Positions 1-64,000 of a stretch of DNA of 64,000 nucleotides are shown piece after piece. Source of the DNA: Streptomyces sp. OfavH-34-F (GTDB lineage: Bacteria; Actinomycetota; Actinomycetes; Streptomycetales; Streptomycetaceae); contig NZ_JAKRGC010000005.1 in the NCBI RefSeq assembly GCF_022347745.1, forward strand, positions 1-64,000, written 5' to 3'. Position numbers and translations under genes: made by a program. The notes under the pieces were generated by a model. The model saw only the letters and a list, made by a program, of their open reading frames with translations. It was not told where the DNA came from and ran no database searches. Within the stretch, counting starts at the first letter, position 1. Each line of letters starts with the position of its first letter.

Positions 1-1
1 C

Positions 2-802
2 TGGCGCGCCGCCCTCGACGGCCTGCCGGCACCCCGGCGGCTGACCGGGCCCGTCCCGGCGGGCAGCGGCCCCGCCACCTCCCTGAGCGCGACGCTGTCC
101 GAAGCCACCACTGCGGCCCTGCGCGCCCTCGGCGGCGACGGCATCACCCTCAACACCGTCGTCCAGAGCACCTGGGCCCTCCTCCTGGCCCGGCGCCTGG
201 GCACCGACGACGTCGTGTTCGGCGCGACCGTCTCGGGCCGCCAGCCGGAACTCCCCGGCATGGACGCCATGATCGGCCTGTTCATCGACGCCGTCCCGGT
301 ACGCGTGCGGATCGACGGCACCGAGACCGTACGCGAGGCGCTGCGCCGGCTCCGCGACGAACAGGCCCGGCTGCTGCCCCACCACCACATCGGGTTGAGC
401 GAGATCCAGCGCGCGGTGGGACGCAGAGAACTGTTCGACACCCACCTCGTGTTCGAGAACTACCCCCTCGACCGGGCCGCCCTCACCCGCCCCGCACACG
501 GCCTGAGGGTCGCCGCCGTGACGGGCCGCGACGCCACCCACTACCCGCTGACCCTGGTCGCGTTCGCCACCGGCGACACGTTGCACCTGCGCCTCGACCA
601 CCGGCCGGGCGCGCTGGAACCAGGAGCCGCCCACGGCCTCCTGCACGAGCTGACCACCCTGCTCGACGCGGTGGCCGCGCGGCCCGGAGCACGGGTGGCC
701 GACCTCCCGGCCCCGGACCCCCACCAGCACGACGCCGACCACGACCCCGACGACCAGTTCGACCACGAGAAAGCCGACCGCAGGAAAGAGGCCATCCCAT
801 GA
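2..802 (+). CDS. NRPS C-terminal condensation domain (5'-truncated by window edge)
   Basis: The reading frame is open from base 2 to a TGA at 800-802, so only the last ~266 residues of a larger protein are visible. The stretch LNTVVQSTWALLL followed by a DDVVFGATVSGR segment and LPGMDAMIGLFIDAVPVRV is the acceptor half of an NRPS condensation domain; GLFIDAVPVRV corresponds to core motif C5 (usual form GLFINTxPVR, here with D-A in place of N-T). After the domain comes a short acidic His/Asp-rich tail and then stop, with no A, carrier or thioesterase domain downstream. The protein therefore ends in a C domain, which in other NRPSs may act in release or in joining to a partner. It overlaps the MbtH gene by ATGA, so the two are translationally coupled. 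The HHxxxDG motif, and hence activity, lies outside the window. Confidence 0.9.
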   Translation, partial: WRAALDGLPAPRRLTGPVPAGSGPATSLSATLSEATTAALRALGGDGITLNTVVQSTWALLLARRLGTDDVVFGATVSGRQPELPGMDAMIGLFIDAVPVRVRIDGTETVREALRRLRDEQARLLPHHHIGLSEIQRAVGRRELFDTHLVFENYPLDRAALTRPAHGLRVAAVTGRDATHYPLTLVAFATGDTLHLRLDHRPGALEPGAAHGLLHELTTLLDAVAARPGARVADLPAPDPHQHDADHDPDDQFDHEKADRRKEAIP

Positions 803-1014
803 CCAACCCCTTCGACGACGAGACCGCCCGCTTCGTGGTGCTCGTCAACGACGAGAACCAGCACTCCCTGTGGCCCCAGTCCGTCGCGGTACCGGCCGGC
901 TGGACCCGTGTGTTCGGCCCCGACGAGCGCGCGGCCTGCCTGCGCCACATCGAGGAGAACTGGACCGACATGCGACCCAAGAGCCTCGTCGCCGCCCTGT
1001 CGAAGGACGCCTAG
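799..1014 (+). CDS. MbtH-like protein
   Basis: This 71-residue protein has the whole MbtH signature: an N-terminal NPFDDE, then QHSLWPQSVAVPAGW, then an ENWTDMRPKSL C-terminal block with the conserved tryptophans. MbtH-like proteins bind NRPS adenylation domains and are often needed for their folding and activity. The ATG lies inside the TGA of the preceding NRPS gene (ATGA), so expression is coupled to it. It is the only MbtH gene in the window and could in principle also serve the PTM adenylation domain at about 28.3-29.8 kb, although PTM synthases are not generally described as MbtH-dependent. Family assignment is secure; its partner is inferred from position. Confidence 0.95.
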   Translation: MTNPFDDETARFVVLVNDENQHSLWPQSVAVPAGWTRVFGPDERAACLRHIEENWTDMRPKSLVAALSKDA

Positions 1015-1072
1015 TGCACCTCGGTGGCCCCGTCGAGGCCCGGCCTCGCGGGGCCACCGCTAGGCTGGGCCG

Positions 1073-1609
1073 ATGAGCGACCACGCGCCTTCCCGGGAGG
1101 CCCTGGCCGAGCAGGTCGCCGACCTGTCGCGGCGCCTCTCCGCACTCGAGGCCAGGCTGGGCGACGGCCCCGCGAACCCCAGCCCCGGCGAGATGCCCGC
1201 CGAAGCCCACTGGGCCCTGCCCCGGCTCCGCGAACGCCTCCAGGAAGTGGCGCGCGGGGGAGTCCTCTTCGCCGGCTCCGTGGTCGGCCCCGACGGAGAA
1301 CTCGTCGAATGGGAGCGCTCGGACGCCACGGACTCGGTCATCACCTCCGACTGGTCGGAAGCGGCCGACACCATCGGGGCACTCGGCCACCCCGTACGGC
1401 TGCGGCTCATCCAGGCCGTGGCCGCAGGGCGCACGGTCGTCGCCGAACTCGCCGCGCTGGAAGGTCTGGGCACCACCGGCCAGATCTACCACCACCTGCG
1501 CCAACTCGTCTCCGCGGGCTGGCTGGAGACAACCGGCCGGGGCCGCTACCGCATCCCTCCCACCCGCCTGATCCCCCTCATGATCACCATCACGGCAGCC
1601 CGCCGCTGA
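1073..1609 (+). CDS. ArsR-like winged-helix transcriptional regulator
   Basis: The protein has 178 residues. Residues about 5-30 form a short coiled-coil-like segment (SREALAEQVADLSRRLSALE). The C-terminal half carries a winged helix: ALGHPVRLRLIQAV opens the domain, as in ArsR-family repressors, and TGQIYHHLRQLVSAGWLE is the recognition helix and start of the wing. No cysteine metal-sensing motif (such as ELCVCDL) is visible, so metal sensing is unlikely. The middle part (GGVLFAGSVVGPDGELVEWE) resembles small regulators found widely in actinomycetes. It starts about 60 bases after the MbtH gene and may be read with it or alone. The target is unknown. Confidence 0.75.
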   Translation: MSDHAPSREALAEQVADLSRRLSALEARLGDGPANPSPGEMPAEAHWALPRLRERLQEVARGGVLFAGSVVGPDGELVEWERSDATDSVITSDWSEAADTIGALGHPVRLRLIQAVAAGRTVVAELAALEGLGTTGQIYHHLRQLVSAGWLETTGRGRYRIPPTRLIPLMITITAARR

Positions 1610-1825
1610 CCCACCACCGACCCGGGGAACGCGGTGACGATACGAGGAGTCCCGGCCCGGTCCGTCCTCGGCGACGCGGACCGCATGACGCCGCCGCGCG
1701 CCCGTAAGGGGGGACTCGCGATCCCTGGACAACCGCGGCCTTCATCCAGCACCCGGCGACGCGCGATCGTGGAGGGGCGGACGGCAGAGGGACCGGCCGC
1801 CGCACCCGAATCGAACGGAGCCACC

Positions 1826-2581
1826 ATGACCCGCATCGCCCTGATCACCGGCGCCAACCGGGGCCTCGGCCGCAGCACCGCCCTGCACCTCGCCGAGTCC
1901 GGCACCGACCTGATCCTCACCTACCGCTCGCACGCCGACGAGGCCGAGGCCGTCGTGGAGGCGGCCCGCAAGCTGGGACGCACCGCGATCGCCCTGCGGC
2001 TGGACACCGCCGACACCGCCGCGTTCCCCGCCTTCACCGCCCAGGTGCGCGAGGCGCTGGCCCGGGAGTGGGGCCGCGACACTCTCGACATCCTCGTCAA
2101 CAACGCCGGACACGGCGTGTACGCCTCGTTCGAAGAGACCACCGAGGAGCAGTTCGACGGGCTGATGGACGTCCACGTCAAGGGCGTCTTCTTCCTCACC
2201 CAGGCCCTGCTGCCCCTGATCGCGGACCGCGGCCGCATCCTCAACGTCTCCACCGGCCTGACCCGTTTCGTCGCCGCGCCGACCGCCGCCTACGCCGCGG
2301 CCAAGGGGGCCGTCGAGGTCCTCACCCGCTACCTGGCCAAGGAGCTGGGGCCGCGCGGCATCGCGGTCAACGCCCTCGCACCCGGTGCCACCGGCACCGA
2401 CTTCGGCGGCGGCGGCGTCCGCGACAACGAGGACATGCGCGCCACGATGAGCGGCGTCACCGCGATGGGCCGCCCCGGCGAACCCGACGACATCGGCGCC
2501 GCCGCCGCGGCACTGCTCACCGAGGGCACGTCCTGGGTCACGGGGCAGCGCATCGAGGCGTCGGGCGGCATGCTGCTCTGA
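1826..2581 (+). CDS. Short-chain dehydrogenase/reductase (SDR)
   Basis: Classical SDR of 251 residues. The N-terminal Rossmann motif TGANRGLG binds NAD(P)H, LVNNAGHG is the NNAG motif, and the catalytic Ser, Tyr and Lys lie in VSTGLTR and YAAAK. The C-terminal SWVTGQRIEASGGMLL is the usual SDR ending, and the length is typical. The ATG at 1826 was chosen because GGAG sits at 1817-1820; a longer in-frame reading back to 1634 has no ribosome site and low coding character. The substrate cannot be told from sequence. It lies 86 bases upstream of the XRE regulator on the same strand, a common arrangement in Streptomyces in which the regulator controls the adjacent oxidoreductase. Confidence 0.9.
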   Translation: MTRIALITGANRGLGRSTALHLAESGTDLILTYRSHADEAEAVVEAARKLGRTAIALRLDTADTAAFPAFTAQVREALAREWGRDTLDILVNNAGHGVYASFEETTEEQFDGLMDVHVKGVFFLTQALLPLIADRGRILNVSTGLTRFVAAPTAAYAAAKGAVEVLTRYLAKELGPRGIAVNALAPGATGTDFGGGGVRDNEDMRATMSGVTAMGRPGEPDDIGAAAAALLTEGTSWVTGQRIEASGGMLL

Positions 2582-2667
2582 GACGACCCCGGCCGCCCGG
2601 GCCGGCCCGTACACCTCCACCAGCCGCCCGGACCCCAGGCACCGGGACGACGAGGGAAACTGGAACC

Positions 2668-3513
2668 GTGGACCGAGCACAACTCGCGGACTTCCTCCGC
2701 ACCCGACGCGAATCCCTGCAACCGGAAGACGTGGGGCTGCCCCGCGGGCCGCGCCGCCGCACCCGCGGCCTGCGCCGCGAGGAGGCCGCGGCGCTGAGCG
2801 GCATGTCGACCGACTACTACAGCCGGCTGGAGCAGCAGCGCGGGCCGCAGCCCTCGGAACCGATGCTCGCCGCCATCGCCCGCGGGCTGCGCCTCTCGCT
2901 CGCCGAGCGCGACCACCTGTTCCGTATCGCCGGACACAACACCCCCTCGCGCCCCGGCAACCTGCGCTCCGACCACATCACGCCCGGCCTGATGCGCATC
3001 CTCGGGCGGCTGGACGACACACCGGCGCAGGTCGTCAGCGACGTGGCGGAAACCCTCGCCCAGACACCGGCGGCCACCGCGCTGCTCGGCGACCAGACCG
3101 GGTTCACCGGACCCGAGCGCAGCCTCACCTACCGCTGGTTCACCGACCCGGCCGCCCGGCTCCTGTACCCGGAGCAGGACCACCCGCTGCACAGCCGGTT
3201 CTTCACCTCCGGCCTGCGCGCCGCCTACTCGCGGCAGGGCGCGGGCGGGCGCGCCGAGCACCTGCGCGACCTCCTGCTGGACCGCAGCCCGGAGTTCGCC
3301 GCCCTGTGGAGCGCGCACGAGATCGACGTACCACGGGTGGACCCCAAGCTGGTACGCCATCCGGAACTGGGCGTCCTCACCCTCCAGTGCCAGGTCCTCC
3401 TGGACCCGGAGCAGAACCAGACGCTGCTGGTGTACACCGCGACGCCGGGTTCGCCGGACGACGAGAAGCTGCGGCTGCTGCCGGTGCTCGGGGCGCGGCC
3501 GGCGGGCACCTGA
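2668..3513 (+). CDS. XRE-family regulator with MmyB-like ligand-binding domain
   Basis: This 281-residue protein begins at a GTG. Residues about 5-75 form a helix-turn-helix of the XRE type: RRTRGLRREEAAALSGMS, then TDYYSRLEQQRGPQPSEPML. The rest is an MmyB-like domain (PAQVVSDVAETLAQTPAATA, then TYRWFTDPAARLLYPEQDH, ending in VYTATPGSPDDEKLRLL), thought to bind fatty-acid-like ligands in this family. Such regulators are abundant in Streptomyces and often sit next to a short-chain dehydrogenase, as here. The coding sequence ends 22 bases from the end of the convergent VWA-like gene. Confidence 0.92.
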   Translation: MDRAQLADFLRTRRESLQPEDVGLPRGPRRRTRGLRREEAAALSGMSTDYYSRLEQQRGPQPSEPMLAAIARGLRLSLAERDHLFRIAGHNTPSRPGNLRSDHITPGLMRILGRLDDTPAQVVSDVAETLAQTPAATALLGDQTGFTGPERSLTYRWFTDPAARLLYPEQDHPLHSRFFTSGLRAAYSRQGAGGRAEHLRDLLLDRSPEFAALWSAHEIDVPRVDPKLVRHPELGVLTLQCQVLLDPEQNQTLLVYTATPGSPDDEKLRLLPVLGARPAGT

Positions 3514-3535
3514 CGGTCCCGGCCCCGGCTCGCTC

Positions 3536-5362
3536 CTAGGCCAGCCGGAACACCGGGCCGCGCGGGGTGAACGGCAGCGACGCGCCTCGCGGTATCAGGT
3601 AGGCGTGCTCGCGCCGGATGCGCAGGACGTCGCACCAGCCGTCGGTGATGACGAGTACCGGCGCGTCCGGCGGGAAGTCGTCGGCCCGGTGCAGCAGGTC
3701 GATGCCGGGCTGGAGTTCGGTACCGCCGCGGCCGCGTATCCGCACCCGGCCGGCGATCTCGGCGGGCGGCAGGTATCCGGCGTCGTAGGGGGCGGCGTCG
3801 CAGAAGACCACGCGTGCCGCGGGCACGTCCCGGGCCTCGGCGTACGAGGCGATGGCACCGAGCGCCTTGCCGAGCAGGGCGTTGTTCATCGAGCCGGAGG
3901 TGTCCAGTACGACACCGAAGGTGCAGCGGGCCGTCTCCTCGGGCGGAAAGTACCGTCCGGCGCGCGGGATGCCGGGCGTCGCGGCCTGCCGCCGTGCCGG
4001 ACGCGCGTACGAGCGCACGGGCTCCGGCCGGGGAACGTACTCGTCGAACCAGCGCGCCAGCCGCGCGTCCCACGGCACGGGCGGGTGCGCCAGGGCGCGG
4101 ATCTCCTCGATGAGCCCTGCGGGCAGCAGGCCGCGTTTCCCGTACTGGTGCAGGTCGAAACCCTGCACCAGACCGCGCCGGTAGAACTCGTCCAGGTCGG
4201 TGTACGGCCGGGCCCCGGCATGTGCGAGCGGCTCGCCGAGGATGTCCCCGGCACCCTTGCCCCGCAGCGTCGCGAGCCTGCGGTGACGGCGCAGGTCGTG
4301 CGCGATGCGGTCGTACACCTCCTCGGCGGACAGGCCCCGCAGGGCCGGGTCGTACAACAGCCCCTCGGGCATGTCGCCGACGCGCATCTGGACCAGCCAG
4401 TCGTTGACGACGTAGTCGGCGGCCACGTTGAAGAGGAACGGGTCGCGGCCCCCACGGCGTTCGCCGTGCCGCAGCGCGGCGTGCAGCATCTCGTGCGCGA
4501 GGACGAAGCGCCACTCCTCGTCGGTGAGCCCGCGCAGCGGGTTGACGTAGATCTCGCCCGCGACCGGACTGACCGCCGCGACGGCGATGCCCTGCGCCCG
4601 GGCCAGCTCGGCGTCGGCCACGATCTCCAGGCCCGAGGCGAGCCCGCCCAGCAGCGGGTAGGAGGAGATGAACCAGTTCAGTGCACGGTCCCAGGGCCGC
4701 TGGGGCGCGAGTTCTCCGGTGATCCGGTCGCGTCGGCCACCGGCCACGTCCATCGCGGCGGACACGCTGCGGGTCAGCGCGTGCGCGAAGGCGGTCTCCC
4801 AGTCCGGGACCGCGGAGTTCCAGGCGTTCCACGTGGTGAGGACCTGGTCCGGGTGCTTGCCCGCGGCGCCGCAGTGTTCGTACGCGGCGGGAATGCCGTC
4901 GCGGCGCCACCGGGCGGCGAGCAGTTCCTCGTCGCCACCCGGGAACGAGTCCGGCAGGACGACGGGCGCCCGGCCCACCGGGTGGCCGTCCAGGAAGCGG
5001 TTGACGACCGCGCAGCGTGCCGCGCGGTCGAAGCGGTCGGGCTGTTCCCGCGGGTCGTCCGCCGAGGCGGGCAGATGGCCGAAGCCGAGGTGCAGCAGGC
5101 AGTGGGCGAGCGCCCACGCCCACTCGGCCGGGTCGGCCCGCTTGGTGGGGTGGGCGTGGATGGTGCCGTTCGAGGTGACGGCGGCCAGCCCGCCTGCCGG
5201 GGCGAGCACGCACCCCTCCTGGCGGCACACGGACGCCTCCAGCGCCGCGAACGCCGGATTGCGCTTGACGAGGGCGAGCCCGGCGGCGAACGCCTCGGTG
5301 GCCGGGTCGGTCTTCTTCTTCGCGCCCTTGCCACCGCCCCGGCGCCCGCCGGACCCCGTCAC
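3536..5362 (-). CDS. HExxH and VWA-like domain protein (DUF2201 type), partner of MoxR ATPase
   Basis: This 608-residue protein begins at a GTG that overlaps the stop of the MoxR gene (GTGA), so the two form a coupled pair. A basic N-terminus (GGRRGGGKGAKKK) is followed by a putative metallopeptidase region with LAHEMLHAALRHGERR, a HExxH motif near residue 288. The C-terminal third is a VWA-like domain with the MIDAS-type DTSGSM near residue 482 and ITDGW further on. This domain order is that of the DUF2201 family, whose members pair with MoxR AAA+ ATPases. VWA-MoxR pairs are generally thought to act as chaperone-like machines that insert metals or remodel targets. The target here is unknown, and protease activity is not shown for the family to my knowledge. 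Confidence 0.85.
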   Translation of the reverse strand: MTGSGGRRGGGKGAKKKTDPATEAFAAGLALVKRNPAFAALEASVCRQEGCVLAPAGGLAAVTSNGTIHAHPTKRADPAEWAWALAHCLLHLGFGHLPASADDPREQPDRFDRAARCAVVNRFLDGHPVGRAPVVLPDSFPGGDEELLAARWRRDGIPAAYEHCGAAGKHPDQVLTTWNAWNSAVPDWETAFAHALTRSVSAAMDVAGGRRDRITGELAPQRPWDRALNWFISSYPLLGGLASGLEIVADAELARAQGIAVAAVSPVAGEIYVNPLRGLTDEEWRFVLAHEMLHAALRHGERRGGRDPFLFNVAADYVVNDWLVQMRVGDMPEGLLYDPALRGLSAEEVYDRIAHDLRRHRRLATLRGKGAGDILGEPLAHAGARPYTDLDEFYRRGLVQGFDLHQYGKRGLLPAGLIEEIRALAHPPVPWDARLARWFDEYVPRPEPVRSYARPARRQAATPGIPRAGRYFPPEETARCTFGVVLDTSGSMNNALLGKALGAIASYAEARDVPAARVVFCDAAPYDAGYLPPAEIAGRVRIRGRGGTELQPGIDLLHRADDFPPDAPVLVITDGWCDVLRIRREHAYLIPRGASLPFTPRGPVFRLA

Positions 5363-6420
5363 CGGCGGGCCTCGACGAGCCGGGGCATGTCCCGCGCGGC
5401 TTCCACGAGGAACCACGCGGGCAGCACGGGAAGCCCGTCGGCGTCGTCCGCGATGACGGTCTGGGCGACCTCGACCGAGATCTCGGCAAGCTGCACGAGC
5501 AGCGACTTGGCCCGGTAGGCGGTCTGCCGCAGGGACGGCGAGACGTGCTCCTTCTGGCGCGGCAGCTCCTTGACCAGGTGCCCCCGGAACGCGTCGGCCA
5601 GGTAGTAGAGCAGGTCGCGGTCCTCGGGCCGCCCGGGCCAGGAGGCGTCGCCCTTGAGGATCGCCTCCAGGCCGAAGGCATGACGGACGATCTTCGCGTA
5701 GCCGCTGAAGGAGACCGCGTGAGCGGGTGTCAGCGTGCCGTGCACGACGACCTTCAGCGTCTCCTCATCGATCTCCGGCCCGAAGGAGTGCAGGGCGTCC
5801 GACAGCATGTGCCAGGACCGGGGCGTGGAGAACGGCTCCTCGGTCTTGGGCGGCTGCGACCACAGGTGGTCGGGCCGGTCGGCGAGGTAGTCCGTCACCC
5901 ACGGGTGAACACCGTTCTCGGCCGCCCACACCAGCCAGTCCGCGGCCGAGGCCCGGAGATGGACATGGGTGAGCCGGTTGACCAGCGCGGAAGCGATGGG
6001 CCGCGCCAGCGCGTTGTCCGTGGCACGGTTGCCGGCCCCGATGACGATCGACCCGGCGGGCAGCTCGTAGGTGCCGATGCGGCGGTCCAGGATCAGCGAG
6101 TAGAACGCCTTCTGCACATCGGGCGTCGCCGCGTTGAGCTCGTCCAGGAACAGGCAGTACGGCTCGTCACGGGCGATGGACTCGGGCGGACAGAACACGG
6201 ACCGGCCGTCCCGGATCTGCGGCACGCCGATGAGATCCTCCGGCGCCAGTTGCGTTCCGAGCAGGCTGACGCACTCCAGCCCCAGGGACTCGGCGAACTT
6301 CCGCACGAGCGACGACTTGCCGATTCCCGGCGCGCCCCACAGGAAGACGGGCCGCACGGTGGCGAGGCCCAGCAGCAGTTCGGGGATCTGAGCGGGGGTG
6401 ACGGTGACGGCGGCCTGCAC
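5359..6420 (-). CDS. MoxR-family AAA+ ATPase
   Basis: This protein of 353 residues starts from the GTG at 6420, chosen because GAAGGA lies about 10 bases upstream; an in-frame ATG 75 bases earlier would add an unrelated cysteine- and arginine-rich leader. The Walker A motif is GAPGIGKSS (about residues 29-37), Walker B is CLFLDELN, and GAGNRATDNALARPIASALVNRLTH holds sensor 1 and the arginine-finger region. The FLDELNAATPDVQKAFYSL stretch is typical of MoxR proteins. It forms a two-gene unit with the HExxH/VWA-like gene downstream. The pair probably forms a ring ATPase plus adaptor; the substrate is unknown. Confidence 0.88.
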   Translation of the reverse strand: MQAAVTVTPAQIPELLLGLATVRPVFLWGAPGIGKSSLVRKFAESLGLECVSLLGTQLAPEDLIGVPQIRDGRSVFCPPESIARDEPYCLFLDELNAATPDVQKAFYSLILDRRIGTYELPAGSIVIGAGNRATDNALARPIASALVNRLTHVHLRASAADWLVWAAENGVHPWVTDYLADRPDHLWSQPPKTEEPFSTPRSWHMLSDALHSFGPEIDEETLKVVVHGTLTPAHAVSFSGYAKIVRHAFGLEAILKGDASWPGRPEDRDLLYYLADAFRGHLVKELPRQKEHVSPSLRQTAYRAKSLLVQLAEISVEVAQTVIADDADGLPVLPAWFLVEAARDMPRLVEARR

Positions 6421-6580
6421 GCGGGAACGTTCCTTCGTGGTTCTGGGAGTCGCGGACCGCCAGTATGGGCAGGCCCCGCGCCGAACGCAGCCCAATTAAC
6501 CGCCCGCCGCATGCACTTCCACCCCCCTCACCGGGCCTCATTCGCCCGCGTCCGGCGTGCGCAGCGGTCGGCACGGGGGC

Positions 6581-7228
6581 TTACGGCAAAGGCGCGGGTG
6601 CGCCCGCCCGGGACATGCCGACAGCCGTGAGCGTCGCTGCCGCCGCTGTGGCGGCGACCGTGAAGGTGACGACCAACCACACGCCGCCGACGGGTGCGTT
6701 CCTCTGCGGCGCGGCGAAGCCTCCCGGCACCGCGTACACCACGAGCCGGTCCCCGGCCTCCGCGCCGGCGGGGCACGCCTTCCCGAGCGGGACGAGGTCC
6801 GACTCCCTCAGGTTTCGCTCGATTCGCCTGCCGTCGGGCCGTGCCAGCGAGCACTCCCACCAGGACCGGGTGACCTTCCCCGTCGGGGAGTTGCTCTCGT
6901 GCCGTACGGACTTCGTGACGACGGTGTCCACCCGCTCGCCCCACACATCGAGCACGGCCTGGCCGAGGAACACCAGCAACCCCAGAGCCAGCAGGCTCTC
7001 CACGATCGCGGCCACCCCGAAGTGCCAGGGGCCGAGGCGGACGAAGCAGACGCCGATCGCCGCGAACCCGGCGCCGAGGATCACGAGTGCCGCGACGGCC
7101 GCCGCAGCCGGGTGCGGCCACCACGCGGGAACCAGCACCGCCGCGACCACGGCCAGCCCGCACGTCAGCGCTGAAACGGCCACGCCCAGGACGGCACCCG
7201 CCACCCTCGACCGTGCCCTCCCGTTCAC
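6581..7228 (-). CDS. Membrane protein of unknown function
   Basis: This 215-residue protein starts at a GTG with GGGGAGG upstream. Hydrophobic segments at about residues 8-32, 42-62, 68-92 and 185-208 predict four membrane spans. Between spans three and four is a hydrophilic domain of about 85 residues containing WWECSLARPDGRR and ACPAGAEAGDRLVVYAVPGG, probably facing one side of the membrane. I do not recognise the family. It lies between the MoxR pair and the SpoIIE phosphatase, on the same strand as both but with gaps over 100 bases, so it may be a single transcription unit. Confidence 0.7.
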   Translation of the reverse strand: MNGRARSRVAGAVLGVAVSALTCGLAVVAAVLVPAWWPHPAAAAVAALVILGAGFAAIGVCFVRLGPWHFGVAAIVESLLALGLLVFLGQAVLDVWGERVDTVVTKSVRHESNSPTGKVTRSWWECSLARPDGRRIERNLRESDLVPLGKACPAGAEAGDRLVVYAVPGGFAAPQRNAPVGGVWLVVTFTVAATAAAATLTAVGMSRAGAPAPLP

Positions 7229-7334
7229 CGCCGCCTCCCCAACCGCCGTGATCCCCAGGAGCGTTCCTACCCACTCCCCGGGCGACCCGACCCAGGTACG
7301 AGCGACCGTCCCGCGCTCGTTCGCAGCCGGGCCT

Positions 7335-9830
7335 TCAGAGGGCGGGGACGGCTTCGTCGCGGGGCGAGAGGGCGATGTCGCACCACACCTGTTTGCCGCC
7401 GCTGAGCGGTACGGAACCCCAGGCCGTGGCCATCGCTTCGACCAGCATCAGGCCGCGTCCGCCGGTCTCCTCCCAGTCGACGGTCTCGGACTTCACGGGT
7501 GTACGAGGGGAGGCGTCGTGCACGGTGATGCGCAGCCGGTCGCCGGTCAGCGTCAGACCGAGTCGGACCTCGCCCGTGGTGTGCGCGACGGCGTTGGTGA
7601 CCAGTTCGGAGACGACCAGCAGGACGGTGTCGTTCTCCTCCGTCACGGACCAGTCGCGCAGGGTCCGGGCGGTGAAACGGCGCGCGTGCATGACCGCGTC
7701 GGGAAGCCGCCATACCGCCCACCGCGCCCGGATGGGCCGGACCCGCATGCCGTCGTAGCGCAGGATCAGGACGGCCACGTCGTCGTGTCTACGGAGCGTG
7801 CCGGCGACGAGCCGGTCGGCCGCCCCCTCGGGATCGGCCGGATCGGCGGCGGCGAGCACGTCGCGTGCGGCCCGCATGCCGTCCTCCAGATGGAGTGTCG
7901 CCGATTCCACCAGTCCGTCCGTGAGGAGCGCGACGAGGGTGCCGGGGGCGAGGCTGAGCTGGGTCATGGGGAACTCGCCGTCGGTGATGACGCCGAGCGG
8001 CGGGCCGCCTTCGATCTCCGGCTCCTCGGTCGCGCCGTCGGGCAGCCGCAGCAGCGGCGGCAGGTGCCCCGCCCGAACGACCCAGGCGGTGCCCTCCTCC
8101 ATGTCCAGGTCGACATAGGTGCAGGTGGCGAATAGGTCGGTCTCCATGCCGACGAGCAGCTGGTTGGCGTGGGCCACCACGACATCGGGCGGGTGGCCTT
8201 CGACCGCGTACGCCCGGATGGCGGTGCGCATCTGCCCCATGATCGTGGCGGCTGCGGCGCTGTGGCCCTGCACGTCGCCGATGACCAGCGCCACATGGCC
8301 GTCGGAGAGTGGAATCACGTCGTACCAGTCGCCGCCCACTTCGAGGCCGGCGGTCGCGGGCAGGTACCGGGCGACGGCGGCCCCTCCGGCCAGTGCCGGC
8401 AGCCGGCGGGGCAGGAGGCTGCGCTGCAGCATCGTGGCGAGTTCGTGCCCGGCGTCCAGAGCGTGGGCGCGGGCCAGGGCCTGGCCCATCACGCCCGCGA
8501 GCGCGGTCAGCAGGGACCGGTCCGCGGGGCCGAAGCGGCGCTCGCCCTCCCACCCCACGAGGCACACCCCGACCATCCGGCCGTCGGCGGGGAGCGGCAG
8601 GACGGCGAGGCCGCCGGGCCCGACGTCCTCGAGGCCGGGTTCGAGTTCGGTTCCGGCGGGCCAGAGGCCGACATGTCCTTCCCGCAGGGCGTTCTGCAAC
8701 GTCGGCAGGGAGTGGCAGGACGCGTCGGGCCATTCCGACCGCCATTCCGCGCGCCACGACCGGGGCCAGGCGTCCGGTTCCGGCGGGTCGAGGACGATCA
8801 CCACGAGGTGGTCGCCCTCCACCTCGGCGACCGCGATCCGGTCGGCGTCGAGCGGGGCGCGCAGGGACCGGACCACGACTTCACCGACATCGCGGGTGGT
8901 GGTCGAAGCGGACAGGGCGGCGGACAGCCGCTGTACGAGGGACACGTCGTCGGCGCCGGGGCGCAGATGCGAGGCCTCGCTCACCACGCCCAGCACACGC
9001 CGGGGCCGGCCGCCGGTGCCGGCCAGCACGCGGCAGCGCAGGTCCAGCCAGCGCAGCTCACCGTTGCGGCGGCGGATGCGGAACACCAGATGCTGGTCGG
9101 AGTTGGTCTGCCGGGGCTTCACGACCGACATCAGCGCGGGCGCGTCGTCCGGGGCGGTGCACTCGAGCAGGGCAGAGGCATCGCCGTCGAAGTCCTCCGG
9201 GGGGATGCCGAACAGATTCAGCACCCCTGCGTCCACGTCCATGTGCCCGGTGCCGGGGGTGAGCACGAAACCGCCGCCGCGTGCGGGCAGCAGGGTGGGC
9301 CGGTGCCCGGGGGCCGCCCCGGTTCGGTCGGCGACGCGGACTGCGGCCGCTTCGAGCCCGGCGGCCGCCTGGCCTGCGTAGAGTTCGAGCAGCGTGCGCT
9401 GGTCGGCGCTGAAGCCCTCCCCGCTCCTGCCCACCACGAGCAGGCATCCCAGAAGGCGGGCCTCTCCGCCCAGCGGCAGCGCACCCGCCGAGACGGTGTC
9501 CGCCGGTGCGGCTCCGTCCGGGCTGCGGCCGGCCGCGGGGGAGGGGACCGGAGTGAATCCCGGCAGGTCGTACCGGACGGCGTCCTCGGTGGTCAGCCAC
9601 CGGGGGCTCCCGGTGCGGCAGGCGTCGGCGACGGGTGAGGAACCGGCGAGGGCGTACGTCGCGGTGGGAGCCGGGAGCCGTGTGGCAGGGCTTTCGGCCA
9701 CCTCGGCCAGGCGCAGTTCGCGGCCGTCCTCCGCCAGCACGTAGACAGCGGCGCATCGGACCCCGCAGGACGCGAAGATCTGCCCGTCCACGAACACGCG
9801 CCGCCTCCCAACGCCCGAGCTGCCGTTCAC
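7335..9830 (-). CDS. Multi-domain SpoIIE/PP2C phosphatase with GAF, PAS and anti-sigma kinase domains
   Basis: This 831-residue signalling protein has, in order, a GAF-like domain (about 15-190, ending LLELYAGQAAAGLEAAAVR), a PAS-like domain (about 215-330, GELRWLDLRCRVL), a second GAF (about 340-480), a SpoIIE-type PP2C phosphatase (about 490-700: GGDWYDVIPL, VIGDVQGHS, LLTDGLVES, DDVAVLIL with metal-binding aspartates) and an HATPase_c serine kinase domain (about 715-831: VVSELVTNAVAHTTG and ETGGRGLMLVEA). Having both a phosphatase and a switch kinase in one chain is a known Streptomyces arrangement for controlling anti-sigma factor antagonists. The signal is unknown. The GTG start has no strong ribosome site, so the true start could be slightly downstream. 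Confidence 0.9.
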   Translation of the reverse strand: MNGSSGVGRRRVFVDGQIFASCGVRCAAVYVLAEDGRELRLAEVAESPATRLPAPTATYALAGSSPVADACRTGSPRWLTTEDAVRYDLPGFTPVPSPAAGRSPDGAAPADTVSAGALPLGGEARLLGCLLVVGRSGEGFSADQRTLLELYAGQAAAGLEAAAVRVADRTGAAPGHRPTLLPARGGGFVLTPGTGHMDVDAGVLNLFGIPPEDFDGDASALLECTAPDDAPALMSVVKPRQTNSDQHLVFRIRRRNGELRWLDLRCRVLAGTGGRPRRVLGVVSEASHLRPGADDVSLVQRLSAALSASTTTRDVGEVVVRSLRAPLDADRIAVAEVEGDHLVVIVLDPPEPDAWPRSWRAEWRSEWPDASCHSLPTLQNALREGHVGLWPAGTELEPGLEDVGPGGLAVLPLPADGRMVGVCLVGWEGERRFGPADRSLLTALAGVMGQALARAHALDAGHELATMLQRSLLPRRLPALAGGAAVARYLPATAGLEVGGDWYDVIPLSDGHVALVIGDVQGHSAAAATIMGQMRTAIRAYAVEGHPPDVVVAHANQLLVGMETDLFATCTYVDLDMEEGTAWVVRAGHLPPLLRLPDGATEEPEIEGGPPLGVITDGEFPMTQLSLAPGTLVALLTDGLVESATLHLEDGMRAARDVLAAADPADPEGAADRLVAGTLRRHDDVAVLILRYDGMRVRPIRARWAVWRLPDAVMHARRFTARTLRDWSVTEENDTVLLVVSELVTNAVAHTTGEVRLGLTLTGDRLRITVHDASPRTPVKSETVDWEETGGRGLMLVEAMATAWGSVPLSGGKQVWCDIALSPRDEAVPAL

Positions 9831-9937
9831 CGCCGCTCGGCCGGCTTCACTCCATGTTGCTCCCTGTCAGGTGGGTGCAGCCAGTCGGAGCGGGCGCCGG
9901 CACCCGGCGGAGAGGCACGGGGGCGGCGGCGCCGGGG

Positions 9938-11188
9938 TCAGGCCCTGGTGTCGGCGCGAAGGGCGAGGTGCGGGCGGTGGGCGAGGGAGTCGGCGATGAC
10001 GGCGAGCAGGAGGATGCCGGCGGTGATGGCGATCTGGAGGGCACCTTGCAGGCCCAGGAGCGCCATGCCGGAGGCCACCGACTGGATGACCAGGATGCCG
10101 AGCATCGCGGACCAGGTGCGGCCGCGGCCGCCGAACAGGCTGGTGCCGCCGATCACAGCGGCGGCGACCGCGTTGACCAGCAGGATGAGGGTGGGGGAGC
10201 CAGCGCCGACCGTGCTGGTCCGCGACGCCAGGAACAGGCCGCCGAGCGCCGCCATCGTCCCGGAGACCATGAAGACGGAGATCTGCACTCCCACCACGGG
10301 GAGCCCGGTGCGCCGGGCTGCCTCGACGCTGTCGCCCTGGGCGTAGATCGCACGGCCGTACGACGTGCGCCGCAGTCCGTAATCCAGTGCGGCGACCACG
10401 GCCAGGAAGATCAGCAGGGCCAGGGGCAGCCCCCGGTACGCGTTGAGCACGGCAGCCCCGGCGAAGGCGATGACGCCCAGCACGCCCGTACGGACGGCGA
10501 TCCCGCCGGTGGACTGGAACGCGGCGCCGGAGGCGCGGTGGAACCGCGACCGCTGGTGGGCGGCGAGGAAGTAGATGCCGGTCACCAGCGCGGCGAGGAC
10601 GTACGCGACGGCGGGGGGACCGAAGTGGTAGCGGGTCAGCGTCGCGACGAACCCCTCGTCGTCGAAGACGACGGTGCCGCTGCCGCTCAGGACGATGGCC
10701 AGCAAGCCGCTCCAGCCGAGCGCCGCGGCGAGGGTGACCGCGAACGACGCCACACCCAGCCGGGCGAAGATGACACCGTGCAGGGCGCCCGCCGCACAGC
10801 CGGCGGCGACCGCCAGGAGCACGGCGAGCACTTCGGGCATGCCGTGATGGACGTTCAGCACGGCGAACAGGGCGGACGTGAAGCCGCTGAGCGCGCCGAC
10901 CGAGAGGTCGATCTCGCCGATCAGCAGCACGAAGACGAGGCCGGTGGCGATCAGTCCCGTGCCGACGACGTCCACGCTGAGGTTGGACAGGTTGCGGGGG
11001 GAGAGGAAGCGGGGGTCGAGGATCTGGAAAACGGTCCAGACGAGCACCAGGACGGCGGTCGCGGGCACCGGGCCGAGCCCGCCCGTGAGCAGTCGGTTCC
11101 GCCGGGCGTCGAGGTACCCCCGCGCCCCCTGCCGGCGCAGCGCACGCAGCCGGTCGACGAAAGCGGTCGCACCGCGTGTGTCGCTCAC
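9938..11188 (-). CDS. Sugar ABC transporter permease (ribose/xylose type)
   Basis: This 416-residue integral membrane protein belongs to the family of RbsC and XylH (BPD_transp_2). About ten hydrophobic spans are visible. The family motif LLIGEIDLSVGALSGF lies near residue 95, and AAVIGGTSLFGGRGR near residue 335 corresponds to the second conserved block. It overlaps the ATPase gene by ATGA at 11185-11188, so the two are coupled. The order substrate-binding protein, ATPase, permease is a complete importer, probably for a monosaccharide, inositol or a related ligand. Confidence 0.92.
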   Translation of the reverse strand: MSDTRGATAFVDRLRALRRQGARGYLDARRNRLLTGGLGPVPATAVLVLVWTVFQILDPRFLSPRNLSNLSVDVVGTGLIATGLVFVLLIGEIDLSVGALSGFTSALFAVLNVHHGMPEVLAVLLAVAAGCAAGALHGVIFARLGVASFAVTLAAALGWSGLLAIVLSGSGTVVFDDEGFVATLTRYHFGPPAVAYVLAALVTGIYFLAAHQRSRFHRASGAAFQSTGGIAVRTGVLGVIAFAGAAVLNAYRGLPLALLIFLAVVAALDYGLRRTSYGRAIYAQGDSVEAARRTGLPVVGVQISVFMVSGTMAALGGLFLASRTSTVGAGSPTLILLVNAVAAAVIGGTSLFGGRGRTWSAMLGILVIQSVASGMALLGLQGALQIAITAGILLLAVIADSLAHRPHLALRADTRA

Positions 11189-11973
11189 AGTCCGTCGTCC
11201 TTCCGCTCCGAGGCGCGATGGGCCACGGCGTGATCTGTGGCACCCGTGATGGCGGAAGTAATCATTTCCTGAGAGGCGGTGTGCGCGTTGAAGACACCGT
11301 TGTTGCGCCCCAGACGGAGTACAGCGACCCGGTCCGCGACCGCCTTGATGTCACCCATGGCGTGGCTGATGAACAGGATGCCGAGTCCGCGGTCGCGCAA
11401 CCCCTCGATCATGTCGAGGAACTTGTTGGTCTGCCGCGCGTTCATGGCCTGGGTGGGTTTGTCGAGGAGGAGGAGATCGGGTTCCCTCAACAGAGCGCGT
11501 GCGATCGCCACGATCTGCCGCTGGTCGGAGGGGAGCGAGGCGACCGGGACGCGGGCGTCGGGAACAGGGATCGACAGCGTGTCCAGCAGCGCACGGGTGC
11601 GGCGCCCCATCTCCATCTCGTCCAGGAGCCCGAACCGGCGCAACTCGCCGCCGAGGAACAGGTTGCCGACGACATCGAGGTTGTCGCACAGCGAGAGGTT
11701 CTGATAGACGGTGGAAATGCCCAGGTTCTGGGAGTGCTGAGGGCGGGTGAGCTGTACCGCGCGGCCTTTCCAGCTGATCACGCCCTCCTGGGCGGGCTCG
11801 ACGCCGGCGATCACTTTGACCAGGGTGGACTTTCCCGCGCCACTGTCGCCCATCACCGCCATCACTTCGCCCGCGCGGATCTCCAGGTCGATGTCGACCA
11901 GCGCGCGGACGGCGCCGAAGGACTTGGCGACGCCGCGCAGGGCGAGCAGGGGTGGAGCCGACGCCTGGCTCAT
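11185..11973 (-). CDS. Sugar ABC transporter ATP-binding protein with atypical catalytic motifs
   Basis: This 262-residue single nucleotide-binding domain resembles FrcA or one half of RbsA/XylG. Walker A is intact (GDSGAGKST, residues 42-50), the Q-loop reads STVYQNLSL and the switch histidine is in LFISHAM. Two motifs deviate. The signature, usually LSxGQ, reads SLPSDQRQ at 146-153. Walker B reads LLLLDKPT at 167-174, with Lys172 where the catalytic glutamate is expected. Lys172 is encoded by AAA, a rare codon in such DNA and one base from GAA. With no second ATPase in the operon, the homodimer would lack both catalytic glutamates, so transport activity is doubtful unless the change is compensated or a sequencing error. 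Confidence 0.9.
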   Translation of the reverse strand: MSQASAPPLLALRGVAKSFGAVRALVDIDLEIRAGEVMAVMGDSGAGKSTLVKVIAGVEPAQEGVISWKGRAVQLTRPQHSQNLGISTVYQNLSLCDNLDVVGNLFLGGELRRFGLLDEMEMGRRTRALLDTLSIPVPDARVPVASLPSDQRQIVAIARALLREPDLLLLDKPTQAMNARQTNKFLDMIEGLRDRGLGILFISHAMGDIKAVADRVAVLRLGRNNGVFNAHTASQEMITSAITGATDHAVAHRASERKDDGL

Positions 11974-11988
11974 CTCGGTCTCCTACCG

Positions 11989-13065
11989 TCAGTCGATGAG
12001 TCCGGCCTTCTCGCAGGCAGACCGGTATTTCGGGGTGCAGATCTCGTCGATGGTGTACAGGCCGCCCCGGACCACGGTTTCCTTGACAGTGTCGACGGTC
12101 ACCAGAGCCGGCGCGAGTTCGACGCTGGGGACGTTCCGGGCCGTTTCGGTGCTGATCGTGCCCGTGGCTATCGAACGCACGGACTCGCCACGTGCCAGAG
12201 CGAGCGCCATCTCCACGGCGGCGTCCGCCTGGAGCCCGTAGGGCTTGTAGATGGTCATGTACTGCTCACCGCTGACGATGCGCTGCACCGCAGAGAGATC
12301 GGCGTCCTGACCGCTGACCGGCGGCAGCGGATCGATGTCTGCGCCCTTGAGCGCGGAGACGGCCCCGGCGGCCAGCGCGTCATTGGCGGCCCAGACGGCG
12401 TCGATCCCGTCGGTCCCCAGCTCGGCGATGGCGCCGACCATGACGCTGTACGCGTTCTCCGGAGTCCAACCCGAGGTCACGTACGTCTTGCTGATGTGCG
12501 CCCCCGCCTGCTCGAGCATGGAGACCGCCACATGGTGCGGGTTCCACAGCGGCCCCTCCACCCGGACGACCCGCGCCCCGTCCGCCCGCCCACCCAGACT
12601 GTCGAGCAGACCCTCGCCCTGGAGAACCCCGATGGCGTCCGAGTCGAAGGAGACATAACCCGAAATGGGCCCCTCGGCCGCCCGGTCGTAGGAGACCACC
12701 GGGACGTTCAGCTCCGCCGCCTCGACGATCAGGCTGCGGAGATAGGCCTCTTGGACCGGGTCGAGGATCAGCGCATCGACGCCCTGGGTGAGCATGGCGT
12801 CCATCTGGCGGTGCTGGATCTGCACGTCGTTCTCCGCATTGGCATAGCGGACGACGCACTTTCCGCACCGGTCCTTGACCGCCCGCTCGATCAGCGGCCG
12901 GTCGAATGTCTCATAGCGGCTGGTCTCGGTCTCCGGGAGCAGCACGCCGATGGTGAGGCTGTCTCCGTCCCCGCTCCGCCTCGGGGCCCCGGTGGTGTCG
13001 CAGGCGGCGGTGCTTGCCAGGGCGAGTGCGGCGGCCACGGCCACGCCGACCGTCCACGGTCTCAT
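11989..13065 (-). CDS. Sugar ABC transporter substrate-binding lipoprotein
   Basis: This 358-residue protein has a lipoprotein signal: a hydrophobic stretch after MRPWTVGVAVAAAL and a lipobox LASTAAC placing the lipidated Cys at 22. The mature part is a periplasmic-binding-protein-like domain of the ribose/xylose type (SLTIGVLLPETETSRYETF, DALILDPVQ, VPVVSYDR, DAVWAANDALAAGA). The ATG at 13065 was chosen for the GGAGG site about 8 bases upstream and the signal peptide right after it. It is the first gene of the three-gene importer operon, 15 bases before the ATPase gene. Ligand identity is not predictable, but a xylose- or ribose-like sugar fits the family. Confidence 0.92.
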   Translation of the reverse strand: MRPWTVGVAVAAALALASTAACDTTGAPRRSGDGDSLTIGVLLPETETSRYETFDRPLIERAVKDRCGKCVVRYANAENDVQIQHRQMDAMLTQGVDALILDPVQEAYLRSLIVEAAELNVPVVSYDRAAEGPISGYVSFDSDAIGVLQGEGLLDSLGGRADGARVVRVEGPLWNPHHVAVSMLEQAGAHISKTYVTSGWTPENAYSVMVGAIAELGTDGIDAVWAANDALAAGAVSALKGADIDPLPPVSGQDADLSAVQRIVSGEQYMTIYKPYGLQADAAVEMALALARGESVRSIATGTISTETARNVPSVELAPALVTVDTVKETVVRGGLYTIDEICTPKYRSACEKAGLID

Positions 13066-13257
13066 ACGGAACCTCCGCCATCCGTCGCCTTGTTCCACCC
13101 CCTGGTCGGCCGATGCCTCGAACTTTATCCGTGCCGGGCTCCCGGCCGGCGGGAAGACCCGCCGGAGCGGCGAGGGCTTCCGGTGGCGCCCACCCTTGAC
13201 TTGTTGTGTTCGAACAGGCACAGAGGGTGCTTGCCGTGTGGGGGGAGTAGCTGGATC

Positions 13258-14415
13258 ATGACGGACTCCTCAGTCTCGTGGAAGGACGCCCGGATCATGG
13301 CTCACCGCAAGGTGTACCTCGCCGTAGGCAGGACGAACACCCGGATCTACCGCTTCGACCCCGTCGACGGTGACACCCGCGTCGTCGACGGCGTTCCGCC
13401 CTACGAGCCCGGGTACACCGCCATGGGCGCCCAGTACCGGGGCGAGGACAAGGAGCCGCTGCTGCTGGCGGTGAGCGGCAACAAGCTCATCACCATCGAC
13501 GTGACGGCCGGCACGCTGCGCGACGAGGTCATCGACGGGCTCCCGGGCGGGCCCTGGTTCGACGGTGACATGGACCCCGACGGGAAGGTGCTCTTCGTCG
13601 TCAGCGACCCCGACGCACACAGCTATGCCATCGACGTGGCCACCAAGCAGGCCACGGCCCGCAGGGCGCCGGGAGGCGGCCGGTGGGACGACTTCTCCTA
13701 CCACCCCAAGGACGGACGGCTGTTCTCGGTGGAGGGCGACAACGGAGACCTGCTGCTCATCGATCCGGGGCGGCAGCCCATGAAGACCGTTCTCAAGCGG
13801 GGGGTCTTCCCGCCCGCCGAAGCCAGCGCCACGGCGGGCTCACGCAGGTCGTACTCGGCCACCTTCTTCGACCAGGACGGCCACTTCTACGCGGTCGACT
13901 CCGCGGGCAACGTCAACGTTCTCGACCTGACCACGTCCGCGGTCCCCGACCACGCGCAGCGCATCGGGCGCGGAAGGGTGCCGGTCGGCGCCCTCGAGAT
14001 CATGAACGGCGCCGGGCGCATCACCCCCCTGCCGGTCCCGCCCAGCTACGACGAGATCACCGTCGCCAAGAAGTTCAACCAGTCCTGGGAGAGCGGCGAG
14101 CCCCGGGGCAGGGTGTACAGCTTCGAGCTGACCCTCACAGCCGTCAGCAAGGACGGCGGCAAGGCCGAGGACCTGAGGCGGTTCAGGATCTCCTTCGACC
14201 TGCCCACGGTGAAGGGCGCGAACGCGGCGGCGTCCGGCGTGGACGTCATCACCCAGGACGGCAAGGTGTATCTGGAAAGCACGGCGGACCAGTTCCTCGC
14301 CGCCGGCACGTCCCGGCCGATTGCCGTACAGGTCACCGTCCCGGGCGACCCGGCCCGCCTCCCGCGCGAATACCCGCTCGCCGGCCTCAAGGCGACGCGC
14401 CTGCACAGCCGCTGA
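13258..14415 (+). CDS. Beta-propeller-like protein of unknown function
   Basis: This protein of 385 residues starts from the ATG at 13258 (GGGGGAG about 13 bases upstream; an ATG at 13297 is an alternative). The first 230 residues show repeating blade-like units such as KVYLAVGRTNTRIYRFDP, PLLLAVSGNKLITIDV, GKVLFVVSDPDAHSYAIDV and GHFYAVDSAGNVNVLDL, suggesting a beta-propeller. The last 150 residues (RVYSFELTLTAVSKDGGK onward) look like a beta-sandwich. There is no signal peptide or membrane span, so it should be cytoplasmic. I cannot assign a function. It is divergent from the sugar importer, with about 190 bases between. Confidence 0.65.
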   Translation: MTDSSVSWKDARIMAHRKVYLAVGRTNTRIYRFDPVDGDTRVVDGVPPYEPGYTAMGAQYRGEDKEPLLLAVSGNKLITIDVTAGTLRDEVIDGLPGGPWFDGDMDPDGKVLFVVSDPDAHSYAIDVATKQATARRAPGGGRWDDFSYHPKDGRLFSVEGDNGDLLLIDPGRQPMKTVLKRGVFPPAEASATAGSRRSYSATFFDQDGHFYAVDSAGNVNVLDLTTSAVPDHAQRIGRGRVPVGALEIMNGAGRITPLPVPPSYDEITVAKKFNQSWESGEPRGRVYSFELTLTAVSKDGGKAEDLRRFRISFDLPTVKGANAAASGVDVITQDGKVYLESTADQFLAAGTSRPIAVQVTVPGDPARLPREYPLAGLKATRLHSR

Positions 14416-14537
14416 CGAACGCCGGCATCCCCGCTACGCGGACGACTGCCCGGCCGCCGGCTGGGCTTCGGCCGCGCTGCGGCCGGAGGTGTGCCCGGCG
14501 CGGCCGGAGGCGATGTCGACGACCGCGCGTTGGTGGC

Positions 14538-14975
14538 TCAGGCAGTCGCCTCCGGCTTGGCTGCCGGGGCGATCTCGGAGATCAGGCTCTCCACCAGGAC
14601 CTTGATCTCGTCGCGGATGACGCGGACGGCCTCGACGCCCTGGCCGCGCGGGTCGTCGAGCTTCCAGTCCCGGTAGCGCTTCCCGGGGAAGACGGGGCAG
14701 GTGTCGCCGCAGCCCATGGTGATGCACACGTCGGACTCCTTCACCGCGTCCACGGTGAGGATCTTCGGGACCTCGGCGGAGATGTCGATGCCGACCTCGG
14801 CCATCGCGGCGACGGCGGCGGGGTTGACGTGCTCGCCCGGGTCGGAGCCGGCGGAACGCACCTCGACGCGGTCCCCGGCCAGGTGGGTCAGCCAGGCGGC
14901 GGCCATCTGGGAGCGGCCGGCGTTGTGGACGCAGACGAACAGGACGGACGGCTTCGTGCCGGGGCTCGCAGGCAT
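14538..14975 (-). CDS. arsC: Arsenate reductase, thioredoxin-coupled type
   Basis: This 145-residue protein has the low-molecular-weight phosphatase fold. The P-loop CVHNAGRSQ gives the nucleophile Cys15 and the C-x5-R pattern with Arg21. Further on, CITMGCGDTCPVFPGK holds two cysteines in the positions used for the intramolecular disulfide relay of thioredoxin-dependent ArsC enzymes, and DWKLDDP is the conserved acid region. It reduces arsenate to arsenite for export. The start at 14975 was chosen because the conserved domain begins right after it. No arsenite exporter or ArsR gene is adjacent, so it is an orphan here, but a 13-bp inverted repeat lies upstream. Confidence 0.93.
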   Translation of the reverse strand: MPASPGTKPSVLFVCVHNAGRSQMAAAWLTHLAGDRVEVRSAGSDPGEHVNPAAVAAMAEVGIDISAEVPKILTVDAVKESDVCITMGCGDTCPVFPGKRYRDWKLDDPRGQGVEAVRVIRDEIKVLVESLISEIAPAAKPEATA

Positions 14976-15019
14976 GAGGGGCTCTCTCGTCTCGCGGCGG
15001 CTGGACGCCGACCATGACA

Positions 15020-15073
15020 TCAGCATCCACTGGTATCAGTGAACGGTGATGTGAGGATATCAGTGGATGCTGA
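15020..15073. promoter_or_regulatory. 13-bp inverted repeat upstream of arsC (candidate operator)
   Basis: TCAGCATCCACTG at 15020-15032 and its exact reverse complement CAGTGGATGCTGA at 15061-15073 flank 28 bases. Inside the region TATCAGTG occurs twice as a direct repeat (15034-15041 and 15058-15065). The site lies 45-98 bases upstream of arsC and could be an ArsR-type repressor operator; no such repressor gene is adjacent. Confidence 0.5.
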
Positions 15074-15279
15074 CTTCAGTCGATCCTGATGTGATGCATG
15101 AAGCACGTGCATGGCCGTCGCCTGGACCGCCCGATGGTCCGTTGGGACGCGTACGCGTGGTGCCGGTGGTGGGGGCTGTCCCCATCCCTGATCAACCGGG
15201 CAGCCGGATGGCGGGCAGCACACCGGGTCGGCGACGGTGGGGCTGTCCCGAGCAAGCCGCCCACGGAAAAGGGAAAGTC

Positions 15280-16659
15280 GTGCGCATCGTCACCGTCACC
15301 GCCGTCGCACTGGCCGCCCTCGCCGGCCAAGCCGCACCGGCCGCCACCGCCCACCAGCCCACCACCGACGGAATCTGGCGCATGGACGGCTACGGCACAG
15401 TGCTATCCATCAGGAACGGAACCTTCCAGGAGTACCAGACCACCGCCGTCAGCTGCCTCAAGGGCGACTCCGCGCAGCGGACCGGCCCCGGCACCTACAC
15501 CACACCCGACGGCACCGTCCTCACCGTGCGCACCCGAAGAGGCGGCGACCAGGGGCTCATGCGGGTGGAGGGCTCCGTCGGCGACCGGAACCTGCGCCGG
15601 ATACCGGAGTTGCCCGATGCCTGCGCGCGGCCGGCCTCCCAGGGTCCGCTCGCTGTCTTTGACGTCTTCTGGCAGTCCTTCGAGGAGAACTACCCGTTCT
15701 TCTCCGCCAAGGGCATCGACTGGCACGCCGTGCGCGACCAATACCGGCCCACCGTGCACGCGGAGACGACCAGGGATGAGCTCTACGCCGTATTCAGCGA
15801 GATGGTCGCGCCGCTCCACGACTCCCACGTCGCCGTTCAGGACGGCGACCGCGTCTTCGCGCAAGGCCGCCCCGGCACCGTCATGCCCACCCCTGAGTTG
15901 GACACCAAGGTCAAGACGTTCATCGTGGCGCATGACCTCAAGAACGCCCGGAACCTCCAGGACTTCGCCAACGGACGGATCACCTACGCCGACCTCCCCG
16001 GCGGGCAGGGGTATCTGCGGATCTCCGGCTTCGGCGGATACGCGGCCGGTGGCGCCCCCTACGCCGCCCAGTTGGCCGAGCTGGACAGGACGCTGGACAC
16101 GGTCCTCAGCAAGGAGCGCACCCAGCGCCTGAAGGGCCTGGTCATCGACCTGCGGATCAACGGCGGCGGCTCCGACGCCCTGGGCATCCACATCGCCGAG
16201 CGCCTCACCGACACCCCCTACCTCGCCTACTCCAAGCGGGCCCGCAACGACCCCGCCGACCCCACCCGGCACACTCGCCCCCAGCCCGTGTATGTCACGC
16301 CCGCCCAAGGCCCCCGATACACCGGGCCGGTCGCCGTGCTGACCGGCGGCTCGACTGTCAGCGCGGGGGAGACCTTCACCCAGGCCCTCATGGACCGGCC
16401 CGGCAGGACGGTCCGGATCGGACAGCCCACCCAAGGCGTCTTCTCGGACGTCATGCAGCGCAGACTCCCCAACGGCATGTCGGCCTGGCTGCCGAACGAG
16501 GAGTTCCTGACCCGCTCGGGCAGGACCTTCGACGGCACAGGCATTCCGCCGCACTTCACCGAGCCGGTCTTCACCCAGGACGAGTTCGACGAGAAGAAGG
16601 ACTCGGCCTTCGACAGGGCTCTGAACGTCCTGCGGAACCACGGCGGCACCACAAGCTGA
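15280..16659 (+). CDS. Secreted S41-family (tail-specific type) peptidase
   Basis: This protein of 459 residues starts from the GTG at 15280, with AAGGGA upstream. A signal peptide is clear: VRIVTVTAVALAALAGQAAP then ATAHQ. An N-terminal domain of about 110 residues precedes the peptidase region, which begins near FDVFWQSFEENYPFF. The catalytic core includes LKGLVIDLRINGGGSDALG and GGSTVSAGETFTQALMDRPG with the nucleophilic serine in STVSAGE. The following block is IGQPTQGVFS, without the lysine found in C-terminal processing proteases, so it resembles the IRBP/tricorn branch of S41. It probably cleaves peptides outside the cell. Confidence 0.85.
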   Translation: MRIVTVTAVALAALAGQAAPAATAHQPTTDGIWRMDGYGTVLSIRNGTFQEYQTTAVSCLKGDSAQRTGPGTYTTPDGTVLTVRTRRGGDQGLMRVEGSVGDRNLRRIPELPDACARPASQGPLAVFDVFWQSFEENYPFFSAKGIDWHAVRDQYRPTVHAETTRDELYAVFSEMVAPLHDSHVAVQDGDRVFAQGRPGTVMPTPELDTKVKTFIVAHDLKNARNLQDFANGRITYADLPGGQGYLRISGFGGYAAGGAPYAAQLAELDRTLDTVLSKERTQRLKGLVIDLRINGGGSDALGIHIAERLTDTPYLAYSKRARNDPADPTRHTRPQPVYVTPAQGPRYTGPVAVLTGGSTVSAGETFTQALMDRPGRTVRIGQPTQGVFSDVMQRRLPNGMSAWLPNEEFLTRSGRTFDGTGIPPHFTEPVFTQDEFDEKKDSAFDRALNVLRNHGGTTS

Positions 16660-16674
16660 CGCAGAGGCAGCGGA

Positions 16675-16702
16675 ACCCCGGCCGCGGGGTGCGGGCCGGG
16701 GT
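16675..16702. terminator. Hairpin terminator between convergent genes
   Basis: ACCCCGGCC at 16675-16683 pairs exactly with GGCCGGGGT at 16694-16702 across a 10-base loop. It sits between the ends of the convergent S41 peptidase and secreted-protein genes and could end both transcripts. Confidence 0.6.
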
Positions 16703-16711
16703 GCACGCCTC

Positions 16712-17341
16712 CTACGGGCGGGGGAACGGGGCCAGTTCGGCGTGGGTGACGGTGTAGCCGCCCTTGACGACGGGGGCGTACGGGGCCGGGGCCATACAGG
16801 TGCCGACCTCGGCGTCCTTACTGTTCGGCAGCAGGTTCACCCCGTTCCACGAGAAGCCCACCCGATCGGTCTTGCCGCCCTTTCCACCGTCGTACACGCT
16901 CAGTCCGACGCGCTTGCCGAGCGAGCCGGTCTCCTCGTGGCTGACCTTCGTGATGAGGGCCGTGACCGTCGCCGTGTTCGGCCCGGTGACCAGGCACTCC
17001 ACTTGTCCCTCGGAGGTATAGGTGACGTTCTGTTCAGCCGAGTAGTGCGAGATGCGTATCGTCCCCCGCGCGTCGACGGGCAGCCCCGTGGGAATCCCGG
17101 GCCGCGGAATGCTGTACGGGGCGGCCACCACGTCGAAGCTGAAGGAGCGTACATCGCTGTCGCTCACGTACGGCAGTACGAAGTCCCCACTGCCGACAAT
17201 CCGCGCCGGGCCCGGCCGACGGTGGCCCGTGCGCTGCTCGGCGGACGAGGCGGTGGATGAGGCGCACAGGGTGAACCCGGCCACCAGGGCGGCGATGGCA
17301 GCGGTGGCGGTGCGCCGAGCAGGCAGCGACAGCGAAGTCAT
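16712..17341 (-). CDS. Secreted protein of unknown function
   Basis: This protein of 209 residues starts from the ATG at 17341, with AAGGAGA a few bases upstream. The N-terminus (MTSLSLPARRTATAAIAALV then AGFTLCASSTASSAEQ) is a signal peptide with probable cleavage after AS-S-A. The mature protein is rich in beta-strand-like segments, contains two cysteines (VECLVTG and EVGTCMAP) that could form a disulfide, and ends YTVTHAELAPFPRP. I do not recognise the family. It is convergent with the S41 peptidase. Confidence 0.7.
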   Translation of the reverse strand: MTSLSLPARRTATAAIAALVAGFTLCASSTASSAEQRTGHRRPGPARIVGSGDFVLPYVSDSDVRSFSFDVVAAPYSIPRPGIPTGLPVDARGTIRISHYSAEQNVTYTSEGQVECLVTGPNTATVTALITKVSHEETGSLGKRVGLSVYDGGKGGKTDRVGFSWNGVNLLPNSKDAEVGTCMAPAPYAPVVKGGYTVTHAELAPFPRP

Positions 17342-17499
17342 GACGATCTCCTTTTCTGCGAGGGGGAGTTGACTGGCGGAACGCGACCCATCCTTCGCTT
17401 CGACAGCCGCCCGGTCGTCACCCCAAGGCCGCAAGATCAAAGCCGCCTCATCGCCCATCCGGCTAAGTGGACGTCAGCCTGCAGTCGCACAGGGCGGAT

Positions 17500-17739
17500 C
17501 ACCGCCAGCGGCAGGCGTTCGCGGGCGTGGTGTCGCCTGCACGCAGGCCTGCCGACCGAACTGCTCCGTGGACGGGTCGTACGTCCGGGCTCTCAGGGGA
17601 CGTCCCCGCCGCAAGCCCCGGCGCCTGCATGCGGACCGGGGCCCCCACCCGCTACGAGCGACGCGCCGACCTCCACCCGGGCCTGCTCGCACTGGGCTGC
17701 AGCCTCATGTGCCTCCGCCGCCTACGCACCCCATCCTGA
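17500..17739 (+). pseudogene. IS5-family transposase remnant, frameshifted and deleted
   Basis: Three short segments in different frames match the order of conserved blocks in IS5-type transposases: SRAWCRLHAGLPTEL (about 17519-17563), CSVDGSYVRALRG (17562-17600, including the VDGS acidic block) and TRYERRADLHPGLLALGCSL followed by MCLRRL (to the TGA at 17737-17739). The catalytic middle is missing. No intact terminal inverted repeats were found. The 100 bases on the left (17342-17500) show nothing I can assign. This marks an old insertion between the secreted-protein gene and the hydrolase. Confidence 0.65.
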
Positions 17740-17744
17740 AACGA

Positions 17745-18830
17745 TCAGTAAGGCCGGACCGCCTTGCTGGTCGTTGCCACCGGCCGTACGTGAGCCAGCA
17801 GCAGTTCGAGGAACCGATCCGGGCGGCGGAAGGCCGCGAAGTGGCTGCAGTCCTCGATCAGTGCGAACTCCTTGACCGGGGCCCGGACGTCATCGAAGAA
17901 GCGGCGGGCCAGGACCGGCGACGTGAGCACGTCCTTCTCGCCCTGGAAGAGGAAGAACGGAATCTTGAAGTCGGTACCGTCCGCCCAGTCGTCGAACGCG
18001 GATGCGCCTGCGGTGACCTGCTCCGAGAAGCTCATGCCCTTCATGAAGTGCCCCAGCTCGCGCAGCGAGTGCAGCGGCGAGAGCCACAGGGAGCCCATCA
18101 CGACCTTCTTCATCGTGTCCAGGGTCAGCCGGTCGCTGGTGGCCAGCAGCTTGGCGTGCATCGCGCGCTCGCGGTGGGTCCAGCGGCGCTTGTCGTCGTC
18201 GAGCCGCTCGACCGCCGCGAGTTCCTTGTGCTTGCCGCTCGCCCGCAGCCGGGTGAGGAGCGCCTGGTGTACGGAGTCGTCCCGGCCGCAGTCGTGGATG
18301 TTCTGGTCGGTGCCGACGTACGCGAGGTACCGCTCGGGGAACTCGCGGGCGAGCCGCAGGCCGAAGGCGCTGCCGTAGGAGTGGCCGAGCAGGACGACCC
18401 TGTCGACGCCGAGGCGGGTGCGGATGTGATCGGTGACCTCGACCGCGTCCGCGTAGATCCGCTCGAAGCTCATCTCGCCCTGTCGGCCGGCTCCGCCATG
18501 ACCGAGGGTCTTGAGGGTGCCCCGCATGTCCCAGCGGACGAGCGTGAAGTGCTGCTCCCAGCACCTGGTGCGCGGCCCGAAGATCGCGGTCGAGGCGCCG
18601 GGGCCGCCGTGCAGCTCCAGGATGACGGGGTTGGTCAGGTCGTCGCCACGGACCGATATCCATTGGTCGATGCCGCCGATGCGGACGAAGCCCTGCTCGT
18701 TGATGCCGTTCGAGCTGTCGATCTTCATGAGGGAGACGTTTCGGACGCGCTTCAGGGCGCGGTGGCCGAGGAGCCCGGCGGTCGGTACGAGGAGGAGTGA
18801 GGCGGCGGATGTGGCGATGGCGGCGAGCAT
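17745..18830 (-). CDS. Alpha/beta hydrolase, proline iminopeptidase-like
   Basis: This protein of 361 residues starts at an ATG with GGGAG upstream. The first 25 residues are hydrophobic (MLAAIATSAASLLLVPTAGL) and may be a membrane anchor or signal. The hydrolase core shows the oxyanion motif HGGPGAS, VRWDMRGTLKTLGHG, and the nucleophile elbow LGHSYGS; a late Asp (QGEKDVLTS) and His (EDCSHFA) complete the triad. HGGPG is typical of prolyl iminopeptidase-like enzymes, although many such proteins cleave other esters or amides. It is divergent from a TetR regulator, which probably controls it. Confidence 0.85.
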   Translation of the reverse strand: MLAAIATSAASLLLVPTAGLLGHRALKRVRNVSLMKIDSSNGINEQGFVRIGGIDQWISVRGDDLTNPVILELHGGPGASTAIFGPRTRCWEQHFTLVRWDMRGTLKTLGHGGAGRQGEMSFERIYADAVEVTDHIRTRLGVDRVVLLGHSYGSAFGLRLAREFPERYLAYVGTDQNIHDCGRDDSVHQALLTRLRASGKHKELAAVERLDDDKRRWTHRERAMHAKLLATSDRLTLDTMKKVVMGSLWLSPLHSLRELGHFMKGMSFSEQVTAGASAFDDWADGTDFKIPFFLFQGEKDVLTSPVLARRFFDDVRAPVKEFALIEDCSHFAAFRRPDRFLELLLAHVRPVATTSKAVRPY

Positions 18831-18856
18831 GACGACTCCCTGGGATCCGGACCCAT

Positions 18857-18903
18857 AAACTGTGTATGTCGTAAGCAGTTAGCTATACGCTATAAACAGT
18901 TAG
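18857..18903. promoter_or_regulatory. Repeat-containing divergent promoter region (candidate TetR operator)
   Basis: This AT-rich stretch between the hydrolase and TetR genes has AACTGT at 18858-18863 facing ACAGTT at 18896-18901, and the direct repeat CAGTTAG at 18876-18882 and 18897-18903, 21 bases apart. Divergent TetR genes usually bind such sites; the exact operator is not defined. Confidence 0.4.
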
Positions 18904-18940
18904 TGCGGGGAGTCAACCGGGGGCGGCGAGGGAGTGCGGA

Positions 18941-19675
18941 ATGAGCGGGAGCGAGTCCCGGAAGTCGGCAGGGAAGCAGGACGGCGCCAAGGCGAGCTTC
19001 GCCCTGCTGTGGGGCGAGCAGGGGCAGCCGAGCCGAGGCCCGAAGCCTTCTCTGTCCGCAGGCCGGATCGCCGAGACGGCCATCCGGATCGCTGACGACG
19101 AGGGTTTGGACGCGGTGTCACTGGCCCGGGTCGCCAAGAAGCTCGACGTCACGACGATGGCGTTCTACCGGTACGTCCCCGGCAAGGCCGAACTCGTCGA
19201 CCTGATGGTCGACCTCGCGATCGGCCCCCCGGCCCCCGTCGCGGGCATCGCCGGCGGCTGGCGCCCCCAGCTGACCGAGTGGGCCCGCCAGTGCGCGGCC
19301 GTGTACCGCCGCCACCCCTGGATCCTCACGGCCACGGGCATGCGCCGCCAGATCATGGGCCCCAATCAACTGGGCTGGCTGGACACCGCCTTGGCCGCGC
19401 TCGCCGGAACCGGACTGTCGCCCGTCCAGCGACACGACACCTTCCTGCTGCTCGTGGGCCACATCCGCAACATCACCCAGCAGACCGCCGAACACAACGA
19501 GGCGGCGAACGAGGAGTGGGCCGACCTGACGGCCGAGGTGCTGGAGCGCCACGCGGACCGTTTTCCCGCCCTCACGTCAGCTGTCGCAGAGGGTGCCTTC
19601 ACCCCGCAGGGCGGCGACCCACTGGACTTCGGCCTGGAGCGAATCCTGGACGGCGTGGCGGCCCTGCTCACCTGA
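18941..19675 (+). CDS. TetR/AcrR-family transcriptional regulator
   Basis: This 244-residue protein starts from the ATG at 18941, with GAGGGAG upstream. After a flexible N-terminus of about 35 residues, the TetR DNA-binding domain reads LSAGRIAETAIRIADDEGLD, then VSLARVAKKLDVTTMAFYRY. The rest is an alpha-helical ligand domain of the TetR_C type (LTEWARQCAAVYRRHPWIL, HIRNITQQTAEH). It is divergent from the alpha/beta hydrolase, with about 110 bases of repeat-rich DNA between, and probably represses it in response to a small molecule. Confidence 0.92.
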   Translation: MSGSESRKSAGKQDGAKASFALLWGEQGQPSRGPKPSLSAGRIAETAIRIADDEGLDAVSLARVAKKLDVTTMAFYRYVPGKAELVDLMVDLAIGPPAPVAGIAGGWRPQLTEWARQCAAVYRRHPWILTATGMRRQIMGPNQLGWLDTALAALAGTGLSPVQRHDTFLLLVGHIRNITQQTAEHNEAANEEWADLTAEVLERHADRFPALTSAVAEGAFTPQGGDPLDFGLERILDGVAALLT

Positions 19676-20243
19676 TGATGCGGCCTCGGCCCGGCAGTGC
19701 CAGACGCGCCGAGACGCGGAGCTGATGCCGGGTTCCCGGGCGACGGCGGTGATCGTCCTGCCCGAGGAGTCGACGAGCGCGCTCGCATCCGCCTCCGGGG
19801 CGCGAAAGATGCCGCAGTGGCGCCTTCTCGGGCGCGGGCGTGCGCCGCAGTGCTTTCTGGGGGGTATTCCAGGGGCGACATGATGAGCACGTCAACGTAT
19901 TTCTCGTACTAATTAGCTCACACCGGGGATACGGTGCCGCCCGTTATTCCGTCGGCAGGGAGAAGCGCGCTTCAATGGGCGAGTGCCCGACGGGCCCGCT
20001 CCGGCTGCCGCGTATTTCGGGAGTCGGTTGATGGTTAGAGCGGCGAGGATCGGTAATAAATGAGCTGGGTCGATGTAACGGGGGGCTATCGGCCGGGCGG
20101 GACTCGGTTGGTCGAAACCGCGCCCGAAATCAATCGGTGCATGAGCTGCTGACGCCCGGGGGTGTCCGCAGCCTGCTGGAACCACGGGCATTGTGCCGAT
20201 GCAGTGTTCTCTACCAAGCCGCCATCCCATGAGGAGAGTTCTG
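19676..20243. promoter_or_regulatory. Long leader region upstream of the PTM operon
   Basis: No convincing gene lies in these 568 bases. From about 19880 the base composition drops (CGTACTAATTAGCTCACA near 19907; GGTAATAAATGAG near 20051), unusual in this window and consistent with promoter or regulator-binding DNA for the operon that begins at 20244. A related sequence, CGGGAGTCGGTTGATGG and CGGGACTCGGTTGGTCG, occurs near 20020 and 20097. I cannot name a binding protein, and no promoter elements are certain. Confidence 0.4.
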
Positions 20244-21185
20244 GTGGGCGATTGCGGACGGCCGACCGATGGCGCGAATCCTTCGGTTCCTTTTTCGGGC
20301 AGGGAAAGGTATGCGGTCAAAAATTCGCTGGATCGTTTTCTCCGTACGGCCGCCTACCCGGTCCTGCTGCTGGCCGTTGTTCTGGTCGGAACAGCCGCAT
20401 TGCGCCTCGACTGGAATCCGGCGCTGGTCAGTCCGCTCTTTCTGGTCGGTACGCTCGTCTATCTCGGTGTACTCGAACGGGCCATCCCGTACGAACGGAA
20501 ATGGCACCCCGGCGGGGAAGAGTGGCGTTGGTACGGCGCCTACTTCCTGCTCACCGCGGGCGGAAGCGGTCTGGCGCAGCTCCTCGTCACGGCCACCGTC
20601 GGCCGGGTCTCGCCCGCAGAGCCGGTTCACCCCCTCGCGATCGAGATCCCCGGAGCCCTGCTGACCGGCTCATTCGTCAGCTACGCGGTACATCGGCTGG
20701 GGCACAGCAACCCACTCCTGTGGCGACTGCACGGCGTGCATCACGTGCCGGACAAGGTCAACGTCGCCAACAACGGGGTGAACCACGTGCTGGACACGGC
20801 TCTCGCCCAGGGCCTCGTCCAGCTGAGCCTGGCACTGCTGGGGTTCTCGCGTCCTGCTGTGCTGGTGGTGGGTCTTTTCGTCGCCGCCCAGGGCTACTTC
20901 GTCCACGCCAACATCGACGTGCGTATCGGGGCGTTCAACCATCTGCTGGCCAGCCCCGAGCAGCACCGCCTGCACCACAGCACGGACCTGTCCGAAGCCG
21001 GCCACTACGGCTCCGACCTGTCGTGCTGGGACCACCTCTTCGGCAGTTTCACCTGGCGCCCTGGCCGCGAACCGGCCTCGGTCGGACTCGGTGACCCCAC
21101 CTCGTTCCCCGGCACGGGGCAGATCCTCGCCAGCCTTCTGCATCCGTGGCGACGGCGCCCGGCCGGCAGAAGCGGGCGCGACTGA
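20244..21185 (+). CDS. ftdA: Sterol-desaturase/fatty-acid-hydroxylase family enzyme of PTM cluster
   Basis: This 313-residue integral membrane di-iron enzyme of the fatty acid hydroxylase superfamily starts from the GTG at 20244, chosen for GAGGAGAG about 8 bases upstream; an in-frame ATG at 20229 lacks a ribosome site. Hydrophobic spans occur at about residues 30-50, 58-72, 95-120 and 190-215. Histidine motifs that bind iron are present: HRLGH, HGVHH, and HRLHHS near the C-terminus. In PTM clusters (ftdA in frontalamide, SD in HSAF) this protein hydroxylates the ornithine-derived carbon C-3 of the tetramate macrolactam. It is the first gene of the six-gene operon, about 100 bases before the synthase gene. 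Confidence 0.9.
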   Translation: MGDCGRPTDGANPSVPFSGRERYAVKNSLDRFLRTAAYPVLLLAVVLVGTAALRLDWNPALVSPLFLVGTLVYLGVLERAIPYERKWHPGGEEWRWYGAYFLLTAGGSGLAQLLVTATVGRVSPAEPVHPLAIEIPGALLTGSFVSYAVHRLGHSNPLLWRLHGVHHVPDKVNVANNGVNHVLDTALAQGLVQLSLALLGFSRPAVLVVGLFVAAQGYFVHANIDVRIGAFNHLLASPEQHRLHHSTDLSEAGHYGSDLSCWDHLFGSFTWRPGREPASVGLGDPTSFPGTGQILASLLHPWRRRPAGRSGRD

Positions 21186-21288
21186 ACGCCATACCACGCC
21201 ACAGGCGCCGGCACGAGTCGGCGCCCCGGACCGGCACGCCCTCCGGCACCCGGCTTCTCTTCCGCCACCACGACTTGGGAGGTTCGAC

Positions 21289-24200
21289 ATGGCCGACGCG
21301 AGCAACAACCCGTTACGGAGCAAGGTGGCCATCATCGGCATGGGCTGCCGCCTGCCCGGCGGGGCCTCGGACCACCGGACGTTCTGGCGGAATCTGATGG
21401 CGGGCAAGGACTGCATCACGCCCACGCCCCCCGACCGCTACGACGTCACCACGCTGGGCAGCCGCCACCGGGACAAGCTTGGACGCCTCGTCGGCGGCCG
21501 CGGCGGATACATCGACGGGTTCGACGAGTTCGACCCCGAGTTCTTCGGCATCAGCCCCCGCGAGGCCGACCACATGGACCCCCAGCAGCGCAAACTGCTC
21601 GAGGTGGCCTGGGAGACACTGGAGGACGGCGGCCAGCGCCCCGCCGACCTCGCGGGCAGCGACGTCGCCGTCTACGTCGGCGCGTTCACCCTCGACTACA
21701 AGATCCTCCAGTTCGCCGACCTCGGCTTCACCTCGCTGGCCGCCCACACCGCGACCGGCACGATGATGACGATGGTGTCGAACCGCATCTCGCACTGCTT
21801 CGACTTCCGGGGCCCCAGCCTGTCGATCGACACCGCCTGCAGCTCCTCCCTGGTGGCCGTGCACCTCGCCTGCCAGGCACTGGACCGCCGTGAAAGCGAC
21901 CTCGCGCTCGCCGGCGGGGTCCTCCTGCACATGGCACCGCAGTACACCGTCGCCGAGACGAAGGGGGGATTCCTGTCACCCGGAGGCCGCTCACGCACGT
22001 TCGACGCGGACGCCGACGGCTACGTGCGGGCGGAAGGCGTCGGCCTGGTCGCGCTGAAGCGCCTGGAGGACGCCGTCCGTGACGGCGACCGCATCCACGC
22101 CGTGATCCTCGGCAGCGGAGTCAACCAGGACGGCCGCACCCCCGGCATCACCGTGCCCAACCCCGAGGCGCAGGTCTCCCTCATCCGGCGTGTCTGCGCC
22201 GAAGCCGGGATCACACCGGGCCAGCTCCAGTACATGGAGGCCCACGGCACCTCGACCCCCGTCGGCGACCCCATCGAGGCCAACGCGCTGGCGCGGGCCC
22301 TGGCCTTCGGACGAGCCCCCCAGGACCGCTGCTACGTCGGCTCGGTGAAGACCAACATCGGGCACACCGAGTCCGCCGCCGGGATTGCCGGCCTCATCAA
22401 GACCGTGCTGTGCCTCAAGCACCGGCACATCCCACCGCACATCAATCTGGAACGTCTCAACCCCGCCATCGACGCGGCCGCACTGCCCTACGAGATCCCC
22501 ACGCGGCCGACCCCATGGCCCGACCACGACGGGCCCGCGCGGGCCGGTGTCAACTCGTTCGGATTCGGCGGCACCAACGCCCACCTCGTACTGGAGGAGG
22601 CCCCGCCCGAAACACCGCCTGTCCCCACCCCGACCCCGGCGGCCACGACCAGTCCTGCCGCCGAGAACGCCGAACCCGGCGCCTCCCGCGAGAACGCCGA
22701 CGCGGACGGACGCCACTGGAGCATCCTGCCGCTGAGCGCCCGCCACCCGGAGGGCCTCGCCGCGATGGCGGGCCACCTCGCGAACGAACTCGCCGGCCGC
22801 GACGGCGCTCCGGGCGTGTCGCTGCCCGACCTCGGCCACACCCTGGCGCACCGCCGCCAGCACCTGCCCGAGCGGCTCTCCGTCGTGTACTCCTCGCGCG
22901 CCTCGCTGGACGAGGCGCTGACCGCGTACGGGCGGGGCGAGACCCACCCCCGCGTCGTGCAGGGCCGCCTGCGCGCCGCCGAGGACCGCCGACTGGTCTG
23001 GGTCTTCACCGGCATGGGGCCCCAGTGGTGGGGGATGGGCCGCCAACTCCTGCGGGACGAACCGGCGTTCCGCAAGGCCGTGACCGAGTGCGACCGCGTC
23101 CTGCGGGAGTTCGCCGGCTGGTCCCTGCTGGCGGAGATGACCGCCGGTGAAACCGCCTCACGCATGAACGAGACCTGGCTCGCGCAACCCGCCAACTTCG
23201 CCCTGCAGACCGGCCTGGCCGCCATGTGGCGCTCGTACGGGGTCCGGCCCGACGCCGTGGTGGGCCACAGCACGGGGGAGATCGCCGCCTTCCACGAAGC
23301 GGGCGTCTACTCCCTGGAGGACGCGGTCAGGATCGTGGTGCAGCGAAGCCGGCTCCAGCAGACACTGGCCGGCACCGGCACCATGCTGGCCGTGAGCCTG
23401 CCGGAGGACGAGGCCGAACGCCGGGTACGCCCCTACCAGGACCGGGTGTCGATCGCCGCCGTCAACAGCCCCGCATCCGTCACGCTCGCGGGCGAGGAGG
23501 CCGCGCTGACCCTGCTGGCCGACGAGCTGAAAGCCAATCAGGTCTTCGCCCGCTTCCTCACCGTCGCAGTCCCGTACCACAGCGTCGGCATGGAACGGAT
23601 CAAGGACGACCTCCTGGAGGCGCTGGCCCCGCTCACCCCACACCGGGCCCGTATCCCGCTGTACCTCACCGGCCAGGAGGGCACCGCGCAGGGCCCCGAG
23701 CTCGACGCGGCGTACTGGTGGAAGAACGTACGCGACCGGGTGCGCTTCCGGGCGGCCGTGGACCGCCTGGCCGACGACGGTCACCAGGTGTTCCTGGAGA
23801 TCGGCCCGCACCCGGTGCTCGGCCACTCGATCCGCGAATGCCTCGACGCCCGGGGAGCATCCGGCCTCACCCTGCCGTCGATCCGCCGCAAGGAGAACGA
23901 GAGCGAGCGGTTCGCCACCTCGCTGGCGAGCCTCCACAACCTCGGCACCGGCATCGACTGGCACACCCTGCAACCCACCGGCCGGCCCGTCACCCTGCCC
24001 CGCTACCCCTGGAAGCGCGACCGGCACTGGACCGAGCCGCCGCCCGTCGCCCAGGTACGCCTGGGCCTCGTCGACCACCCACTCCTCGGCCGCCGCACCG
24101 ACCACACGGAGCCGACCTGGCAGGCCCGGCTCGACACCGAGACCCTGCCCTACCTCGCCGACCACCGCATCCAGGACCTCGTGGTCTTCCCCGCCGCCGG

Positions 24201-27200
24201 CTATCTGGAAATGGCCTCCCAGGCCGTCCTGCGGCTCACCGGAGGCAGCCACACCGTCCTCGCCGACATCGACCTGCGCAAGGCGCTCTTCCTCCCCGAC
24301 ACCGAGGACAGAACCGTTCAGCTGTCCTTCTCCCTGGAGAACGCCACCTTCACGGTCGCCTCCCCGGCCGGACCCGACGGAGAGCCGACCGTGCACGCGA
24401 GCGGCGTGGTCCGCAGCGGACAGCGACGCGAGACCGGCCCCCCGCTCGACGCCCCGGCCATCCGGGTACGCACCGAGCGCCGCCTCGACGGCCCGGCCTG
24501 CTACGCCGCGCTCGCCGGGCTCGGCTACCAGTACGGGCCCGCCTTCCAGGCCATCGAAGAGGTGTGGGTCGGCAAACGGGAGGTGCTCGCCCGGATTCGC
24601 CCGCCCCGCGCCATCGGTGACGACGCGGCCGGCCACCACCTCCACCCGGTCCTGCTCGACGCCTGCTTCCAGTCGCTGCTGACTCCGCAGATCCTGGAGG
24701 ACCGCACCGCCCCGACCGCCGTCAGACTGCCGCTGTCCGTGGGGGAGGTGGCGCTCGGACCCGTCGGCGACCAGCCGCTCTGGGCGCACGCCACACTGCT
24801 CCCCGGCGACGAGGACACGACTCTCGGGGACATCGCCCTGTACGCAGACGACGGAGCGCCGCTGGGCCGGATCAGGGGCTTCAAGGCCGGCGACGTGGAG
24901 AAGGCGGCTACCACCGTCGGACGCACCACCATCGACTCCTGGCTCGCCGAGACCGTCTGGGTCGAACGCCCGTCCGAACCGGCGGAGTCCGACGCCCCGG
25001 CCGCCACGGCGCGGGACCACGGATGGCTGCTCCTGGCCGACGAGCACGGCGTCGCCGACGCCTTCGCCTCCCTGGCAGCGGCCCGGGGCGAACGCTGCCA
25101 CTTGGTGCGCCGGGGCGACCGCTACACGGCGGCGGGCCCCGGCGGCGCGTATACCGTCGCCCCCGGGTCCGCGGCCGATCTGGAACGCCTCTTCGCCGAC
25201 CTGGACCGGGACGGCCGGCCCTTCCACGGAGCCGTCCTGCACCTCTGGAACCTCGACAGGCCGGAGCTCGCCCAGTGCGACCGGCAGGCCCTCGACGACC
25301 ACACCGGCCCGGGCTCCTACTCACTGGTCGCGCTCGCCCGCGTCCTGCTCGCCCGCGGCACACAGGGCCGCCTGCACATCGTGACCCGCGGCGCCCAGCC
25401 GGTCCTGCCCGGCGAGGCGGTCGAACCGCTCGGGGCGCCCGCGTGGGGCGTCGGCCGGGTACTGCGCCACCAGGAACTCGCCGGCCACCCGGGAAAGCTC
25501 ATCGACCTCGACCCCCGTACGCCGACCGGCCCCGCCGGCGCACGCGCCGACGCCGAAGCACTGCTGCGGGAAGCGCTGAGCGACGACGAGGAGGAGGTCG
25601 CGCTGCGCGCCGGAGCCCGCAGCACCAGCCGCCTCCGCCCCGCCGAAGGGCTCACGCGGCCCCTGCCCCTCAGGCTGCGGGCCGACGGCAGCTACCTGGT
25701 GACCGGGGCCTTCGGCGCGCTGGGCCGCCTCCTCTGCCGCACCCTGGTCCGCCGGGGAGCCCGCAGACTCGTCCTGGTCGGCCGCACACCGGTCCCCGCC
25801 CGTGAGGAATGGGGCGGCATCGACCCCGCCACCCCGGAGGGCCGCGCCGTCGCCCTCCTGCGGGAACTGGAGGCTCTGGGCGCCCAGACCGTCCTGGCTC
25901 CCCTCGACATCACCGACGAGGACGCCCTGACCAGCTGGCTCGACGCGTACCGGCGCACCGGCCCGCCGCCGCTGCGCGGCGTCTTCCACCTCGCCGGTCA
26001 GGTACGCGACACCCTGGTCACCGATCTGGACCGGGCCACGTTCGACGCCGTCCACGGGCCCAAGACCATCGGCGCCTACCTCCTGCACCGACACCTGCGC
26101 GACGAACCCCTCGACCACTTCGTGCTGTTCGCCTCGATCGCTTCCCTGCTGACCACCGCGGGCCAGACCAACTACGCCGCGGGCAACGCCTTCCTGGACG
26201 CCCTCGCCCACCACCGCCGCGCCTCGGGCCTGCCCGCGCTGAGCCTGGACTGGGGGCCCTGGGCCACCGGAATGATCGAGGAACTGGGCCTGGCCGACCA
26301 CTACCTGCACAGCCGCGGCATGAGCTCCCTCGCCCCGGAGGCCGGGATGGGTGTGCTGGAGCGGGTCATCGGCCAGGACCACGCCCAGCTGATCGTCGCC
26401 ACCGTCGTCGACTGGCCCGTCTTCCTGGCCTGGTATCCGGCCCCGCCACCCCTGGTCACCGACCTGGCCGCGGCAGCCGCCCCGCAAGGGGCGGCCGGAT
26501 CGGGCAACGCCTTCCTCGATGTCTTCGCCGGCGCCGACGAGGACACCCGCCGCTCCATGGCGGCCGAACGGTTCGCCGCACTGGCCGCCGCCGTTCTCCG
26601 CACCGGTGCGGACCGCGTCGACATGGCGAGCGGCCTCGGCGTCCTCGGCCTCGACTCGCTGCTCGCCATGGAGCTGCGTGCCCGGATCCACGCCGAACTG
26701 GGCGTGGCGCTGCCCGTGGTCGCCCTCCTGAGCGGCGCATCGGCCGGCGAACTGGCGACCCAGCTCCACGACGGGCTGGCCGCGCTGGTCTCCGCCGACG
26801 ACCCCGACGGGACGGCCGGCGCCGTCGAACAGCACCACGACGAGAACCAGTACCCGCTGACCCAGAACCAGAAGGCCCTCTGGTTCCTCAAGCACCTCAA
26901 CCCCGACGGCTACGCGTACAACATCGGGGGAGCCGTCGAGGTGACCGTAGCCCTCGAACCGGAGCTGATGTTCGAGGCCGTCCGCCGGCTGATCGCCCGG
27001 CACCCCGCACTGCGCACCAACTTCCACCTGGAGGACGGCCGGGCCGTCCAGCGGGTCTCCCCGGACGCGGAGCCGGACCTCGCCCTCTTCGACGTGCAGG
27101 ACCAGGACTGGGAGACCATCCACCGCACGATCGTCGCCGAATACCGCAAACCGTACGACCTCGCACACGACCCGCTGGTCCGCTTCCGCCTCTTCAAACG

Positions 27201-30200
27201 CGGCCCCGAGCGCTGGGTCATCATGAAGGCCGTCCACCACATCGTCTCCGACGCCATCTCCACGTTCACCTTCATCGAGGAACTCTTCGAGGTGTACGAG
27301 GCGCTGAGGCAGGGGCGGGAACCGCACCTCGCACCGGTGGGCGCGCGCTATCTCGACTTCCTGAACCAGCAGAACGCGTTCCTGGCCGGCCGCGAGGCAG
27401 CCGGCATGCTCGACTACTGGCGCTCCCACCTGCCCGCCGAGGTACCGCTCCTCGACCTGCCCGTCGACAAGCCCCGCCCGGCCGTCCAGACGCACAACGG
27501 GGCATCGGAGTTCTTCGTGCTCGACGCCGGCCTCACCGCCCGCGTCCACACACTCGCCCGCCTCCACGGCGTCACCCCGTTCATGGTGCTGCTGAGCGCC
27601 TACTACCTCCTGCTCCACCGCTACTCCGGGCAGGACCACATCGTCGTCGGCAGCCCCGTGACCGGCCGCACCCGGCAGGACTTCGCCTCCGTCTACGGCT
27701 ACTTCGTCAACCCGCTCCCGCTGCACGCCGACCTCTCGGGCGACCCGACCGTCACCGAACTCCTCGAACAGGTCCGCCGTACCGTGCTGGGCGGCCTGGA
27801 CAATCAGGAGTACCCCTTCGTCCTCCTCGTCGAGGAACTGGGCCTCCAGCACGACCCCAGCCGCTCGGCCGTGTTCCAGGCGATGTTCATCCTGCTGACC
27901 CACAAGGTGGCCACCGAACAGTACGGATACCGGCTCAACTACATCGAACTCCCCGAAGAAGAAGGGCAGTTCGACATCACCCTGTCGGCCTACGAGGACG
28001 AGTCGGAGCACCGGTTCCACTGCGTGTTCAAGTACAACTCCGACCTCTTCCTCCCCCGGACCGTCCAGCGGATGGCCTCCCACTACACCCGCCTGCTCGA
28101 CCGGATGACCCGGGCGGACGGCGAGGAGGCCGTCTCCCGGCTGGAGATGCTCGACGACGCCGAACGGAAGCGGCTGACCGAACGGTGGAGCAGGCCCGCC
28201 CTCCTCCCCGCCACCCGACCCGACTCCGCGGAAGACGACGCGCCCTTCGTGCCGGTCCACACCCTCATCGGCCGGGTCGCCGCCGAGCGCCCCGACGCCG
28301 TCGCCGTCACCGCGCCCTCGCCGGACGGCACCGCCCGGCGGTTGACCTACCGGGAGCTGGAGAGCCGGGCCACCGCATGCGCCCGCCGGCTGCGCGCCCT
28401 CGGCGTCACACACGGTTCGGTGGTGGCGCTGCGGCTCGACAAGTCGCCCGAGATGATCGTCACCCTCCTCGCCGTACTGAAGGCGGGCGGGGCCTACCTT
28501 CCCGTCCCACCCGACCAGCCGGCGGACCGGGTGGCGCACCTCCTGCGGACCACGGGCGCGGTGCTCGTCGTCGAGGACACCACGAAGCCGGACACCACGG
28601 GGCCGGACAGCGCCGCCGGATGGCCCGTCGCGACGGTGACCCCGGACGCGCTGCACGCGGACCCGCCGGACAGCGGACCGGAGCAGGGGAGCCCTCCCGC
28701 CGCCGTGCGCCCCGACTCGCCCGCGTACGTCATCACCACCTCCGGATCGACCGGACGGCCCAAGGCGGTCGAGGTCGGCCACGGCAACCTCGCCGCTGCG
28801 TACGCGGCGTGGCGTGACACCTACCGCCTGGAACAGGACGTCCGCGTGCACCTCCAGATGGCCGGACCGTCGTTCGACGTGTTCACCGGCGACCTGGTCC
28901 GCGCGCTGTGCTCGGGCGGAAACCTGGTCCTGGCCGACCGGGACCTGATCTTCGACACGGCGCGCCTCTACCGGACGATGCGCCAGGAACAGGTGGACTG
29001 CGCCGAATTCGTCCCGGCGGTGGTACGCGGCCTGATGGACCACTGCGACCGTGAAGCCGTGCGGCTGGACTTCCTGCGGCTGCTGGTGGTCGGCTCGGAC
29101 GCGTGGAACGTGGCGGAGTACCGCCGGCTGAGCGCGCTGTGCGGCCCGGCCACCCGGCTCGTCAATTCCTACGGCCTGACCGAGGCCACCATCGACAACG
29201 CCTACTTCGAGGGCCCCGTCGACGACCTCGAGCCCGGCCTGATGGTCCCCATCGGCCGGCCCCTGCCCCACAGCACCCTCCACATCCTCGACCGGCACGG
29301 CGAGCCCGTCCCGCCCGGCATCCCCGGAGAACTGTGGATCGGCGGCCCGGCGGTGGCCCTCGGATACGCGGGCGACCCCGACGAGACCGGCAGCCGTTTC
29401 GTGACCCGCGTCCTGAGCCGCAGCCCGCACGCGGCCCCCGAACGCCTCTGCCGGACCGGCGACATCGCCCGCTGGGACGCACACGGCCGCGTCCACCTGC
29501 TGGGCCGCACGGACGGCCAGGTGAAGCTGCGCGGCCACCGCATCGAGACCGGCGAGATCGAAGCACACCTGCACCGGTGGCCCGCACTCGCCCGGGCCGT
29601 GGTCACCGTGCGCGCGGACAGCGGGGGAGACGCCGCACTCTGTGCCTACTGCGTGCCCGCTCCCGGCTCCGAGCTGGACCGGCGGGCGCTCCGGCGCCAC
29701 CTGGCCGCCTCCCTGCCCTCGTACATGATCCCCTCCTACATCGTCCCCGTACCCGCCCTGCCGCTCACCGCCAACGGCAAGGTCGACCTCGCCGCGCTGC
29801 CCGCCCCGAGCGCCGAGACACGGGAGCGGCCCCACGAACCACCGGCCACCCTCTACGAGGTGAGCATGGCCCGGCACTGGAAGGAACTGCTCGGTCTCGA
29901 AGAGGTGGGCCTGGCCGACGACTTCTTCGAGTCCGGGGGCAGCTCCATCAAGCTCATCGAACTCCTCCACCACCTGCGCACCGAATTCGGGGTCACCGTC
30001 CCCGTCAGCCGTCTCTACCGCACGACCACCCTGCACGGCATGGCGGCCACGCTGGAGGAAGTCCTGCAGGGCACGACGGCCGACGAACTGCCCTTCCTGA
30101 CCTTCAACAGCGGACAGCCCGCGCTCCTCTTCGCGTTTCCGCCGGCCGGCGGCCACGGACTCGTCTACCGCGGCCTCGCCTCCCACCTCCCGGAGTACAC

Positions 30201-30774
30201 CGTCCTGGGGTTCAACTACCTTCCCGGCGACGACAAGATCGTCCGGTACGCCGATCTGATCGAGGCGGCACAGCCCGGAGGGCCCTGCCTGCTCCTCGGC
30301 TACTCCCTCGGCGGCAACCTCGCCTTCGAGACCGCCAAGGAACTGGAGCGCCGCGGCCGGCAGGTCGCCCACGTCGTGGTCCTGGACTCCCGCCGCATCC
30401 TGGAGCCGTACGCCCCCGGCGACGAGGGAATCCGGCTCTTCGAAGCGGAACTCGCCGAGCACCTGCGCAAACACACCGGGTCGGAAGCCGTCACCCGCGA
30501 AACCCTCGCCCACGCGGCCGAGTACCTGTCCTTCTGCGGACGTACCCCCAACACCGGCACCGTCACCGCGTCGGTCAGCGTCATCACCGACGAGGAGAAG
30601 GCATCCCTCTACGCCGCCGGCGAGCGTGGCACCTGGCACGGCAGCTCGACCGGCCCCACCACCGTGCTGCGCGGCTCCGGCATCCACGCCGACATGCTCG
30701 ACCCCAAGCACCTCGCCCGCAACGCCGAGCTGGTGCGCGCCCTGCTGACGGGGGAGGCGGCCCATGGCGGATGA
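21289..30774 (+). CDS. ftdB: Iterative PKS-NRPS hybrid synthase for polycyclic tetramate macrolactam
   Basis: The protein has 3161 residues and starts from an ATG with GGGAGG upstream. Domains in order: KS (about 13-437; Cys184, His319, His359), AT (570-875; GHSTGE with Ser661, PYH at 762-764), DH (930-1220; His959, Asp1124), KR (1465-1720; TGAFGALG, Tyr1629), ACP (Ser1790), C (1855-2290; HHIVSDA with His1983-1984 and Asp1988), A (2326-2840; Lys2831), PCP (Ser2886) and TE (2930-3155; GYSLGG with Ser3006). There is no ER or methyltransferase. In PTM systems one such module works iteratively to build two polyene chains and attach both to ornithine; the TE region helps tetramate formation. The A-domain pocket reads D-V-G-E-V-G-S-I-D-K, next to the known ornithine code. 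Codon 9 (21313-21315) is TTA, implying bldA dependence. It overlaps the next gene by 11 bases. Confidence 0.95.
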   Translation: MADASNNPLRSKVAIIGMGCRLPGGASDHRTFWRNLMAGKDCITPTPPDRYDVTTLGSRHRDKLGRLVGGRGGYIDGFDEFDPEFFGISPREADHMDPQQRKLLEVAWETLEDGGQRPADLAGSDVAVYVGAFTLDYKILQFADLGFTSLAAHTATGTMMTMVSNRISHCFDFRGPSLSIDTACSSSLVAVHLACQALDRRESDLALAGGVLLHMAPQYTVAETKGGFLSPGGRSRTFDADADGYVRAEGVGLVALKRLEDAVRDGDRIHAVILGSGVNQDGRTPGITVPNPEAQVSLIRRVCAEAGITPGQLQYMEAHGTSTPVGDPIEANALARALAFGRAPQDRCYVGSVKTNIGHTESAAGIAGLIKTVLCLKHRHIPPHINLERLNPAIDAAALPYEIPTRPTPWPDHDGPARAGVNSFGFGGTNAHLVLEEAPPETPPVPTPTPAATTSPAAENAEPGASRENADADGRHWSILPLSARHPEGLAAMAGHLANELAGRDGAPGVSLPDLGHTLAHRRQHLPERLSVVYSSRASLDEALTAYGRGETHPRVVQGRLRAAEDRRLVWVFTGMGPQWWGMGRQLLRDEPAFRKAVTECDRVLREFAGWSLLAEMTAGETASRMNETWLAQPANFALQTGLAAMWRSYGVRPDAVVGHSTGEIAAFHEAGVYSLEDAVRIVVQRSRLQQTLAGTGTMLAVSLPEDEAERRVRPYQDRVSIAAVNSPASVTLAGEEAALTLLADELKANQVFARFLTVAVPYHSVGMERIKDDLLEALAPLTPHRARIPLYLTGQEGTAQGPELDAAYWWKNVRDRVRFRAAVDRLADDGHQVFLEIGPHPVLGHSIRECLDARGASGLTLPSIRRKENESERFATSLASLHNLGTGIDWHTLQPTGRPVTLPRYPWKRDRHWTEPPPVAQVRLGLVDHPLLGRRTDHTEPTWQARLDTETLPYLADHRIQDLVVFPAAGYLEMASQAVLRLTGGSHTVLADIDLRKALFLPDTEDRTVQLSFSLENATFTVASPAGPDGEPTVHASGVVRSGQRRETGPPLDAPAIRVRTERRLDGPACYAALAGLGYQYGPAFQAIEEVWVGKREVLARIRPPRAIGDDAAGHHLHPVLLDACFQSLLTPQILEDRTAPTAVRLPLSVGEVALGPVGDQPLWAHATLLPGDEDTTLGDIALYADDGAPLGRIRGFKAGDVEKAATTVGRTTIDSWLAETVWVERPSEPAESDAPAATARDHGWLLLADEHGVADAFASLAAARGERCHLVRRGDRYTAAGPGGAYTVAPGSAADLERLFADLDRDGRPFHGAVLHLWNLDRPELAQCDRQALDDHTGPGSYSLVALARVLLARGTQGRLHIVTRGAQPVLPGEAVEPLGAPAWGVGRVLRHQELAGHPGKLIDLDPRTPTGPAGARADAEALLREALSDDEEEVALRAGARSTSRLRPAEGLTRPLPLRLRADGSYLVTGAFGALGRLLCRTLVRRGARRLVLVGRTPVPAREEWGGIDPATPEGRAVALLRELEALGAQTVLAPLDITDEDALTSWLDAYRRTGPPPLRGVFHLAGQVRDTLVTDLDRATFDAVHGPKTIGAYLLHRHLRDEPLDHFVLFASIASLLTTAGQTNYAAGNAFLDALAHHRRASGLPALSLDWGPWATGMIEELGLADHYLHSRGMSSLAPEAGMGVLERVIGQDHAQLIVATVVDWPVFLAWYPAPPPLVTDLAAAAAPQGAAGSGNAFLDVFAGADEDTRRSMAAERFAALAAAVLRTGADRVDMASGLGVLGLDSLLAMELRARIHAELGVALPVVALLSGASAGELATQLHDGLAALVSADDPDGTAGAVEQHHDENQYPLTQNQKALWFLKHLNPDGYAYNIGGAVEVTVALEPELMFEAVRRLIARHPALRTNFHLEDGRAVQRVSPDAEPDLALFDVQDQDWETIHRTIVAEYRKPYDLAHDPLVRFRLFKRGPERWVIMKAVHHIVSDAISTFTFIEELFEVYEALRQGREPHLAPVGARYLDFLNQQNAFLAGREAAGMLDYWRSHLPAEVPLLDLPVDKPRPAVQTHNGASEFFVLDAGLTARVHTLARLHGVTPFMVLLSAYYLLLHRYSGQDHIVVGSPVTGRTRQDFASVYGYFVNPLPLHADLSGDPTVTELLEQVRRTVLGGLDNQEYPFVLLVEELGLQHDPSRSAVFQAMFILLTHKVATEQYGYRLNYIELPEEEGQFDITLSAYEDESEHRFHCVFKYNSDLFLPRTVQRMASHYTRLLDRMTRADGEEAVSRLEMLDDAERKRLTERWSRPALLPATRPDSAEDDAPFVPVHTLIGRVAAERPDAVAVTAPSPDGTARRLTYRELESRATACARRLRALGVTHGSVVALRLDKSPEMIVTLLAVLKAGGAYLPVPPDQPADRVAHLLRTTGAVLVVEDTTKPDTTGPDSAAGWPVATVTPDALHADPPDSGPEQGSPPAAVRPDSPAYVITTSGSTGRPKAVEVGHGNLAAAYAAWRDTYRLEQDVRVHLQMAGPSFDVFTGDLVRALCSGGNLVLADRDLIFDTARLYRTMRQEQVDCAEFVPAVVRGLMDHCDREAVRLDFLRLLVVGSDAWNVAEYRRLSALCGPATRLVNSYGLTEATIDNAYFEGPVDDLEPGLMVPIGRPLPHSTLHILDRHGEPVPPGIPGELWIGGPAVALGYAGDPDETGSRFVTRVLSRSPHAAPERLCRTGDIARWDAHGRVHLLGRTDGQVKLRGHRIETGEIEAHLHRWPALARAVVTVRADSGGDAALCAYCVPAPGSELDRRALRRHLAASLPSYMIPSYIVPVPALPLTANGKVDLAALPAPSAETRERPHEPPATLYEVSMARHWKELLGLEEVGLADDFFESGGSSIKLIELLHHLRTEFGVTVPVSRLYRTTTLHGMAATLEEVLQGTTADELPFLTFNSGQPALLFAFPPAGGHGLVYRGLASHLPEYTVLGFNYLPGDDKIVRYADLIEAAQPGGPCLLLGYSLGGNLAFETAKELERRGRQVAHVVVLDSRRILEPYAPGDEGIRLFEAELAEHLRKHTGSEAVTRETLAHAAEYLSFCGRTPNTGTVTASVSVITDEEKASLYAAGERGTWHGSSTGPTTVLRGSGIHADMLDPKHLARNAELVRALLTGEAAHGG

Positions 30775-32452
30775 CGGACCCACCGACTGGAACAGCCGGG
30801 AACGCACCCCGGGCACACCCCCACGCGTCCTCGTCATCGGCGCCGGCGTGGCCGGCCTCTCCACCGGCTGCTACGCCCGGATGAGCGGCGCCCGGACCCA
30901 CATCCTCGAGAAGCACGTACTGCCCGGCGGCTGCTGCACCGCCTGGTCGCGCGACGGCTACCTCTTCGACTACTGCATCGAATGGCTCATCGGCACCGCT
31001 CCCGGCAACGACGCCCATCAGGTGTGGCGTGAACTGGGCGCCTTCGACGGGAAGACGATGACCAACTTCGACCTCTTCAACAAGGTCGAGGACGCGAGCG
31101 GCCGGTCGGTGACGTTCTACAACGACCCGGACCGTCTCGAAGCCCACCTCCTGGAGATCTCACCCCTCGACTCCGCTCCCATCCGGACGTTCACCCGGGA
31201 CCTGAGGCGGTTCACCACGATCGACCTCTACCCGTTCCTGACCGCGCCCCCGCTGCGCACGGTACGGGAGAGGGCGGCGCTGCTGCGCACCCTGCTGCCC
31301 GCCTTCCGCCTGTTCTGGCGCACCGCGACGACCCCGATGCACACCTTCGCCGACACCTTCCACGATCCGCTCCTGCGCCAGGCCTTCCGCAACATCTTCT
31401 TCCAGGACCCGGAGGGCTTCCCGCTCCTTCCGTACCTCTTCAACATGGCTGCCGCCCACCACGGCAACGCGGGCTTCCCGCAGGGCGGCTCGCTCGGTCT
31501 GGCCCGGTCCATCGAGGAGCGGTACCTCGGCCTCGGCGGCACGGTCACCTACCGGGCCCGCGCCGAGAAGATCCTGGTGGAGAACGGGCGTGCGATCGGC
31601 GTCGAGCTGAGGAACGGCAGGCGCTGCTACGCCGAGCACATCGTGTCGGCCTGCGACGGCCACACCACGGTGTACGGACTGCTGGGCGGCCGCTACACCG
31701 GACCCCGGATCGAGAAGCTCTACACCGACCTGATCGAACGCCCCGGCACCCTCTTCCCGGCCGTCGTGTCGGCCTTCGCCGGCATCCGCGGCCCGTTCGG
31801 TGAAGGCGAGGCGCACAGCACCACCCATCTGCTGTCCGCCGAAGACGCGGCCGAGCTGCCCGGTGCCCTGCAGAACAGCCTGGTCGTCCAGGTACGGTCC
31901 CGCTACTCCGACGGATTCGCCCCGCCCGGCCACAGCGTCGTGCACTGCACCTACTTCAGCGACTACGCCTACTGGAAGGAGCTGCGCACCAGGGACCGCA
32001 AGGAGTACCGGCTCCGCAAACGCCAGGTCGCCGCCTTCGTACGCCGCTTCCTCGAACGCCGCGACCCCGGGCTCGCCGGCCGCATCGAGCTGGTCGACGT
32101 CGCCTCGCCCGCCACCACGCACCGTTACACCGGCAACCACGACGGCTCGATCCTGGCCTGGAAGGCATTCTCCGACGCCGACGACGTCGCCTCCCAGCTC
32201 GTCGGCAAGGACCGTATGCGCCTGCCCGGACTGAGTGGATTCTCCATGGCCGGCCAGTGGGTCGGCATGGGCGGCCTGATCCGCGCGGCCTCCACGGGCC
32301 GCTTCGCCACGCAGTACCTCTGCCGCGAACTGGGGCTGGAGTTCCGCGCCTGGGAAAGCGACGGCACCCTCACCGAACCCTGGCACCCGGGGAAGCTGGG
32401 GCACCTGCCCCAGCTCGACCGCTGGTCAGCACGGGAGGGGACCGGCTCATGA
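30764..32452 (+). CDS. ftdC: Phytoene-desaturase-like FAD oxidoreductase of PTM cluster (first)
   Basis: This 562-residue CrtI-like flavoprotein has the dinucleotide motif VIGAGVAGLSTGCYARMSGA near residue 23 and a following GGCCTAW that is typical of this clade. Near the C-terminus, GQWVGMGGLIRAASTGRFAT is the second FAD-contact block. In PTM clusters paired enzymes of this type catalyse reductive or oxidative cyclisations that build the five-membered rings from the polyene chains. The ATG lies inside the end of the synthase gene (11-base overlap), and the stop overlaps the next ATG (ATGA), so expression is tightly coupled. It is a clear paralogue of the next gene, sharing order and motifs throughout. 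Confidence 0.93.
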   Translation: MADDGPTDWNSRERTPGTPPRVLVIGAGVAGLSTGCYARMSGARTHILEKHVLPGGCCTAWSRDGYLFDYCIEWLIGTAPGNDAHQVWRELGAFDGKTMTNFDLFNKVEDASGRSVTFYNDPDRLEAHLLEISPLDSAPIRTFTRDLRRFTTIDLYPFLTAPPLRTVRERAALLRTLLPAFRLFWRTATTPMHTFADTFHDPLLRQAFRNIFFQDPEGFPLLPYLFNMAAAHHGNAGFPQGGSLGLARSIEERYLGLGGTVTYRARAEKILVENGRAIGVELRNGRRCYAEHIVSACDGHTTVYGLLGGRYTGPRIEKLYTDLIERPGTLFPAVVSAFAGIRGPFGEGEAHSTTHLLSAEDAAELPGALQNSLVVQVRSRYSDGFAPPGHSVVHCTYFSDYAYWKELRTRDRKEYRLRKRQVAAFVRRFLERRDPGLAGRIELVDVASPATTHRYTGNHDGSILAWKAFSDADDVASQLVGKDRMRLPGLSGFSMAGQWVGMGGLIRAASTGRFATQYLCRELGLEFRAWESDGTLTEPWHPGKLGHLPQLDRWSAREGTGS

Positions 32453-34230
32453 CCGAGACGCAGAGCGCTACGGGGCCCGGCGGCACCAGCTCCGACACCC
32501 CCCGGCCCCGGGAGACGATGATCATTATCGGGGCCGGCCTCGGCGGCCTCTCCACCGGCTGCTACGCGCAGATGAACGGCTACCGCACCAGAATCCTGGA
32601 GATGCACGAAATCCCGGGCGGCTGCTGCACGGCCTGGGACCGAGGAGGCTTCACCCTCGACTGCTGCGTCAGCTGGCTCCTCGGCAGCGGCCCCGGCAAC
32701 GAGATGCACCAGATCTGGCTGGAACTCGGCGCGCTGCAGGGCAAGGAAGTACGCCACTTCGACGTCTTCAACATCGTGCGCGGCCAGGACGGCAGGGCCG
32801 TCCGCTTCTACTCGGACCCCGACCGCCTGGAGGCGCACCTCATCGAACTCTCACCCGCCGACGCCAGGACGGTGCGCAAGTTCTGCGCCCAGCTGCGGAC
32901 CTTCCGCAAGGCGCTGGCCGTCTACCCCTTCCTCAAGCCCGTCGGCCTGATGAGCAGGACGGAACGCTGGCGCATGCTCGCCTCGTTCGTCCCCTACTTC
33001 AACGCCGTCCGCACCACCATCTCCGTCCTGATGACCGACTTCTCGGCCCGGTTCAAGGACCCCCTCCTGCGCGACGCGTTCAACCACATCCTGTACGAGA
33101 AGCACCCGGCATTCCCCGTGCTGCCGTTCCACTTCCAGCTCGCCTCGCACGCCAACCTGTCGGCCGGAGTCCCCGAGGGCGGTTCGCTGGGACTGGCCGA
33201 ATCCATCGAGCGACGCTACCGACGCCTCGGCGGAGAGGTCTCGTACAACACGAAGGTCGAGTCCGTCATCGTCCAGGACGACCGCGCGGTCGGCGTCGAA
33301 CTCAGCGACGGAAGCGAACTGCGCGCGGACATCGTCGTGTCCGCCTGCGACGGATACACCACGACCATGAAGCTCCTGGGCGGCCGCTACCTCGACGACA
33401 CCTACCGGCGCCTCTACACCCGGACCATCCAGGAACCGGGCATGGTCTTCCCCGGCTACTTCACCCTCTTCCTCGGCCTTTCCAGGCCCTTCCCGGAGGG
33501 TGACCCCTGCACGACCTACCTGCTCGACGAGGCCACGGCGGCCGAACTCACCGGCATCCGCCACCCGAGCATCAACGTCCAGTTCCGCAGCCGCCACTAC
33601 CCGGAGCTGTCACCGAGCGGCACCACCGTCGTCTACGCCACCTACTTCTGCGACATCGCCCCGTGGCGGGCCCTGGACGAAGGACCGGAACAGGTCACCC
33701 GGACCCGCGGCGGCGAAAGGCTCCACACCCTGCCCGTGCGGCACGGACGCGGCTACTACGCCGCGAAGCGACGGGCGCGGGAAGCACTCGTGGACTTCCT
33801 GGAACAACGTTTCCCCGGCCTCCGGGAGGCGATCGTCGTCCGCGACGTCTCCACCCCCCTCACCCAGGTGCGCTACACCGGCAACTACGACGGCACGGTC
33901 CTCGGCTGGCAGCCGTTCGTGGAGAGCGGGGAGACCCTGGAGGAGCTGATCAAGAAGCACGGCCCCGGCCTCCCCGGACTGCGCAACTTCTACCAGTCCG
34001 GTGTGTGGGCCACCACCGGCGGACTGATCAGGGCCGCCGCCGCCGGACGCCACGTCATGCAGTTCGTCTGCCGCGACGACGGCAAGCCCTTCACCGCGTC
34101 GGTGGACCGCACAGCGCCCCCGCCGACCCACCGCGTCATCCCCGTGCCGCCACACCCCGACCCCCCTCCCACCGAAGGGCGGCGAGCCGCCGGCGAACGG
34201 ACGACAGGGAAGGCAGGAACGAACACATGA
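32449..34230 (+). CDS. ftdD: Phytoene-desaturase-like FAD oxidoreductase of PTM cluster (second)
   Basis: This 593-residue paralogue of the preceding protein starts from the ATG at 32449 (GGGAGGGG upstream). Motifs: IIGAGLGGLSTGCYAQMNG, then IPGGCCTAWDRGGF; later SVVV-type beta strands and VRYTGNYDGTVLGWQPF; and GVWATTGGLIRAAAAGRH at the C-terminus. A proline-rich tail of about 40 residues (PPPTHRVIPVPPHPDPPPTE) is not found in the first paralogue. PTM biosynthesis uses this enzyme to form the first (outer) five-membered ring; loss of it in related clusters leaves uncyclised or differently cyclised polyenes. It overlaps both neighbours by ATGA. Confidence 0.92.
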   Translation: MTETQSATGPGGTSSDTPRPRETMIIIGAGLGGLSTGCYAQMNGYRTRILEMHEIPGGCCTAWDRGGFTLDCCVSWLLGSGPGNEMHQIWLELGALQGKEVRHFDVFNIVRGQDGRAVRFYSDPDRLEAHLIELSPADARTVRKFCAQLRTFRKALAVYPFLKPVGLMSRTERWRMLASFVPYFNAVRTTISVLMTDFSARFKDPLLRDAFNHILYEKHPAFPVLPFHFQLASHANLSAGVPEGGSLGLAESIERRYRRLGGEVSYNTKVESVIVQDDRAVGVELSDGSELRADIVVSACDGYTTTMKLLGGRYLDDTYRRLYTRTIQEPGMVFPGYFTLFLGLSRPFPEGDPCTTYLLDEATAAELTGIRHPSINVQFRSRHYPELSPSGTTVVYATYFCDIAPWRALDEGPEQVTRTRGGERLHTLPVRHGRGYYAAKRRAREALVDFLEQRFPGLREAIVVRDVSTPLTQVRYTGNYDGTVLGWQPFVESGETLEELIKKHGPGLPGLRNFYQSGVWATTGGLIRAAAAGRHVMQFVCRDDGKPFTASVDRTAPPPTHRVIPVPPHPDPPPTEGRRAAGERTTGKAGTNT

Positions 34231-35282
34231 AGATCAAGAAGTGGGTGGTCCGCGAGCACGTCGAGGGCGTACCCGACGTGAACCGGATGTACGAGAAGGT
34301 GGTCGAGGATCTCGACGTGGACCTCGCCCCCGACGAGATGCTCCTGCGCACGCGCTACGTCTCGGTCGACCCCTACCTCCACGGCATCGCACTGGACACC
34401 CCGCGCGGGGCCCACATGGGGGCCGACTCGATCATGGAGGTGCTGGAGGCAGGACCGCTCGCCGCACACCGCCCCGGCGACCTGGTCCAGGGGTTCGGCG
34501 GCTGGCGCTCCCATCTCGTCAGCACCGGCGCCGCCGAACGCTGGCAGACCGGCACCTTCCCCATGGTCTTCCCCGCCTACCGCAGGCTCGACCCCGCCCG
34601 GTACGACGCCGCCCTGCCGCTGCCGACCGCCCTGAGCGTGGTGGGAGGCCCCGGCATGACGGCCTGGGGAACCCTCACCAAGTACATGAGCATCAGACCC
34701 GGCGACACCTTCCTCATCAGCGGGGCGTCCGGCGCGGTGGGTGTACTCGCCGGCCAGCTGGCCGCTCGTGCGGGCGCCCGGGTCATCGGCACCACCTCGT
34801 CCCCGCGGAAGGCGGACGACCTCGCGGCGCTCGGCTTCGACACGGTCCTCATCTACCGGCACGGAGACAGCGCCGAGACCATCGGCAAGGCACTGGCGCG
34901 TGCCGCCCCGGACGGCATCGACCGGTACTTCGACAACCTGGGCGGCACGATCACCGACGCCGTGTTCCCCATGCTCAACATCGGCAGCCAGGTGGCGGTG
35001 TGCTGGCAGTGGGCGACCCAGGTCGGCAACGCCGACGTCGGGCCGCGACTCCTGCCCTACCTCATGTTCCCGCGCGCGACGGTACGGGGGATCTTCTCCC
35101 TGGAGTGGTTCACCGAACAGAACTGGCAGGCGCTCCACACCGAGCTGGGCGGCCTGGTCCGGCGTGGCGAGATCGTCTGCGACCACACCTTCCACCACGG
35201 CTTCGACGCCATCCCCGCCGCCTACGCCAGCCTCTACCGCGACCGCGACACCAACCGCGGGAAAGTACTTGTCGCACTCTGA
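34227..35282 (+). CDS. ftdE: NADP-dependent MDR reductase of PTM cluster
   Basis: This 351-residue member of the medium-chain dehydrogenase/reductase superfamily belongs to the zinc-free branch that includes leukotriene B4 dehydrogenase and curcumin reductase. Features: RYVSVDPYLHG near the N-terminus, GGPGMTAWGTL, the NADP motif SGASGAVGVLAGQLA, and FDNLGGTITDAV. In PTM clusters the corresponding alcohol-dehydrogenase-like enzyme forms the inner six-membered or last ring by reductive cyclisation, so its presence predicts a tricyclic (5/5/6 or 5/6/5) product rather than a bicyclic one. The ATG overlaps the stop of the preceding gene. Confidence 0.92.
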   Translation: MKIKKWVVREHVEGVPDVNRMYEKVVEDLDVDLAPDEMLLRTRYVSVDPYLHGIALDTPRGAHMGADSIMEVLEAGPLAAHRPGDLVQGFGGWRSHLVSTGAAERWQTGTFPMVFPAYRRLDPARYDAALPLPTALSVVGGPGMTAWGTLTKYMSIRPGDTFLISGASGAVGVLAGQLAARAGARVIGTTSSPRKADDLAALGFDTVLIYRHGDSAETIGKALARAAPDGIDRYFDNLGGTITDAVFPMLNIGSQVAVCWQWATQVGNADVGPRLLPYLMFPRATVRGIFSLEWFTEQNWQALHTELGGLVRRGEIVCDHTFHHGFDAIPAAYASLYRDRDTNRGKVLVAL

Positions 35283-35335
35283 CGGCCGGGCCGCCCTCAC
35301 CACGCATCTCCCACCGGCACCACCGAGGAGGCACA

Positions 35336-36541
35336 GTGACCACCCCCCAACACCAGCCTCCGGGCCATGCGGCCCGGGCCCACGTCCCGATGCACGCCCT
35401 CCCCTTCGACGCGCCGGGACCGCCCCGCCCCACCCGGCTCCCCGACGGCTCCCCGGCGTGGCTGGTCAGCCGATACCCCGACGTCCGGCAGGTCCTCTCC
35501 GACCCTCGCTTCGGCCGGGCGCGGCTGTACGGTGACGAGGCCCCCGCCCTATTCGACGCGCCGGACCTCGTGAACAACCCCGACCTGATGTTCAACCAGG
35601 ACGGCCGCGACCACATGATGCTCCGCCGCACCCTGCGCCGCGCCTTCACCCCCAGGGTGGTCGCCCGCTGGAGGCCGTGGATCACCGAGATCGTGAAACA
35701 ACTCCTCCACGAAATGGCGTGCCGGCCGCAGCCCGCAGACGTGGTGGAGTCGTTCACCTTCCCGCTGCCGGTGGCCGTCATCAGCCGGCTGATGGGACTC
35801 GACCCGTCGGTCCGGCACCGGCTGCGCCACTGGGCCGAGCACGCCTTCTCGGACGGCTCCCACGACGAGAAGCAAGTGGAGGACGCCCTAAGGGATTTCA
35901 GCGCGTTCGGGTCCGCGATCCTCGACGAACGGCGCCGGACGCCCGGTGACGACCTGATCAGCGGCATCGTCCGTGCGGCCGACGAGGAAGGCGGCCTCCC
36001 CGAAGCCCAACTGGTGAGCCTGGTGTGCGGCCTCGTCGTCGGCGGCCATGACAGCACGATGACCATGCTCGGCAACGGCCTGCTCTACCTCCTCGGCGAA
36101 CGGCCCGAGACCTGGCACCGGCTGGGCACGGACGAGGAAGCCGCCGGCACCGTGGCGGACCGGCTGATCCACCTCGTCCCGCTCGGAGACGACCGGGGCT
36201 CCGCACGCCGCGCATCGGAGCAGGTGGTGATCGGCGGCGTGACGATCCCGGCGGGGGCCGTCGTCCTCGCGGACTGCGCCATGGCCAACCGCGACCCGGA
36301 CGTCTTCCCGACCCGCCTGCACGACGGACTCTTCACTCCGCTGGAGGCGCCCACCCTCTCCTTCGGAGCGGGAGCCCACTACTGCCTCGGAACGTGGCTG
36401 GCCCGGGCGGAACTCCAGATCGCCCTGCACCACCTGGCCGCCCGCTTCCCGGGCCTGCGCCTCGCGGAGCCCACACGATCCGTCACCTGGCGCACCGGAA
36501 GCACATCCCGCAGCCCCCGGAGCCTCGCCGTCACCTGGTGA
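35336..36541 (+). CDS. ftdF: Cytochrome P450 of PTM cluster
   Basis: This 401-residue P450 starts at a GTG with GAGGAGG upstream, 53 bases after the reductase gene. The I-helix motif is VVGGHDST (about 231-238), and the haem loop FGAGAHYCLG gives the cysteine ligand Cys350. The K-helix region, normally containing ExxR, reads VADRLIHLVPLG at 273-284; there is no ExxR, a rare loss also known from CYP157 enzymes. PTM P450s add late oxidations (hydroxyl, ketone or epoxide) to the ring system. Last gene of the operon; it converges on the SARP gene. Oxidation site and product are not predictable. Confidence 0.9.
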   Translation: MTTPQHQPPGHAARAHVPMHALPFDAPGPPRPTRLPDGSPAWLVSRYPDVRQVLSDPRFGRARLYGDEAPALFDAPDLVNNPDLMFNQDGRDHMMLRRTLRRAFTPRVVARWRPWITEIVKQLLHEMACRPQPADVVESFTFPLPVAVISRLMGLDPSVRHRLRHWAEHAFSDGSHDEKQVEDALRDFSAFGSAILDERRRTPGDDLISGIVRAADEEGGLPEAQLVSLVCGLVVGGHDSTMTMLGNGLLYLLGERPETWHRLGTDEEAAGTVADRLIHLVPLGDDRGSARRASEQVVIGGVTIPAGAVVLADCAMANRDPDVFPTRLHDGLFTPLEAPTLSFGAGAHYCLGTWLARAELQIALHHLAARFPGLRLAEPTRSVTWRTGSTSRSPRSLAVTW

Positions 36542-36631
36542 CGCCCTCCGTCCCGCACGAGACCGACGGGCCACAGGCAGGGGCGGCGGCGGCTTTCGGG
36601 GTGACCGAGACATCCCCTGCGGGACACCGCT

Positions 36632-39466
36632 CTAGCGGACCGGGTCGGGGCCAAGTTCATCGAGCTTGCCGCGGAGTTCGCCTGCGGAGGGGTGGCCGAT
36701 TTCCTCGGCGATCTCCAGGGCGCGCAGCCAGGCACTCCGGGCCGCCTCGATGTCGGCGGTGGCGAGATGCGTGTCGCCGAGGTGCCCGAGGATCTCCGTC
36801 TCCCCGTAGCGGTCCCCGGACCCGCGGTCCAGGGCGAGGGCCTTCCCGTAGCAGTCGAGGGCGTCGCCGTACTGGGCGAGGTGGTGGTGGGCGCAGCCGA
36901 GGCTGTCCCACGCCCCCGCCTCGCCGTGCCGGTCGCCGATGTCCCGATTGAGCTCCACAGCCTGTACGCAGTAGTGGAGCGCCGTGTGGTGGTCGCCGAG
37001 CGCGCTGCGCAGCCAGCCCGCGTTGTTGAGCGCCCGGGCCTGACCGATCCGATGGCCGGTCCGCCGGTAGCGGGCCAGCGCCTGCATGGTGTGGTCGAGC
37101 GCGTCCTGCTGATGGTCGCGCTGCGTACACACCCAGCCGAGACCGCGATGGGTGTGGGCCTGACCGTTCTCGTCACCGAGGACGGTGTACAGGTCCAGGG
37201 CCCGGCGGAAGTGGGCCTCGCCTTCATCGAGCAGACCCGTCTGCGTGTGCACACCGCCGAGGCTGCGGTGCGCCGAAGCCTGCCAGGACAGATCGCCCAG
37301 CCGCTCGGCCGCTTCCAGGGCGACGCGCTGGCTCGCCGCCCAGTCGTGCCAGTGTCCGCGGTAGTCGAAAAACGTCTCCAGAGCCCAGGCCAGTTCACAG
37401 ACCCGCAGGTCATGGCCTGCCCTGACGGCCAGACCGATGGTCGCCGACAGCACGGCATGCTCGCGGGTGAACCAGGCGAGGGCCGCCTCATGATCGGCCA
37501 GGACCTCAGGCACGACCCCGGCCCGGGCATCGGTGAGCTGGACGGAGTCCCGGTGCGGGTCGAGGAGACCCGCCGCCGTGTGGGCGGTGTGGATGGAGAA
37601 GTCCACCAGCCTTCCCACCGCCTCGTCGACACTCCCATGCTCCCCGTGCGAGGCCGATTCCTCCCGCGCCCGTTCCGCCGCGTAGAGGCGGAGGAGGTCG
37701 TGCAGCCGGTATCGCCCGGGCGCGGTCTGCTGGAGCAGGTGCGCGTTCTCCAACTCCTGCAGGGCCGCCCGCACGGCCGCCGCCGGCCGGGCGACCAAAC
37801 TACCGATGGCGCTCCGTCCGGTTTCCGGCCCCGGAGCCAGCCCCAGGAGCCGGAACACCTCCGCCGCCCCGGAGTTCAGGTCCCGGTACGACACCGTGAA
37901 CGCCGCCCGCACATCGGCTGTCAGATCACCCGCGCCCAGCGCGTCGAGGCGCGCCGACTCGTCCGCAAGCTCCTCGGCCAGGACGGCCAGCGGAAAATCC
38001 GGATGGACCGTCGCACGGGCCCCGACCACACTGAGCGCCAGCGGCAGCCCCGCGCAGTGGGCCAGCAGCGCGGCGACGGCCGTCGGCTCGCCCGCCACCC
38101 GGTCCGGCCCCGCGTAGTGCGCCAACAGGTCCCGCGCTTCGGCGTCGTTCAGCACATCGAGGGTGAGCAGCCGGGCCCCGTGCGCGCCCGCCAGACCGGC
38201 GAGCTGGCGGCGACTGGTGACCAGCACCGCACACGAGGTGCTGCCGGGAAGCAGGGCGGCCGCCTGCTCGGCGTTGGCGGCGTTGTCCAGCACGATCAGC
38301 ATCCGACGCCCCTGCATCAGGCTCCGGTACAGCCCGAGCTGCGCCTGCGCGTCCAGGGGGACGGACCCCGAATCGACACCCAGCGCGTCGAGGAACCCCC
38401 GCACGACCACGGCGGGTGCCACGGGTTTCTCGACCGGATCGAAGCCGCGCAGGTCCACATACAACTGGCCGTCCGGGAAGCGGTCGAGGTTCCGGTGCGC
38501 CCAATGGAGCGCCAGACGCGTCTTCCCGATCCCGCTGCCGCCGCCGATCACGGACACCGCCATGGAACCATCCGGTTCCCCCGCCAAGTCCAGCGCCCGG
38601 TCGAGCGCGGTGAGCTGCCGATGCCGTCCGATGAACCAGCGCGGAGCGGCCGGCAGCTGCCGCGGGGTCGGCACGTTCGACCGTGGGAGTGGGGCAGGGG
38701 AGGGAGCGGCGCTACGGGCCGGGGCGGGCAGGTCCAGTTCCGGATCGCCGTTGAGAATCCGCTGGTGCAGCCGCTGCAGCGGTGCTCCCGGATCGACGCC
38801 CAGTTCCTCCGCGAGCCGCCGCCGTATGCCGTGGTAACCGGTCAGGGCGTCGGCCGGTCGGCCACTGCGGTACAGGGCGAGGACGAGTTGGGCGGCCACC
38901 CGCTCGTCCAGCGGGTGCTCCTCGGCACGGGCGGTGAGCGTGGGGAGCAGTTCACCGTGCTCACCGCACCGTAATCGGATGTCCGTGCCGTCCAGCTCCG
39001 CAGCGAATCGCGTGCGTTCCAGTACGTGGCGCAGATCGTGGAACCAGGGGGTCTCCACGGCGGCGAACGGCTCGCCCCGCCACAGTTCCAGGGCCTGCCG
39101 CATCAGCGCCGACGCTCGCTCGTCGTCCGCCGCACGGGCCGCTTCGACCAGATCGCCGAACCGGTGGACATCCACGGACAGCGGATCCGCCTCCAGGAGG
39201 TAGCCCCCGGGCTGGCGCACGATACTCACTCCCGGCGGACCGCTCAGAGCACCGCGCAGCCGGGACACATAGCCGTACAGCGTCCCCTTGGCCCGCTGGG
39301 GCGCCCGGTCCCCCCAGACTCGGACGACGAGCTCATCGACCGGCACCGCCCGGTTGACGTCGACCAGCAGCGCTGCCAGCACACACCGCTGCCGGAGATG
39401 GCCCACCTCTGCCCTACGGCCGTCGAAGAGTGCCTCGATCGTGCCCAGCACGCGGAACTCCCACAC
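36632..39466 (-). CDS. SARP-family regulator with NB-ARC and TPR domains (AfsR-like)
   Basis: This 944-residue protein starts from the GTG at 39466 (GGAGGGGG just upstream); an in-frame extension further up has no ribosome site. Domains: OmpR-type winged helix (about 1-95, EFRVLGTIEALFDGRRAEVG onward), BTAD (about 100-245, DVHRFGDLVEAARAADDERA), NB-ARC ATPase (about 280-520, P-loop GGGSGIGKTRLALHW, RMLIVLDNAANAEQ), and TPR repeats in the last 300 residues (RSLGGVHTQTGLLDEGEAHF and similar). SARPs activate antibiotic genes from direct repeats. A TTA codon (38972-38974, codon 165) suggests bldA dependence. It converges on the PTM operon; whether it regulates that operon is inference. Confidence 0.93.
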   Translation of the reverse strand: MWEFRVLGTIEALFDGRRAEVGHLRQRCVLAALLVDVNRAVPVDELVVRVWGDRAPQRAKGTLYGYVSRLRGALSGPPGVSIVRQPGGYLLEADPLSVDVHRFGDLVEAARAADDERASALMRQALELWRGEPFAAVETPWFHDLRHVLERTRFAAELDGTDIRLRCGEHGELLPTLTARAEEHPLDERVAAQLVLALYRSGRPADALTGYHGIRRRLAEELGVDPGAPLQRLHQRILNGDPELDLPAPARSAAPSPAPLPRSNVPTPRQLPAAPRWFIGRHRQLTALDRALDLAGEPDGSMAVSVIGGGSGIGKTRLALHWAHRNLDRFPDGQLYVDLRGFDPVEKPVAPAVVVRGFLDALGVDSGSVPLDAQAQLGLYRSLMQGRRMLIVLDNAANAEQAAALLPGSTSCAVLVTSRRQLAGLAGAHGARLLTLDVLNDAEARDLLAHYAGPDRVAGEPTAVAALLAHCAGLPLALSVVGARATVHPDFPLAVLAEELADESARLDALGAGDLTADVRAAFTVSYRDLNSGAAEVFRLLGLAPGPETGRSAIGSLVARPAAAVRAALQELENAHLLQQTAPGRYRLHDLLRLYAAERAREESASHGEHGSVDEAVGRLVDFSIHTAHTAAGLLDPHRDSVQLTDARAGVVPEVLADHEAALAWFTREHAVLSATIGLAVRAGHDLRVCELAWALETFFDYRGHWHDWAASQRVALEAAERLGDLSWQASAHRSLGGVHTQTGLLDEGEAHFRRALDLYTVLGDENGQAHTHRGLGWVCTQRDHQQDALDHTMQALARYRRTGHRIGQARALNNAGWLRSALGDHHTALHYCVQAVELNRDIGDRHGEAGAWDSLGCAHHHLAQYGDALDCYGKALALDRGSGDRYGETEILGHLGDTHLATADIEAARSAWLRALEIAEEIGHPSAGELRGKLDELGPDPVR

Positions 39467-39632
39467 GTGAACCCCCTCCACCCGCGGCAGCGTAGCCAGC
39501 GGGCGGTCGTGCCGAACAGGCGATTCAAGGTCGTCCCAAGGTTTGTCCCCGGCCAGTCGCGAACAGTGGTGTCCGCCGGCGGGAAAGCCCGCCGGACGAG
39601 CCGGGCGAGCTGACGGAAGGCAGGGAAGCGCG

Positions 39633-40538
39633 ATGCGACGACGTACCGGCCGGATGGCCGCGGTGGCCGTGATCCTGATGTACGGCGTCGTGGGATGCGG
39701 TGCGCCGCAGGGCCACGAGGACTCCGCGCCGTACCTGCCCCCCGTACCGCCGCCGAGGCCGGGCACCGCCCTGCCCCTCGACGCCTACCAGCCCTCTCCC
39801 GACCAGCAGGCACGGTCGGACCGTGCCCAGGCGACGCTGGAGCGTGCGTGCCTCGCCCGCTTCGGACTGCGATGGGAGGGGCCGGAGAAGACGGCCCTGG
39901 AGTTCGGCCCACGGGCGATCGCTTCGGAGCGGGCCGACCGGTTCGGGGTGGTGGACGAGGACGAAGCCGCGCGCTACGGATACCGGCCGCCACCCTGGAG
40001 CACACGCAACCCCCAGGTGCGCGCCGCCCTCACCGGGCACCACCACAACCCACCGCCCGAGGTGGAGAAGGTGCTGTACGGACTGGCCCCGGAGCACGAA
40101 GGCCGGCGCGTCCCGGACGGCGGGTGCCGGGCCGAGGCGGCCAAGGAGCTCATGAGAGGCGCACCCCAGGCCGACCGGAGTCTTCCCCTGCGGCTGGCGC
40201 AGCAGGTCGCAGCCTCCCGTGCCCGTGACCCCCGGCTGGTCCAGGCGCTGCGCGCGTGGACCACCTGCATGGCGCGGCTCGGACACCCGTACGCCTCCCC
40301 GGCGGCTGCGGCACAGGACCGGCGCTGGAAGCAGGACGAGCCGCCCACCGAAGCCGAGCGCCTCGTGGCCCGGGCCGATGTCCGATGCCGCCAGGAGACG
40401 CGGTACCTGCCCACCCTCATCGCCGTGACGGCGAAGCACCAGCGCGAGCTGATCGACCGTCACGCCCTCGAACTCGGCCGACTGAAGCGCCTGGAGGACA
40501 TCCGGGTGCACAACGTCGCCGCGGTGCTCTCCGCGTGA
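39633..40538 (+). CDS. Putative lipoprotein, cysteine-containing, unknown function
   Basis: This 301-residue protein starts from the ATG at 39633, with AGGGAA upstream. The signal MRRRTGRMAAVAVILMYGVV ends in the lipobox GVVGC, placing lipidated Cys at 22. The mature protein contains a proline-rich linker (APYLPPVPPPRPG), then a helical region with spaced cysteines (ERACLARF, GGCRAEAAK, WTTCMARLG, DVRCRQETRY), a pattern common in actinomycete surface lipoproteins of unknown role. It is divergent from the SARP gene. Function not recognised. Confidence 0.75.
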   Translation: MRRRTGRMAAVAVILMYGVVGCGAPQGHEDSAPYLPPVPPPRPGTALPLDAYQPSPDQQARSDRAQATLERACLARFGLRWEGPEKTALEFGPRAIASERADRFGVVDEDEAARYGYRPPPWSTRNPQVRAALTGHHHNPPPEVEKVLYGLAPEHEGRRVPDGGCRAEAAKELMRGAPQADRSLPLRLAQQVAASRARDPRLVQALRAWTTCMARLGHPYASPAAAAQDRRWKQDEPPTEAERLVARADVRCRQETRYLPTLIAVTAKHQRELIDRHALELGRLKRLEDIRVHNVAAVLSA

Positions 40539-40584
40539 GAGCGAGCAGAAGAAAACCGATCCGGAATCGAAGAGAGGACCTACC

Positions 40585-40947
40585 ATGCGAAAGACCCTCA
40601 CAGCCGTGCTCGGCGCGTTGACGATCAGCGCGGCATCCGCCGCACTGTGGGCCGCGCCGGCGAGCGCGAGCGATGTCAGCCAGGGATCCGACTACGCGTC
40701 GCACTCCTACGACGGCAGGTACTTCGAGTACTGCGACTACGAGGGCGACAACCACTCGGTGTGGGTCAATTACTACACCGACGCGTCGACCGCCATGAAG
40801 TCGTCGCCCACGGTCAACGGCGCCGGCAACTGCAACGCGATGTACCCGAACGGCGTCCTCACCAACCTCCGCGTGGTCGAGGACAACCCCGCCAGCAGCA
40901 CCAACTACTACGGCTCCTGGCACGGCTACCCGGTCGCAGGCTCGTAA
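40585..40947 (+). CDS. Small secreted protein, unknown function
   Basis: This 120-residue protein starts at an ATG with AGAGGAC upstream. Signal peptide: MRKTLTAVLGALTISAASAA then LWAAPASA, cleavage probably after ASA. The mature 91 residues are rich in Tyr, Asn, Asp and Ser and contain two cysteines (YCDYEG and GNCNAMYP). It follows the lipoprotein gene by 46 bases on the same strand and is followed by a strong hairpin terminator, so the two may be co-transcribed. Function not recognised. Confidence 0.75.
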   Translation: MRKTLTAVLGALTISAASAALWAAPASASDVSQGSDYASHSYDGRYFEYCDYEGDNHSVWVNYYTDASTAMKSSPTVNGAGNCNAMYPNGVLTNLRVVEDNPASSTNYYGSWHGYPVAGS

Positions 40948-40970
40948 GCACAGCGCCGGAACACACGGCA

Positions 40971-41009
40971 CTGAGGAACGGTGGGACCACGGGGCCCACC
41001 GTTCCTCAG
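40971..41009. terminator. Perfect 15-bp hairpin terminator
   Basis: CTGAGGAACGGTGGG at 40971-40985 pairs with all 15 bases of CCCACCGTTCCTCAG at 40995-41009 across a 9-base loop. It follows the small secreted-protein gene and faces the convergent gene ending at 41057, so it may act in both directions. Confidence 0.8.
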
Positions 41010-41056
41010 CAGCACCACCCACAGCCCGTCATCGACGCCCCACGGTCTCCGCCCGC

Positions 41057-41617
41057 TCAGCTGTCACAGCCATCGATGTCGTCGTCACAACCCTCCACCG
41101 CGTCCCGGGCGATGGTGTCCAGGCGCCACAGGATCAGGCCGGTGCCGTTCTCGACCGGGTCGACCTGTGCGGTGAACGACTCACCTGCGGGGATGCTGAA
41201 CCGGTCGGCTTCCCGGTCCCCGCACCCGATCCCGTACGCCTGCTCCTGATCGCCGCGCGACAGGGTGAGGGTGAGTTCCTCGATCCCGTACGTGTCACAG
41301 GTGATGCTGAGGAGGTACGGCCGGTCGCCGTGCGCTGTGTGCTTCCTGTCCATGCCGCTCGCGACGAACGTGCTCGCGGTGTCGACGAGTTCTGGACGCG
41401 CGTCGCTGTCGGAGGCCGCCCCCAGAGCACGCTCCGCCCGCCGCATCGCATCATCCGGCTCCCAGGCCCGGGCGCTGTCACCCGTCAGATGGTGGCGGGG
41501 GGTAGTTGTCGCAGACGATCGCAGTGCCTGCGCAGACAGCAGCACCTTTCGGGCCCGCCGCCAGGTCGGCCAGCCCCGAAGGCGTCTGAGTACCCGGATG
41601 GTGAAGCGCAGGGCCAA
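41057..41617 (-). CDS. Hypothetical protein with acidic cysteine-containing C-terminus
   Basis: The reliable part is residues 58-186 (ATG at 41446): RPYLLSITCDTYGIEELTLT, AYGIGCGDREADRFSIPAG, TGLILWRLDTIARDAVEG and the ending CDDDIDGCDS, which resembles exported beta-rich proteins of actinomycetes. The in-frame N-terminal extension to 41617 is basic (RVLRRLRGWPTWRRARKVLL) with no signal peptide. A run of six G at about 41497 lies where a frameshift could have separated the true N-terminus, so the gene may be damaged. The start is uncertain; function not recognised. Confidence 0.5.
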   Translation of the reverse strand: MALRFTIRVLRRLRGWPTWRRARKVLLSAQALRSSATTTPRHHLTGDSARAWEPDDAMRRAERALGAASDSDARPELVDTASTFVASGMDRKHTAHGDRPYLLSITCDTYGIEELTLTLSRGDQEQAYGIGCGDREADRFSIPAGESFTAQVDPVENGTGLILWRLDTIARDAVEGCDDDIDGCDS

Positions 41618-41662
41618 GAAGGCCTCCGGGTGGCGCGGTCCGGAGGCTGAGTGCTGTGTGGG

Positions 41663-42445
41663 TCAGTTGCGTCCGGCCATGACGCCGCCGTCGACGTCCC
41701 AGATTGCGCCGGTGACCCAGTCGGTCTGGTTGGACAGGAGGAAGGCGACGGTGGCGGCGACATCGTCGGCGGTGCCGGTGCGGCCGATCGGGTGGAAGGA
41801 GTCGAAGCCGTTCATGGTGGAGTCCATCTCCGCCTTGGGGATGAACTCCTCGTAGATCGGGGTGCGCACGACGGCGGGGGCGACGGCGTTGGCGCGGATG
41901 CCGTGCGGGGCGAGCTCCATCGCGAGGTGCTGGGTCAGGGAGTGCAGTGCGGCCTTGGCCATCGAGTAGGCCGAGGAGGGGGTGGCGGCGATGGCCTGGT
42001 GGGCCCACATGGAGCCGATGTTGACGATGGCGCCCCTCGCGCTGCGCTCGATCATGTTGGCCGCGACGGTCTGGGTGAGGAAGAAGAAGGCTCGGTTGAG
42101 GCCCTGGTATCGGTCGTAGTCTGCGGCCGTGTGTTCCAGGAAGGGCTTGGGGGCGAAGACGCCGGCGGCGTTGACCAGCAGGGTGGCGTCGGCGTGCTCC
42201 TCGGTGAGGGTGGTGCGCAGGCGGTCGACGGCTGCGGGGTCGGTGAGGTCGGCGGCCAGGCCGACAACCGTGCCGTGGGAGGACAGAGCGGTGGCTGCCT
42301 GGTCGGCGCTGGACTGGGTGCGGCCGGTGACGACGGCGGTGCCGCCGGCGTCGAGGACGTGGGCCGCGACGGCCTGCCCCATGCCGCTGGTGCCGCCGAT
42401 GACGATGACCTTCTGGCCGGTGAAGTCGAGGGTGGTGCTGGACAT
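41663..42445 (-). CDS. Short-chain dehydrogenase/reductase
   Basis: This 260-residue classical SDR starts from the ATG at 42445, preceded by CAGGAG. The cofactor motif is GGTSGMG, the NAG-type motif is LLVNAAGVF, and the catalytic Ser-Tyr-Lys are in NIGSMWAH and [21 protein letters not shown] is the usual C-terminal end. Substrate unknown. It lies immediately downstream of a broken AhpD-like gene on the same strand, suggesting that the two once formed an oxidoreductase operon. Confidence 0.92.
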
Positions 42446-42552
42446 GTGGTGCTCCTGATTCAGGTGGTGTCGTGAAGGGGGGAGGGTGGTCAAGGGGCAG
42501 GCTCGGTAGCCGCGGTGCTCGGTCGGCTCAAGGTCTCCCAGGTACGGGAGAC

Positions 42553-42960
42553 TCAGATGGCCAGTGCCACGAGGAAGCGCGAGACCATGTCGCAGGCCGC
42601 GACGGTGGCGACCGCTTCGACTGTCTGGGCTTCACCGAACAGGCGCTTGACCTCTTCGATGACGTCGGCATCGACCTCGACCTGTCGGGGTGGACTGATC
42701 GGTCACGGCAAGCAGGGCGCGCTCTTCTTCGTTGAAGAGGCCGCTGTCCGCGGCATCCCTCTTGAGGGCTTCGCACTCGTCTTCCGTACCGCCTGCCTGC
42801 AGGTACGCCGGATAGTGGACGCCCACTCGAAGTCGGCATGGGTGAGCACGGCCACGTGCAGCATGATCAGTTCGCCGTATTCCAACGACAGGTCGACCCG
42901 CGAGGAGTGGGGGCGGGGGAGCGGGGAGACTGTGGTCCTGCCAGGGGAGTGGCTCGCACG
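42553..42960 (-). pseudogene. Carboxymuconolactone decarboxylase (AhpD-like) family pseudogene
   Basis: Successive parts of one family are read in three frames: YGELIMLHVAVLTHADFEW (about 42880-42822), then LKRDAADSGLFNEEERALL, then [20 protein letters not shown] ending at the TGA (42553-42555). These match in order the N-terminal, middle and C-terminal parts of AhpD/CMD-like proteins, but the two frame changes break the gene. No clear start codon remains. The CxxC of true AhpD is not seen. A double sequencing error is possible but less likely. Confidence 0.65.
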
Positions 42961-43065
42961 TCACTCACGTTGTGCTCCTCGATGATGCACCGGCCCACGA
43001 CGAGGATCGGGGCGTCGCCGGTGGTGCATTGCTGCCGGCTTCGCCTGGGCGAAGGCGGCAGGTGG

Positions 43066-43599
43066 TCAGGCGTAGGGGTTGCAGACGAGGTAGCCGTCGA
43101 CGCGGCTGAGCCAGTCCGACTCCGGGTCGGGCGGCAGTACGTGGCCGAGGTTGTCGGCACGGACCTCGCTGATCCACTGGTCGTGCTGGTACTCGTGGTT
43201 GATCAGCGCGAGCAGCAGGTGGTTGGCGACGATGGTCAGCTGGGTCGGGGCGCCGACCCGGCCGGCGGCGATGTCGCCGATGCGGGCGTGGACACGTTCG
43301 GCGACGGTGTCGCGGAACGCTGTGAGCCGTTCGACGGTGGGCAGCGCGCCGCGGAACTTCTCCGGGTTCGCCGAGTCCATGAGTCCGTCGAGTTCCGGGT
43401 CGGTGCTGGGCTCGGCCGCGGTGAGGTTGCGGATCATGAAGTGGGCGACGTGGGCCTGGTGACCGAGGTGCCAGCCAATCGCGCTGGAGTCCTCGTGCGG
43501 GCGCCAGGTCACCTCGTCCGGGGTGAGGTCCTTCCACAGGTCGTCGGTGTAGGCGCGGGCGCGGTCGTATGCGCGTAGCAGCGCGGTGAGCTCGTGCAC
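43066..43599 (-). CDS. DinB-family protein (putative metal-dependent enzyme)
   Basis: This 177-residue four-helix-bundle protein of the DinB/YfiT type starts at a GTG. The metal-binding histidines are in GWHLGHQAH (His44, with His47) and in NHEYQHD further on. DinB-like proteins include thiol S-transferases using bacillithiol or mycothiol, and in actinomycetes mycothiol is the expected cofactor, but the specific reaction is not evident. It follows the ABM-like gene by 9 bases in one operon. The intergenic DNA to its left holds only the pseudogene. Confidence 0.85.
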   Translation of the reverse strand: MHELTALLRAYDRARAYTDDLWKDLTPDEVTWRPHEDSSAIGWHLGHQAHVAHFMIRNLTAAEPSTDPELDGLMDSANPEKFRGALPTVERLTAFRDTVAERVHARIGDIAAGRVGAPTQLTIVANHLLLALINHEYQHDQWISEVRADNLGHVLPPDPESDWLSRVDGYLVCNPYA

Positions 43600-43608
43600 G
43601 ACCGGGCC

Positions 43609-43890
43609 TCAGACGGTGTCGTAGACGCGCACGTCGGGGTCGGCCTTCAGCAGCGGGGAGAGGCCGCCGACGACGTCACGGGTGAACAGCTCGCTGGCCA
43701 GGTACGCCTCGGCGTCGCCGGTGGCCCGGAAGCCGTGGAGGACCTGGACGTCCTCGTCGCGGACGAGGAGCTCCTTGCTGAGGGCGCCGGGGACGGTGTC
43801 GAGGAACGGCTGCTTGTACTTCTCGTACACGCCCGCGGCTGCGGCACGGTGGGCCGGGTCCACCTGCAAGGTGATCTGAAGATACGCCAT
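43609..43890 (-). CDS. Small ABM-like (antibiotic biosynthesis monooxygenase fold) protein
   Basis: This 93-residue protein starts from the ATG at 43890, with GTGAGG upstream. Alternating strands and helices (MAYLQITLQVDP, EKYKQPFLDTVPGALSKELL, DVQVLHGFRATGDAEAYLAS) suggest the dimeric ferredoxin-like fold of ABM or related small proteins. Residues for haem or quinone chemistry are not identifiable. It is the first gene of a two-gene unit with DinB, and a candidate LysR box lies about 115 bases upstream of its start, so it may be a regulon member. Confidence 0.5.
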   Translation of the reverse strand: MAYLQITLQVDPAHRAAAAGVYEKYKQPFLDTVPGALSKELLVRDEDVQVLHGFRATGDAEAYLASELFTRDVVGGLSPLLKADPDVRVYDTV

Positions 43891-44003
43891 GGTTATGCCT
43901 CACTCGATCGACAGGGAGGGGACGGAGCGGTGAGTCCCGCAACGTGCCTGCAACGTTAGGCATTCCCAGCAAGGTCCGGTAGGGGACCACACTGAATCAA
44001 GAT

Positions 44004-44018
44004 ATAAGCAGTGCGTAT
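44004..44018 (-). promoter_or_regulatory. Candidate LysR box upstream of ABM-like/DinB unit
   Basis: ATAAGCAGTGCGTAT contains T-N11-A and matches ATAAACAGCAGCTAT at 44995-45009 upstream of the alcohol dehydrogenase at 10 of 15 positions. It lies between the end of the LysR gene and the ABM-like gene, about 115 bases from the latter. Confidence 0.45.
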
Positions 44019-44022
44019 GGCC

Positions 44023-44916
44023 CTAGTGGCGGGCGACCGCCAGGCTGTCGGCGAGGCGGAGCAGGTCCGGGGCGAGCGGGGAGTCGGCGCTCCAGACCGC
44101 TTCGAAGGAGATCTGCACCTCGCGGCCCTCGTCGTGCAGGGGGCGGTGGCAGACGTCGGGCGAGGTGAGCTTGGAGCGGGGAACCAGCGCCGAACCCAGG
44201 CCGAGCTTCGTCCAGTCCTCCAGGACCCGATAGCTGGCGGCCTCACCCGGATAGGTGTTCAGGGGCATCTCGTGCGCCTGGAAGAGCTGCGTGGTGAAGG
44301 TGGTCAGGCCGCAGGTGTCGGGGACGAGGATGAACTGCTCCTTGCCGGCCTCCGTGAGTTCGATGGGGGTCGCCTCCGTCGCGTCGGGAGTGACGACGAC
44401 GATCGGCTCGACGTCGATGACCCGGTGTTCGAAGCGGGGCATCGCGGCAACGGCCGGGATCAGGATGATGTCGAGCTGGCCGGCCAGCAGGCATTCCCGC
44501 AGCTCCTGCATGTTCGCCTCGCGCAGCACGAGGTCCCGGGGCGCGGGAAGGCCCTGGACCATGCTGAACGCCCTGGCGACCAGGTGCGAGCCGATCAGCG
44601 GTGAGAGCCCCATGCGGATCTTCTGCTCACCGGATTCGTTCAGGCGTCGGGCCTCCGCTCCGACGGCATCGAGCGCTGTCAGGGCGCGCTCGATCAGCGG
44701 CAGGATCCGGATGCCGAACGCGGTCTGCGTCACCCCGCGCGGCGACCGCTCGAACAGCTTGCCGCCCAGGCGTTCCTCCAGCTTGGCGATTCCGTTCGAC
44801 AGCGCGGGCTGCGTGACCCCGTACGCGCGTGCGGCGGCACTGAACGACTTGGTCTCCGCCACCGCCTGCGCATAGCGGAGCCCTTCAAGATTCAGGCGGT
44901 CTGTCGCCATAGCCAC
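44023..44916 (-). CDS. LysR-family transcriptional regulator
   Basis: This protein of 297 residues reads from the GTG at 44916; the ATG at 44910 is an equally good start. The winged HTH is YAQAVAETKSFSAAARAYGV followed by TQPALSNGIAKLEERLGGKL, and the effector-binding part follows (LVLREANMQELRECLLAG, PLNTYPGEAASYRVLEDW). It is divergent from the zinc alcohol dehydrogenase and upstream of the ABM-like/DinB unit. Similar 15-bp T-N11-A elements occur in front of both units and across its own start, so it may control all three. Confidence 0.93.
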   Translation of the reverse strand: MAMATDRLNLEGLRYAQAVAETKSFSAAARAYGVTQPALSNGIAKLEERLGGKLFERSPRGVTQTAFGIRILPLIERALTALDAVGAEARRLNESGEQKIRMGLSPLIGSHLVARAFSMVQGLPAPRDLVLREANMQELRECLLAGQLDIILIPAVAAMPRFEHRVIDVEPIVVVTPDATEATPIELTEAGKEQFILVPDTCGLTTFTTQLFQAHEMPLNTYPGEAASYRVLEDWTKLGLGSALVPRSKLTSPDVCHRPLHDEGREVQISFEAVWSADSPLAPDLLRLADSLAVARH

Positions 44917-44923
44917 GGCTTAT
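44909..44923 (-). promoter_or_regulatory. Candidate LysR box overlapping the LysR start (autoregulation)
   Basis: On the minus strand this reads ATAAGCCGTGGCTAT, a third copy of the ATAA-N7-(8)-TAT element with T-N11-A. It overlaps the LysR initiation codons at 44910-44916, as expected for autoregulation. Weakest of the three, because part lies in coding sequence. Confidence 0.35.
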
Positions 44924-44994
44924 CGCTCCATTCACTGATGTCCCCTACCGGGCGCCAATTCCTCTGCCTACGGTGGGACTCCTTCTCATTCAGC

Positions 44995-45009
44995 ATAAAC
45001 AGCAGCTAT
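44995..45009 (+). promoter_or_regulatory. Candidate LysR box upstream of alcohol dehydrogenase
   Basis: ATAAACAGCAGCTAT lies 30 bases before the ATG at 45039, in the divergent promoter between LysR and the zinc dehydrogenase. It has the T-N11-A pattern and resembles the element at 44004-44018. Confidence 0.45.
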
Positions 45010-45038
45010 GAGCATCGTCGTTCGGAACGGAAGGCACC

Positions 45039-46073
45039 ATGTCGGACAGCGCCGTGACCATGGTCGTGACCGAGCCCTGCGGACCCCTGCACCCCGTGGT
45101 GGCCGAGACGGTCTCGCCTCCCGCCGGGTGGGTCCGCGTCTCGGTGGTGGCGAGCGGCGTGTGCAATGCCGACATCGCAACGGCCGCCGCCACCGGCAAG
45201 GACACCGCCCTGCCCGTCACCCCCGGCCACGAGGTCGCCGGTGTCATCGCCGAGACCGGTGACCGGGTCGAGGGCTGGGCGGCCGGCGACCGGGTGGCCG
45301 TAGGCTGGTTCGGCGGCAGCTGCGACCACTGCGCGCACTGCCGCACGGGCGACGTCGTCCACTGCGCCGAACGCAAGATCCCCGGCCTGTCCTATCCGGG
45401 CGGCTGGGCGCAGAGCATCACCGTCCCGGCCGGCGCGCTCGCCCGCATCCCCGACGGCCTCGACCTCTTCCATGCCGCCCCCTTCGGCTGCGCCGGGGTG
45501 ACGACCTTCAACGCGATCCGCAAGGCCGGCATTCGCGCCGGAGGACGGGTCGCCGTCTTCGGGATCGGCGGCCTGGGCCACCTCGCCGTCCAGTTCGCCG
45601 CGAAGCTCGGCTACGAGACCATCGCCATCGCCCGCGGCCGAGACCGCGAACACCTCGCCCGTGAGCTCGGCGCCTGCCACTACATCGACAGCGACACCCA
45701 GATGCCCGGAGCCGCCCTGAAGGAGCTCGACGGAGCCGACCTCATCCTCTACACAGCCTCCTCCACCGCCCCCGTCGACGAGCTGCTCACCGGCCTGGCC
45801 GTGCACGGGCAGCTCACCCTCGTCGGCGTCGACGCCGGCTCCGTGACCGTTCCGGCGGCCCGGCTCGTCATGAACGGCCACACCCTCACCGGGCACCTCA
45901 CCGGTAGCCCGCGCGAGACGGAAGAAGCCATGGCCTTCGCCGTCACCACGGGCGTGCGCCCGATGATCGAACGGATGCCACTGGACAAGGCCGACGACGC
46001 CGTCACCCGGCTGCGCTCAGCAGCTCCCCGCTTCCGCCTCGTCCTGGACACCGCCGTCGTCAGCAGCGAGTAG
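45039..46073 (+). CDS. Zinc-dependent alcohol dehydrogenase (MDR family)
   Basis: This 344-residue protein is of the zinc ADH type. Zinc ligands: Cys in ASGVCNADI, GHEVAG (His-Glu), and the structural zinc cysteines in CDHCAHCRTGDVVHC. NAD(P) binding is at FGIGGLGHLAVQFAAKLG. It resembles propanol-preferring bacterial ADHs. It is divergent from the LysR regulator and upstream of the flavin amine oxidase, with which it may act on a common substrate. The exact substrate is unknown. Confidence 0.92.
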   Translation: MSDSAVTMVVTEPCGPLHPVVAETVSPPAGWVRVSVVASGVCNADIATAAATGKDTALPVTPGHEVAGVIAETGDRVEGWAAGDRVAVGWFGGSCDHCAHCRTGDVVHCAERKIPGLSYPGGWAQSITVPAGALARIPDGLDLFHAAPFGCAGVTTFNAIRKAGIRAGGRVAVFGIGGLGHLAVQFAAKLGYETIAIARGRDREHLARELGACHYIDSDTQMPGAALKELDGADLILYTASSTAPVDELLTGLAVHGQLTLVGVDAGSVTVPAARLVMNGHTLTGHLTGSPRETEEAMAFAVTTGVRPMIERMPLDKADDAVTRLRSAAPRFRLVLDTAVVSSE

Positions 46074-46195
46074 CCAGACCCCTCGTCCCGCCGCGCGCCT
46101 CAGCCGCGCGGCGGTCGGCACCCTGCCCTCCCCTCAGCCCGATGCCGCACCACCGACGACAGCGGGGGTTAAGCCTGCTCAGATTGGAGCCACAC

Positions 46196-47314
46196 ATGTC
46201 CCACTGGGAAAGCCACGACGTCATCGTGATCGGCGCCGGCGCCTCCGGACTCGCCGCAGCCACCGCCCTGCACGCCGCCGACCGCGACGTCGTCGTCCTG
46301 GAGGCCCGCGACCGCGTCGGCGGACGCCTGCTCTCCACCCCCGTCGAGCACCCGGGGCAGGCGCTCGATCTGGGAGCCACCTGGTTCTGGGGCGGCGAGG
46401 AACGCGTACAGGCCCTGGCCGTCCGCAGCGGCATCGCCACCTTCGAGCAGCACCTTGCCGGCGACACGATGCTTCAGGAGACGACCGGCATCCGCCGCCT
46501 CACCGGCAATCTGATCGATGCCCCCTCCCGCCGTTTCGCCGCCGGCGCGCAGAGCATCGCCGCCGTCCTCACCGCCGCGCTGCCCGCCGGCTCTCTTCGG
46601 CTGGACACACCTGTCACCGCCATCCACACGACCGGCCAAGGCGGCCTCGACGTGCTCACCCCGGCCGGCACCCTCCATGCCAGGCACGTCGTTCTGGCCG
46701 TTCCCCCGGCCCTGGCCCTGGAGCGCATCGACTTCGACCACGCCCTCCCCGACGACCTCGTGCGCCTGGCCCGGGCCACCCCGGTGTGGATGGGCGCTGT
46801 CGTCAAGGTCGTCGCCCACTACCCGGCCGCGTTCTGGCGCCAGGAGGGTTTGGCGGGGGCGGCGTTCAGCAGGACCGGCCCGCTCCAGGAGATCCACGAC
46901 ATGTCCGGGCCCGGCGGCGAACCCGCCGCGCTCTTCGGCTTCGCGCACGCCCGCACCGTCCGGCCCGGCTTCGAGCAGGCCGTCACCGCCCAGCTCACCC
47001 GGCTCTTCGGCCCGGCGGCCGGATCCCCGGTGGCCCTGCACGTGCAGGACTGGAGCACCGAACAGTGGACCGCCCCATCCACCGTGCAGCGCCTCGCCGA
47101 CTACTCGCTCTTCGGCCACCGCCTCTACCAGCGCCCGGCCCTCGACGGCAGCCTGCACTGGGCGTCGACCGAGACGGCCACCGACCATGCCGGACACATC
47201 GAAGGCGCCCTCGCCACCGGCGAACGCGCGGCACGCGCCGTCCTTGCGGCACCCGCCGACGTGAACGACACCGCCCGGGACGTCACCGCCCCAGCAGGTA
47301 GGCCACCGGCCTGA
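46196..47314 (+). CDS. Flavin-containing amine oxidase (monoamine oxidase-like)
   Basis: This 372-residue protein starts from the ATG at 46196 (TGGAG upstream). N-terminal FAD-binding motif VIGAGASGLAAATAL, followed by LEARDRVGGRLLS and DLGATWFWGGEE, is that of the MAO/amine oxidase family; the C-terminal block WASTETATDHAGHIEGALATG binds the flavin as well. A covalent-flavin cysteine is not in the usual C-terminal position, so flavin is probably non-covalent. It follows the alcohol dehydrogenase by about 120 bases. Substrate unknown; amine or alcohol oxidation is expected. Confidence 0.92.
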   Translation: MSHWESHDVIVIGAGASGLAAATALHAADRDVVVLEARDRVGGRLLSTPVEHPGQALDLGATWFWGGEERVQALAVRSGIATFEQHLAGDTMLQETTGIRRLTGNLIDAPSRRFAAGAQSIAAVLTAALPAGSLRLDTPVTAIHTTGQGGLDVLTPAGTLHARHVVLAVPPALALERIDFDHALPDDLVRLARATPVWMGAVVKVVAHYPAAFWRQEGLAGAAFSRTGPLQEIHDMSGPGGEPAALFGFAHARTVRPGFEQAVTAQLTRLFGPAAGSPVALHVQDWSTEQWTAPSTVQRLADYSLFGHRLYQRPALDGSLHWASTETATDHAGHIEGALATGERAARAVLAAPADVNDTARDVTAPAGRPPA

Positions 47315-47396
47315 CGCCGCAGGATCCCGTACGGCTCAGCGCACGGAATCCGTACGACACCACGCCCGGCCGCCGAGATCACACATCAGGAGAGCG

Positions 47397-47632
47397 ATGA
47401 CCAGCGCCGCACCCGCCGCCACGCCGGGACTCATACCCGACCCCGCGGAGGTCCGCTACCCAGATAGAAGACCTCGGCCTTCGGCTCCGTGCGCTGATCG
47501 CACTCAGCCCACGCTGTTCTAGGTTTCATCGGAGTGGCCACGGGCTACTCGGCCTGGCAGCACCCCGCCCTCGCCACCCAAATCGCCGCTGAGGGCTTTC
47601 TCTCGGGGTTTTCGTCGCCGTAGTAGGCACAA
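47397..47632 (+). pseudogene. Gene remnant following amine oxidase
   Basis: An ATG with AGGAGAG upstream (47397) opens a frame MTSAAPAATPGLIPDPAEVR that stops after 41 codons at 47522. Immediately after, another frame contains GFIGVATGYSAWQHPALATQ, which has the character of a membrane-protein fragment, and ends at about 47632. The pair looks like a gene start joined to an unrelated or deleted remainder. I do not recognise the parent family. Confidence 0.35.
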
Positions 47633-47642
47633 TCGCCCCTGG

Positions 47643-47682
47643 CTACGCGTCTCCGGTCCAGGGTTGGACCGGAGACGCGTAG
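47643..47682. terminator. Perfect 18-bp hairpin
   Basis: CTACGCGTCTCCGGTCCA at 47643-47660 pairs over its whole length with the arm at 47665-47682, leaving a loop of four bases (GGGT). It is the strongest hairpin in the window and lies between gene debris and the lipoprotein gene; a terminator role is likely, and it is symmetric enough to act on both strands. The remaining bases to 47815 show nothing I can assign. Confidence 0.75.
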
Positions 47683-47815
47683 AGAACGACTGCTGCGTCC
47701 AACTGAAATCTGAGTGCCTGCCCGCCCTACGCCCGTACGGTCATTCAGCCGCTGGATGGCCTCGAGAGGCTTCATCGGCTCGAACAGTTGGAATTGTCAG
47801 CAACGCTGAGCTGTC

Positions 47816-48262
47816 TCAGATTCGGGCCTGAGCTCCTCGTTTCTTCAGGATGAAAGAATCGCCATCGCCCACCCAAGCCCAAATCACCTTCTCTCCGTCG
47901 GCTGATGCAATGAACAAGGTGGCGCTTCCACTCGACTCGAACCACAGGTTAATCACCCAGTCCTTGGTGTAGTGGCCAAACGCCCACTTACCCGTCCCGC
48001 TGACAACTTCTTTGGACTCGACGTGCACGCCCGCTCCAGCCGTGTATGAGGTCTTCAATGAGCGTGCCTCGAATCTCTCACCACCCTTCAGAATGAGGAG
48101 CGACTCGTCTGCCCCTCTCCACGTGCCAACGAGATCGGCTTGCGTTACATCACTTACTTCATCCAGATGGGACGAGGTGCCGCATGCGGAAGTTGCCACC
48201 ACGAACATGAGCACGGAGAGAACCGAGAGCGCGAGTCGCCGGAGACTGTGGGAGTTGACCAT
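47816..48262 (-). CDS. Putative lipoprotein with atypical (AT-richer) composition
   Basis: This 148-residue protein starts at an ATG. The signal segment SVLSVLMFVVATSAC contains a lipobox with Cys27. The mature part has LVGTWRGADESLLILKGGER and KWAFGHYTKDWVINLWFES, a lipocalin-like or DUF-type beta-barrel appearance seen in small Streptomyces lipoproteins. Codon use is less G/C-rich than its neighbours (AAA, TTT, GAA and GTA are used), suggesting transfer or weaker selection. It stands alone between low-GC intergenic stretches. Confidence 0.7.
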   Translation of the reverse strand: MVNSHSLRRLALSVLSVLMFVVATSACGTSSHLDEVSDVTQADLVGTWRGADESLLILKGGERFEARSLKTSYTAGAGVHVESKEVVSGTGKWAFGHYTKDWVINLWFESSGSATLFIASADGEKVIWAWVGDGDSFILKKRGAQARI

Positions 48263-48853
48263 GAATTTCTCCGATTAATTAGGGTAGAAGAAGGTTCTCG
48301 TGCCATATTATCGCCCGGTTGGCTAGGTGTATATAGACGGATATTCCACCACCAAACACCTTATCCACTATCCAGCTCTTGCGATTAGTTTATCCGCGAG
48401 CAAATGAGCGGCGGAAGTGAGAGTGAGATCCTCCTGTACCGTGATCCTGGCTTGAATCCCTCGCTTCGAAGAATTCAAAATAACGTAGTTCCACCGCCTT
48501 CGCTGTCCGAAGTGCCACCGGTGCTGGGGTCAGGGCCTGTATCAGTAGGCTCTTCAGGATGGCCTTCACTTCACGGCGGCGGACAAACTGCAACGCTCCG
48601 CACTGCCGGTCGGCGACTCTCCGCGTTGGCCACGGCCCGAGTTGCTCCGCAATCCGGGCCGCAGAAATTCGCTGCGTGAATTTCCGGGTCAGGCTGGTCC
48701 GGTTCCGACGTGAACGAGCGCTCCGTTCCCTTCTCTTCCTGGCCGCCTCGAGAAGAAAGCAACTTCCTTGTGTGGCAGGGCGGTTATGTGTCGCCGGGCA
48801 GACCCGGCAGCCGCGCCACCTCGGGATCGTGCCGCGCATCGTAGGATCGGCGC
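48263..48853. other. AT-richer intergenic region, no assignable gene
   Basis: About 590 bases between the lipoprotein and the DUF218 gene. The first 150 are notably AT-rich (TTAATTAGGGTAGAAG near 48275, GGTGTATATAGACGG near 48327), the remainder shows only weak reading frames on either strand. No RNA gene or repeat was recognised; AT-rich DNA near 48270-48390 could hold a promoter for the lipoprotein. Confidence 0.4.
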
Positions 48854-49882
48854 ATGGTGGCCTTCGTCCCGTCGTTCGTCTGCTTGCTCCTGTTCTGTGT
48901 TGGTGTGGTGCAAGACCGCCGCCGAGTGAGCAACGCAGTCCTGCTGGGCCTGTCCACCGTCTTCGCGGCCATCGCACTTCTCCTGCATGTGGCGGCCGAG
49001 CGAGCCCAGTTGGGGCGCGACCTGGCCGTCGCCCTGCTGACCCTCGCGGGCGTGGGTGTCGTCACCCTGGCGTGTTTCCTCATCGCCAACGGGATCACCA
49101 TGGTGCGCAAGGAGGGAAGGAGTTCGGCGAATCTGCTGTCCCTGGCAGCGGGCATCGCCCTGGTGGCCCTGCTCGCACTGCTGATCACCGCGCTGGTGCT
49201 GCATACGCACACGCTCCTGGTGATGGCGGCGACGGCCGTGGCGCTCGCCGGGTACGTCGCCTTCCTGTTCCTCTGTTTCCTCGTCTATGGGGCCCTGTAC
49301 GCACATGTGCGCATCCGGCGTCGGGCGGACTTCGTGGTCGTCCTCGGCTCGGGCCTGATCGGGGGCACCACCGTGTCCCCGCTGCTGGCCAGCCGCCTGG
49401 ACCGGGCCCGAAAGGAACACACCAGGCTGTCGCGGAAAGGGCGGCGCCCGGTCCTGATTACCTCGGGGGGCCAGGGCCCCGACGAGAAGCTGCCGGAGTC
49501 CCACGCGATGGCCGAATACCTGGTCGCCCAGGGCTTCCCCGCCGACCTGATAGAACGCGAGGACCGGTCGACGACCACGGACGAGAACCTGACGTTCAGC
49601 AAAGCGCTGATGGAACGGGCGAATCCGACCTACCGGTGCGTGATCGTCACGAACAACTACCATGTCTTCCGCGCCGCGGTTACCGCTCGCCGCACCGGCA
49701 TCCGGGGAAACGTGATCGGCGCCCCGACAGCCGCGTACTTCTGGCCGAGCGCCATGATCCGCGAGTTCGTCGCGCTCTTGGTCGCCTATCGCCGTACCAA
49801 CGCCGTACTCTTCCTGCTCGTTCTGCTGAGCGGCCTCTTCATCTGGTGGCTGGGGTGGCCGGCGCCGGGGGCAGGCACGTAG
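48854..49882 (+). CDS. DUF218 (YdcF/ElyC-like) membrane protein
   Basis: This 342-residue protein has five or so hydrophobic spans in the first 150 residues and another at the C-terminus (NAVLFLLVLLSGLFIWWLGW). The soluble domain is DUF218: ADFVVVLGSGLIGG, LITSGGQGPDEKLPES, AMAEYLVAQGFP, EDRSTTTDENLTFS and CVIVTNNYHVFRA. Members such as YdcF and ElyC are linked to envelope or S-adenosylmethionine-binding roles, but the reaction is not established. It is monocistronic in appearance. Confidence 0.88.
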   Translation: MVAFVPSFVCLLLFCVGVVQDRRRVSNAVLLGLSTVFAAIALLLHVAAERAQLGRDLAVALLTLAGVGVVTLACFLIANGITMVRKEGRSSANLLSLAAGIALVALLALLITALVLHTHTLLVMAATAVALAGYVAFLFLCFLVYGALYAHVRIRRRADFVVVLGSGLIGGTTVSPLLASRLDRARKEHTRLSRKGRRPVLITSGGQGPDEKLPESHAMAEYLVAQGFPADLIEREDRSTTTDENLTFSKALMERANPTYRCVIVTNNYHVFRAAVTARRTGIRGNVIGAPTAAYFWPSAMIREFVALLVAYRRTNAVLFLLVLLSGLFIWWLGWPAPGAGT

Positions 49883-50033
49883 AAGTCGAGGCTCTCCAGC
49901 CGTACGGCCACCCGGTCCAGGCCAGTCGTGAAGCCTCGAAGGCAACGCCACCCTGGTCGTCTCGGGCAATGTCGGCGCGCTACCGGCCATCTTCTGGTGC
50001 GGGTGCAGCAGTTGCCGTAGGGTGCCGGACGAA

Positions 50034-50051
50034 TATGGGAGCGCTCCCATA
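50034..50051. promoter_or_regulatory. Perfect CebR-type operator palindrome
   Basis: TATGGGAGCGCTCCCATA is an 18-bp perfect palindrome whose inner 14 bases, TGGGAGCGCTCCCA (50036-50049), equal the published binding site of CebR, the LacI-type repressor of cellulose and cello-oligosaccharide genes in Streptomyces. It ends 35 bases before the start of the secreted protein gene at 50087. Confidence 0.85.
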
Positions 50052-50086
50052 CGTTCCTTCGGCCTCACCCGATTGGAGAACTGCGT

Positions 50087-50944
50087 ATGCGTTATCCCCT
50101 CCTCTCCCGACGGTTGCCCCGACTTCTTGTCACCATCGCCCTGGCCGGCGCCACGGTGGTGGCCGCCACCGGCGGCGCTCCGGCTCCGGCCCACGACCGC
50201 CACGGCGGCCGACCCGTCGACGGCTGTGCCCCCGACCCGGCGTTACTGTTCTGCGAGGACTTCGATGAGCTGCCGCGGGGCGCGGGCACCAGCATGCGCT
50301 GGGGTGTGGACACCCACAACGGCACACTGGCCGTCGAACGCGAGCGGGGTCGCGGACACGGCGGGAAGCGCGGCGCGGACCAAGTACTCCGGGTGCGCAC
50401 CGAGGGCAACGGGTACGCGTTCCTGGAGGTGGACGAGGTCTCGGCCCCGGACAACAGCTTCTTCGGCCGGATGCGGGTGAAGGTCGACGCCTTCCCCACC
50501 GCTCCGGACTGGGCCCACTTCACCCTGGTGGAGGCCACCGGCCAGGGCGACGGCAGCGTGGTCCGACCGATCGGCGGCCAGTACGTACCGACCGTCGGCA
50601 ACGGGGTGCAGCTGTGGGGCATCGGCTCGGACGGCGGCCCCACGGGCGACTGGACCGACTGGCGCGACTCCGCCCCGGCCGAACCGGGGAAGTGGACGTG
50701 CCTGGAATGGGAGGTGGACGCCTCGGACAACCGTGTGGCGGTATGGATCGACGGCGAGCCCCAGCCCGACATGACCGTCACCACCACCCGGCACGGAGGC
50801 AATCCGGTGGACTTCGTCCTTCCCGCCTTCGACACCGTTCGCATCGGATGGCAGCTCTACCAGGGCAATCCCACACCGGACTCCTACGACCTGCGCCTGG
50901 ATGACTTGGCGTTGTCCACGGAACGCGTCGGATGCGGCCGCTGA
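50087..50944 (+). CDS. Secreted Cip1-like (polysaccharide-lyase-fold) protein, predicted CebR regulon
   Basis: This 285-residue protein starts from the ATG at 50087. The signal MRYPLLSRRLPRLLVTIALA is followed by Ala-rich sequence to PAPAHD. The mature part begins with LLFCEDFDELPRGAGTSM, then WGVDTHNGTLAVERE, FFGRMRVKVDAFPTAPDW, WTCLEWEVDASDNRVAVWID and TVRIGWQLYQGNPTPDSYD. This is the pattern of the Cip1-like domain known from cellulose-induced fungal and actinomycete proteins with a polysaccharide-lyase-like jelly roll. A perfect CebR operator precedes it. The function is probably on plant cell wall material; catalytic activity is not established in the family as far as I know. Confidence 0.75.
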   Translation: MRYPLLSRRLPRLLVTIALAGATVVAATGGAPAPAHDRHGGRPVDGCAPDPALLFCEDFDELPRGAGTSMRWGVDTHNGTLAVERERGRGHGGKRGADQVLRVRTEGNGYAFLEVDEVSAPDNSFFGRMRVKVDAFPTAPDWAHFTLVEATGQGDGSVVRPIGGQYVPTVGNGVQLWGIGSDGGPTGDWTDWRDSAPAEPGKWTCLEWEVDASDNRVAVWIDGEPQPDMTVTTTRHGGNPVDFVLPAFDTVRIGWQLYQGNPTPDSYDLRLDDLALSTERVGCGR

Positions 50945-51096
50945 CCGGGTGCGTGCTCCAGGCTCTGAGGCGAGACATGGACTCGGACCGGGAGGCGCCC
51001 GCCACCTGGTCATGGTGTGTTCAGGTCGATCCTCTACTGTCTGCGCGGACCGCAGGCCACGAGCCCCTGCGGCCATGGCCGTCAAGGAGTGACGAA

Positions 51097-52365
51097 GTGA
51101 GCAGCATGCCCTCGCCCGTGCCCGGGGTGCCGGACGAACTCCAGCGGCGCCTCGGGGGGCCGGACGCGGTGCTGATCGGCCTGGGCTCGATGATCGGCGC
51201 CGGGGTCTTCGCCTCCCTGGCTCCGGCCGCCCGCGCGGCCGGTTCCGGCCTGCTGATCGGTCTCGCGTTCGCAGCCGTCGTCGCGTACTGCAATGCGACT
51301 TCCTCGGCGCGGCTCGCCGCCCGCTACCCGGCCTCCGGCGGAACCTACGTGTACGGGCGCGAACGCCTTGGCGAGTTCTGGGGCTACCTGGCCGGCTGGG
51401 CCTTCGTCGTGGGCAAGACAGCCTCCTGCGCGGCGATGGCCCTGACCGTCGGCTCCTATGTCTGGCCAGGTCACGAGCATGCGATCGCCGTCGCGGCGGT
51501 GGTAGCGCTGACGGCAGTGAACTACGCCGGGGTACAGAAGTCCGCTCTGGTGACCCGTGCCATCGTGGCACTCGTCCTGGCCGTGCTCGCGGTCGTCGTG
51601 GTCGCCTCCCTCACCTCCAGCGCGGCGGATACCGGTCGGCTGGAGGTGGGTTCGGACGCAACGTTCGGCGGTGTACTCCAGGCGGCCGGGCTGCTGTTCT
51701 TCGCGTTCGCCGGCTACGCCCGCATCGCCACCCTCGGCGAGGAGGTCCGCAATCCGGCCCGTACCATCCCCCGCGCCATCCCTGTCGCGCTGGGCATCAC
51801 CCTCGTCGTGTACACCGCCGTCGCCGTCTGCGTCCTGTCGGTCCTCAGCCCGGCAGACCTGGCAGCAGCCGGGGCCCCGCTCGCAGACGCCGCCCGTGCG
51901 GCGGGCGAGGACTGGCTCGTCCCGGTCGTACGCGCCGGTGCGGCGGTGGCAGCCCTGGGCTCGCTGCTGGCACTGATCCTCGGTGTCTCGCGTACCACGC
52001 TGGCCATGGCGCGCGACCGCCACCTGCCCCACTCCCTGGCGGCCGTGCACCCGAAGTTCAAGGTCCCGCACCGGGCCGAGCTGCTCGTCGGTGTCGTCGC
52101 CGCCGCAGTGGCCGCGACCGCGGACGTGCGCGGGGCCATCGGCTTTTCCTCCTTCGGCGTCCTGGTCTACTACGCCATCGCCAATGCCTCCGCCTGGACC
52201 CTGACGCCGGCCGAGGGACGCCCGCCCCGCATCATCCCCGTCCTCGGTCTGGCCGGCTGCCTCGTCCTGGCCTTCGCCCTCCCAGCGGCCTCCGTCCTCG
52301 GTGGAGCCGCCGTCCTCGCGATCGGCGCTGCCGTCTACGCGCTGCGCCGCACCTCAGCAACATGA
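51097..52365 (+). CDS. Amino acid permease (APC superfamily)
   Basis: This 422-residue protein starts from the GTG at 51097, with AAGGAG 7 bases upstream; the ATG at 51106 is an alternative. About 12 hydrophobic spans are visible. The family motif IGLGSMIGAGVFASLAPAAR near the N-terminus is the unwound TM1 substrate site, and FFAFAGYARIATLGEEVRNP is the TM6-loop motif. It resembles the APC branch of cationic or neutral amino acid transporters. The substrate is unknown. It follows the Cip1-like gene by about 150 bases, but nothing links their roles. Confidence 0.92.
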   Translation: MSSMPSPVPGVPDELQRRLGGPDAVLIGLGSMIGAGVFASLAPAARAAGSGLLIGLAFAAVVAYCNATSSARLAARYPASGGTYVYGRERLGEFWGYLAGWAFVVGKTASCAAMALTVGSYVWPGHEHAIAVAAVVALTAVNYAGVQKSALVTRAIVALVLAVLAVVVVASLTSSAADTGRLEVGSDATFGGVLQAAGLLFFAFAGYARIATLGEEVRNPARTIPRAIPVALGITLVVYTAVAVCVLSVLSPADLAAAGAPLADAARAAGEDWLVPVVRAGAAVAALGSLLALILGVSRTTLAMARDRHLPHSLAAVHPKFKVPHRAELLVGVVAAAVAATADVRGAIGFSSFGVLVYYAIANASAWTLTPAEGRPPRIIPVLGLAGCLVLAFALPAASVLGGAAVLAIGAAVYALRRTSAT

Positions 52366-52566
52366 TCAGCCTGGGTGAGTCGCGGCCGGCCGGGGCACTG
52401 GAATCCTGCCCTGAGCGCCAGCCGCCTCCTTCGGACGGCCCGACGCCGGATCAGACCGGGCCGGACGGGCTCGGCGGTGAACGAGGAGCCCTCCGTATCC
52501 GTCACGCCGCCACAACCAAGAAGTCTCCGGACGTACTTCGGCCGTTTCGGCGACACTGGGCAGGTG

Positions 52567-52818
52567 ATGAAACTGCCCCGCGTCGAGTGCCCGGAGTGCG
52601 GCCGCGATATCGCGGTCGGCCCGGTAGCCGGCCGACTGACCAAGGGCCGCCTGTGGCGGCATGACGCCCCCGGCAATCGCCGCGACGAGAACGGGGCCCT
52701 CGTGTCCTGCGCCGCATCGCTGACCATCGTGGACTGGCCGACCTCTGGGTTGCAGCTAGAAATCGACGTCGAGAGCCCCGACACGCCGGCGCCCTCCCAA
52801 GCCGCCGTTCTGTTTTGA
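52567..52818 (+). CDS. Small zinc-ribbon-like protein
   Basis: This 83-residue protein starts from ATG at 52567 (GTG at 52564 is possible). VECPECGRDIAVGPVAGR provides a CxxC knuckle, and a single late Cys occurs in GALVSCAASL; a second CxxC is missing, so zinc binding is uncertain. Small proteins of this type are common next to various genes in Streptomyces. The 200 bases on the left show no other gene. Function unknown. Confidence 0.55.
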   Translation: MKLPRVECPECGRDIAVGPVAGRLTKGRLWRHDAPGNRRDENGALVSCAASLTIVDWPTSGLQLEIDVESPDTPAPSQAAVLF

Positions 52819-53117
52819 CCACACCGAGCTGGGGAGCTGCGTAGCCGGTGGTCAGTGACTCCAGGTGGGGCCGGCCGGATACGACGCCGAGGCCGGCGGG
52901 CCGCGTGGCAGGACCACTACGGGGCCTTCGGCTGCGAGGGGCACGCGCCTTCTCGGCGGTGAGCGGGCGCAGGAACCCTTCGAAGCCTGGCTCGGCTTGG
53001 ATACGCCGTACGACTTCGCCAGTGCGGGATGAGAGGTGAGAACGCGCGGGTCAGCGTGGTTCGGCGGCTTTGAGTCCCTCCCGTTCGCAGTCGATGCTCG
53101 GCTATGCCTGCGGCTGG

Positions 53118-53552
53118 TCAGGAGGTTTGTGCGTCGTGGCTTTCGCGGTGGGTGAGGACGGCGTCCATGTGGGTCTGGGCCCACTGCCTGAGGTCGCGTG
53201 TCAGGTGGTGGAGGGAGTGGCCGAGGTCGGTCAGTTCGTAGGTGACGGTGACGGGGACGGTGGGTGTCACGGTGCGGGTGAGCAGGCCGTCGCGTTCGAG
53301 GGCCCGAAGGGTCTGGGTCAGCATCTTCTGGCTGACGCCGGTCAGCAGCCGGGCCAGTTCGGAGTAGCGCATCGCCTTCGGGGTGTGCGGCGCACCGAGG
53401 GGTTCGGGGGTGTCGCCGCCCAGTGCGCACAGGATCAGGACGACCCATTTGTTCGAGATCCGGTCGAGGAGCTGACGGCTGGGGCATACCGCCAGGAACG
53501 CGTTGTACTCGGCCTTGGCCTGGGCATTTCCGTCGGCTTTCGTCGTCGCCAC
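53118..53552 (-). CDS. HxlR-family winged-helix regulator
   Basis: This protein of 144 residues reads from the GTG at 53552, with GAGAGGTGAG upstream (the GTG at 53570 is less likely). The HxlR/MarR-like domain reads CPSRQLLDRISNKWVVLILC, then MRYSELARLLTGVSQKMLTQ, then TLRALERDGLLTRTV and YELTDLGHSLHHL. HxlR proteins respond to aldehydes or redox signals in several bacteria. It is divergent from the aldo/keto reductase, with two palindromes between, which fits mutual regulation. The 300 bases to its left (52819-53117) show no assignable gene. Confidence 0.92.
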   Translation of the reverse strand: MATTKADGNAQAKAEYNAFLAVCPSRQLLDRISNKWVVLILCALGGDTPEPLGAPHTPKAMRYSELARLLTGVSQKMLTQTLRALERDGLLTRTVTPTVPVTVTYELTDLGHSLHHLTRDLRQWAQTHMDAVLTHRESHDAQTS

Positions 53553-53583
53553 CGGGAGCTCACCTCTCACTTTGGGGTGTTAC

Positions 53584-53616
53584 GCACTTAGAAGTGCCTA
53601 CTTCCCAACGGGAAGT
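53584..53616. promoter_or_regulatory. Two palindromes in the HxlR / aldo-keto reductase divergent promoter
   Basis: GCACTT-AG-AAGTGC at 53584-53597 and ACTTCCC-AAC-GGGAAGT at 53600-53616 are adjacent perfect palindromes with related half-sites (ACTT/AAGT). Their position between the divergent regulator and reductase makes them likely HxlR-dimer sites. Confidence 0.55.
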
Positions 53617-53682
53617 TCCTCTCCAAGAATGGTGCACGGGGGACGGAAACACCATCCCTGGTATGAGGTGAAAGGCACCACG

Positions 53683-54555
53683 ATGAACACGCCCTTCGAA
53701 GCCCTTCCCGGCGGCACCTGGATGCTGGGCGACGTGCCGGTAACCCGGTTCGGGTACGGTGCGATGCAGCTCGCCGGTCCGTGGGTGATGGGCCCGCCCG
53801 CCGACCGCGCCGGAGCCCTGGCGGTACTGCGCGAGGCGGTCGGCCTCGGGATCACCCACATCGACACCAGCGACGCCTACGGACCGCGCATCACGAACGA
53901 ACTGATCCGGGAAGCGCTCCACCCCTACCCGACATCGCTGTTGATCGCCACGAAGGTGGGAGCGACCCGCGACGCTCAGGGCGGCTGGCCCACGGCCCGG
54001 CGCCCCGAAGATCTGCGCCAACAGGTCCAGGACAACCTCCGCTCCCTCGGAGTCGAGAGGCTCGACCTGGTCAACATGCGCATGGGTGACGCTCAGGGGC
54101 CCCGGCCCGGCTCGATCACCGAAGCGTTCGAGACGCTCGCCGGCCTTCAGCAAGAAGGACTCATCCGCCACCTCGGCGTCAGCAACGTCACCGCCGAACA
54201 GGTCGAGGAGGCACGAGGCATCGCCCCGGTCGTGTGCGTGCAGAACATGTACAACCTCGCCCACCGCCACGATGACGCCCTGGTGGACCACCTCGCCGCC
54301 GAGAACATCGCCTACGTGCCGTTCTTTCCCCTGGGAGGCTTCACGCCGCTGCAGTCCGAGGCCCTCTCCCGGGTCGCGGACCGGCTGCGAGCGACGCCCA
54401 TGTCCGTCGCACTGGCCTGGCTGATGCAGCGCTCGCCGAACATCCTCCTCATTCCCGGCACCTCCTCGGCCGCGCACCTGCGCGAGAACATCGCCGGTGC
54501 CGGGCTCTCCCTCTCCCGTGACGACGTGGTCGAACTGGACACCATCGGCCACTGA
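53683..54555 (+). CDS. Aldo/keto reductase
   Basis: This 290-residue TIM-barrel enzyme starts from the ATG at 53683, with AAAGG upstream. Catalytic Asp and Tyr are in HIDTSDAYGP and Lys in IATKVG; the usual catalytic His position in other AKRs (LDLxxxH) is here LDLVNMRMGD, as in many related actinobacterial AKRs. NADPH contacts are in LIPGTSSAAHLREN. Divergent from the HxlR regulator, which may induce it under aldehyde stress. Substrate unknown. Confidence 0.92.
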   Translation: MNTPFEALPGGTWMLGDVPVTRFGYGAMQLAGPWVMGPPADRAGALAVLREAVGLGITHIDTSDAYGPRITNELIREALHPYPTSLLIATKVGATRDAQGGWPTARRPEDLRQQVQDNLRSLGVERLDLVNMRMGDAQGPRPGSITEAFETLAGLQQEGLIRHLGVSNVTAEQVEEARGIAPVVCVQNMYNLAHRHDDALVDHLAAENIAYVPFFPLGGFTPLQSEALSRVADRLRATPMSVALAWLMQRSPNILLIPGTSSAAHLRENIAGAGLSLSRDDVVELDTIGH

Positions 54556-54592
54556 CCAGCACGCGGGGCCGTTATCGCGGCTTTACGGCGGC

Positions 54593-55132
54593 TCAGGGGT
54601 GAAGGCCGTTCCTTCTCGCCTGGCTCAACAGAGCCGTTGCCAGAGCTGGGTTACGCCCCAGGGCCAGGAACGCCAGGGGCGCGGAACCGTGCCGAGCGAT
54701 CTCGAACCTGTGAAAGGTCAGCCAGACCGACAAGGTGGCCGTCTGGTTCAGCCCGGCCATGCTGCTCCATCTCACCGCATCCCGCACACCGCCGAACAGG
54801 TTGGTGACGACCAGGCCGTCCGTGAGGACGTAGCACCTCTTGATCCCGAACCGGGCCGTTGCGCGCCTCCATGCCAGCATGAGGCCGTATATGGCGAGCA
54901 CCGTGGCGACCGTGACGGCACCCTTGATGAACGCCGACGGCGGTTTTCTGACGAACAGCATGACGATTACGACGACCGCCAGTGCCACGAGGCCCCGCCG
55001 CGCCATCTGCAGGAGAGCGCCTCCTACTCCCGCGACGGCATAACTGCCGTGCAGCCGGCCGAGGCCGAGCCCGTTCACGTCCTGTCGCAAGATCGATCGC
55101 CTCCTGAGGAATGAATGACGCATCGGATGCAC
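54593..55132 (-). CDS. PH-like membrane protein of unknown function
   Basis: This 179-residue protein has a predicted two-helix hairpin (RRGLVALAVVVIVMLFV and GAVTVATVLAIYGLMLAWRR), then a soluble C-terminus. The part GIKRCYVLTDGLVVTNLFGG and AVRWSSMAGLNQTA resembles the small bacterial PH domains found next to membrane helices in actinomycetes. The GTG at 55132 is a weak start; the ATG at 55123 is a close alternative. Function unknown. Confidence 0.65.
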   Translation of the reverse strand: MHPMRHSFLRRRSILRQDVNGLGLGRLHGSYAVAGVGGALLQMARRGLVALAVVVIVMLFVRKPPSAFIKGAVTVATVLAIYGLMLAWRRATARFGIKRCYVLTDGLVVTNLFGGVRDAVRWSSMAGLNQTATLSVWLTFHRFEIARHGSAPLAFLALGRNPALATALLSQARRNGLHP

Positions 55133-55160
55133 TGCGGTCGAGGGGAGTTCCTGTCGCCTC

Positions 55161-56336
55161 TCACGCGGAGTCTTTCCGGTGACGGTCGGGCCGTCGTCGC
55201 GTCTTCGCGACGAGTTGAGCGAGCAGCCGGGCGCGGGGGATCATCCGCGCGACCTCGACGTGCTCGGTGTCCGCGTGGGCGCCGCCGCCGACCGCGCCCA
55301 GGCCGTCCAAAGTCGGACAGCCCACCGCTGCCGTGTAGTTGCCGTCCGAGGCGCCGCCGACTGCGGCCGCCCGCAGGGGCTCCTGGCCGAGTTCGGCGGC
55401 GATGCGGGACGCGAGGGCGAACAGGTCGGCGGAGGCTGCCGGTTCCATGGGCGGCCGTTGCGCGCCGCCCAGGATCTCCAGCCTGGCGCCGGGCGTGCGG
55501 GCGGTGAGTCCGTGCATGAGCTGGTCGATCCACTCCTGCGCGTTCACGGTGGGAACGCGTACGTCCACTGCCACTCGCGCCTGGGCGGGCACCGTGTTGC
55601 GCGTGCTGCCGGCCGACAGCAGAGTCGGTGTGACGGTGGAGACGCCCAGGACGGGATGGGCGGCCCCGACGGCGCCCATCGCAGCCCCGACGCCGGCGAC
55701 AACGAGTACCTGGTGGGCGGCCTCGACGGCGGCGTTGACCCCTCGGTGCGGTTCCTGACCGGCGTGCGCGGCCTGGCCGTGGACCACGACCTCGTACCGC
55801 GAGGTTCCCTTGCGGGCGGTCTTGAGCGCGCCCTCCCCGTCCGCGGCCGCCTCCAGCACGAGGGCGGCCGCACACGTCCGCGCCGCCTCCTCGATCAGCT
55901 TCCGCGAGGTCGGTGAGCCGACCTCCTCGTCCCCGGTGACCAGCACGCACACCCCGTCCAAGGACCGCAGCGAGGCCAGGGCGTGGAACATCTGCACCAG
56001 ACCGGCCTTCATGTCCAGGACGCCGGGGCCCCTTGCGATGCCGTCAGCCACCGACCAGGGATGGGTCCGGAGCGAGCCGATGGGCCAGACCGTGTCGTGG
56101 TGGCCCAGCAGCAGCACACGCGGAGTGCCGAAAGCCCATCGCAGATGGGTCACCCCGTCGATGACGATCCTCTCCGGCTCGACCCTCAGCAGCCTCGTGC
56201 CGAGGGCGCCGACCACCTCGGCGCTGCGCGTCATCGCCGCCTGGTCGGCCGAGAAGGACTCACAGGTGACGAGCTCCTCCAGATCGGCCAGCATCACCGG
56301 CAGGCTGAGCACGGACCCCGTGCTCACCGGCCCCAC
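55161..56336 (-). CDS. M20-family metallopeptidase (carboxypeptidase G2-like)
   Basis: This 391-residue protein has the M20 zinc ligands and catalytic residues in order: LLGHHDTVWPIG, GPGVLDMKAGLV, TGDEEVGSPTSR (catalytic Glu), LEAAADGEGALKTARKG and a final GGGAHADTEHVEV. The dimerisation domain is in the middle (HAGQEPHRGVNAAVEAAHQV). It probably cleaves an N-acyl amino acid or C-terminal Glu; exact substrate unknown. Several GTG starts are possible near 56336; it is divergent from a LysR regulator that may control it. Confidence 0.9.
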   Translation of the reverse strand: MGPVSTGSVLSLPVMLADLEELVTCESFSADQAAMTRSAEVVGALGTRLLRVEPERIVIDGVTHLRWAFGTPRVLLLGHHDTVWPIGSLRTHPWSVADGIARGPGVLDMKAGLVQMFHALASLRSLDGVCVLVTGDEEVGSPTSRKLIEEAARTCAAALVLEAAADGEGALKTARKGTSRYEVVVHGQAAHAGQEPHRGVNAAVEAAHQVLVVAGVGAAMGAVGAAHPVLGVSTVTPTLLSAGSTRNTVPAQARVAVDVRVPTVNAQEWIDQLMHGLTARTPGARLEILGGAQRPPMEPAASADLFALASRIAAELGQEPLRAAAVGGASDGNYTAAVGCPTLDGLGAVGGGAHADTEHVEVARMIPRARLLAQLVAKTRRRPDRHRKDSA

Positions 56337-56557
56337 ACCTGTTCAACTCCCCGTCGCGACAACACACCGCCTCCTCGCACCTCAGGGGGGATTGGGACAG
56401 CGACGCCCTGCCCTTCCGGTGCGCCGCCGCGTGAACGACGTTAGGGCCGATCAAGGCATGTCACCAGCGACGGGATTGCATAGGAGCCATGCGCCGTACG
56501 CATGTCTTCGGACATGATGGCCGTGGGCCCGAGGGGGGTCTTGGCGGCGGGAGGAAC

Positions 56558-57442
56558 GTGTACGAGATCGATGCGCTGCGGCTGCTCGTGACAGTGGCCG
56601 AGACCGGTTCGTTCACGCATGCCGCCATCCGGCTCAACTACACGCAGTCCGCAGTGTCCCGGCGGATCGCCGCGCTGGAACAGCGGGCGGGCGGCCCCCT
56701 GTTCGAACGGCTGCCGAGGGGCGTACGGCTCAACCCCGCCGGGCGGGCGCTGCACCGGCATGCCGTCGAGGTGCTCGACCGGCTGGCGCGGGCGCAGCGG
56801 GAACTGGCTGTGCTGCATGCGGGCCACGGCGGACTGCTGCACGTGGGCGCGTTCGCCACCGCCAACATCCAGTTGGTGCCCACCGCCCTGCGTGCCCTCC
56901 AGGAGGCCAGGCCGGATGTCGAGGTCGTCGCGATCGAGGGCTCGACCGACACGTTGATGCGGCGCCTCACGGACGGGGCGCTGGACCTCGCCGTCGTCAG
57001 CGACTACCCGTCCGGGCTGCCCTCGGCCGACGGTGTCATCACGACCGAGCTGTGCAAGGACGAACTGCTCGTGGCCCTCCCGCGCGCGCACCGTCTGGCC
57101 GGAGCCAAGACGGTCGGCCTGCGGGAGCTACGCGACGAGCCCTGGGTGCAGAGTGCCTACGGTAACCGCCCGACGATGCTCGCCGACGCCTGTGCCCGGG
57201 CCGGCTTCGCCCCCAAGAAGGTCATCCGGATCGCGGAGTGGACCGGCAAGTTCGGCTACGTCGCCGCCGGACTCGGCGTGGCGCTGGTCCCTTCCCTGGC
57301 CGCCTGGGCCGTCCCCGACGAAGTCGTCCTGTGCCGCCTCGACGACCCCGCCCTGCACCGCACCCTCCACGCGGCCCTACCAGCCACCCCGCTGCCGGCA
57401 GCGCTGAAGCTGCGGGACCTGCTGCGCGACGGGGTCGGCTGA
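56558..57442 (+). CDS. LysR-family transcriptional regulator
   Basis: This 294-residue protein reads from the GTG at 56558 (GGGAGGA just upstream). The HTH is DALRLLVTVAETGSFTHAAI followed by NYTQSAVSRRIAALEQRAGG; the effector-binding part follows (LLHVGAFATANIQLVPTALR, LAVVSDYPSGLPSADGV, GYVAAGLGVALVPSLAAW). It is divergent from the M20 peptidase and is a good candidate for its activator. The intergenic DNA of about 220 bases is the presumed control region. Confidence 0.92.
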   Translation: MYEIDALRLLVTVAETGSFTHAAIRLNYTQSAVSRRIAALEQRAGGPLFERLPRGVRLNPAGRALHRHAVEVLDRLARAQRELAVLHAGHGGLLHVGAFATANIQLVPTALRALQEARPDVEVVAIEGSTDTLMRRLTDGALDLAVVSDYPSGLPSADGVITTELCKDELLVALPRAHRLAGAKTVGLRELRDEPWVQSAYGNRPTMLADACARAGFAPKKVIRIAEWTGKFGYVAAGLGVALVPSLAAWAVPDEVVLCRLDDPALHRTLHAALPATPLPAALKLRDLLRDGVG

Positions 57443-57583
57443 ACCCATCGGTATGCCGAACTTCGCCTCAACGAGATCGCGAGACAGAAGCGCTGTGTCC
57501 CAGACGTTCCGAAAGCGGTCCTGCACAACCCTGAGCCCCCGGCGTGCAGGTACGGGCAACGGTGCGCCCGAGGCCCAGCCCCG

Positions 57584-57790
57584 CTACCCCTTGATGGCCC
57601 TGATGGGCTGACACGGGTTGCCCACGGCGACGACGCCGGAGGGGATGTCTCTCGTGACGACCGAACCGGCGCCGACGATGCTGTTGTCACCGATCGTCAC
57701 GCCAGGGGTGATGGTGACCGACCCGCCGAGCCACACGTTGTCGCCGATCACGACGGGCTCCGGAAGCTCCCACCCGTCGAGCCGACGCGC
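57584..57790 (-). pseudogene. Maltose/galactoside O-acetyltransferase, C-terminal fragment
   Basis: The minus strand encodes a left-handed beta-helix end: ELPEPVVIGDNVWLGGSVTI, then TPGVTIGDNSIVGAGSVVTR, then DIPSGVVAVGNPCQPIRAI and stop at 57584. This equals the C-terminal third of LacA/Maa/NodL-type acetyltransferases. Upstream of about 57790 the match ends abruptly and an unrelated remnant begins on the other strand, so the gene has lost its N-terminal two-thirds. Confidence 0.7.
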
Positions 57791-57829
57791 GATGCCCCTC
57801 AACCAGTCCGGCGTGACCCCGCCCCGCCA

Positions 57830-58001
57830 ACGCGTCGTGGAGTTCCGCACCCTCAACATCCGCCACTGGGAAGCCCTCGTCGACGCCTGGTCCACCGGCG
57901 ACGACCGCGCCCTCGACGACGTCTGGAGCGACCAGATCACCGACCTCGGCTCGCAGTGGGGCCAGTACGAGTACGTCACCAACATCGGCTTCGCCGCCTG
58001 A
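57830..58001 (+). pseudogene. C-terminal fragment of an unidentified gene
   Basis: A plus-strand segment with good coding character, EFRTLNIRHWEALVDAWSTG and then LGSQWGQYEYVTNIGFAA, ends in TGA at 57999-58001. No start codon with a ribosome site precedes it, and it abuts the acetyltransferase fragment, so it looks like the tail of a gene cut by a deletion or rearrangement. I do not recognise the parent protein. Confidence 0.45.
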
Positions 58002-58137
58002 CCCCCTCCCGAGTTCGTGACTGAGCCCTGTGGATCTGCCGCCGCGAAGTAGGGAACGTGTAAAGTTCCCCGCGGTGTGCCGGGAAGCCTGGTCGGCGAT
58101 TCCTGCCAGAGGTCTGTCCCGATCGAGGTTTACTCCC

Positions 58138-59382
58138 ATGGTTCTGATCGCCGTATTCGGTGTTGCGCTGCTGATCGCAGTGCTCTTGTCCGGTCTTGCC
58201 GCACGCACGGTTCTTTCGACCTCCTTTCTGTTTCTCGCCGGTGGCGCGCTGGTGAGTGACGGCTTCCTCGGGCTGATCCACATAACCCCGGACAGCGGAA
58301 TCGTTTCAGTGACGGCCGACCTCGCTCTCTTCGCGGTGCTGTTCACCGACGGCATGCACGTCTCCTTTCCCAAGCTGCGAGCCAACTGGAAGAGCCCGGC
58401 ACGCGCACTGGGGCTGGGCATGCCGCTGGCCTTCGCCGGCATGGCCCTGATCACGCACTACCTCGTCGGCCTGGACTGGACGACCTCGTTCCTCGTCGGA
58501 GCGGTGCTCGCCCCCACCGACCCGGTGTTCGCCTCGGCCATCGTCAGCCGCAGGGAGGTCCCCGCCAAGCTGCGCCAGCTGCTGAACGTGGAGAGCGGCA
58601 TCAACGACGGGCTGGCGCTGCCGGTCGTGCTCATCTTCATCGCGGCTGCGGGACCCACCTCCGGCCATGCCGAGGCCGATCTCGGCAAGATCTCACTGGA
58701 GCTGGTGACCGGTCTCGCCCTGGGCATCGTGCTGCCTCTGGCCGTTGTCGCCCTCGTCAGGTTCCGGCTGCTGGGGGCCGAACCGAAGCTTCAGCCGCTG
58801 CTGCCCCTCGCCGTCGGCGTGATCCTCTACGCGACCTGCCACCTCACCCACGCCAACCCCTACCTGGCCGCCTTCTCCGCCGGCGCGGTCCTCGCCGCGC
58901 GCTCGACGGAGGCGAAGGAGGCGTTCGAACCCCTCGGCGAAGCCTTGGCCGAGCTGGCCAAGTTCGCAGCCCTGCTCGTCTTCGGCGCCCTGCTGACCCC
59001 GCACCTGTTCGGTCAGCTCTCCTTCGGCGGGTACGTGGCCGCGGTACTGGCGATCGTCCTGATCCGTCCGGCCTCGCTCCTGCTGTCCCTGTACGGCACG
59101 CGCTTCGACCGCAAGGAGAAGCTCGTGGCGGCGTGGTTCGGCCCGAAGGGCTTCGCGTCCGTCGTGTACGGGCTGCTGGTACTGCAGGCCGGAATCCCGC
59201 AGGGCGAAGAGGCATACACCCTCATCGCCGTCTGCATCGCCTTCTCGATCATCGCCCACAGCAGCACCGATGTGCCCATCGCCCGGCTCTTCGATGTCGA
59301 GGAACTCGCAGGGGTCGACGCCGCGAGCCCGAATACGGTGCCTGCCGGGGAGCGCGCCGCCGACAAGGCCGCCGTCCGATGA
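58138..59382 (+). CDS. Cation/proton antiporter (CPA1, NhaP type)
   Basis: This 414-residue membrane protein starts from the ATG at 58138 (GAGG about 10 bases upstream). About 12 hydrophobic spans are seen. The ion-binding motif VGAVLAPTDPVFASAIVSRR and the following LNVESGINDGLALPVVLIF are the CPA1 signature. It exchanges Na+ or K+ for protons across the membrane. It lies 115 bases before the KtrB/KtrA pair, so the three genes form a cation homeostasis group. Confidence 0.93.
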   Translation: MVLIAVFGVALLIAVLLSGLAARTVLSTSFLFLAGGALVSDGFLGLIHITPDSGIVSVTADLALFAVLFTDGMHVSFPKLRANWKSPARALGLGMPLAFAGMALITHYLVGLDWTTSFLVGAVLAPTDPVFASAIVSRREVPAKLRQLLNVESGINDGLALPVVLIFIAAAGPTSGHAEADLGKISLELVTGLALGIVLPLAVVALVRFRLLGAEPKLQPLLPLAVGVILYATCHLTHANPYLAAFSAGAVLAARSTEAKEAFEPLGEALAELAKFAALLVFGALLTPHLFGQLSFGGYVAAVLAIVLIRPASLLLSLYGTRFDRKEKLVAAWFGPKGFASVVYGLLVLQAGIPQGEEAYTLIAVCIAFSIIAHSSTDVPIARLFDVEELAGVDAASPNTVPAGERAADKAAVR

Positions 59383-59497
59383 CCGTCCTGGGCGCGGAAG
59401 AACGGGGGACGGAGGCGCCGGGGCCCGCGACGCGTCCGGTCGCGCCCCGCCCGAGTGTGCGAACGATGCCGGTGACCGACCGTGTCGGAGGAACGTC

Positions 59498-60841
59498 GTG
59501 GTGAGCCGGCGATGGCCGCGCCTGCGGCACCCGGCCCAGGTGGTCGTGGCCGGCTTCGCCACGGCGATCGCGGTCGGCACCGGCCTGCTGATGCTGCCGG
59601 CGGCCAAGGCCGGACCGGGCGGAGCTGGCGTGCTGGAGGCCCTGTTCACCTCGACGTCCAGTGTGTGCGTGACCGGCCTCATCGTGGTCGACACCCCCGG
59701 GTACTGGACCGGGTTCGGCCAGGCCGTCATCCTGGCGCTCATCCAGGTGGGCGGCTTCGGCATCATGACCTTCGCCTCGCTGCTGGTTCTGCTGGTCTCC
59801 CACCGCATGGGCCTCAAGGCCCGCATGACGGCAGCCGCGGAGACAAAGGCGCTGGGGCTCGGGGACGTCCGCGTGGTGGTCGTCGGGGTGGTCAAGGTCA
59901 GCCTGGTGCTGGAGGCGGTGACCGCGCTCGCCCTGGCCCTGAGGTTTGCCACCGGCTACGACGAACCCTGGCCCAGGGCGCTCTGGCTGGGGGTCTTCCA
60001 CGCCATCTCGGCATTCAACAACGCCGGCTTCGCCCTCTACTCCGACAGCCTGATGGGCTTCGCCACCGATCCGTACATCTGCCTGCCCATCGCGATGGCC
60101 GTCATCGCGGGAGGACTGGGCTTCCCCGTGCTCTTCGAACTGCGCCGCCGCATCCGTACCCCCCGCGGCTGGTCCCTGCACACCAAGATCGTGCTGTGCA
60201 CCTCGGCGGTCTTCCTGGTCGGCGGCAGCGTCTTCGTCACCGCACTCGAATGGTCCAACGCCGCGACCCTGGGCCCGCTGGACGTACCGGGAAAGCTGCT
60301 CGCGGGATTCTTCCAGGGCGTCATGCCGCGCACCGCCGGTTTCAACAGCATCGACACCTCCCAGATGACTCCGGCGAGCTGGCTGGGCACAGACGTACTG
60401 ATGTTCATCGGCGGAGCCAGCGCCGGCACCGCCGGCGGCATCAAAGTCACCACCTTCGCCGTGCTGTTCTTCGTCATCTACGCCGAGATCCGCGGCGAGG
60501 GAGCCGTCAACATCTTCAACCGCCGTCTGCACGGCGACCTCCAGCGCCAGGCCCTGACCGTGGTGCTGCTCTCCGTGGGCGCCGTCGCCATCACCACGGT
60601 GACCTTCATGGTCTTCTCCGACCACAGCCTGGACCGGTCGTTGTTCGAGGTCGTATCGGCCTTCGCCACCGTCGGCCTGTCCACCGGCATCACCGCCGAC
60701 CTGCCCTCCGGCTTGCAGTTGCTGCTGATCGCGCTGATGTTCCTCGGCCGGCTCGGCCCCATCACCGTCGCCTCCGCACTCGCCCTGCGCAGCCGGGTCC
60801 GCCTGTACGACCTTCCCGAGGAGCGACCCGTCATTGGCTAG
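59498..60841 (+). CDS. ktrB: Potassium uptake channel subunit KtrB/TrkH type
   Basis: This 447-residue protein reads from the GTG at 59498, with CGGAGGA upstream. Four pore-loop repeats are visible: FTSTSSVCVTGL, AISAFNNAGFALYS, MPRTAGFNSID and FATVGLSTGI, with the selectivity-filter glycines. It moves K+ (with Na+ or H+) into the cell and needs the cytoplasmic KtrA ring. The KtrA gene follows with an 8-base overlap. Confidence 0.93.
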   Translation: MVSRRWPRLRHPAQVVVAGFATAIAVGTGLLMLPAAKAGPGGAGVLEALFTSTSSVCVTGLIVVDTPGYWTGFGQAVILALIQVGGFGIMTFASLLVLLVSHRMGLKARMTAAAETKALGLGDVRVVVVGVVKVSLVLEAVTALALALRFATGYDEPWPRALWLGVFHAISAFNNAGFALYSDSLMGFATDPYICLPIAMAVIAGGLGFPVLFELRRRIRTPRGWSLHTKIVLCTSAVFLVGGSVFVTALEWSNAATLGPLDVPGKLLAGFFQGVMPRTAGFNSIDTSQMTPASWLGTDVLMFIGGASAGTAGGIKVTTFAVLFFVIYAEIRGEGAVNIFNRRLHGDLQRQALTVVLLSVGAVAITTVTFMVFSDHSLDRSLFEVVSAFATVGLSTGITADLPSGLQLLLIALMFLGRLGPITVASALALRSRVRLYDLPEERPVIG

Positions 60842-61523
60842 GAAATCCACCCCCAGGAAGCAGCGCACGAGCCCCAAGAGCTCCGTGGTCGTCATCGGGC
60901 TGGGCCGCTTCGGACGCGCGCTGGCACTGGAACTCATCGACGAGGACACCGAGGTCCTCGGCATCGACGAGAACATGGAAGTCGTCCAGTCCCTCTCCAG
61001 CTCCCTCACTCACACCGTGCGCGCCGACTCCACCAAGGAGACCGTCCTTCGCCAGCTCGGAGTCCACGAGTTCGACCGCGCCGTCGTCGCCATCGGAACC
61101 GACCTCGAAGCCAGCATCCTCACCGCCTCCCTGCTCATCTCCTTCGGCATCGACCACGTATGGGCCAAAGCCACCAGCGAAGCCCACGGCCGCATCCTTA
61201 CCCAGCTGGGCGTCCACCACGTCGTCTACCCCGAACACGACATGGGCCAGCGCGTCGCCCACCTTGTGCGGGGCAGCATGCTCGACTACATCGAGTTCGA
61301 GGACGACTTCGCCATGGTCAAAACCAGTCCGCCCACCGACATCATCGGCCTCCCCCTGGCCAACAGCGCCGTCCGCACACGGCACGGCGTCACGGTCGTA
61401 GCGATCAAACGCCCCGGCGAAGACTTCACCTACGCCACCCCGGAGACCGTGGTGGAAGCGCAGGACACCATCATCGTCGCCGGACGCACCCGCGCCACCG
61501 AACGCTTCAGCGAACTGCACTGA
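60834..61523 (+). CDS. ktrA: KtrA/TrkA potassium uptake regulatory subunit (TTG start)
   Basis: This 229-residue RCK protein starts at a TTG at 60834 within the end of KtrB, with GAGGAG about 10 bases upstream. The nucleotide motif VVVIGLGRFGRALALELI and the acidic VLGIDEN at the end of strand two indicate NAD(H)/ADP binding; the C-terminal RCK_C is at about 140-225 (SPPTDIIGLPLANSAVRT, EAQDTIIVAGRT). It gates the channel in response to ATP/ADP. TTG starts are rare and are often used for coupled downstream genes. Confidence 0.92.
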   Translation: MARKSTPRKQRTSPKSSVVVIGLGRFGRALALELIDEDTEVLGIDENMEVVQSLSSSLTHTVRADSTKETVLRQLGVHEFDRAVVAIGTDLEASILTASLLISFGIDHVWAKATSEAHGRILTQLGVHHVVYPEHDMGQRVAHLVRGSMLDYIEFEDDFAMVKTSPPTDIIGLPLANSAVRTRHGVTVVAIKRPGEDFTYATPETVVEAQDTIIVAGRTRATERFSELH

Positions 61524-61698
61524 CCCCGCCCGGCACACCCCCGGCTGGACCCCGCACCGACCTGGAGGCTGTCTCCCCGGCCCCTTGACCTCGGCGCGGC
61601 CTGAAGGCGAACGGGATCGTGTTCAGTGCCGTGCCGGGGCGCTCGCAGGCCGTGTGCCGGGGCAGGAGGCCCGGCGTTCATGTGGGTGACAGCAGCGA

Positions 61699-61738
61699 GG
61701 ACAGTCTGTTCCCCTCGGCATGGGGAGACAGACTGTCC
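61699..61738. terminator. Strong hairpin terminator between convergent genes
   Basis: GGACAGTCTGT at 61699-61709 pairs with ACAGACTGTCC at 61728-61738, with CCCC/GGGG closing the stem inside after a small internal loop. It lies between the end of KtrA and that of the convergent MDR reductase and can serve both. Confidence 0.75.
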
Positions 61739-61743
61739 CCTCG

Positions 61744-62703
61744 TCAGGCGACTTCCAGCACGATCTTGCCGCGGGTGTGGTTGGTTTCACCGAGCTCATG
61801 GGCGGCGGCGGCCTGCTCCAGCGGGAAGGTCGCGGCTACCTCGACCTTGACGGCGCCGTCGGCGATCAGCCCGCCGATGGTGGTCAGCGCGACTCCGTCG
61901 GGCTCGACGAGGTAGGCCGACGCCCGGAAGCCGCCCGCGGCGGCTGCATCGGCCAGCTCGCCGGACAGGCCCGAGGGCACGGCCACGATCAGACCGCCGG
62001 GGCGCAGCACCGAGGCGGTCCGGACCTGGTCGAGCCCGGTCAGCTCGACGATGACGTCGATGTCCTCGATCAGCGAGAGGTGGCCGGCACCGTGGTAGTC
62101 GACGACCTCGTCGGCGCCGAGCTCGCGCAGCCAGTCATGGTTGCGGGCGCTGGCGGTGGCGGTGACGTGCGCGCCGAGGTACTTGGCGAACTGGACGGCG
62201 AAGTGGCCCACGCCCCCGGCGCCCGCAGTGATCAGGACCCGGTCGCCGGCCTTGACACCAGCGGTGTCGACAACGACCTGCCAGGCGGTCAGCGCGGCCA
62301 ACGGCACTGCGGCGGCTTCGATGTCGCTGACCGCATCGGGGGTCTTGGCGAACTGACGCGCCGGAGCGGTTACGTACTCGGCGTAGCCACCGGCCTGGCG
62401 CGGGAACCACGGCATCCCGAAGACCCGGTCACCGGCCTTCAGCGTGGTGACGCCGAAGCCGACCTCCTCGACGACGCCCGCGACATCCCATCCGAGCACG
62501 AACGGCGGCTCACCGAGGACGCCGGCCATGCCGTGGCCCTGGCGGGTCTTCCAGTCCACGGGGTTCACGCCGGCTGCGGCGACGCGGACGAGGACCTCGG
62601 TCGGGAGGGGGACCGGACGGGGGACGGTAGTGAGGACGAGCTCGTCAGCAGCACCGAAGCGCTGCTGGGTGATGGTGCGCATAGAAGGGGTGTTGTTGTT
62701 CAT
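61744..62703 (-). CDS. NADP-dependent MDR oxidoreductase (quinone oxidoreductase-like)
   Basis: This 319-residue zinc-free MDR protein reads from the ATG at 62703. Features: RVAAAGVNPVDWKTRQGHG, FVLGWDVAGVVEEVG, ITAGAGGVGHFAVQFAKYLG for cofactor binding, and HTRGKIVLEVA at the C-terminus. It resembles bacterial quinone reductases or enoyl reductases acting on electrophiles. Only 54 bases separate it from the divergent AraC-type regulator, which probably controls it. Confidence 0.92.
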   Translation of the reverse strand: MNNNTPSMRTITQQRFGAADELVLTTVPRPVPLPTEVLVRVAAAGVNPVDWKTRQGHGMAGVLGEPPFVLGWDVAGVVEEVGFGVTTLKAGDRVFGMPWFPRQAGGYAEYVTAPARQFAKTPDAVSDIEAAAVPLAALTAWQVVVDTAGVKAGDRVLITAGAGGVGHFAVQFAKYLGAHVTATASARNHDWLRELGADEVVDYHGAGHLSLIEDIDVIVELTGLDQVRTASVLRPGGLIVAVPSGLSGELADAAAAGGFRASAYLVEPDGVALTTIGGLIADGAVKVEVAATFPLEQAAAAHELGETNHTRGKIVLEVA

Positions 62704-62740
62704 GGCAGCAACTCTGGCGGCGCTCGCGCAACCCCTGTGA

Positions 62741-62756
62741 GTGGCAGAAATGCCAC
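62741..62756. promoter_or_regulatory. Short palindrome in the divergent MDR/AraC promoter
   Basis: GTGGCA-GAAA-TGCCAC is a perfect 6-bp inverted repeat right before the AraC gene's ATG (62758). In a 54-base divergent promoter it could be a regulator site, or a hairpin affecting translation of the regulator. Confidence 0.35.
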
Positions 62757-62757
62757 C

Positions 62758-63741
62758 ATGCATAAACTTCCGGCCATGACACACCGCGTGGCTGTTCTGG
62801 CCCTGGACGGGGCTCTCCCCTTCGATCTCGGCATCGCCGCACGGGTCTTCAACGAGGCCGTCGACAGCTCCGGTCAGCGGCTGTACGAGGTGGTGACCTG
62901 CTCGCTGGGCGGTCGGCCGATCCGGACCAGCGAGGGCTTCCGCATCGAGGTCGACCACGACGAGACCATGCTGCGCACCGCCGACACGGTCGTGATCGCC
63001 ACCCAGGAGCCCACGCCTGAGCTGCTGGCCGGTCAGGGGCTGCCCGAAGAGCTGAGTACAGCGCTGGCCTCGATCCCGGCCGACACCCGCATCGTGAGCC
63101 AGTGCACCTCGGCGTTCGTCCTGGCGGCCGCCGGATTTCTCGACGGGTACGGCGCCACCACCCACTGGGCCCTCTGCGATGCGTTCTCGGCACTCTTCCC
63201 GCACATCGAGGTCGACCCCGATGTGCTGTTCGTCGACAACGGCCGCGTGCTGACCTCGGCGGGCGGCGCGGCCGGGATCGACCTGTGCCTGCATCTGGTC
63301 CGCCGCGATCACGGTGCCGAGGTCGCGAACGGTGCCGCGCGCCGCTGCCTCGTCGCACCGTGGCGCGACGGCGGCCAGGCACAGTTCATCGAGCGGCCGT
63401 TGCCCGAGGACACCCAGGCATCGACGGCGCCGACGCGGGCGTGGGCGATGGACAACCTGCACCAGCCGATCTCGATCGCCGACCTGTCGGCGCACGCACG
63501 GATGAGCGTGCGCACCTTCGCCCGCCGCTTCCGGGCCGAGGTCGGCGAGAGTCCCGCGCAGTGGCTGACACAACGCCGCGTCGAGGCCGCCCGCCGTATG
63601 CTCGAGACGACCGACCTCACCGTCAACCAGATCGCGAGCGCGGCCGGCTTCGGCAGCCCCACCCTGCTGCGCAAGCATCTGCACGCCAGCGTCGGGCTCC
63701 CGCCGGTGGCCTACCGGCGTCGCTTCGCCACGACGGCATGA
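62758..63741 (+). CDS. GlxA-family AraC-type transcriptional regulator
   Basis: This 327-residue protein reads from the ATG at 62758 (62776 is an alternative). The N-terminal DJ-1/PfpI-like domain (VAVLALDGALPFDLGIAARV, SQCTSAFVLAAAGFLDG with a nucleophile-elbow Cys) senses a ligand; the C-terminal AraC HTH (SIADLSAHARMSVRTFARRF and MLETTDLTVNQIASAAGFGS) binds DNA. Such GlxA-type regulators commonly flank oxidoreductase genes like the divergent MDR here. Confidence 0.93.
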   Translation: MHKLPAMTHRVAVLALDGALPFDLGIAARVFNEAVDSSGQRLYEVVTCSLGGRPIRTSEGFRIEVDHDETMLRTADTVVIATQEPTPELLAGQGLPEELSTALASIPADTRIVSQCTSAFVLAAAGFLDGYGATTHWALCDAFSALFPHIEVDPDVLFVDNGRVLTSAGGAAGIDLCLHLVRRDHGAEVANGAARRCLVAPWRDGGQAQFIERPLPEDTQASTAPTRAWAMDNLHQPISIADLSAHARMSVRTFARRFRAEVGESPAQWLTQRRVEAARRMLETTDLTVNQIASAAGFGSPTLLRKHLHASVGLPPVAYRRRFATTA

Positions 63742-63944
63742 AGCGCCTGGCGCGATCGGACGCACCTACCTGGCGCGCCGTGCTCTGGGATCTGGCTGCC
63801 ACCACCATCGTCTTCGGCCTGTCCGTACCCATCGCCTGGCTCTCGCCCACAGCGGCGCTGTGGACGTGGCTCCTGCTGATCCCCGCGAAGATCACCTCAG
63901 GGCGAGGACTGCGCTCTGCCATGCGATCCGGCTCTGCCCCCTGA
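63738..63944 (+). CDS. Small membrane protein, coupled to AraC regulator
   Basis: This 68-residue protein's ATG overlaps the TGA of the regulator gene (ATGA). It has two hydrophobic segments (TWRAVLWDLAATTIVFGLSV and PTAALWTWLLLIPAKI), so it is predicted to cross the membrane once or twice. Function unknown. The coupling suggests it is expressed with the regulator. The last 56 bases of the window hold nothing I can assign. Confidence 0.55.
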   Translation: MKRLARSDAPTWRAVLWDLAATTIVFGLSVPIAWLSPTAALWTWLLLIPAKITSGRGLRSAMRSGSAP

Positions 63945-64000
63945 CGGCCGGCAGAGCCTGCACGACCGCGTTCCCGGGCATCATGCGAATGCAGCGTGGC

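Follow-up and report, generated by a model that had tools for sequence, protein, structure and literature searches.

Gene content and layout of the ftd cluster

The window (the whole stretch of Streptomyces sp. OfavH-34-F DNA that was analysed, 64,000 nucleotides) carries a six-gene polycyclic tetramate macrolactam (PTM) cluster, ftdA–ftdF, at 20244–36541 on the forward strand (Table 1). All six genes are co-directional, and their reading frames contain no stops and no frameshifts. The initial annotation had listed a hydroxylase, a synthase, two flavoenzymes, an MDR reductase and a P450 in this order, and both the open reading frames and the Pfam matches agreed with it. The Pfam domains of the synthase likewise followed the proposed order KS-AT-DH-KR-ACP-C-A-PCP-TE. 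The proposed GTG start of ftdA at 20244 was retained, as it aligned with the ATG or GTG starts of 15 relatives. This alignment ruled out a frameshift in ftdA (codon 20316 is GTC). A GTG at 20193 and a competing ORF at 20162–21094 were set aside because the relatives matched the frame of 20244 and nothing beyond that start.

Table 1. Features of the PTM locus and its flanks (positions are those of the window)
Feature	Position	Strand	Description
alpha/beta hydrolase	17745–18830	−	Flank gene, divergent partner of the TetR gene
TetR regulator	18941–19675	+	Flank gene, probably outside the PTM cluster
IS3-type transposase OrfA remnant	19689–19790	−	102 bases, ~31 residues recognisable; three bases left of the shared block
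ftdA upstream region common to SirexAA-E	19794–20243	+	Conserved core; slot of the relatives' AdpA box, box absent
ftdA	20244–21185	+	313 aa, GTG start; fatty-acid/sterol-desaturase-type hydroxylase; Pfam FA_hydroxylase, 4.6e-25
ftdB	21289–30774	+	3161 aa; iterative PKS-NRPS (domains from Pfam)
ftdC	30764–32452	+	CrtI-like FAD oxidoreductase, SGR813/PtmB1 position; Amino_oxidase/NAD_binding_8
ftdD	32449–34230	+	CrtI-like FAD oxidoreductase, SGR812/PtmB2/OX3 position; Amino_oxidase/NAD_binding_8
ftdE	34227–35282	+	MDR reductase, prostaglandin-reductase-related; ADH_N_2/ADH_zinc_N
ftdF	35336–36541	+	Cytochrome P450, GTG start; Pfam p450; putative late oxidation
AfsR/SARP-like regulator	36632–39766	−	BTAD, NB-ARC and TPR; convergent with ftdF

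The genes ftdB and ftdC overlap by 11 bases, and the ftdC/ftdD and ftdD/ftdE pairs by 4 bases each. Gaps of 103 and 53 bases separate ftdA from ftdB and ftdE from ftdF, respectively. The overlaps therefore tie only ftdB to ftdE, which qualifies the earlier proposal that they indicate one operon.

The cluster contains exactly two CrtI-like FAD oxidoreductases. For both FtdC and FtdD, the NCBIfam models for CrtI and carotenoid isomerase were the nearest, with scores below the cut-offs, and phytoene dehydrogenase was the nearest solved structure for FtdD (E 6e-15). The nearest NCBIfam models for FtdE, also below the cut-offs, were those for curcumin and prostaglandin reductases. Over its full length, FtdE matched the solved sequences 9jp8 (E 1.1e-164) and 9ji7 (E 1.3e-163), both titled 'NADP-dependent oxidoreductase'. 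FtdF matched many bacterial P450s. CftA was among them (E 2.6e-64) but was not the top match, and the identity of FtdF with CftA is therefore not established. Outside the cluster, a gene for a flavin amine-oxidase-like protein (46142–47314, +) adjoins an alcohol dehydrogenase gene (45039–46073). The lowest G+C content of the window, in 2-kb steps, was found at 48001–50000 (0.63, vs 0.67–0.75 elsewhere).

Relatives of the cluster

A protein search of species genomes confirmed 454 relatives, and the best 80 of these 454 loci were kept. A near-full-length ftdB (53–90% identity) was present in 72 of the 80, of which one has an internal stop, and the gene arrangement is thus no chance find. The comparison of synthases included 71 proteins, after omission of eight that were cut at contig ends and of the one with the internal stop (locus L082). 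Internal stops were also found in ftdA of locus L029 and in ftdC of locus L033. An ftdF with at least 66% identity was present in 30 of the best 80 of 454 loci, with some others cut by contig ends; of 391 further genomes sampled from the genus, 22 had one with at least 67% identity.

Among the best 80 of 454 loci, the closest cluster was that of Streptomyces sp. SirexAA-E (L009), followed by that of S. halstedii. The identities to SirexAA-E for ftdA to ftdF were 84, 90, 95, 92, 89 and 86%. In the tree of 72 synthases, the window paired with SirexAA-E and then with S. halstedii, within a griseus-type clade of 20 rows (SH-aLRT 100 each), and the DNA trees of ftdA, ftdC, ftdD, ftdE and ftdF also paired the window with SirexAA-E (SH-aLRT 96–100). 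The two clusters have the same six genes in the same order, with a GTG start in ftdA and no perfect AdpA box. However, their flanks are unrelated, and SirexAA-E has the shorter branch in all six gene trees.

The six-gene layout, with its two FAD oxidoreductases and a P450, is also that of the S. griseus SGR810–815 genes and of the S. griseus group (L068, S. griseus NCTC13033 and others). The identity to L068 was 74–89%, and the roles of SGR810–815 are described in PMC8399814. Unlike the window, most clusters of this group have a perfect AdpA-consensus box ~160 bp before ftdA, and their flanks are different. A further counterpart, likened to the window by description only, is the frontalamide cluster ftdA–F of Streptomyces sp. 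SPB78, which PMC6950151 presents as a Group I 5/5/6 producer and whose FtdA and FtdF serve there as references for the hydroxylase and the P450. The ikarugamycin cluster ikaABC has a similar synthase, FAD oxidoreductase and reductase (PMC11724479, PMC8399814), but it is described with a single FAD oxidoreductase and a 5/6 system (PMC8399814), whereas the window has two such genes. The Lysobacter HSAF cluster resembles the window in its hydroxylase, synthase and reductase and in its 5/5/6 rings, and differs from it by three FAD oxidoreductases (PMC6950151).

Each of the six proteins thus had relatives in PTM clusters, and the gene set, gene order and synthase domains equalled those of the described Group I, which upheld the PTM assignment. 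For the label 'frontalamide type', which the cluster had been given earlier, 'S. griseus SGR810–815 type' is an equally apt alternative, as the nearest relatives are SirexAA-E and S. halstedii, with the S. griseus group next. The gene content is ordinary, and PTM clusters of this kind are found in dozens of Streptomyces.

Integrity of the synthase

The initial annotation had considered the catalytic residues of the synthase intact, and all tested residues were indeed present. Those of KS, AT, DH, ACP, C and TE (Ser/His), together with the KR Tyr and Asn, were found in FtdB and in 71/71 full-length relatives. FtdB also has the KR Ser (66/71 relatives) and the PCP Ser (68/71 relatives). The pocket of the FtdB A domain, with its ten positions placed by hand, reads D-V-G-E-L-V-S-I-D-K, largely as in the 71 relatives (D, V, G, S, D and K in all 71; E and V in 70; L in 62; I in 59). 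Eight of these ten hand-placed positions equal an ornithine code, and the domain is a candidate ornithine-activating one.

Changes private to the window in otherwise-invariant columns were counted in alignments with 32 chosen loci, where rows without a given gene were missing and the ftdF alignment excluded five loci that lack a true copy of this gene. FtdB had seven such changes (33-row alignment; row median 5, maximum 51), and each of the other five Ftd proteins had 0–4. Two of the seven FtdB changes, near motifs A6 and A7 of the A domain, are unusual: A2688 (G2688A; codon 29350–29352) replaces a Gly that is present in 71/71 relatives, and C2721 (Y2721C; codon 29449–29451) a Tyr that is present in 69/71, with Cys in the other two. 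These two residues would count against the reading of intact function. The dN/dS values against SirexAA-E were 0.14–0.30 across ftdA–ftdF, and all six genes are still under purifying selection.

Proposed chemistry

Each step of the proposed chemistry is modelled on published relatives. PTM synthases are described as joining two polyene chains to ornithine at its two amino groups (PMC6950151, PMC8399814, PMC11724479); FtdB would make two such chains iteratively, couple them to both amino groups and release the product as a tetramate. Two FAD oxidoreductases lead to a 5/5 system, with PtmB2/SGR812/OX3 closing the first ring (PMC6950151, PMC8399814) and PtmB1 the second (PMC6950151). By this analogy, FtdD would close the first five-membered ring and FtdC the second. 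An alcohol dehydrogenase forms the inner six-membered ring (PMC6950151, PMC8399814, PMC11724479), a reductive closure that is predicted here for FtdE. FtdA is the putative C-25 hydroxylase, as C-25 is the position given for the PTM hydroxylase (PMC6950151, PMC8399814), and FtdF may add one further oxidation. For P450s of the FtdF type, the assigned reaction was still only a prediction in 2021 (PMC8399814). For a core with one and two added oxygens, PMC11724479 gives ions near m/z 495 and 511, from which subtraction yields 479 for the core alone.

By the published scheme (PMC6950151, PMC8399814), two FAD oxidoreductases and an MDR reductase place the cluster in Group I, with predicted 5/5/6 rings. 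Very probably, the window contains a complete and presumably functional Group I PTM cluster of the S. griseus/frontalamide kind.

Upstream region of ftdA

The region upstream of ftdA contains a conserved core near 20033–20060, which is GGTTAGAG in the window; the 15 relatives aligned with it have GGTTAAAG or GATTAAAG. A perfect AdpA consensus (TGGCGTGAAC or TGGCGCGAAC) lies ~160 bp before the ftdA start in 11 of 15 chosen relatives; simple shuffles gave 0.03–0.08 perfect matches per 330-bp region. The corresponding slot in the window is at about 20091–20107. No perfect AdpA box was found in the 330 bp upstream of ftdA in the window, in SirexAA-E (L009) or in S. halstedii (L026), and a site with one mismatch remains upstream of ftdA in the window. 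In the wider set of 64 relatives with ftdA and enough upstream DNA, 15 had the box ~160 bp before ftdA, including 13 named griseus-group strains, and six others had a different perfect match elsewhere upstream. In the synthase tree, the sister clade comprises 17 rows, of which 16 have ftdA and 13 of these 16 the box (positions by tblastn, approximate); L014, L018 and L058 have altered forms. As neither the window nor its two nearest relatives, SirexAA-E and S. halstedii, have the box, it may, within the sampling, have been lost in this three-strain group or gained in the sister clade.

In the 65 otherwise-invariant columns of the promoter and gene start, the window had nine private changes, including a gap and a change in the second codon. 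The other 15 rows had 0–5 each (22/862 pooled). This excess may partly follow the longer branch of the window. A scan for sigma-70-type sites upstream of ftdA found none; such a scan carries little weight in Streptomyces. A 2021 PNAS paper is said to have found that AdpA directly activates PTM promoters and that weak producers have promoter indels. Since the AdpA box is missing and nine otherwise-invariant promoter and start columns are changed, the cluster could be weakly expressed. It is thus possible that ftd expression is reduced or rewired.

Genomic setting

The block common to the window and SirexAA-E extends from 19794 to 36553, with 90% DNA identity. The flanks were compared with those of 27 chosen loci that have both ftdA and ftdF, and at a same-strand threshold of 600 bases and E 1e-30 neither flank of the block in the window resembled any of these. 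SirexAA-E and S. halstedii have a common left flank, and 14 griseus-group loci have another left flank in common. Right flanks were more variable than left flanks among the 27 loci.

The IS3-type OrfA remnant adjoins the shared block on its left. By eye, 22 of its 31 recognisable residues are identical to those of an OrfA in another genome, which is followed there by an OrfB with an rve domain. DNA like the remnant was detected in four of 60 other genomes, in one to three copies each (E 1.7e-9 or better). No transposase remnant was identified at the right edge of the block. Beyond the OrfA remnant lies the hydrolase-TetR pair. The hydrolase had a match in 36 other genomes, and in the six with the most similar hydrolase both genes of the pair were found together (72–87% protein identity), on stretches of 4.7–19 kb without PTM genes. 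A search of these six genomes for an empty site did not find the right-flank genes of the cluster, with the stretches of L146 and L148 ending 0.4–1.4 kb past the TetR gene. The flanks unlike those of relatives, the IS3 remnant at the edge, and the occurrence of the hydrolase-TetR pair elsewhere without PTM genes make it likely that the PTM cluster moved to its present site; the direction of the move is not established.

Rate of evolution

The window branch was longer than that of SirexAA-E in all six gene trees. With S. halstedii as the outgroup, there were 292 unique amino-acid changes in the window and 99 in SirexAA-E, and at fourfold sites 306 vs 178. The corresponding numbers with S. cyaneofuscatus were 213 vs 112 and 264 vs 160. 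The fourfold excess of the window was significant with either outgroup (p below 1e-6), and the window lineage evolved faster than that of SirexAA-E. The additional excess at the protein level had p 0.0003 with S. halstedii and p 0.36 with S. cyaneofuscatus, and relaxed constraint is not established because the two outgroups disagree. Recombination between SirexAA-E and S. halstedii was not needed as a cause of the long window branch, as five gene trees pair the window with SirexAA-E.

Alternative interpretations

The related synthase and reductase are also common to the ikarugamycin and HSAF clusters, and the product might have a different ring system, either ikarugamycin-like 5/6/5 or of HSAF Group II. 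The window has two separate FAD oxidoreductase genes, against one and three in those clusters, and we regard a ring system other than that of Group I as highly improbable. Another alternative concerns the TetR and AfsR/SARP-like genes, both of which directly adjoin the cluster and might belong to it and control the ftd genes. However, the flanks of the best 80 of 454 PTM loci (stretches of up to 10 kb, many shorter) contained neither regulator, save for one partial SARP match of 37%. The TetR gene accompanies the hydrolase in 6/6 other genomes, with PTM genes absent from the fetched stretches, and the best relative of the AfsR/SARP-like protein in 60 other genomes was 53% identical. Membership of either regulator in the cluster is therefore improbable.

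More weight can be given to the idea that a structurally complete cluster stays effectively silent in its host, having moved to a new site, lacking AdpA control and evolving under weaker constraint. The missing perfect box, present in 13/16 of the sister clade, is consistent with silence, as are the nine private changes in 65 promoter columns, above the count in any of 15 relatives. The longer window branch in six gene trees, the flanks unlike those of compared relatives and the IS3 remnant at the edge point the same way. On the other hand, dN/dS stays low in all six genes, which have no frameshift or stop, and the surplus of protein-level over fourfold changes reaches significance with only one of the two outgroups. 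The promoter count partly tracks branch length, since the remaining rows whose nearest neighbours are distant have 1–5 changes. The box is missing from SirexAA-E and S. halstedii too, and the one-mismatch AdpA site persists in the window. Silence is thus rather unlikely, and the cluster is better read as complete, probably functional and of Group I. A fuller account is similarly tentative and, taken as a whole, doubtful: that a 16.8-kb block moved in one lineage to another place on the chromosome, bears an IS3-type scar at its left edge, left AdpA control behind and evolved faster while its coding regions stayed intact.

Significance

The PTM family of Streptomyces antibiotics is already well known, and the mild surprises of this locus are its flanks and the missing likely control site. 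The window adds one more complete cluster to this family of antifungal and cytotoxic compounds, with an FtdA that is 16% and a P450 that is 14% different from the nearest relatives. If the missing AdpA box matters, the three-strain group would offer a simple comparison for quiet PTM clusters. If the block did move and AdpA control was lost, the window, SirexAA-E and S. halstedii would together serve as a natural experiment on the survival of an antibiotic cluster whose control has changed.
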